Source: a virus. Taken from it: DNA of 23,807 nucleotides. Both the position numbers and the translations under genes were made by a program. The notes beneath the pieces are model-generated. The model worked only from the letters and a program-made list of their open reading frames with translations, had not been told where the DNA came from and searched no databases. Positions 1-23,807 of the stretch are shown here, one piece after another (within the stretch, counting starts at the first letter, position 1; each line of letters opens with the position of its first letter). The stretch lies in the IMG/VR virus record IMGVR_UViG_3300025127_000282, positions 1 to 23,807 of that record. The stretch is one strand, 5' to 3'.

Positions 1-1
1 G

Positions 2-145
2 ACCATAGAGATCGATCCAGTAACAGACAGGTATCATATTACAATTCCCGAAGAGGTTGTAAACGAACTTGACTGGTACGAGGATCTTGTGTTAAAATGG
101 AATTTTAATATCGACGGAATTTACCTTACAACAAAGGATGACTAA
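2..145 (+). CDS. 3' end of a small protein with an AbrB/MazE-like look (partial)
   Basis: The reading frame is open from the left edge and stops with TAA at 143-145. It gives the last 47 residues of a protein whose start is outside the window. The fragment reads as a short acidic strand, then ITIPEEVVNELDWYED, then alternating hydrophobic strands and DGIYLTTKDD. The order I-T-I-P-E-E-(helix)-L-x-W-x-E-D-(strand)-D-G-I-x-L resembles the swapped-hairpin DNA-binding fold of AbrB/SpoVT and MazE antitoxins, where IPKEVREKLG-type helices are followed by a D-G/D-x-I-x-L strand. This rests on pattern only; small conserved phage proteins with the same look may have another role. It overlaps the next start by 8 nt, which suggests translational coupling. 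Without the N-terminus a function cannot be assigned. Confidence 0.6.
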   Translation, partial: TIEIDPVTDRYHITIPEEVVNELDWYEDLVLKWNFNIDGIYLTTKDD

Positions 146-329
146 AACTCATACAAAAACTTATCACATCTATTTGAATGATAAATGCCTGTTTAAGAAT
201 TTGAGTGAAGAAGAGTTTAATATGATCTGGAGTAAACTTTATACATCTTATTGGAGAGAAGAAATCACATATACAGAGGTATACGATATGAATGTGGAAG
301 ACCCTACAATTTTCGAATCATCTTATTGA
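138..329 (+). CDS. Small conserved phage protein, 63 aa, function unknown
   Basis: The ATG overlaps the preceding stop by 8 nt and the gene ends in TGA at 327-329, inside the -35 box of the next promoter. The product is soluble, with no signal peptide or membrane segment. It begins with a Lys/Thr-rich stretch, then Y-H-I-Y-L, D-K-C-L-F, N-L-S-E-E-E-F and an aromatic C-terminal half (WSKLYTSYW). The pattern YxIxLxxKxxFxxL followed by xxxE and an aromatic recurs at the same spacing in the 63-aa protein at 1116-1307, so the two look like paralogues. I recall proteins of this type scattered in T4-like marine phage genomes without a known role. No Shine-Dalgarno sequence stands at usable spacing, which fits coupling to the upstream gene. 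Confidence 0.7.
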   Translation: MTKTHTKTYHIYLNDKCLFKNLSEEEFNMIWSKLYTSYWREEITYTEVYDMNVEDPTIFESSY

Positions 330-354
330 CAAAGCCTTCTATATAAGGTATGAT
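326..354 (+). promoter_or_regulatory. Sigma-70-type promoter upstream of the glycosyltransferase gene
   Basis: TTGACA (326-331) is a perfect -35 hexamer. A 17-nt spacer separates it from TATGAT (349-354), one mismatch from the consensus -10. Transcription would start near 361, leaving a leader of about 16 nt rich in AAC/ACA before the ATG at 377. The -35 box contains the TGA stop of the preceding gene. Host sigma-70-type promoters in T4-like phages usually drive early or middle genes, so this gene block may be expressed separately from the late operon that follows it. Confidence 0.75.
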
Positions 355-376
355 ATGAACATAACAACAACAAATT

Positions 377-1138
377 ATGGCTAAAGGATTTACAGTAAAG
401 GCAAAATCACCTACAATTAACAAATCATCTACACCAGAATGGGATTATAATAAAGCAAAAGAAATGGTAAGAGGAAAATCCATTGTCTTTTGTCTACCTG
501 GTCGAGGAGTCTCATACGTATTTTTAAAGAATTTTGTACAACTCTGTTTTGATCTTGTACAGGCAGGAGCAAGTATACAAATATCTCAGGATTATTCATC
601 AATGGTCAATTTTGCCCGTTGTAAGTGTTTAGGTGCAAACGTTCTTCGAGGACCTAACCAAATTCCATGGGATGGTAAACTTAAATATGATTGGCAATTA
701 TGGATTGATTCTGATATTGTCTTTAATACAGAGAAGTTCTGGCAATTAGTACTAATGGATAAGGAAATTGCAGGTGGATGGTACTGTACAGAAGATGGTC
801 GTACCACTTCAGTTGCTCATTGGTTAGAAGAAGATGACTTTCGTAGCAATGGTGGTGTGATGAATCACGAAACAATTGAAAGTATGCCAAAAAGAAAGAA
901 ACCTTTCACTGTTGACTATACTGGTTTTGGTTGGTTGTTAATTAAGAATGGTGTATTTGAGCACGAAGGTATGCCTTATCCATGGTTTGCACCGAAGATG
1001 CAGGTTTTCGAATCAGGTGATGTACAGGATATGTGTGGAGAAGACGTAAGTTTCTGTTTAGACGCAAAAGAAGCAGGTTTTGAAATCTGGTGTGATCCAA
1101 GAATTCGTGTCGGACATGAAAAAACAAGAGTCATCTGA
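377..1138 (+). CDS. Glycosyltransferase, GT-A fold (GT2-like)
   Basis: The 253-aa protein is probably a cytoplasmic nucleotide-sugar-dependent glycosyltransferase. After a basic N-terminal tail (about 1-30), residues 34-65 form the first beta-alpha unit (KSIVFCLPGRG). WIDSDIVF at 109-116 supplies the D-S-D (111-113), the equivalent of the DXD metal/nucleotide-binding motif. GEDVSFCLDAKEAG starting at 221 is the usual acidic motif that positions the acceptor or catalytic base, and H247 lies in the closing R-V-G-H-E segment often seen as a late metal ligand. Length and motif order fit a single-domain GT-A enzyme, and there is no membrane anchor. The start at 377 lies just behind a strong sigma-70-like promoter; no clear Shine-Dalgarno is visible. 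It overlaps the next gene by 23 nt. Donor and acceptor cannot be read from sequence; virion proteins, phage DNA or host surface glycans are all possible. Confidence 0.8.
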   Translation: MAKGFTVKAKSPTINKSSTPEWDYNKAKEMVRGKSIVFCLPGRGVSYVFLKNFVQLCFDLVQAGASIQISQDYSSMVNFARCKCLGANVLRGPNQIPWDGKLKYDWQLWIDSDIVFNTEKFWQLVLMDKEIAGGWYCTEDGRTTSVAHWLEEDDFRSNGGVMNHETIESMPKRKKPFTVDYTGFGWLLIKNGVFEHEGMPYPWFAPKMQVFESGDVQDMCGEDVSFCLDAKEAGFEIWCDPRIRVGHEKTRVI

Positions 1139-1307
1139 TCGTTATACCATTAAGTTAAAGGGAAAGGAGGTCTTTTCCGACTTAACGGCATCTGAATATT
1201 TCGAACGTATGCAAGATTATGCGATTGAATTCTATCAAACAGGACATCCTACCGAAAATGAACTTGAAACTATTATTACAAGGAGTGATTTAAATGGCAA
1301 AGATTAA
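1116..1307 (+). CDS. Small conserved phage protein, 63 aa, function unknown (paralogue of 138-329)
   Basis: The frame is open from 1080, but I prefer the ATG at 1116. The extra 12 residues would lie over the conserved C-terminus of the glycosyltransferase, and the shorter form matches the 63-aa protein at 138-329 in length and motif spacing. The product begins with a short charged tail, then R-Y-T-I-K-L-K-G-K-E-V-F-S-D-L-T-A-S-E-Y-F and an amphipathic helical region ending in polar residues. Y10, I12, L14, K17, F20, L23 and E27 align with Y9, I11, L13, K16, F19, L22 and E26 of the first protein. It overlaps the glycosyltransferase by 23 nt and the next gene by 14 nt, so all three are likely one transcript. 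No function is known to me. Confidence 0.75.
   Translation: MKKQESSDRYTIKLKGKEVFSDLTASEYFERMQDYAIEFYQTGHPTENELETIITRSDLNGKD
1280..1285 (+). promoter_or_regulatory. Strong Shine-Dalgarno site (AAGGAG) of the basic 48-aa protein
   Basis: AAGGAG stands 8 nt before the ATG at 1294 and lies inside the upstream coding sequence. It is the clearest ribosome binding site in the window; most other genes here have weak or no recognisable site. It fixes the start of the small basic gene. Confidence 0.75.
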
Positions 1308-1440
1308 ACAAGGTATCATGGGAGGCACTTATGTTGATGCAATCCCGAAAAAAACTCGTCAAGGAACAGGAAAACACACGAAATACTCGGCAACTTCTCG
1401 TAATCGAGCTCGAAAAAGATACCGAGGGCAGGGAAAATAG
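1294..1440 (+). CDS. Very basic 48-aa protein ending in RGQGK, function unknown
   Basis: The frame MAKIKQG...RYRGQGK runs from the ATG at 1294 to TAG at 1438-1440. It has a strong AAGGAG site and overlaps the preceding gene by 14 nt. Of 48 residues, 8 are Lys and 6 are Arg, with a single acidic residue (D15) and many Gly/Ser/Thr. The C-terminal half (SRNRARKRYRGQG) is almost wholly basic and polar, so the protein is probably disordered until bound to nucleic acid or an acidic protein surface. I recall small proteins with the IPKKTRQG and YRGQG signatures being recurrent in marine T4-like phages near the baseplate cluster, annotated only as hypothetical. A role in nucleic-acid binding or as a small virion component would be plausible but is not shown. 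A terminator follows at once. Confidence 0.85.
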   Translation: MAKIKQGIMGGTYVDAIPKKTRQGTGKHTKYSATSRNRARKRYRGQGK

Positions 1441-1442
1441 AG

Positions 1443-1469
1443 AAAGCACTCATTATTGAGTGCTTTTTT
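1443..1469 (+). terminator. Rho-independent terminator after the small-gene block
   Basis: AAAGCACTCA (1443-1452) pairs perfectly with TGAGTGCTTT (1457-1466) around a 4-nt TTAT loop, and the T-run continues to 1469. It lies 3 nt after the stop of the basic 48-aa gene and ends 15 nt before the late promoter, so it separates the glycosyltransferase block from the baseplate operon. The A-rich 5' flank makes it partly bidirectional in appearance. Confidence 0.85.
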
Positions 1470-1483
1470 ATTGGAAAATCTAG

Positions 1484-1491
1484 TATAAATA
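1484..1491 (+). promoter_or_regulatory. T4-type late promoter (TATAAATA) for the gp25 operon
   Basis: TATAAATA is the consensus late-promoter -10 element recognised by the gp55-type sigma factor in T4-like phages, and no -35 element is needed. It sits in the short intergenic gap between the terminator and gp25, 17 nt before the ATG at 1509, so the leader would be only about 10-12 nt. The same G-TATAAATA string occurs only once more in an intergenic gap, before gp8. Confidence 0.8.
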
Positions 1492-1508
1492 AATAAAAAA
1501 CCTTGTAA

Positions 1509-1910
1509 ATGTCCATTAATAGGGTATCGAGGGCATTTAAAGACATTAGTTTGTCTTTTTCACCTCATCCAGTCACGAAAGACCTACCAGTTATTAAGAA
1601 TGAGAGTGCAATTCGTCGTTCAATTCGTAATATTGTACAAACAATTCCGACTGAAAAGTTTTTTGACTCCGATTTTGGATCTGATGTATACCAAAGTTTG
1701 TTTGGTTTCGTGGATTATGGTACAGCAGCAGTTATTCAAGACCAAATTCAGTCCACAATTCGTAATTATGAACCAAGAGTTGAAAATGTCAACGTTATAG
1801 TGTCTCCAACACCCGATGAAAACTCATTTGAGGCCGTTGTGAGTTTTGATATCATAGGTCAACAGTTTCCGACACAGGAATATTCATTTATATTAGAGAC
1901 AACAAGATAA
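1509..1910 (+). CDS. 25: Baseplate wedge subunit gp25 (GPW/gp25 family)
   Basis: This 133-aa protein matches T4 gp25 (132 aa) in length and in gene order, directly before gene 6. In T4 gp25 sits in the inner baseplate, joins the gp6 wedge core to the sheath and helps nucleate sheath assembly. Sequence support: an N-terminal strand segment with F-S-P-H-P, the helix AIRRSIRNIVQTIP (34-47), the K-F-F-D-S-D-F-G-S-D turn (50-59) in the place of the family's R-x-F-x-P-x-F-G motif, a helix rich in Q/I, and the Y-E-P-R-V segment whose E88-P89-R90 is the conserved EPR motif of gp25/TssE-type proteins. The C-terminal strands (SFDIIGQ, YSFILETT) complete the fold. There is no Shine-Dalgarno sequence. 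It is the first gene after the late promoter and is followed by gp6 after 4 nt. Confidence 0.93.
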   Translation: MSINRVSRAFKDISLSFSPHPVTKDLPVIKNESAIRRSIRNIVQTIPTEKFFDSDFGSDVYQSLFGFVDYGTAAVIQDQIQSTIRNYEPRVENVNVIVSPTPDENSFEAVVSFDIIGQQFPTQEYSFILETTR

Positions 1911-1914
1911 TCAC

Positions 1915-3816
1915 ATGCCTTTTACTAAATTTTCAAACCTAGATTTTGATCAAATTAAGACTTCGATCAAAGATTATCTCAGAGCAAACTCAAATTTCAC
2001 TGATTTTGACTTTGAGGGATCGAATATGTCGATTCTAATTGATACATTAGCATATAATACCTACATTACCTCGTTTAACTCGAATCTTGTCGTAAATGAG
2101 TCCTTTCTCGACTCGGCAACACTGCGTGAAAACGTTGTATCACTCGCAGGTAACATTGGATATACACCTCGTTCAAGAACATCAGCAACAGCACAGGTAA
2201 ATTTAGAACTTTCAATCTCCACAGATACTCCTACAGTCACATTACAACCAGGATTAGTCTGTACTGGGAGTGTGGCAGGATCATCGTACATATTTTCAAT
2301 AGTCGAAAAGGCTACAACGTCAGTTGTGGACGGAATTGCGACTTTTTCGAACCTAAGTATTAATCAGGGAGTCTTTTTAAAGAAAAAATTTCAGTATGAT
2401 GGGTCACTTAATCAAAGATTTATCTTAAATAACCAAAATATCGATACTTCGAAGATTCGAGTATATGTAAGTAATGATTCGGCAGAGTTAGGAATCGAAT
2501 ATTCACCTGTAAACAACATAATTGATGTCCATTCAACTTCAAGAATCTATTTTATACGTGAAGTACAGGATGAAAGATACGAAATTCGATTTGGTGATGG
2601 TATTTTTGGAAAAAAACTTGGATCTGAAGGAGATGCAGACGGAATTTTCATTACGGTTCATTATTTAACGACTGATGGTCTTGATGGAAATGGTGCAGAA
2701 GAATTTGCATTCTCAGGAATCGTTCAAAATCAAAACAATGTTGATGTTTCGATTGAAAGAGTCACTCTAACGACTGTAAATGCCTCTCAGAACGGTGGAG
2801 ATATTGAATCTGTTGATTCTATTAAGTATTATTCACCCTTAACCTACTCGGCACAGAACCGTGCTGTGACTGCAAGGGATTATGAGGCAATAATTCGTAA
2901 TATTTACCCAGACACTGAGTCTGTTTCTGTTGTTGGAGGTGAAGAACTCGATCCTCCCGAATTTGGAAACGTTTTAATTAGTATAAAACCAAAAAATGGT
3001 AATGCAGTATCAAATTTCGACAAATCAAATATATTAGCAAGATTAAAACAGTATTCTGTATCAGGAATTAATCAAAAAATTACTGATTTGAAGATGTTGT
3101 ATGTTGAAATCAATTCAAGTGTTTATTTTAATGATTCTCTTGTCTCAAGTGTGAATACATTGAAAACAAACGTTATCAATAGTCTCACAAACTACTCAAA
3201 ATCATCAAATTTAAATAAATTTGGAGGTAGATTTAAATATAGTAAAGTTTTACAGATTATTGATGATACAGATGAAGCGATTACATCAAATATTACAAAA
3301 GTTACGATTAGAAGAGATCTACAGGCATCTGTAAATCAATTTGCACAATATGAATTATGCTTTGGTAATCAATTTCATGTTGACCCTAGAGGATTTAATG
3401 TTAAGTCTACAGGATTCACGATACCTGGTGAATCGTCAACTGTTTACTTAACTGATGTTCCAAAAGGAGATCTTAAAACTGGAACTCTTGCGATTGTTAA
3501 GTTAATTGATGGTGCAAATTCAAGAGTTATTATTGGAGATGCTGGAATAGTTGATTATGTTAAAGGTGAAGTGATATTAACCACAATTAATATATTATCA
3601 ACAGAAAAACCAAATGATATTATCGAAATTCAAGCTTTTCCAGAATCAAATGATGTGATTGGGTTGAAAGATTTATATCTCTCATTTAGCACATCACAAA
3701 GTACAATAAATATGGTAAGAGACGTAATTGCATCTGGTGATGAAATCTCTGGTGTTAAATTTACCAAAGATTTTTATACATCCAGTTATTCAAATGGAAA
3801 GATAATCAGAGAATAA
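1915..3816 (+). CDS. 6: Baseplate wedge subunit gp6 (baseplate J-like family)
   Basis: The protein is 633 aa, against about 660 for T4 gp6. gp6 dimers form the continuous inner ring of the baseplate that holds wedges together and rearranges on sheath contraction. The N-terminal region (FSNLDFDQIKTSIKDYLRAN, then a long helix with Y-N-T-Y-I-T-S-F-N-S-N) is the usual start of marine gp6 proteins. F-G-D-G-I-F-G at 226-232 followed by G-D-A-D-G-I-F-I-T-V-H-Y is the hallmark of the baseplate J/gp6 superfamily. N-R-A-V-T-A-R-D-Y-E (315-324) is the second conserved block, a helix after the beta domain. The last ~170 residues are strand-rich and less conserved. It starts 4 nt after gp25 and ends 1 nt before the giant gene, so the three are co-transcribed and probably translationally coupled. 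Confidence 0.93.
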   Translation: MPFTKFSNLDFDQIKTSIKDYLRANSNFTDFDFEGSNMSILIDTLAYNTYITSFNSNLVVNESFLDSATLRENVVSLAGNIGYTPRSRTSATAQVNLELSISTDTPTVTLQPGLVCTGSVAGSSYIFSIVEKATTSVVDGIATFSNLSINQGVFLKKKFQYDGSLNQRFILNNQNIDTSKIRVYVSNDSAELGIEYSPVNNIIDVHSTSRIYFIREVQDERYEIRFGDGIFGKKLGSEGDADGIFITVHYLTTDGLDGNGAEEFAFSGIVQNQNNVDVSIERVTLTTVNASQNGGDIESVDSIKYYSPLTYSAQNRAVTARDYEAIIRNIYPDTESVSVVGGEELDPPEFGNVLISIKPKNGNAVSNFDKSNILARLKQYSVSGINQKITDLKMLYVEINSSVYFNDSLVSSVNTLKTNVINSLTNYSKSSNLNKFGGRFKYSKVLQIIDDTDEAITSNITKVTIRRDLQASVNQFAQYELCFGNQFHVDPRGFNVKSTGFTIPGESSTVYLTDVPKGDLKTGTLAIVKLIDGANSRVIIGDAGIVDYVKGEVILTTINILSTEKPNDIIEIQAFPESNDVIGLKDLYLSFSTSQSTINMVRDVIASGDEISGVKFTKDFYTSSYSNGKIIRE

Positions 3817-3817
3817 T

Positions 3818-6800
3818 ATGATACAAACAGGATTTGAAAGTAAAGTTAAAATTCAGGATATAATATCAAATCAACTTCCAGATTTTGTTCTGGATGAAAG
3901 TCCTGAAGCTGTTGATTTTTTAAAACAATATTATATCTCTCAGGAGTATCAAGGTGCACCCACTGATCTCTCTGAAAATTTAGATAAGTATTTAAAACTG
4001 GATAATCTAACTCCTGATGTTATAGTTGATAGTTCAACTACAGTTGGTGTTGTTACAAGTGGTGCTGATGTAATTTATGTTAGTAGTACCAAGGGATTTC
4101 CAAAAGAATATGGACTGTTAAAAATTGATAGTGAAATTATCACTTATACTGGAATTAGTACAAATGCTTTCACAGGATGTATTCGAGGATTTAGTGGAAT
4201 TACATCTTATCATCAATCTTTAAATCAAGAAGAATTAATATTTTCAACATCACAAGTTAACGAACATTTTGATAATACTAATGTTCAAAATTTAAGTGCA
4301 CTATTTCTCAAAGAATTTTACCAAAAAACTAAAAAAACATTTACACCAGGATTAGAAGGGACTGATTTTAATAAAAATATTAATGTTGGTAACTTTATTC
4401 GAGAAGCAAAATCTTTGTATGAAACAAAGGGAACAAATAAATCTTTTGAGATATTATTCAAAGTTCTTTATAATGAAGTTCCAGAAGTTTTAAATTTAGA
4501 AGATAGTTTAATTAAACCATCAAGTGCAAATTACATAGTAAGAAAAATTGCAACTGCAGAACTTATTTCTGGAAACCCTCTTCTTTTAAAAGGTCAATCA
4601 ATTTTTAGATCTAAACTTAATGATACTGATATTAGTGCCTCTGTATCAGAAGTTGAACCTTTTAATCGAGTTGGTATTGGAACTTTCTTCAAATTTAAAT
4701 TATTTGTTGATGATTCAGGATCAATTGATATTTTAAATAACTTTGATATTATTCCAAACACAAGAGTGATTGATCCTGTACCAAAAGGATCTTCAATTAT
4801 TACAGTCGATTCTACCGTTGGATTTGATACCTCAGGAATAATTTTATCAGGTATTAACACAATAACATATACTGATAAAACAGTTAATCAATTTTTAGGT
4901 TGTACTGCAACTAGCACAGGATCATTTGATGCTCCAATTAATCCTACAGATAGTATTAGATCCAATGATTTTTATTTTGGATATGAAAATGGTGATCCAT
5001 CAAAAATAGTCAAACTGAGATTTACTGGTGTCATATCAGACTTTGTACAAACAGAATTAATAACTGTTGATGAGGGTGATATAATATCTGTAAAGAGTAT
5101 TGGTGATAAGGTAACCAATCCTGAACAAGAAAAAACATACAAACAAATATTTGCGAATTCGTGGATTTACAATACTGCATCCTCTTATAATTTAAGTCCT
5201 ACCAGTACTTCAGAATCATTATCTTTTCTAAGTCCACTTGATAGATCAAGTTTAAAAAAAGGTGATCAAGTTGAATTAATTACAGAAAGTGGTACAATTT
5301 TATATCCAACAGATAACAGTGAAGCAACTCCATATGTTTTAGAGGATATTAAAAATGGAGATCAAACAGTAACCTTGGCAAATTTTGGATACAATAAATC
5401 TGTTTTAAATACTTCACTTCGAAGAAAATTACAAAAAGGATTTAGTACCAATATACCAATTGAATTTGATAATTACACTGTCACTAGTGATGTTCAGAAC
5501 GTATATTTTTCTGATGATAATTTTGCTTATGTTGCTTCAAACTCATTGCCAGGAACTAATCCAAGTGTTGATACTGAAAATAATTATGAATCTTTCCCTT
5601 ACAACAAAAAAATTGAAACAAAAATTATTGAATCTTCTATTAATATACAAGCAGGTACAGGAACTTTAACGGATGTTTTTGATTTAGATGAACAAACATT
5701 TTCAACTATAAAATTTAATTCTCCAATTAATTTTCAAACTGGAGATAAACTTCAATATTCATCAATAGGTCAACCATTATCAGGAATTAATACGGGAATT
5801 TATTTTGCTAAAGTATTGAATGGGAATTCAATTCAATTATATGCATCAAATGCTGGAGTTGAAACAGATCAATTTATTCCTCTAGGTATTGGAGATGGGG
5901 CAAATTCTACACATAAATTCACTTTATTTACTCAAAAGTCAGGAATTATTGGTCCTCAAAAACTGTTAAAGAAATTTCCAATACCTTCAAGTCTTGGAGA
6001 TGGTTCAAAAGTAAAAACAATTCCTGGTGGAACAGGAATGCTGATTAATGGTGTTGAAATAAACAATTATAAATCTCTAGATAAAGTTAAATTTGGACCT
6101 ATTGAATCTGTTTCTATATTAAATTCTGGAGAGGATTATGATGTAGTTAATGAACCAAATATTACAATATCTACTGGAGCAGGAATTACAGCACTTGTAC
6201 AACCAGTTGTATCTGGTAAAGTTAAAAATATTAAAATCATACCACAAACGTTTGATGTAGAACAAATTATTTCAATAGGTGTAACTGGTGGAAATGGAAG
6301 TGGATGCGTTTTAGAACCAGTTATAGGTCAAAGATTTAGAGAAGTTACTTTTCAAGCAACAAACTTTACAGATGGTGGTGGTATAAACACATCAACTTCG
6401 GCAGATAACATAGGAAAAATAATATTCAATGAAGATCATAATTTCAATGATGGTGAAACTTTAATTTATGATTCTAATGGAAATACAAACATAAGCATCG
6501 GATCATCAGACTCAACCCTTTCTAATTTTGGTTCATACTATGCAGAAATTATCAATAGTAAAACAGTTAGATTATATGAAACTCCTGAACAAGCTTTAAT
6601 TGGAATACAAACAAGTGCAATTAGATTTAATGGTAAATCTGGTGGTGGTACACAAAAATTTAAAGTAGTACAAAAACAAGCCTTATTAGATGTTAAAGTC
6701 ATTGATGGTGGAAAAAATTATACAAATCGAAAACTTTTTGTTAAACCAACAGGAATATCAACAAATTTTAATACGGTTAATTTTAAAAATCATGGATTTA

Positions 6801-9800
6801 ATAATGGAGATCTAATTGAGTATTCTGCCATAGCAGGTATTGGAAGCACACAACCAACAAATATTACTGGATTATCAACAACTAAAAAATATTTTGTTTT
6901 GAAAGAAAATGATAATTCATTCCAATTGTGTGATGGTGGTGTTGATGGTGCAAATACAGTTAATTTTACAACAAAAAATGTAGTTGGATTTGGAACAACT
7001 TCAGGAACTGGATATCAACAATTTAAATACCCTGATATAAAAGGAACTGTTAGTTTTATACAATCTGGTATATCTACAATTAATGTATCATCGACAGGTG
7101 TAATAAGTCCAAAAACGATAGACATTACCCCAATTGTAAAAGGATCAATAGTTGATACATACCTATATGAAAAAGGAACTGGTTATGGATCTAAAATTAT
7201 TAATCTTGATAAAAAACCATTAGTAACAGTTAAAACAGGAAAGGGTGCTTCTTTACAACCACTTATTTCAAACGGTCAAATTGAGACAGTTAAAATTGAT
7301 TTTGGAGGAAATGATTATTTTTCTTTACCTGATTTAGAAGTAATAGATCCAACTGGAAAAGGAACTGGTGCAGTTTTAACTCCAGTGTTAACAAATCAAA
7401 GAATAAGTAATGTAGTCGTATCAAATCCTGGTATTGGATACTCTACTGATTCTAGTATATTTGTTAAGTCTTCAGGTCGAAATGCAAAATTTGATTTAAA
7501 TATCAGAGAATTAACAATTAACGATCAAAAAAAATTAGGATCAGAACAATTAATTGATACAGAAAATAATTTAAAATACACAGTTTCAGGATATCAACCA
7601 TCACTTTTTGGTGATGATGGAGAAAAAACCTCAGGTATAATCGGATGGGCATATGATGGTAATCCAATATATGGTTCTTATGGATTGACAAATCCTACTG
7701 AATCTCCATCTAACCCCATTTCAGGATTTAAAAGGTTAGAATCTGGATGGAAAAAAGATTCAACATTAGTAGAAGATAGACCAGATGGTTATGAAATTGG
7801 TTATTTCATTGAAGATTATAAATTTGATGATTCTACTGGTGATTTAGATGAACATAATGGTAGATTTGAAAGAACAGAAGATTTTCCAAATGGAATTTAT
7901 GCATACCATGCAATTATTGATGATAAAGCAAATGCAGTATTTCCATATTTTATTGGAGATAGTTATAGATCTTTACCAATAGAAGAAAATTTATCTAATT
8001 TAAATCAATCTAATTTTGATTTTAATTCTTCAAATGTTTTAAGAAATACTTTTCCGTATAAAGTATCAGATAGATTTGCCAATAATGACTTTATAATAGA
8101 GACGAATGAAATAGAAAATCAATCAATTGAAATTCAATCAACAAATGCAGGTTCTGTAGAAAAACTTGACATCATTAATGATGGATCTGATTATAAAGTA
8201 AATGAAATTTTACAATTTGATAATTCAGAAACTAAAGGTAAAGGTCTATCAGCTAAAGTTTCATCAATAAAAGGAAAAACTATAAACTCAATAGAAACAA
8301 CAATCAAGGACTTTGAAAATACTTTAATTACATGGGGTGAAGATAAATTAACTTTTGGTATTTCAACATCAATTACTAATACTTTAAACAATAATGATAC
8401 TGTAAAAATTTCTGGAATTTCCACCAATTTATCAAAAATTAATGGATCTTATAAAATCGGCATTACAACATTTACTACAAATACAATATCTACTATTAGT
8501 GCTTCAGATACTTTAGGTATTACAACAGAAATATATGTATCTAATATTCCAGAATCTGTTTCTATAGGTAGTAGTATAAAAATAGGATCTGAAACTTTAG
8601 AAATTTTAAACAAATATGATGGTCTTAATATATTACGAGTTAAGAGAGGTCCAGTACATTATTCAACTGAATATCCTGAAAGTACAACTGTTGAATTTTT
8701 ACCAAATTCTTTTACAATTAATAAAAAAATTGATTATTTTGAATCTAGTCAAAAGAAAATAATATTCTTTAATCCAGCAGAATCAGTGGGATTAGGAACT
8801 AGTATAGGGTCTTCATATGATGTATCATTTAAATTTGGAAACAATAATGTATCTCGAAACATTCCTGTAAAACAAATTTATATTGAAAATCATCCTTTTG
8901 AAACTAATGATAAACTTAATTTTATTCAATTTGGATCGAATACAATTTCAATTTCTACCGACACAAATCCTGGTACTTTTAATCTACCATCATCGAATCT
9001 TTATGTTGTAAAAAAAGGACAAAATACGATTGGAATTAAAACAGGAATAGGAACAGATGTTTATGGTAATAATTATGAAGAGGTATTTTTCCGTAGTATT
9101 AATTCTGCAAATAGTGACTTATATCGTTTTGAAAGCACAGAAAATATAGAGGTGTCATGTAAAGTTCAACGTATTCAGAGTACAGTTTCTGTCTCAACGT
9201 CTCATGAACTCTCCGAAAAAGATTCAATTACTTTAAATATCAAACCAAACGTGAATTCTGGTATAGGATCAGATGAAAAAGTAATTTTAAAAAGAGATTT
9301 AATCACTGGTAATTTATTAATTAATCCAATTACGTTTGAACCCTCAGATATTGATGTATCTGCTAACACAATTGGAATAAGTACAAATTATTTAAAAACA
9401 GGTGATAAGATTTTATACTCTGGAAGTGCAACTGGTTTATCAACAGGTAATTATTATGTGTATAAAGTTGAGGATAAATTAATAAAATTATGTCAAACTT
9501 CTTTTGATTCTTTACAACCAGTACCAAATGTTATAGAAATAACAGGAACAGGTAGTTCTGGACAAACAATTAGTTTAATAAATCCTGAAATTGAGTCAAT
9601 TACAAATAGAAATTTAATTTTTGATCATACTGATTCGTCCATGGATGGATATGAATTTAAAATTTATTATGATCAAGAATTTAATAATGAATTTGTATCC
9701 ACTGGATCAACATCAGTATTTAATGTTTCAACAGCAAGTTCTATAACAACTATAAACTATACTGATAATTTACCTAAAAAATTATATTACAACTTAAGCA

Positions 9801-12800
9801 AATCTGGATTTATCTCTACCTCCGACACTAATGTATCAAATTATTCTAAAATTTCATATGTTGACAGTGAATATAATGGATCTTTCAATATATCTGGCAT
9901 AGCAGCTACTTCATTTAATATCTTCTTAAAAGATATACCAGAGAGTGAGAGGTATACACAATCAAATTGTGATGTTCTTGAGTATTTTACAAATTCAAAA
10001 ACAGCAAAAGGTCCTATTAACAAAACAAATATTATTTCTGGAGGATCTGGATATCAAAAATTACCTAAGTTTACAGGAACTGGATCAAAGTCTTCTGGAA
10101 GAGATGCAATAATACTTCCAAAATCTAATAATATTGGTAATGTATCTGAAATTAGAATTATAAATCAAGGTTTTGAATTTTCTTCCGATAAAACTTTAGA
10201 ACCAACTGCTTATATTTCACCAATAATTAGATTAAAAGATTCAAATACTGTTGGTGTGGTTACAGTGACTTTTGGTGGAAGAAATTATAATGATCCTCCA
10301 AATATAGTTCTTGTTGATAGATCCACAGGAAAAAAACTTGATAAAGGATTTATACAAGCAAATATGGTAGAAAATTCTATAACTTCTGTGAGTGTTATAG
10401 AAAAACCATATGGATTACCTGATGATACTGTCAGAGTTTTAACAACTAATAATACTAATGGTATTACAATTAGTGAGGTTGATGTTGTATCTGCAACTGA
10501 ATATAATATCACATTAATAACTCCAACATTAGGTTTCCCAAATCCACCATTAACTACAAATGATAAAATTTTTATCGAAGGTATTGAAAAATTTGGAACA
10601 GATGGATCTGGATTTAATTCAGAGGATTTAGGATATAATTTCTTACCAATAACATCAATTATTTCTACAAATCCATTCAAATTTAAAGTTAATGCTGTAG
10701 GTTTAACAACGAATGTTGGTATAGCAGTTACAATACCAACTAAATTTACATCAGTTGTTAAAGAAATTGACTATCCAGTGCTTAACGCAAATCAAGTAAA
10801 AGAGGGATTTGTAAAGGGTGAAACTATTCTCAGAAAAGTAGTCGGAATTCTTACTGATGTTGTTTCAGATATTAAAATTACAGACAGCAGTACTAATACT
10901 ATTAAAGTTTCTGGAATAGATGTTGATAGTTTAAATGTAAATGATATTATTATTGGTAGAACTTCTGGAAATGTTGCTACAATTTCAAATATTACTAATA
11001 ATTTAGGAAGATATAAAGTAAACTTTTCATCTACAAAAAATATTGGATGGTTTGATGATATTGGAAAATTAAATCTTGATACTCAAGTAATTCCAGATAA
11101 TGATTATTATCAAAATTTATCTTACTCTGTTAAGAGTTCTATTGAATGGAATGAATTACAAACACCTGTCAATAACTTATTACACACTAGTGGACTGAAA
11201 AATTTTGCAGATACTGGTATTACTTCAACGAGTAATATTGGAATTGGATCAACATCAGTTATAACATCAATTAATGACATTATTGAGGCACAAAGAGTTG
11301 ATGCTATCAATGATCTTGATTTAGTTTCTGATAAGGATGTATTAAGTGATGGTGTTGCAAGATTAATTGATTTTAAAAACATAACATTATCAGACTTCAT
11401 AAAGTGTAATACTAATGATGTATTTTTAATAGACAATATCAACAAACAGTTTTCTAATTTAGAAGATAATTTGAACTTATTTGTAGATGTTCTTCAAGTA
11501 CCAAATAGTGGTGAGTATACTAATTTATTACTTAAAATTACAAACAATAGTTCGGTAGGTATTACAACACAAATTCAATTATCAGAAATAGTTGTACTTA
11601 ATCGAGATGATGCAGGTGTTGATAATAATCAAAACCCAAATGTATTGTTAGAAAAATATCAAGTAATAAATTCTGGAACTGAATATCAATCTTTTGAAGA
11701 AGATAGATTTGGATCTTTTAACTTGTTTAAAGATCCTGATACCAATATTACTACTTTAAGATTTACTCCTAATGAAAAATTTAATACTGATTATAATATA
11801 AAAGTTCTTCAAAGTAGTTTTACAAATTTTGTTTCTGCAGCATCGAGTGTAAATATCGGTCCGATTAATAGCAATGCTTTTATTGGAACTTTTGCAAGTG
11901 AAACTACAAGTGAAATATTGACAATATCAACAAATGAAATCAATTCATTTTTTGTTAATTCTCAAATAGTTGATAATCTAACAGGAGCATCAAATTTTGT
12001 AGAAAATTACGTTACACATGACGGTCAGAATACTTACATTGCAGAGGCATATATTGATTCCAAAGATTCATCTTTATCAGACAGTAGAATAGGAATTCTA
12101 ACTGCAACTTTATCTGGACAAACATTATCATTTAAATACGAAAATAACTCTCCAAATGTTGTTACTGTTAGATCTAGAATTATCGGTTTTGGAGATCCTG
12201 ATATTGGTATTGGTACATATAGATTTAAATCTCCAGATCAAATAGATGGATCTGAAAGATCTCTTATATATGAAGGATTTGCACGTAGTGGTGTTGGCAC
12301 AACATCTGTTGTTGATTTAAATTCAAGTTTATTTGATGGAGTTAAATCCTTAATCGAAGTTAATTCAACCACTGGTGCAAGAGCAGTTCATGAAGTTTTA
12401 TCTGTTAGAGATAGTCAAGGTGTTTATGTTCAACCAGCTCAATATTTAAGTGGAGATGGTAATTTAGGATTAGGAACTTTCGGTGGTAATATTAATGGTA
12501 GTAATTTTGAAGTTCTATTTTATCCAGATGATTTAGTGGGTGTTACCACAGTGTCAGTATTTAATCAAGGTTTTTATAAAGATTTTGATAGGTTTAATGT
12601 TGCAAATTCTCTTAATTATGGTGATGCTTTAACAGAAGACACATTCTTCAAATTATATAATGCAATTAATGGTGAAAGAGTTAATAGAAAAGATTTTCAA
12701 TTAAGAACTAATAATGTTCCAATATTTTCTAAAACATTTAATCCAAGTTCAGTTTCATTATCGGCAACCACAGGTACTTTCAACATTGATAATCATTTCT

Positions 12801-15800
12801 TTAGGACAGATGAAGAATTAATTTATACTCCAGAATCAACAGTGATTGGAATAGGTTCTACTGCAATTCAATATAAGTCATCCACAGGAGCTATGGAAGA
12901 ATTACCTTCCACAGTTTTTGCTATAAGAGAAAATGATGACAATTTCCAAATTTCAACTACAAAATCTGGAACAGCAGTTACATTTACAGGTTTAGGAGAA
13001 GGAAATAGACATAAATTTACAATGGCAAAGAGAAATGAAAAATCTTTGATTACAATTGATGATATTATTCAATATCCAGTATCACCTAGTACAGTAAATT
13101 ACAATTTAGAGAATAATATTGGTGGAGAAATAGGAATTTCAACAAATATTATTTCTTTGAGTGGAATTTCTACAATTAATGCAGATGATATTCTTAAAAT
13201 TGAAAATGAGTTTGTGAGAGTTGTAGATATTGGTTTTGGAATTACCACGTATGGACCTATAGTGCCAGGATTGCCAGAAACTGGTAATTTCTCACTTGTA
13301 AAAGTTCAAAGGGGTTCTGTTGGAACTTCAGTATCCGCACATTCTGATGGAACACAAGTTGAGAAATTTAAGGGATCTTATAACATTGTTGATAGCACTG
13401 TACATTTTCTTGATGCACCTAGAGGAAATCCCGATGTTCAAGTAACTTCTAGTGGTTTACTACTTGACACATCAGAATTTCAAGGAAGAGTTTTTCTTCG
13501 AAATGACTATGGTAGTAATTTAATATTTGACGACGTATCAAATAGTTTTAATGGAATAACAACTTCATTTACTTTAACTGTTGGTGGTGCAAATACAATA
13601 GGTATAGGAACTAGTGGTGGAAATGGAATTTTGATGATTAATGGAATATTCCAAACACCCTCAACAGACAATAACCCAAGTAATAATTTTAAAATTATAG
13701 AATCTGGTAGTGGTGCAACTGGTATAACTTCCGTCGTATTTTCTGGTATAACTTCTGTTGGCACTGGTGACATAGTTATAGATCCTACAGATATTAACAA
13801 TAATGACTTACCAAGAGGTGGTATTCCAATTTCATTTGGATCTACAACTGGATTGGGTTATGCACCCCTCGTAGGTGCCCGTGTAAGGGCAGTCTTAGAT
13901 GGTGGTGGTGGAATCACAACACACGTAGGTGTTGCGACAACTGGATCTGCTCTAGCTATCTCTACTGCCAATTATAATAATAACACAGGAATTCTATCAA
14001 TTAGAACAGTAGATGAACATAATATTAAGTTTAGTGATCCAAATGTTGATGAAGTTAAATTAGTGGGATTAGAGTTTGATTGTCCTCCAGGACATGCTGG
14101 AATAACTACTACAATATTCCCAGACGGAACAATTGGAGATAAATTTGCAATTGTTGGAACAGGTGTTGGTATTGGATCAACAAATGAAATCAGAGTTAAT
14201 GTTGGTACTAGTACAATTCCTCATAGTTATGTTGGATCTGGAACTGCATTCCCTTGGTACGGTCATTTAACACTAGGTTCTGGTTATAACAATATAATTT
14301 CTATTGGAGTTACTATAAGTGATCCTACAGGATCAAATGCAAGAATTACTGCAACACCGAAACAATATAACACTCATTCATTTGATGTTGCAAATAGTAG
14401 TTTAAACAATAGTATTTCAAAAAATTCTTTCTCAGGATTAACATTTACACCATCAGGAGCAACATATGCACCAGATACTGGTTTACTAGTATTATCATTT
14501 GCAACTGCTCATGGCATTAATGGTAGTGACACAATTGGTATTAAAACTGGAAGTCTAGCATTTAGATGTTCTCAAGATGATTTCAATAGTCTACATTATT
14601 ATCCAAGATCTACAGATCCAGTTGCAGGTGTTCAAACATCAGTTTTATCATTTACAACTAATACTCTAACTGTTGATGTTGGAAAGTCAAATGTTAATAC
14701 TGGTGGAGCACTAGAATTTACAGTTGAGGACAGTGGTTCAGGATATACAGATCCAGAAATATATGTAACTTTACCTTCATATGAAAATTTATCTGTTAGG
14801 GGAATATCTAGAGTTGGTTTAGGATCAACCTCTACCACTGGAACTGGACTACTCGTAACTCCTGTTGTTTCTGCAAGTAGCACTACGGGAATAGGTTCAG
14901 GATTTTTTGAATTCACCCAATTTAATCAAAATAGATCTGGATATGCCTTTGAAAGAGGTGATGTATTCCAACCAGTTGGATTAGTTACTGATAGAAGATT
15001 ATATAAACCATATAAAGAAGCTACAGTAGAAATTGAAAGAGTTTACAAAGATGATTTCTGCATGTGGCAGTTTGGTGAATTAGATTTTCTTGATACAATT
15101 AAAGGTTTGCAAAATGGATCAAGAACTAGATTCCCATTAAAATATAATGGATTACCAATTACACTTAAGTTAGATCCTGAGTTAGACAGTAGTCTTGAAA
15201 GTTTATTGTTGGTTGTTATTAATGGTGTTATTCAAGAACCAAATGTAGCATACGAATTTATCGGATCAGGATCTATTAACTTTAAAGAACCATTAGATCC
15301 TTCTGCAGATGTTGCACTTTATTTCTACAAAGGAACTGATAGTGTTGATAGTTTTGTTTCTACAGGAACTACAAGTATTTTTGAATTAGGTGATCAAGTT
15401 CAAATCATAGGTAACTCTCAATTAGGTGGTCAAGAAAAAAGAAGAATTAAATCTTTAGACACAGAAAGTAGTTTAGAAACAATAATTTATACAGGATCTG
15501 GAATTGATACAACAGGTACAATCAACAGACCAATAAAATTATTAAAACAAAAAGAGGATGTTGTAATTGATAATATATTAATTTCCAAAAAAAGAAAGAA
15601 TCTAGAACCTATAGTATTACCAACTGCAAAAATTATTGGTGATTTTACAACAGGTGATAATGTTCTTTATCTTGATAATGCAGAATTATTTGATTATGAA
15701 AAAATTCCAGCTGGATCAAATTTAATTTTTGGAAATGCAATTGTTTCTGGAAAACCCATAGAAACTGCAGAAATATCTTCAGTTGTTTCTGCTGCTGGAA

Positions 15801-16654
15801 CAGTTCAGTTCCTTAATATTGTTAATCCAGGCATTGGTTACACAGTTGGAGCAGCAGTAAGTATAACAATAGGTGCACCAATTGGTGTCAGTGTTGGAAA
15901 TGTAAGCAGAGACCAATTTGCCACTGCAGGAGTGTCTACCTTTGCTTCGGCAACTGTGACTGTTGGTGCAGCAGGTACAATAGAATCAGTAAATATTACT
16001 AATCCTGGTTTAGGATACTCACAAACAAATCCACCAAGAGTCATTATAGAGTCTCCACAGTCTGATGAAGAAATTGTCACATCTGCTGACGTAGGAATTG
16101 TTGTCCAATCTACAGCAGGAATACTTACAGGAATTGGTACCACTACCATAGGATCAACTTTAGGTATTAAATTTATAGGAATTAGTACAATTACTACAGG
16201 TGCTGGAAGTTTTGATGCAATTGAAGTTGGAAAACCAATTTACATTTACAATACTGGTGTTGGTGCAGGATTGACATCCATGGATTTAACTGGTATTCAT
16301 ACAGTTGGTATTGGAACTCAATTTGTTGATAATATATACACTGTGGCAGAATTTACAACTAGAGGTAGTGCACCTTCAGTAGTTGGAATTATTACATGTG
16401 CCATAGAATCTAATACAAACATAATTGGTATTGCTGCCACAGCTGGAATTGACTCTGATGAGCAAGTTGGTAATTATTCACTTGGAGTATTATCAAATAT
16501 TGTTAGATCTACTTCAATGGAAAAACGTATTTCAATTGGTGTGACTGGATTAACTGTAGATTCTGGTTTATCAACCTTCCCAACTATACAACGAAGAGGT
16601 ATTAATGGAGATGATACTTTGAGACAAACTGGTGGTTTGGAAACACCTATTTAA
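3818..16654 (+). CDS. Giant modular baseplate wedge protein, gp7-type N-terminus (4278 aa)
   Basis: One uninterrupted frame encodes about 450 kDa and occupies the place of T4 gene 7 (1032 aa) between 6 and 8. Residues ~1-250 contain E-A-V-D-F-L-K-Q-Y-Y and, at 202-220, Y-E-T-K-G...LFKVLYNE, which I recognise as the wedge segment in the C-terminal part of T4 gp7. Downstream lie repeated beta modules: four of type A (71-133, 320-380, 1558-1632, 3104-3184), six of type B (628-704, 864-951, 983-1071, 1682-1772, 1846-1925, 2985-3071), two of type C (3381-3435, 3542-3604) and about a dozen G-x-G-Y strands. Also present are a YHYH-like domain (1276-1385), a conserved DYYQ...HTSG segment (2427-2468) and two fibre-like motifs (3224-3311, 3744-3839). 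There is no signal or membrane segment. Large structural proteins at this locus occur in other marine T4-like phages. The gp7 assignment of the N-terminus is likely; the roles of the remainder are unknown. Confidence 0.88.
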   Translation: MIQTGFESKVKIQDIISNQLPDFVLDESPEAVDFLKQYYISQEYQGAPTDLSENLDKYLKLDNLTPDVIVDSSTTVGVVTSGADVIYVSSTKGFPKEYGLLKIDSEIITYTGISTNAFTGCIRGFSGITSYHQSLNQEELIFSTSQVNEHFDNTNVQNLSALFLKEFYQKTKKTFTPGLEGTDFNKNINVGNFIREAKSLYETKGTNKSFEILFKVLYNEVPEVLNLEDSLIKPSSANYIVRKIATAELISGNPLLLKGQSIFRSKLNDTDISASVSEVEPFNRVGIGTFFKFKLFVDDSGSIDILNNFDIIPNTRVIDPVPKGSSIITVDSTVGFDTSGIILSGINTITYTDKTVNQFLGCTATSTGSFDAPINPTDSIRSNDFYFGYENGDPSKIVKLRFTGVISDFVQTELITVDEGDIISVKSIGDKVTNPEQEKTYKQIFANSWIYNTASSYNLSPTSTSESLSFLSPLDRSSLKKGDQVELITESGTILYPTDNSEATPYVLEDIKNGDQTVTLANFGYNKSVLNTSLRRKLQKGFSTNIPIEFDNYTVTSDVQNVYFSDDNFAYVASNSLPGTNPSVDTENNYESFPYNKKIETKIIESSINIQAGTGTLTDVFDLDEQTFSTIKFNSPINFQTGDKLQYSSIGQPLSGINTGIYFAKVLNGNSIQLYASNAGVETDQFIPLGIGDGANSTHKFTLFTQKSGIIGPQKLLKKFPIPSSLGDGSKVKTIPGGTGMLINGVEINNYKSLDKVKFGPIESVSILNSGEDYDVVNEPNITISTGAGITALVQPVVSGKVKNIKIIPQTFDVEQIISIGVTGGNGSGCVLEPVIGQRFREVTFQATNFTDGGGINTSTSADNIGKIIFNEDHNFNDGETLIYDSNGNTNISIGSSDSTLSNFGSYYAEIINSKTVRLYETPEQALIGIQTSAIRFNGKSGGGTQKFKVVQKQALLDVKVIDGGKNYTNRKLFVKPTGISTNFNTVNFKNHGFNNGDLIEYSAIAGIGSTQPTNITGLSTTKKYFVLKENDNSFQLCDGGVDGANTVNFTTKNVVGFGTTSGTGYQQFKYPDIKGTVSFIQSGISTINVSSTGVISPKTIDITPIVKGSIVDTYLYEKGTGYGSKIINLDKKPLVTVKTGKGASLQPLISNGQIETVKIDFGGNDYFSLPDLEVIDPTGKGTGAVLTPVLTNQRISNVVVSNPGIGYSTDSSIFVKSSGRNAKFDLNIRELTINDQKKLGSEQLIDTENNLKYTVSGYQPSLFGDDGEKTSGIIGWAYDGNPIYGSYGLTNPTESPSNPISGFKRLESGWKKDSTLVEDRPDGYEIGYFIEDYKFDDSTGDLDEHNGRFERTEDFPNGIYAYHAIIDDKANAVFPYFIGDSYRSLPIEENLSNLNQSNFDFNSSNVLRNTFPYKVSDRFANNDFIIETNEIENQSIEIQSTNAGSVEKLDIINDGSDYKVNEILQFDNSETKGKGLSAKVSSIKGKTINSIETTIKDFENTLITWGEDKLTFGISTSITNTLNNNDTVKISGISTNLSKINGSYKIGITTFTTNTISTISASDTLGITTEIYVSNIPESVSIGSSIKIGSETLEILNKYDGLNILRVKRGPVHYSTEYPESTTVEFLPNSFTINKKIDYFESSQKKIIFFNPAESVGLGTSIGSSYDVSFKFGNNNVSRNIPVKQIYIENHPFETNDKLNFIQFGSNTISISTDTNPGTFNLPSSNLYVVKKGQNTIGIKTGIGTDVYGNNYEEVFFRSINSANSDLYRFESTENIEVSCKVQRIQSTVSVSTSHELSEKDSITLNIKPNVNSGIGSDEKVILKRDLITGNLLINPITFEPSDIDVSANTIGISTNYLKTGDKILYSGSATGLSTGNYYVYKVEDKLIKLCQTSFDSLQPVPNVIEITGTGSSGQTISLINPEIESITNRNLIFDHTDSSMDGYEFKIYYDQEFNNEFVSTGSTSVFNVSTASSITTINYTDNLPKKLYYNLSKSGFISTSDTNVSNYSKISYVDSEYNGSFNISGIAATSFNIFLKDIPESERYTQSNCDVLEYFTNSKTAKGPINKTNIISGGSGYQKLPKFTGTGSKSSGRDAIILPKSNNIGNVSEIRIINQGFEFSSDKTLEPTAYISPIIRLKDSNTVGVVTVTFGGRNYNDPPNIVLVDRSTGKKLDKGFIQANMVENSITSVSVIEKPYGLPDDTVRVLTTNNTNGITISEVDVVSATEYNITLITPTLGFPNPPLTTNDKIFIEGIEKFGTDGSGFNSEDLGYNFLPITSIISTNPFKFKVNAVGLTTNVGIAVTIPTKFTSVVKEIDYPVLNANQVKEGFVKGETILRKVVGILTDVVSDIKITDSSTNTIKVSGIDVDSLNVNDIIIGRTSGNVATISNITNNLGRYKVNFSSTKNIGWFDDIGKLNLDTQVIPDNDYYQNLSYSVKSSIEWNELQTPVNNLLHTSGLKNFADTGITSTSNIGIGSTSVITSINDIIEAQRVDAINDLDLVSDKDVLSDGVARLIDFKNITLSDFIKCNTNDVFLIDNINKQFSNLEDNLNLFVDVLQVPNSGEYTNLLLKITNNSSVGITTQIQLSEIVVLNRDDAGVDNNQNPNVLLEKYQVINSGTEYQSFEEDRFGSFNLFKDPDTNITTLRFTPNEKFNTDYNIKVLQSSFTNFVSAASSVNIGPINSNAFIGTFASETTSEILTISTNEINSFFVNSQIVDNLTGASNFVENYVTHDGQNTYIAEAYIDSKDSSLSDSRIGILTATLSGQTLSFKYENNSPNVVTVRSRIIGFGDPDIGIGTYRFKSPDQIDGSERSLIYEGFARSGVGTTSVVDLNSSLFDGVKSLIEVNSTTGARAVHEVLSVRDSQGVYVQPAQYLSGDGNLGLGTFGGNINGSNFEVLFYPDDLVGVTTVSVFNQGFYKDFDRFNVANSLNYGDALTEDTFFKLYNAINGERVNRKDFQLRTNNVPIFSKTFNPSSVSLSATTGTFNIDNHFFRTDEELIYTPESTVIGIGSTAIQYKSSTGAMEELPSTVFAIRENDDNFQISTTKSGTAVTFTGLGEGNRHKFTMAKRNEKSLITIDDIIQYPVSPSTVNYNLENNIGGEIGISTNIISLSGISTINADDILKIENEFVRVVDIGFGITTYGPIVPGLPETGNFSLVKVQRGSVGTSVSAHSDGTQVEKFKGSYNIVDSTVHFLDAPRGNPDVQVTSSGLLLDTSEFQGRVFLRNDYGSNLIFDDVSNSFNGITTSFTLTVGGANTIGIGTSGGNGILMINGIFQTPSTDNNPSNNFKIIESGSGATGITSVVFSGITSVGTGDIVIDPTDINNNDLPRGGIPISFGSTTGLGYAPLVGARVRAVLDGGGGITTHVGVATTGSALAISTANYNNNTGILSIRTVDEHNIKFSDPNVDEVKLVGLEFDCPPGHAGITTTIFPDGTIGDKFAIVGTGVGIGSTNEIRVNVGTSTIPHSYVGSGTAFPWYGHLTLGSGYNNIISIGVTISDPTGSNARITATPKQYNTHSFDVANSSLNNSISKNSFSGLTFTPSGATYAPDTGLLVLSFATAHGINGSDTIGIKTGSLAFRCSQDDFNSLHYYPRSTDPVAGVQTSVLSFTTNTLTVDVGKSNVNTGGALEFTVEDSGSGYTDPEIYVTLPSYENLSVRGISRVGLGSTSTTGTGLLVTPVVSASSTTGIGSGFFEFTQFNQNRSGYAFERGDVFQPVGLVTDRRLYKPYKEATVEIERVYKDDFCMWQFGELDFLDTIKGLQNGSRTRFPLKYNGLPITLKLDPELDSSLESLLLVVINGVIQEPNVAYEFIGSGSINFKEPLDPSADVALYFYKGTDSVDSFVSTGTTSIFELGDQVQIIGNSQLGGQEKRRIKSLDTESSLETIIYTGSGIDTTGTINRPIKLLKQKEDVVIDNILISKKRKNLEPIVLPTAKIIGDFTTGDNVLYLDNAELFDYEKIPAGSNLIFGNAIVSGKPIETAEISSVVSAAGTVQFLNIVNPGIGYTVGAAVSITIGAPIGVSVGNVSRDQFATAGVSTFASATVTVGAAGTIESVNITNPGLGYSQTNPPRVIIESPQSDEEIVTSADVGIVVQSTAGILTGIGTTTIGSTLGIKFIGISTITTGAGSFDAIEVGKPIYIYNTGVGAGLTSMDLTGIHTVGIGTQFVDNIYTVAEFTTRGSAPSVVGIITCAIESNTNIIGIAATAGIDSDEQVGNYSLGVLSNIVRSTSMEKRISIGVTGLTVDSGLSTFPTIQRRGINGDDTLRQTGGLETPI
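5699..13030 (+). repeat. Type B module: six copies of a ~80-90-residue unit
   Basis: Copies are at 5699-5929, 6407-6670, 6764-7030, 8861-9133, 9353-9592 and 12770-13030. The shared order is I/V-x-F/I-x-x-x-H-x-F-x-(T/N)-(G/N)-D-x-L-x-Y, a Gly/Ser-rich loop, then (Y/L)-(Y/F)-(V/A)-x-(K/E) and (N/D)-x-(F/I/V)-(Q/R/K)-L, a longer loop, and a terminal (H/Q/Y)-K-F or Y-R-F strand. Copies 2 and 3 are adjacent, with about 30 residues between them; the others are dispersed, and one loop per copy varies in length. The pattern predicts a compact beta domain duplicated within the protein. DNA identity between copies is low, so the duplications are old. Confidence 0.7.
7643..7972 (+). other. YHYH-type domain inside the giant wedge protein (residues 1276-1385)
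   Basis: The segment starts G-W-A-Y-D-G-N-P-I-Y-G-S-Y-G, continues through an acidic middle, and reaches L-D-E-H-N-G-R-F (from residue 1343), then D-F-P-N-G-I-Y-A-Y-H (H at 1364) and F-P-Y-F-I-G. This is the signature order of the YHYH family, found mostly in secreted and surface proteins of bacteria and in marine phage structural proteins. The biochemical role of the family is not established. Tyr/His/Asp-rich clusters make metal or glycan binding conceivable, but nothing here shows it. Confidence 0.75.
13487..15334 (+). repeat. Fibre-like beta motif, two divergent copies near the C-terminus
   Basis: Copies lie at 13487-13750 (residues 3224-3311) and 15047-15334 (3744-3839). Each has a substrate-like opening (x-G-I-T-T-S-F-T-L or N-G-S-R-T-R-F-P-L), then a hydrophobic strand ending in I-N-G-(I/V)-(F/I)-Q-(T/E)-P, a loop of 10-15 residues, and a closing strand (VVFSGI or INFKEPL followed by VALYFYKG). 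The (F/I)-x-N-G-V-x-Q-x-P element is common in phage tail-fibre and needle proteins and usually forms a small beta-sandwich. It suggests that the C-terminal quarter is exposed at the baseplate edge, which is inference. Confidence 0.55.
13958..14629 (+). repeat. Type C module: two copies (13958-14122 and 14441-14629)
   Basis: Both copies begin with a Y-x-x-x-T-G-(I/L)-L-x-(I/L) hairpin, followed by x-x-H-(N/G)-I, a polar turn, a V-x-L/I-x-x-(G/S)-L-(E/A)-F-(D/R)-C strand, and a loop ending in I-F-P-D-G or Y-P-R-S-T-D-P. The single cysteine in each (FDCPPG, FRCSQD) is at the equivalent position. Cysteine is rare in this protein, so its conservation between copies supports homology. Related units are familiar to me from long marine phage structural proteins, without a known function. 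Confidence 0.6.
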
Positions 16655-16662
16655 ACATGTTG

Positions 16663-16670
16663 TATAAATA
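16663..16670 (+). promoter_or_regulatory. T4-type late promoter (TATAAATA) upstream of gp8
   Basis: TATAAATA lies in the 33-nt gap between the giant gene and gp8, 17 nt before the gp8 ATG at 16688. The spacing to the start codon is the same as in the gp25 promoter, and both are preceded by G. It would let gp8 and the next gene be transcribed without reading through the 13-kb giant gene. No terminator is visible in the gap, so read-through transcription should also reach gp8. Confidence 0.8.
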
Positions 16671-16687
16671 TCTAAAAAACTGATAAG

Positions 16688-18298
16688 ATGCCCGCGATAG
16701 TAACAGATCAATTTAGAATATTAAATGCAAGTAATTTCATAGAATCTATTGAAAATGAAAATAATTCTTACTATGCATTTTTAGGATTGGCAAATCCAAC
16801 AGAAGGTGGTGGAGCCGATGGTTCAGGAGTTGGGATTGGAAGAAGTAGTACTTGGAATGATAATACGGATACTAGTGTTCCATCACCAATCGATAATTTA
16901 CAGTATAGGACTCTTTATCGAGATACTTCACTTTTTGCGAAAAAGATAACATCATCAAATGTTAGAAGAGTTGTTAAAAAACATGATTGGATAGCAAATA
17001 CCAAATACGATATGTATCGTCATGATTATAGTGTAAGTAAAAACCCTGCACCTGGTGGAGGTTCTGGATTATACAACACAAATTATTATGTTATAAACTC
17101 AGATTTTAGAGTTTATATTTGTATTGATAATGGATCATCTGGTGACTTGGTAGATGGTAAGGGTTCTTTAGATGAACCAACTTTTACAGATGTGGAACCA
17201 TCTGCAGCTGGAACACAAGGTGATGGTTATATTTGGAAATATTTGTATACTGTTTCACCAAGTGATATTGTAAAATTTGATTCCACTGAATACATTGTAC
17301 TACCAAGTAATTGGTCAACTTCAACGGATTCTCAAATTCAAGAAATAAGAGAATCTGGCAATTCTGACATATATAAAAATCAAATTAAAAAAGTTTATAT
17401 TAAAAATGGTGGTGTTAATTACACTGCAGGAAAAACTGAAATTTGTAATATTCTTGGAGACGGAACTGGAGGAAAGGTACAAGTAGAAACAGATAGTAGT
17501 GGTAAAATTATCAATACTGTAATAACTGCTGGAGGATCAGGATATACTTTTGGAGTTGTAGACTTATCTCCACTTAGAGGAAGTCCAACAATTCCTGCAG
17601 AGTTAATACCAATTATCCCTCCATCTAAAGGTCATGGATTTGATATCTACTCTGAATTGGGAGCAGATAAGGTATTAGTTTATGCTAGATTTGATGATTC
17701 AACAAAAGATTTTCCGACTGATACGCATTTTGGTCAGGTTGGGATTATAAAAAATCCTCAATTATTTGATTCTACAGGAATATGTACTAGTAATACTTAT
17801 TCATCTTTAAATTCTGTTATGTTAACAGATACTGCTCTTAATGAAATATCTAACACTCCAGCTCTCGTTGGTGTAGCAATAACACAAACTGTTGCTGGTG
17901 GAGTTGCAAAAGGATACGTTGCATCATTTGATAGAGAAACTAAAGTTTTAAAATATTTTCAAGACAAGTCTCTATACTTTCCAAATGCTGTTGATCATAC
18001 AGATAATAAAAATGTTGTAACAGACTCACAAGTTTTGAGTTTTTCAAATTCTAATCAAATTAAAGCAACATCAGTAGGTGGTGGATCAGGTTTTGAGGTT
18101 TCTGTTAACAGTAATTTTTCTGGATTTTCAACTTCCGTCAATAACAAAAATGTCAATTTGGGTGTTAGGTTTGAAAATGGACTTGCAAATCCTGAGATAA
18201 ATAAAAAGACAGGTGAAATAATTTACATTGATAACCGTAAAGAGGTTGAACGTGATTTAAGACAAAAAGAAGACATTAAAATCATTCTGGAATTCTAA
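16688..18298 (+). CDS. 8: Baseplate wedge subunit gp8, enlarged
   Basis: The 536-aa protein has both ends of T4 gp8 (334 aa). The N-terminus A-I-V-T-D-Q-F-R-I matches gp8 A-I-V-T-S-K-F-R, and the C-terminus G-E-I-I-Y-I-D-N-R...I-K-I-I-L-E-F matches G-E-M-I-Y-M-E-N-R...I-N-I-L-F-T-F of T4 as I remember it. Between them, P-x-x-x-D-N-L, R-V-V-K-K-H-D-W (T4: I-P-R-R-D-W), G-D-G-Y-I-W-K-Y-L-Y (near 178-187; T4: G-D-G-Y-V-W-E-Y-L-F) and T-E-Y-I-V-L-P are conserved. In T4 gp8 forms dimers at the outer wedge, bound to gp7, gp6 and gp10. An insertion at about 236-296 holds two G-x-x-Y strands (KNGGVNYTAG, TAGGSGYTFG) like those of the giant neighbour. It starts behind its own late promoter with a weak ribosome site and ends 5 nt before the next gene. 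Confidence 0.92.
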   Translation: MPAIVTDQFRILNASNFIESIENENNSYYAFLGLANPTEGGGADGSGVGIGRSSTWNDNTDTSVPSPIDNLQYRTLYRDTSLFAKKITSSNVRRVVKKHDWIANTKYDMYRHDYSVSKNPAPGGGSGLYNTNYYVINSDFRVYICIDNGSSGDLVDGKGSLDEPTFTDVEPSAAGTQGDGYIWKYLYTVSPSDIVKFDSTEYIVLPSNWSTSTDSQIQEIRESGNSDIYKNQIKKVYIKNGGVNYTAGKTEICNILGDGTGGKVQVETDSSGKIINTVITAGGSGYTFGVVDLSPLRGSPTIPAELIPIIPPSKGHGFDIYSELGADKVLVYARFDDSTKDFPTDTHFGQVGIIKNPQLFDSTGICTSNTYSSLNSVMLTDTALNEISNTPALVGVAITQTVAGGVAKGYVASFDRETKVLKYFQDKSLYFPNAVDHTDNKNVVTDSQVLSFSNSNQIKATSVGGGSGFEVSVNSNFSGFSTSVNNKNVNLGVRFENGLANPEINKKTGEIIYIDNRKEVERDLRQKEDIKIILEF

Positions 18299-18303
18299 AA
18301 AAA

Positions 18304-21300
18304 ATGGCACAAAAAACAAATTTAAATATAAGTCCATATTATGACGACTTTGATCCTAAAAATAATTTTTACAAAGTTTTATTTAAACCAGGATTTCCAG
18401 TTCAAGCTAGAGAGTTAACTACATCTCAATCTATTTTACAGAATCAACTACAAAATTTTGGTGAAAATATTTTTAAAGAGGGTTCTGTCGTAATACCAGG
18501 TGCAATTGAGTTTGATAATCAGTTTTCTGCAGTAAAGATAAATGAAGTTAATTATGGAATTGATGTATCAGTTTATATTAAAGATTTTTTAGGAAAAAAG
18601 ATAACTGGTGTAAATTCTGGAATTGAAGGAATTGTAAAATATGTTGCCTTACCTACAACTGATGATGTTGATACTCCAACAATTTATGTCACATATACGA
18701 GTGCTGATAGTAATAATGAGATAAACACTTTTTCAGATGGTGAACAATTAGTTTGTTCGGATAATGTAACCTATGGTAACACAACTATAAATTCTGGAAC
18801 ACCATTTGCATCTTTAATATCTTCTGATGCAACTTCTGTTGGATCTGCTGCATTTATCACAGAAGGTGTTTATTTTATTAGAGGATATTTTGTAAGTGTT
18901 ACTGACCAAAGTATAATTTTAGATTACTATACCAATTCACCCTCATATAGAGTTGGATTGAAAGTTGATGAAATACTGGTTAATGCAAAACAAGATGAAA
19001 ATTTATATGATAATGCAAAAGGTTTTAGTAATTTTGCTGCACCAGGTGCTGATAGGTTTAAAATTAATTTAACTTTAGTTAAAAAATTAATCGAAGATCA
19101 GGATGACACTGATTTTGTTGAATTAATGAGAGTTAAAAATGGCAAAATAAAAGTTATTAATCCAAAATCAAATTTTAATATTATAAGAGATTATATTGCA
19201 GAAAGAACTTTTGATGAGTCTGGAGATTATGTTACAAAACCTTTTGAATTATCTGTTCATAATTCATTAAATGATAATTTGGGAAATGGTGGTATATTTA
19301 CTGAAAATGAAAAAACAGATCAACTCAATACACCATCTGATGATTTAATGTGCTTAAAAATATCTGATGGAAAGGCATATGTAAGAGGTTATGATGTTGA
19401 AAAAGAAGGAGTTACGATAATTGATGTTGAAAAACCTAGAGAGATTGGTGTTAATAGTACATCTAGTGTTCCTTTTGTTATGGGAAATATAATTGATGTT
19501 CATGCTGTTAAAGGTATTGCAAAACAAGGTGAACCAGTTCAGTTATTTTCAGATTTTGCCCAAGGTGGTGACAATATAGGTAGTGCTAGAGCATATAGTT
19601 TTAATTTAAAAAATCAAAGTTATGAAGGTGATACGAGTGTATGGGAATTGCGTTTATTTGACATTCAAACAAATACCTCATTAAATTTAAATAAAACTGT
19701 ATCATCAACACAAATTCCAAAAGGATCTTATATTAAAGGAAAAAATAGTGGTGCTACTGGATATTCTGTAGGTGCTGGAAATAATACAACAAGAATTGAT
19801 GTAAATCAAACAACAGGAAATTTTGCAAAAGGTGAGCAATTGCAAGTTAATGGAGTTGATGTTCCATTATCAGTTGGTATTGCTACTGTTTTTGACTCTC
19901 ATTTAATAAAATCAATAAAACAAGAACCAACAACAGGATATCCAGAATTTGCAGCAGATACTATTCAGGATTTGTATACACTTCCAAATGGAATTAATAT
20001 TGTAAATATTACTGCTGCTTCTAATAGTACATCTACAGTTACTGCAGCTAACGGAAAATTTGAAGCAGCATTAGGTAGAGGAATAACTTTAAGATATCAA
20101 CAACCAGGAACAAACACAGAAACATACAGTAAAATTATATCAGTTGGTGCTGGAGGAACAAGTTTAATTATTTCGGGAGTGAACACAAGTGTAACAGGAG
20201 TTTATGATAATTCATTACCATCGTCTGACATACAGGTTCAAGCATATGTTGGAGATCCTACAATAAAAGGTAATGGACGTTTATATGCACCATTAGCTGA
20301 TTCAAATGTGTCAACTGTTGATTTATCCAAATCAGATTTAAGAGTAACTAAACAAATAACAGGTGTAACTTTTTCCAGTAATTCAGCAACTATTACAATC
20401 AATGATGTTAAAGCATTGTATCCAGATATTGATACAGCATCATTTGAACCTTATGATGAGGAAAGATATTCTGTACATCTTGCAAATGGGCAACAAAGAG
20501 ATCTACCTGAAAGTAAATTTGCAATTAATGCAGATGGTTCACAAATAACTTTAACTAGATTCCCAAATACAACAAATGCTGTTGTTAGCACTTCAATTAA
20601 GAAAAATAATATTAAAAATAAAATAAAAAATTATACTAGAAGTCAACTTTTAGACGTAACATTTTCAAAATATGAAAGATCTGGAAGTATTGCTGTTGGT
20701 ATAGGTGCGTCTGTGGTTCCTGATGGTTTAACTTTCGATAAAAGATATGGTTTAAGAGTACAGGATCCAGAAATATCATTAAATTATCCTGATGCGGTCA
20801 AGTTACTAGCAGTTTATGAGTCTGTTGATACTGGAAGACCATCTCTTGATGAGTTTCAGTTTAATAGTACCGCTGCTGTTCAAACAAATGCAGTTATTGG
20901 TGAAGATATAGTTGGTAAATCTAGTAAAGCAATTGCTAGAATAGTTAGTAAATCAACATCTAATGCTAATTCATTAGGAATTGTATATCTATCTGAAACT
21001 AAATTTAACGAAAGTGAAGTTGTTGAATTTCAAGATTCAAAAATTAATACAAATTTAGTAAGTGTAACTAAAGGTTTATATCGAGACATAACTAGATCTT
21101 TTAATTTAGACAAAGGTCAAAAAGAACAATATTATGATTATTCAAAATTAGTAAGAAAGAAAGGAATTCCTGAACCTAATGGAAGATTGTTAATTATTTT
21201 CGATCATTATTCAGTTTCTAATGAGGATGAGGGTGATTTATTTACTGCTTTAAGTTATGATAATGATAGATTTGATACCGATATTCCAGATATTGCTGGA

Positions 21301-23807
21301 ATAAGAGCTACCGACACTATTGATTTTAGACCAAGAGTTTCCGTTTATGATTCTACTAATTTAAATCAAGAATCTCCATTTAATTTTTCATCTAGAGATT
21401 TTACAACCAATATAAAACAATATCTAATTCCAAATGAGTCTTCCACAATAGGATATGAATATTATTTACCTAGAATTGATAAATTATATTTAAATCAATT
21501 TGGTGATTTTGTATATGAAAAGGGATTATCTTCAATAACTCCAAAAGCACCTCAAAGGGGTGAGGATTCTATGGAATTAGCAACAATTGCTCTTCCTCCA
21601 TACCTTTACAATCCTCAAGATGCGATCATAAGTTTAATTGATAATCGAAGATTTACCATGAGAGATATTGGTAATATTGAAAATAGAGTTGTAAATTTAG
21701 AAGAAACAACTACATTATCACTTTTAGAGGCAAATGCTCAATCTTTACAAATTCAAGATGCTCAAGGTAGAAGTAGATTCAAAACTGGATTTTTTGTTGA
21801 TGGATTTAAAAATTATGCATTAATCAATCCAATATCAATAATTAACATTAATCCTAATTTGGGAGAATTGATTCCTAGAAGAGCAAGAAATACTTTAACT
21901 AATCAAATAACACCAAAAACTTCTTTAATTAGTTCTGAAATAGATTTTCAAGAAAATTTTGAATTATTTGATGATAAAGTTCAAAAAACAGGTGATGCAA
22001 TAACTTTAAAATATGATGAAGAAGTTTGGTTGGGTCAGTATTACGCTACCGAAGAAGGAATCGTAAATGTCAATCCATATGAACTTCCTGCAATAGTTGG
22101 TAGAATAAATCTTCATCCATTTGAGGATATATGGACAACTACTACTCAAAATCCAGTTACTCTTGATGAAACAACAACAAAACCACCTGTAAATAATAAT
22201 ATAAATTTAAATCAAACTATTGATCTAACAGGAGTTGGTCCAATAACCACTGGTAATGTAAACACAGGGAAATGGGCACAATTCCAACGTTTTAGAACTA
22301 AACAAGAAAAATTTCAAGGAGAGACAAAGACAGGATCTTTCACATTTACAGAATCAGATACTAATCTTCAAAATAGAAAAATTAAATCTGCTAATGAAGA
22401 GTTTATGAGATCTAGAAACACTGAATTTAAATCAAGTGGATTTCCAGTAAAAACAAAAGTTTATTTATTCATAGATGGAACGAGGATCGAAGATGTAATA
22501 CCAAAATTATTACCAATCACAAAAACTACTGCAACAGATGCTGATTTTGGATCTGTTGGTTCTTTCCAAGTTGGTGAAGAAGTTAAAGGTTATAGACCAG
22601 ATGGTGAACAAATTATTAATTTTAGACTTTGTACTCCAAATCATAAAGATGGAGCATTTAATAATCCAACAGAAACTTATGCAACAGATCCATATACTGG
22701 TTTAGATATCCAAAGTTTGTATAGTCAATCATCAAACATTTTAAATGTAGACACTCATTCACTAGCAGAAGAGGCACAGGGAGATTATTCTGGATATTTA
22801 GTTGAAAATACTAAATTGGTAGGTCAAACAAGTGGTGCACAAGCATTTGTTAAAGGATTGAAAACTAATTGGTTAGTAACTGATGAATTTGGAGAAATTA
22901 TTGGTACTTTCTTTATTAGAAATCCTGATTTGGCAAAAGTGAAAATTAACACTGGCAATAAATCTGTTAGACTCACAACTTCTATTGATAATCGTCAAGT
23001 TGCACCAGGACAGGATCCAAATGTAATATTTGCAGAAACACAATATGTTACAAGAGGAACAGAAGAGACATTCCAAGAAACATTGGTTGGAACTATACAA
23101 CAAACCACTGTAAATATAACAGCACAAACTGATGTCTTAGCTAATATTAAACAACCTATACCACCTCATGATGATCCAGTGGCTCAAACATTTGTTGTTG
23201 GAGGTAATGTTTATTCACCATCTGCAACTCAGGCAAATGAAGATCTAAATGGATTATTTCTAACTTCTGTTGAAGTATTTTTTGCATCAATTGATCAAGA
23301 TGCAAATTCTCCAATAACATGTGAAATTAGAGAAACAACAGGAGATGCTAGACCATCAAGAATACTTAGGGGTAGAAGTAAAACATTATATCCTTTCACT
23401 ACTGATGAAACTGGACAAAGAGTTCAAAATATTCAATTTGATGCAAATTCTGCAAGTATAGGAACTAAATTTACTTTCCCAGAACCAATATATTTGGAAC
23501 CAGGAAAATCATATGCTTTTGTATTAATTGCACCAAGAAGTGTTAACTACACTGTTTGGTTTGGTAAGCACGGAGATGTTGCAGTTAATCCACAATCTAT
23601 TCCTGGTTCAACTGGAGAAACCACAAGATATTCTAGACAGTATGGTGCGGGTGCATTCTTTATGTCACAAAATGGATCACTATGGACTGAAGATCAAACA
23701 AAAGACTTAACTTTTGTACTCCACAGAGCTAATTTCACAGAATCTCAAGGATCTGCTTACTTCAATAACCCAGATCTTAATGAAAGTAATGGATATGTTC
23801 CAACTTT
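18304..23807 (+). CDS. Very large DUF4815-type baseplate/fibre structural protein (3' end outside window)
   Basis: From ATG 18304 (MAQKTNLNIS) the frame stays open to the right edge, giving at least 1834 residues. Residues 11-66 (PYYDDFDPKN...VLFKPGFPVQARELTT...IFKEGSVVIPG) are the hallmark start of DUF4815 proteins, common structural proteins of marine T4-like phages. A coiled-coil-like stretch at 1119-1155 is followed by G-F-F-V-D-G-F (from 1162), which suggests an oligomeric, perhaps trimeric, stalk. From residue 1624, D-P-V-A-Q-T-F-V-V, F-L-T-S-V-E-V-F-F and a C-E-I-R strand begin a beta domain that later has Y-G-A-G-A-F-F-M-S-Q-N-G-S-L-W. Four S-G-A-x-A-x-V modules (100-150, 476-515, 869-909, 1505-1538) are dispersed. 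It lies where T4 has genes 9 and 10, 5 nt after gp8 in the same operon. A role as a peripheral baseplate protein or fibre attachment is inferred from this. Confidence 0.85.
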   Translation, partial: MAQKTNLNISPYYDDFDPKNNFYKVLFKPGFPVQARELTTSQSILQNQLQNFGENIFKEGSVVIPGAIEFDNQFSAVKINEVNYGIDVSVYIKDFLGKKITGVNSGIEGIVKYVALPTTDDVDTPTIYVTYTSADSNNEINTFSDGEQLVCSDNVTYGNTTINSGTPFASLISSDATSVGSAAFITEGVYFIRGYFVSVTDQSIILDYYTNSPSYRVGLKVDEILVNAKQDENLYDNAKGFSNFAAPGADRFKINLTLVKKLIEDQDDTDFVELMRVKNGKIKVINPKSNFNIIRDYIAERTFDESGDYVTKPFELSVHNSLNDNLGNGGIFTENEKTDQLNTPSDDLMCLKISDGKAYVRGYDVEKEGVTIIDVEKPREIGVNSTSSVPFVMGNIIDVHAVKGIAKQGEPVQLFSDFAQGGDNIGSARAYSFNLKNQSYEGDTSVWELRLFDIQTNTSLNLNKTVSSTQIPKGSYIKGKNSGATGYSVGAGNNTTRIDVNQTTGNFAKGEQLQVNGVDVPLSVGIATVFDSHLIKSIKQEPTTGYPEFAADTIQDLYTLPNGINIVNITAASNSTSTVTAANGKFEAALGRGITLRYQQPGTNTETYSKIISVGAGGTSLIISGVNTSVTGVYDNSLPSSDIQVQAYVGDPTIKGNGRLYAPLADSNVSTVDLSKSDLRVTKQITGVTFSSNSATITINDVKALYPDIDTASFEPYDEERYSVHLANGQQRDLPESKFAINADGSQITLTRFPNTTNAVVSTSIKKNNIKNKIKNYTRSQLLDVTFSKYERSGSIAVGIGASVVPDGLTFDKRYGLRVQDPEISLNYPDAVKLLAVYESVDTGRPSLDEFQFNSTAAVQTNAVIGEDIVGKSSKAIARIVSKSTSNANSLGIVYLSETKFNESEVVEFQDSKINTNLVSVTKGLYRDITRSFNLDKGQKEQYYDYSKLVRKKGIPEPNGRLLIIFDHYSVSNEDEGDLFTALSYDNDRFDTDIPDIAGIRATDTIDFRPRVSVYDSTNLNQESPFNFSSRDFTTNIKQYLIPNESSTIGYEYYLPRIDKLYLNQFGDFVYEKGLSSITPKAPQRGEDSMELATIALPPYLYNPQDAIISLIDNRRFTMRDIGNIENRVVNLEETTTLSLLEANAQSLQIQDAQGRSRFKTGFFVDGFKNYALINPISIININPNLGELIPRRARNTLTNQITPKTSLISSEIDFQENFELFDDKVQKTGDAITLKYDEEVWLGQYYATEEGIVNVNPYELPAIVGRINLHPFEDIWTTTTQNPVTLDETTTKPPVNNNINLNQTIDLTGVGPITTGNVNTGKWAQFQRFRTKQEKFQGETKTGSFTFTESDTNLQNRKIKSANEEFMRSRNTEFKSSGFPVKTKVYLFIDGTRIEDVIPKLLPITKTTATDADFGSVGSFQVGEEVKGYRPDGEQIINFRLCTPNHKDGAFNNPTETYATDPYTGLDIQSLYSQSSNILNVDTHSLAEEAQGDYSGYLVENTKLVGQTSGAQAFVKGLKTNWLVTDEFGEIIGTFFIRNPDLAKVKINTGNKSVRLTTSIDNRQVAPGQDPNVIFAETQYVTRGTEETFQETLVGTIQQTTVNITAQTDVLANIKQPIPPHDDPVAQTFVVGGNVYSPSATQANEDLNGLFLTSVEVFFASIDQDANSPITCEIRETTGDARPSRILRGRSKTLYPFTTDETGQRVQNIQFDANSASIGTKFTFPEPIYLEPGKSYAFVLIAPRSVNYTVWFGKHGDVAVNPQSIPGSTGETTRYSRQYGAGAFFMSQNGSLWTEDQTKDLTFVLHRANFTESQGSAYFNNPDLNESNGYVPT
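18601..22917 (+). repeat. S-G-A-type module, four copies in the DUF4815-type protein
   Basis: Copies at 18601-18753, 19729-19848, 20908-21030 and 22816-22917 read (N/K/T)-S-(G/K)-(I/A)-x-(G/A), a strand ending in V, a variable loop, a hydrophobic strand, then F-x-x-x-E-x-(V/L) or a close variant. Examples are KNSGATGYSV...GNFAKGEQLQV and GKSSKAIARIV...KFNESEVVEF. Copy 4 lacks the terminal acidic element and continues T-D-E-F-G-E-I-I-G-T-F-F-I. A similar unit (GRTSGNVATI) occurs near 10954 in the giant wedge protein. Confidence 0.5.

Follow-up and report, generated by a model that had tools for sequence, protein, structure and literature searches.

A giant protein between gp6 and gp8 of a marine T4-type phage is probably a gp7 wedge core with a long C-terminal extension

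The window analysed here is the whole of the IMG/VR record IMGVR_UViG_3300025127_000282 (23,807 nucleotides), which probably represents part of one T4-type phage genome; its last gene is cut by the contig end. The order gp25-gp6-giant gene-gp8 was found in the window as well as in complete genomes (Table 1). As claimed in a first-pass annotation made from the DNA letters, the giant gene lies at the place of T4 gene 7, where an intact open reading frame with an ATG start, 4,278 codons and no internal stop was confirmed between gp6 and gp8. Positions 377-1138 of the window code for a 253-aa protein of phrog_1574 (function unknown) that weakly matches a glycosyltransferase family. In the last third of the giant gene (12818-16654), the GC content rises from ~0.28 to 0.32-0.35.

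Table 1. Genes of the window and parts of the giant protein (positions are those of the window; residues are those of the giant protein).
Feature	Positions	Strand	Evidence
gp25 (sheath initiator)	1509..1910	+	PF04965, phrog_261
gp6, expected core-bundle partner	1915..3816	+	PF21379 5e-18, phrog_219 1.6e-194
Giant protein, probable gp7-type baseplate wedge protein, 4,278 aa, 461.9 kDa	3818..16654	+	intact ORF, full-length phrog_2885, dN/dS ~0.22
N-terminal helical segment, residues 1-66	3818..4015	+	collinear with T4 gp7 helical domain (PF21428, T4 643-689)
Beta module inserted in the putative gp7 core, residues 72-158	4031..4291	+	alignment, AlphaFold2; recurs as M1
KGT helix region, residues 190-224	4385..4489	+	diagnostic match to T4 gp7 727-758
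Beta region, residues 225-310	4490..4747	+	aligned to start of T4 gp7 domain V (PF21427), within the longer alignment only
C-terminal extension with recurring modules, residues 311-4278	4748..16651	+	no T4 gp7 match
YHYH domain (PF14240), C-terminal half, residues 1268-1367	7619..7918	+	E 2e-20
M4 repeat copy 1, residues 3382-3463	13961..14206	+	
M4 repeat copy 2, residues 3546-3623	14453..14686	+	
Conserved C-terminal region, residues 3624-3961	14687..15700	+	43.5% identity to S-SRM01
Conserved C-terminal tip, residues 4131-4275	16208..16642	+	42% identity to S-SRM01
gp8	16688..18298	+	PF09215, phrog_438
VrlC-type protein with DUF4815, cut by contig end	18304..23805	+	unlike gp7, hhalign 0.4%

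The integrity of the giant frame was examined by comparison with its relatives. The phrog_2885 profile was matched end to end (residues 2-4260 against positions 2-4178 of 4179; 3,169 bits). P-SSM2 gp7 (YP_214343, 5,195 aa, phrog_2885), encoded in the same gene order, is collinear with the giant over nearly its full length at 36-39% identity, and the 3,895-aa homologue of S-SRM01 is collinear as well. The homologous IMG/VR locus L006 shares 83% identity with the giant; its alignment over 3,589 codons gave a dN of 0.10 and a dS of 0.46, hence a dN/dS of ~0.22, and the gene is therefore under purifying selection. The full-length profile match, the collinear homologues and the dN/dS value together show that the frame is no assembly accident.

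The N-terminus of the giant was compared with T4 gp7 (1,032 aa). The motif named in the first-pass annotation was indeed present, with Y-E-T-K-G...LFKVLYNE at residues 201-220 corresponding to FYSTKG...LFKVLYNE at 734-754 of T4 gp7. A single-sequence phmmer search against the PDB listed gp7 as the sole sequence (E 0.37), and a profile of 72 sequences placed two gp7 sequences on top (E 0.0034 and 0.0049). The signal strengthened with the broader alignment: a 98-sequence core-only profile searched against 177,635 PDB sequences gave 9f4a (E 3e-5) and 5hx2 (E 2.2e-4) as top matches, both of them gp7 proteins, followed by a third match with E = 1. Comparison by hhalign with six gp7 sequences gave 88.8% and 94.6%. 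In a control run, the real core profile scored 67.6, while 60 column shuffles did not exceed 23.5, the reversed profile reached 16.6 and seven other T4 baseplate proteins remained at or below 17.2. When pieces of the giant were compared with gp7, a match was obtained in residues 1-330 and none elsewhere. The Baseplate_wedge model PF23786 was matched by 63 of the 98 core members, and two bridge families (phrog_17744 and phrog_26741) match T4 gp7 plus either the giant or the HTVC008M protein, at corresponding positions. A gp7 profile match at the N-terminus, whose lack the earlier annotation would have held against its assignment, was thus found, and on the strength of these sequence comparisons the N-terminus of the giant very probably represents the gp7 core.

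The matching region is short, with 29-70 firm residues and ~180 when extensions are included. The firm alignment links giant residues 193-273 to T4 gp7 727-796, and longer hhalign alignments link 193-310 to 727-821; it is only within the latter that residues 225-310 fall on the start of domain V. With the inserted beta module (64-150) removed, the alignment began as early as residue 11, opposite T4 644, where the T4 helical domain starts; this further reach was not significant by itself. The N-terminal helical segment by itself obtained an hhalign probability of 1.6%, T4 644-674 being aligned only jointly with the KGT region, and a Pfam search of the giant returned no match to the gp7 helical domain (PF21428). 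No piece of the giant contained a counterpart of the first ~640 residues of T4 gp7 in hhalign. The Pfam models of domains V and VI did not match the giant either, domain V being aligned in part by hhalign. Residues 1-600 and 1-310 were modelled with AlphaFold2 at mediocre confidence (pLDDT 69.5 and 68.6); both models were mostly beta outside the N-terminal helices, which were placed at 6-19, 22-27, 29-44 and 51-59 (pLDDT ~46-70). Foldseek returned no significant match of these models in the PDB; ranks 2 and 7 were chains 9f4a_A0 (1,031 residues) and 5iv5_BJ (1,004 residues), the lengths of which fit gp7, and their scores (E 0.009 and 0.046, TM 0.14) are not significant and suggestive only. A hit to ORC1_wHTH at the N-terminus stayed below the cut-off of the model and was taken as chance. 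Since the ~640 N-terminal residues and domain VI of T4 gp7 were not found, the giant appears to consist of a gp7 core to which a new extension has been added C-terminally, and not of a whole gp7; the gp7-type N-terminus proposed earlier holds for the core (T4 ~727-796) and not for these two parts.

The T4 gp7 model phrog_964 was matched in six of nine complete marine isolates (P-SSM2, S-SKS1, Syn9, P-HM1, S-SSM7 and S-SSM4) and in one IMG/VR genome, each time once and in this gene only, and gave no match at all in S-SRM01, HTVC008M and Sf-CH8. A separate canonical gp7, which would have spoken against the assignment, was accordingly not detected with phrog_964 in the complete marine relatives, the window being a 23.8-kb fragment of its own genome. 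In the literature, gp7 is said to be absent from cyano- and pelagimyophages, where it 'appears to be substituted' by VrlC (PMC7029224, 2020), and it has been listed among the non-cyanophage core genes (Sullivan 2010). A five-sequence VrlC profile showed no similarity to gp7 (hhalign 0.4%), and VrlC was rejected as a gp7 substitute on this ground. The core match and the restriction of the phrog_964 matches to this gene argue against the absence of gp7 and its replacement by VrlC, and the sequence data rather favour the older GenBank labels, such as that of P-SSM2 gp7. The family has thus been annotated before, including the 5,195-aa version of P-SSM2 as gp7; new are the tested mapping of the core, the two sites of expansion, the history of fission and fusion, and the opposite placement of the periphery.

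Members of the family differ strongly in length, from 1,016 aa in HTVC008M over 4,446 (P-HM1), 4,878 (Sf-CH8), 6,076 (Syn9) and 6,619 (S-SZBM1) to 6,932 aa in S-SSM4 (L209:18111-38909), the largest among the proteins examined at this gene position. Copies of the M4 repeat, which number from 0 to ~16 in the relatives, account for part of these differences; the P-SSM2 protein exceeds the giant at least partly through more M4 repeats (11 matches versus 2). The Syn9-type proteins (phrog_701; Syn9, S-SSM4 and S-SZBM1) resemble the giant in following gp6 and in having the same core and a YHYH domain. Unlike the giant, they carry ~500 additional residues within the inserted core region that holds its beta module, and the genes after them encode a connector of gp9/gp10 type (phrog_677) and a protein of phrog_708. 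An N-terminal match of ~1,090-1,215 nt, where ~795 is usual, suggests that five further loci (L061, L062, L069, L070 and L081) also hold additional inserted sequence in or close to the core. Gene 55 of HTVC008M (phrog_3465) has the same place and N-terminal core as the giant, but its extension has only ~700 residues and YHYH was not found in it. This protein (L087:19626-22676) and phrog_3465 are labelled 'head closure Hc2', and several later HTVC008M genes 'baseplate wedge initiator'; all these labels look wrong.

In S-SSM7 (L089:19986-39080), the giant corresponds to a pair of genes that are separated by the gene of a gp9/gp10-type connector; the products of the pair have 3,007 and 3,001 aa and cover residues 9-3139 and 3159-3955 of the giant. 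The second gene opens with the N-terminus of the phrog_708 protein, a separate protein in Syn9. This shows that parts have been exchanged between the giant and separate proteins of the periphery. The homologous genes of S-SKS1 (L003:19992-32384) and of L048 (8780-19572) lie in overlapping frames with three breaks and one break, respectively, at differing sites, which may reflect sequencing errors or real frameshifts.

Three module families recur in the giant, with 4, 6 and 12 copies as counted with module HMMs, in addition to the two-copy M4 repeat. The beta module inserted in the core belongs to family M1, further copies of which lie at residues 325, 1557 and 3117. The first-pass annotation had described ~4000 residues of repeated beta modules; modules do recur, but they cover roughly one third of the extension, the remainder being not recognisably repetitive. 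A comparison of eight giants showed the YHYH region to be conserved in every one of them. A zinc hydrolase function has been predicted for YHYH (PMC7824862); in contrast, the region aligned to residues 1251-1385, which corresponds to the matched C-terminal YHYH half, contained no invariant His across the eight giants. The YHYH domain of the giant thus more likely serves for binding or as a structural element. A lectin domain was found in the Syn9 giant and a sub-threshold carbohydrate-binding match in that of P-HM1. A match of residues 4170-4273 to the MshB deacetylase (E 6e-4) was discarded as probably driven by composition.

One member of the family has been detected in virions: S-SZBM1_208 (6,619 aa) was identified with 71 peptides and 13.5% coverage (PMC9146016). 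Its sequence was checked here, and the protein lies between gp6 and gp8 and is homologous to the giant. The N-terminal adaptor domain common to T4 gp9, gp10 and phrog_677 was found in Syn9, S-SSM4, S-SZBM1 and S-SSM7. Searched at one sensitivity, it was not found in S-SKS1, S-SRM01, P-HM1, Sf-CH8 and HTVC008M, nor was it detected in P-SSM2, where only other segments were matched. A literature search yielded no baseplate structure of a marine T4-type phage and no structure or stoichiometry for any marine gp7. Six copies of the giant would amount to 2.77 MDa (461.9 kDa x 6), so the earlier figure of 2.7 MDa is correct as arithmetic, one copy per wedge being an assumption.

The Vibrio phage XM1 offers a structural comparison. 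There, a 242-aa gp7 orthologue (gp17) and two gp6-type chains together make up the core bundle. Six spikes are attached at a loop within the gp17 core domain and six at its C-terminus; according to the authors' proposal, the pull on the spikes is transmitted through the gp7-type unit to the sheath (PMC10457771). Judged from this description, gp17 is a small gp7 core with two attachment sites that resemble the two expansion sites of the giant family. In XM1 separate spike proteins are bound at both sites, whereas in the giant the extra sequence lies inside the chain. Marine gp7s have gained sequence inside the core and at the C-terminal end, seemingly at the two sites used in XM1, and the simplest reading would be that material held non-covalently in XM1 has become part of the chain in marine gp7s.

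Taken together, we propose, with a probability of about 0.75, that the giant represents gp7 in a marine, Kyanoviridae-like phage of the T4 type, a core of residues ~1-310 being followed by a beta-rich C-terminal extension of ~4,000 residues serving as outer baseplate and/or host-contact arm. The conserved core would begin with the helical segment, continue through the inserted beta module to the KGT helix region and run into domain V. By homology, it would form a (gp6)2-gp7 heterotrimer beneath gp25 and be part of the chain passing the host-contact signal to the sheath. T4 gp7 shares the core (~727-796, or ~644 to ~821 in the extended alignments), but it has no inserted beta module and its periphery is N-terminal (residues 1-640), that of the giant being C-terminal. 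Since the giant has no counterpart of T4 1-640 and the Pfam models of domains V and VI do not reach it, the core seems to have been extended N-terminally in T4 and C-terminally in marine phages. In the giant, the T4-style N-terminal periphery would be absent; the chain would instead leave the core on its C-terminal side and run on for ~4,000 residues, comprising beta modules that recur, one half of a YHYH domain and a tract of repeats that varies. This extension probably forms the periphery or a host-contact arm, most likely an outer baseplate and/or fibre-like structure that carries or makes the host contacts and is covalently tied to the wedge. A takeover of host-contact or peripheral functions is plausible, considering the YHYH and lectin domains of the family and the adaptor not being detected in P-SSM2-type phages. 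More tentatively, the gp7 chain of P-SSM2-type phages could form most of the periphery, replace the gp9/gp10-type adaptor and couple glycan contact covalently to the core bundle, its length being set by repeat number and by fission and fusion.

Other explanations of the giant were weighed against this one. It could be a fibre or adhesin that borrows a gp7-like anchor, the structural work of gp7 being done by another protein. Most of its length is indeed extension, whose modules vary in copy number, lectin and YHYH domains occur in the family, and the 6,076-aa homologue of Syn9 is annotated as 'putative fiber'. Such a protein would leave the role of gp7 to another gene, but the phrog_964 search of the relatives revealed no gp7-like gene besides this one, and VrlC, the proposed substitute, has no similarity to gp7. 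Furthermore, the first 300 residues are 90% identical to L006, more than any block up to residue 3300. This explanation is therefore considered unlikely. A second alternative follows the published statement (PMC7029224), with gp7 truly absent and replaced by VrlC, which would make the KGT motif a coincidence or a generic baseplate motif. Although the sequence match is short and Sullivan 2010 counts gp7 among the non-cyanophage core genes, the profiles single out gp7 among the PDB sequences and the T4 baseplate proteins tested, the shuffled profiles are clean, and both the gene order and the nil similarity of VrlC to gp7 point the same way. The absence of gp7 is thus disfavoured and appears very improbable.

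An erroneous fusion of separate genes during assembly or annotation might be suspected from the broken frames of S-SKS1 and L048 and from the two genes of S-SSM7, but it is refuted for practical purposes by several independent homologues that are single ORFs of 3,895-6,932 aa, by the presence of the 6,619-aa homologue in virions and by the purifying selection on the giant.

Cyanobacteria and SAR11 are hosts to T4-type phages that abound in the sea, and literature and databases disagree on whether these phages possess gp7. A gp7 core at the start of a protein of 1,000-7,000 residues would be one answer, with which VrlC is no longer needed as a substitute. Coliphages and marine phages would then have added to the same wedge core at opposite ends, and the assignment points to the region in which a structure would reveal how marine T4-type phages sense their hosts.
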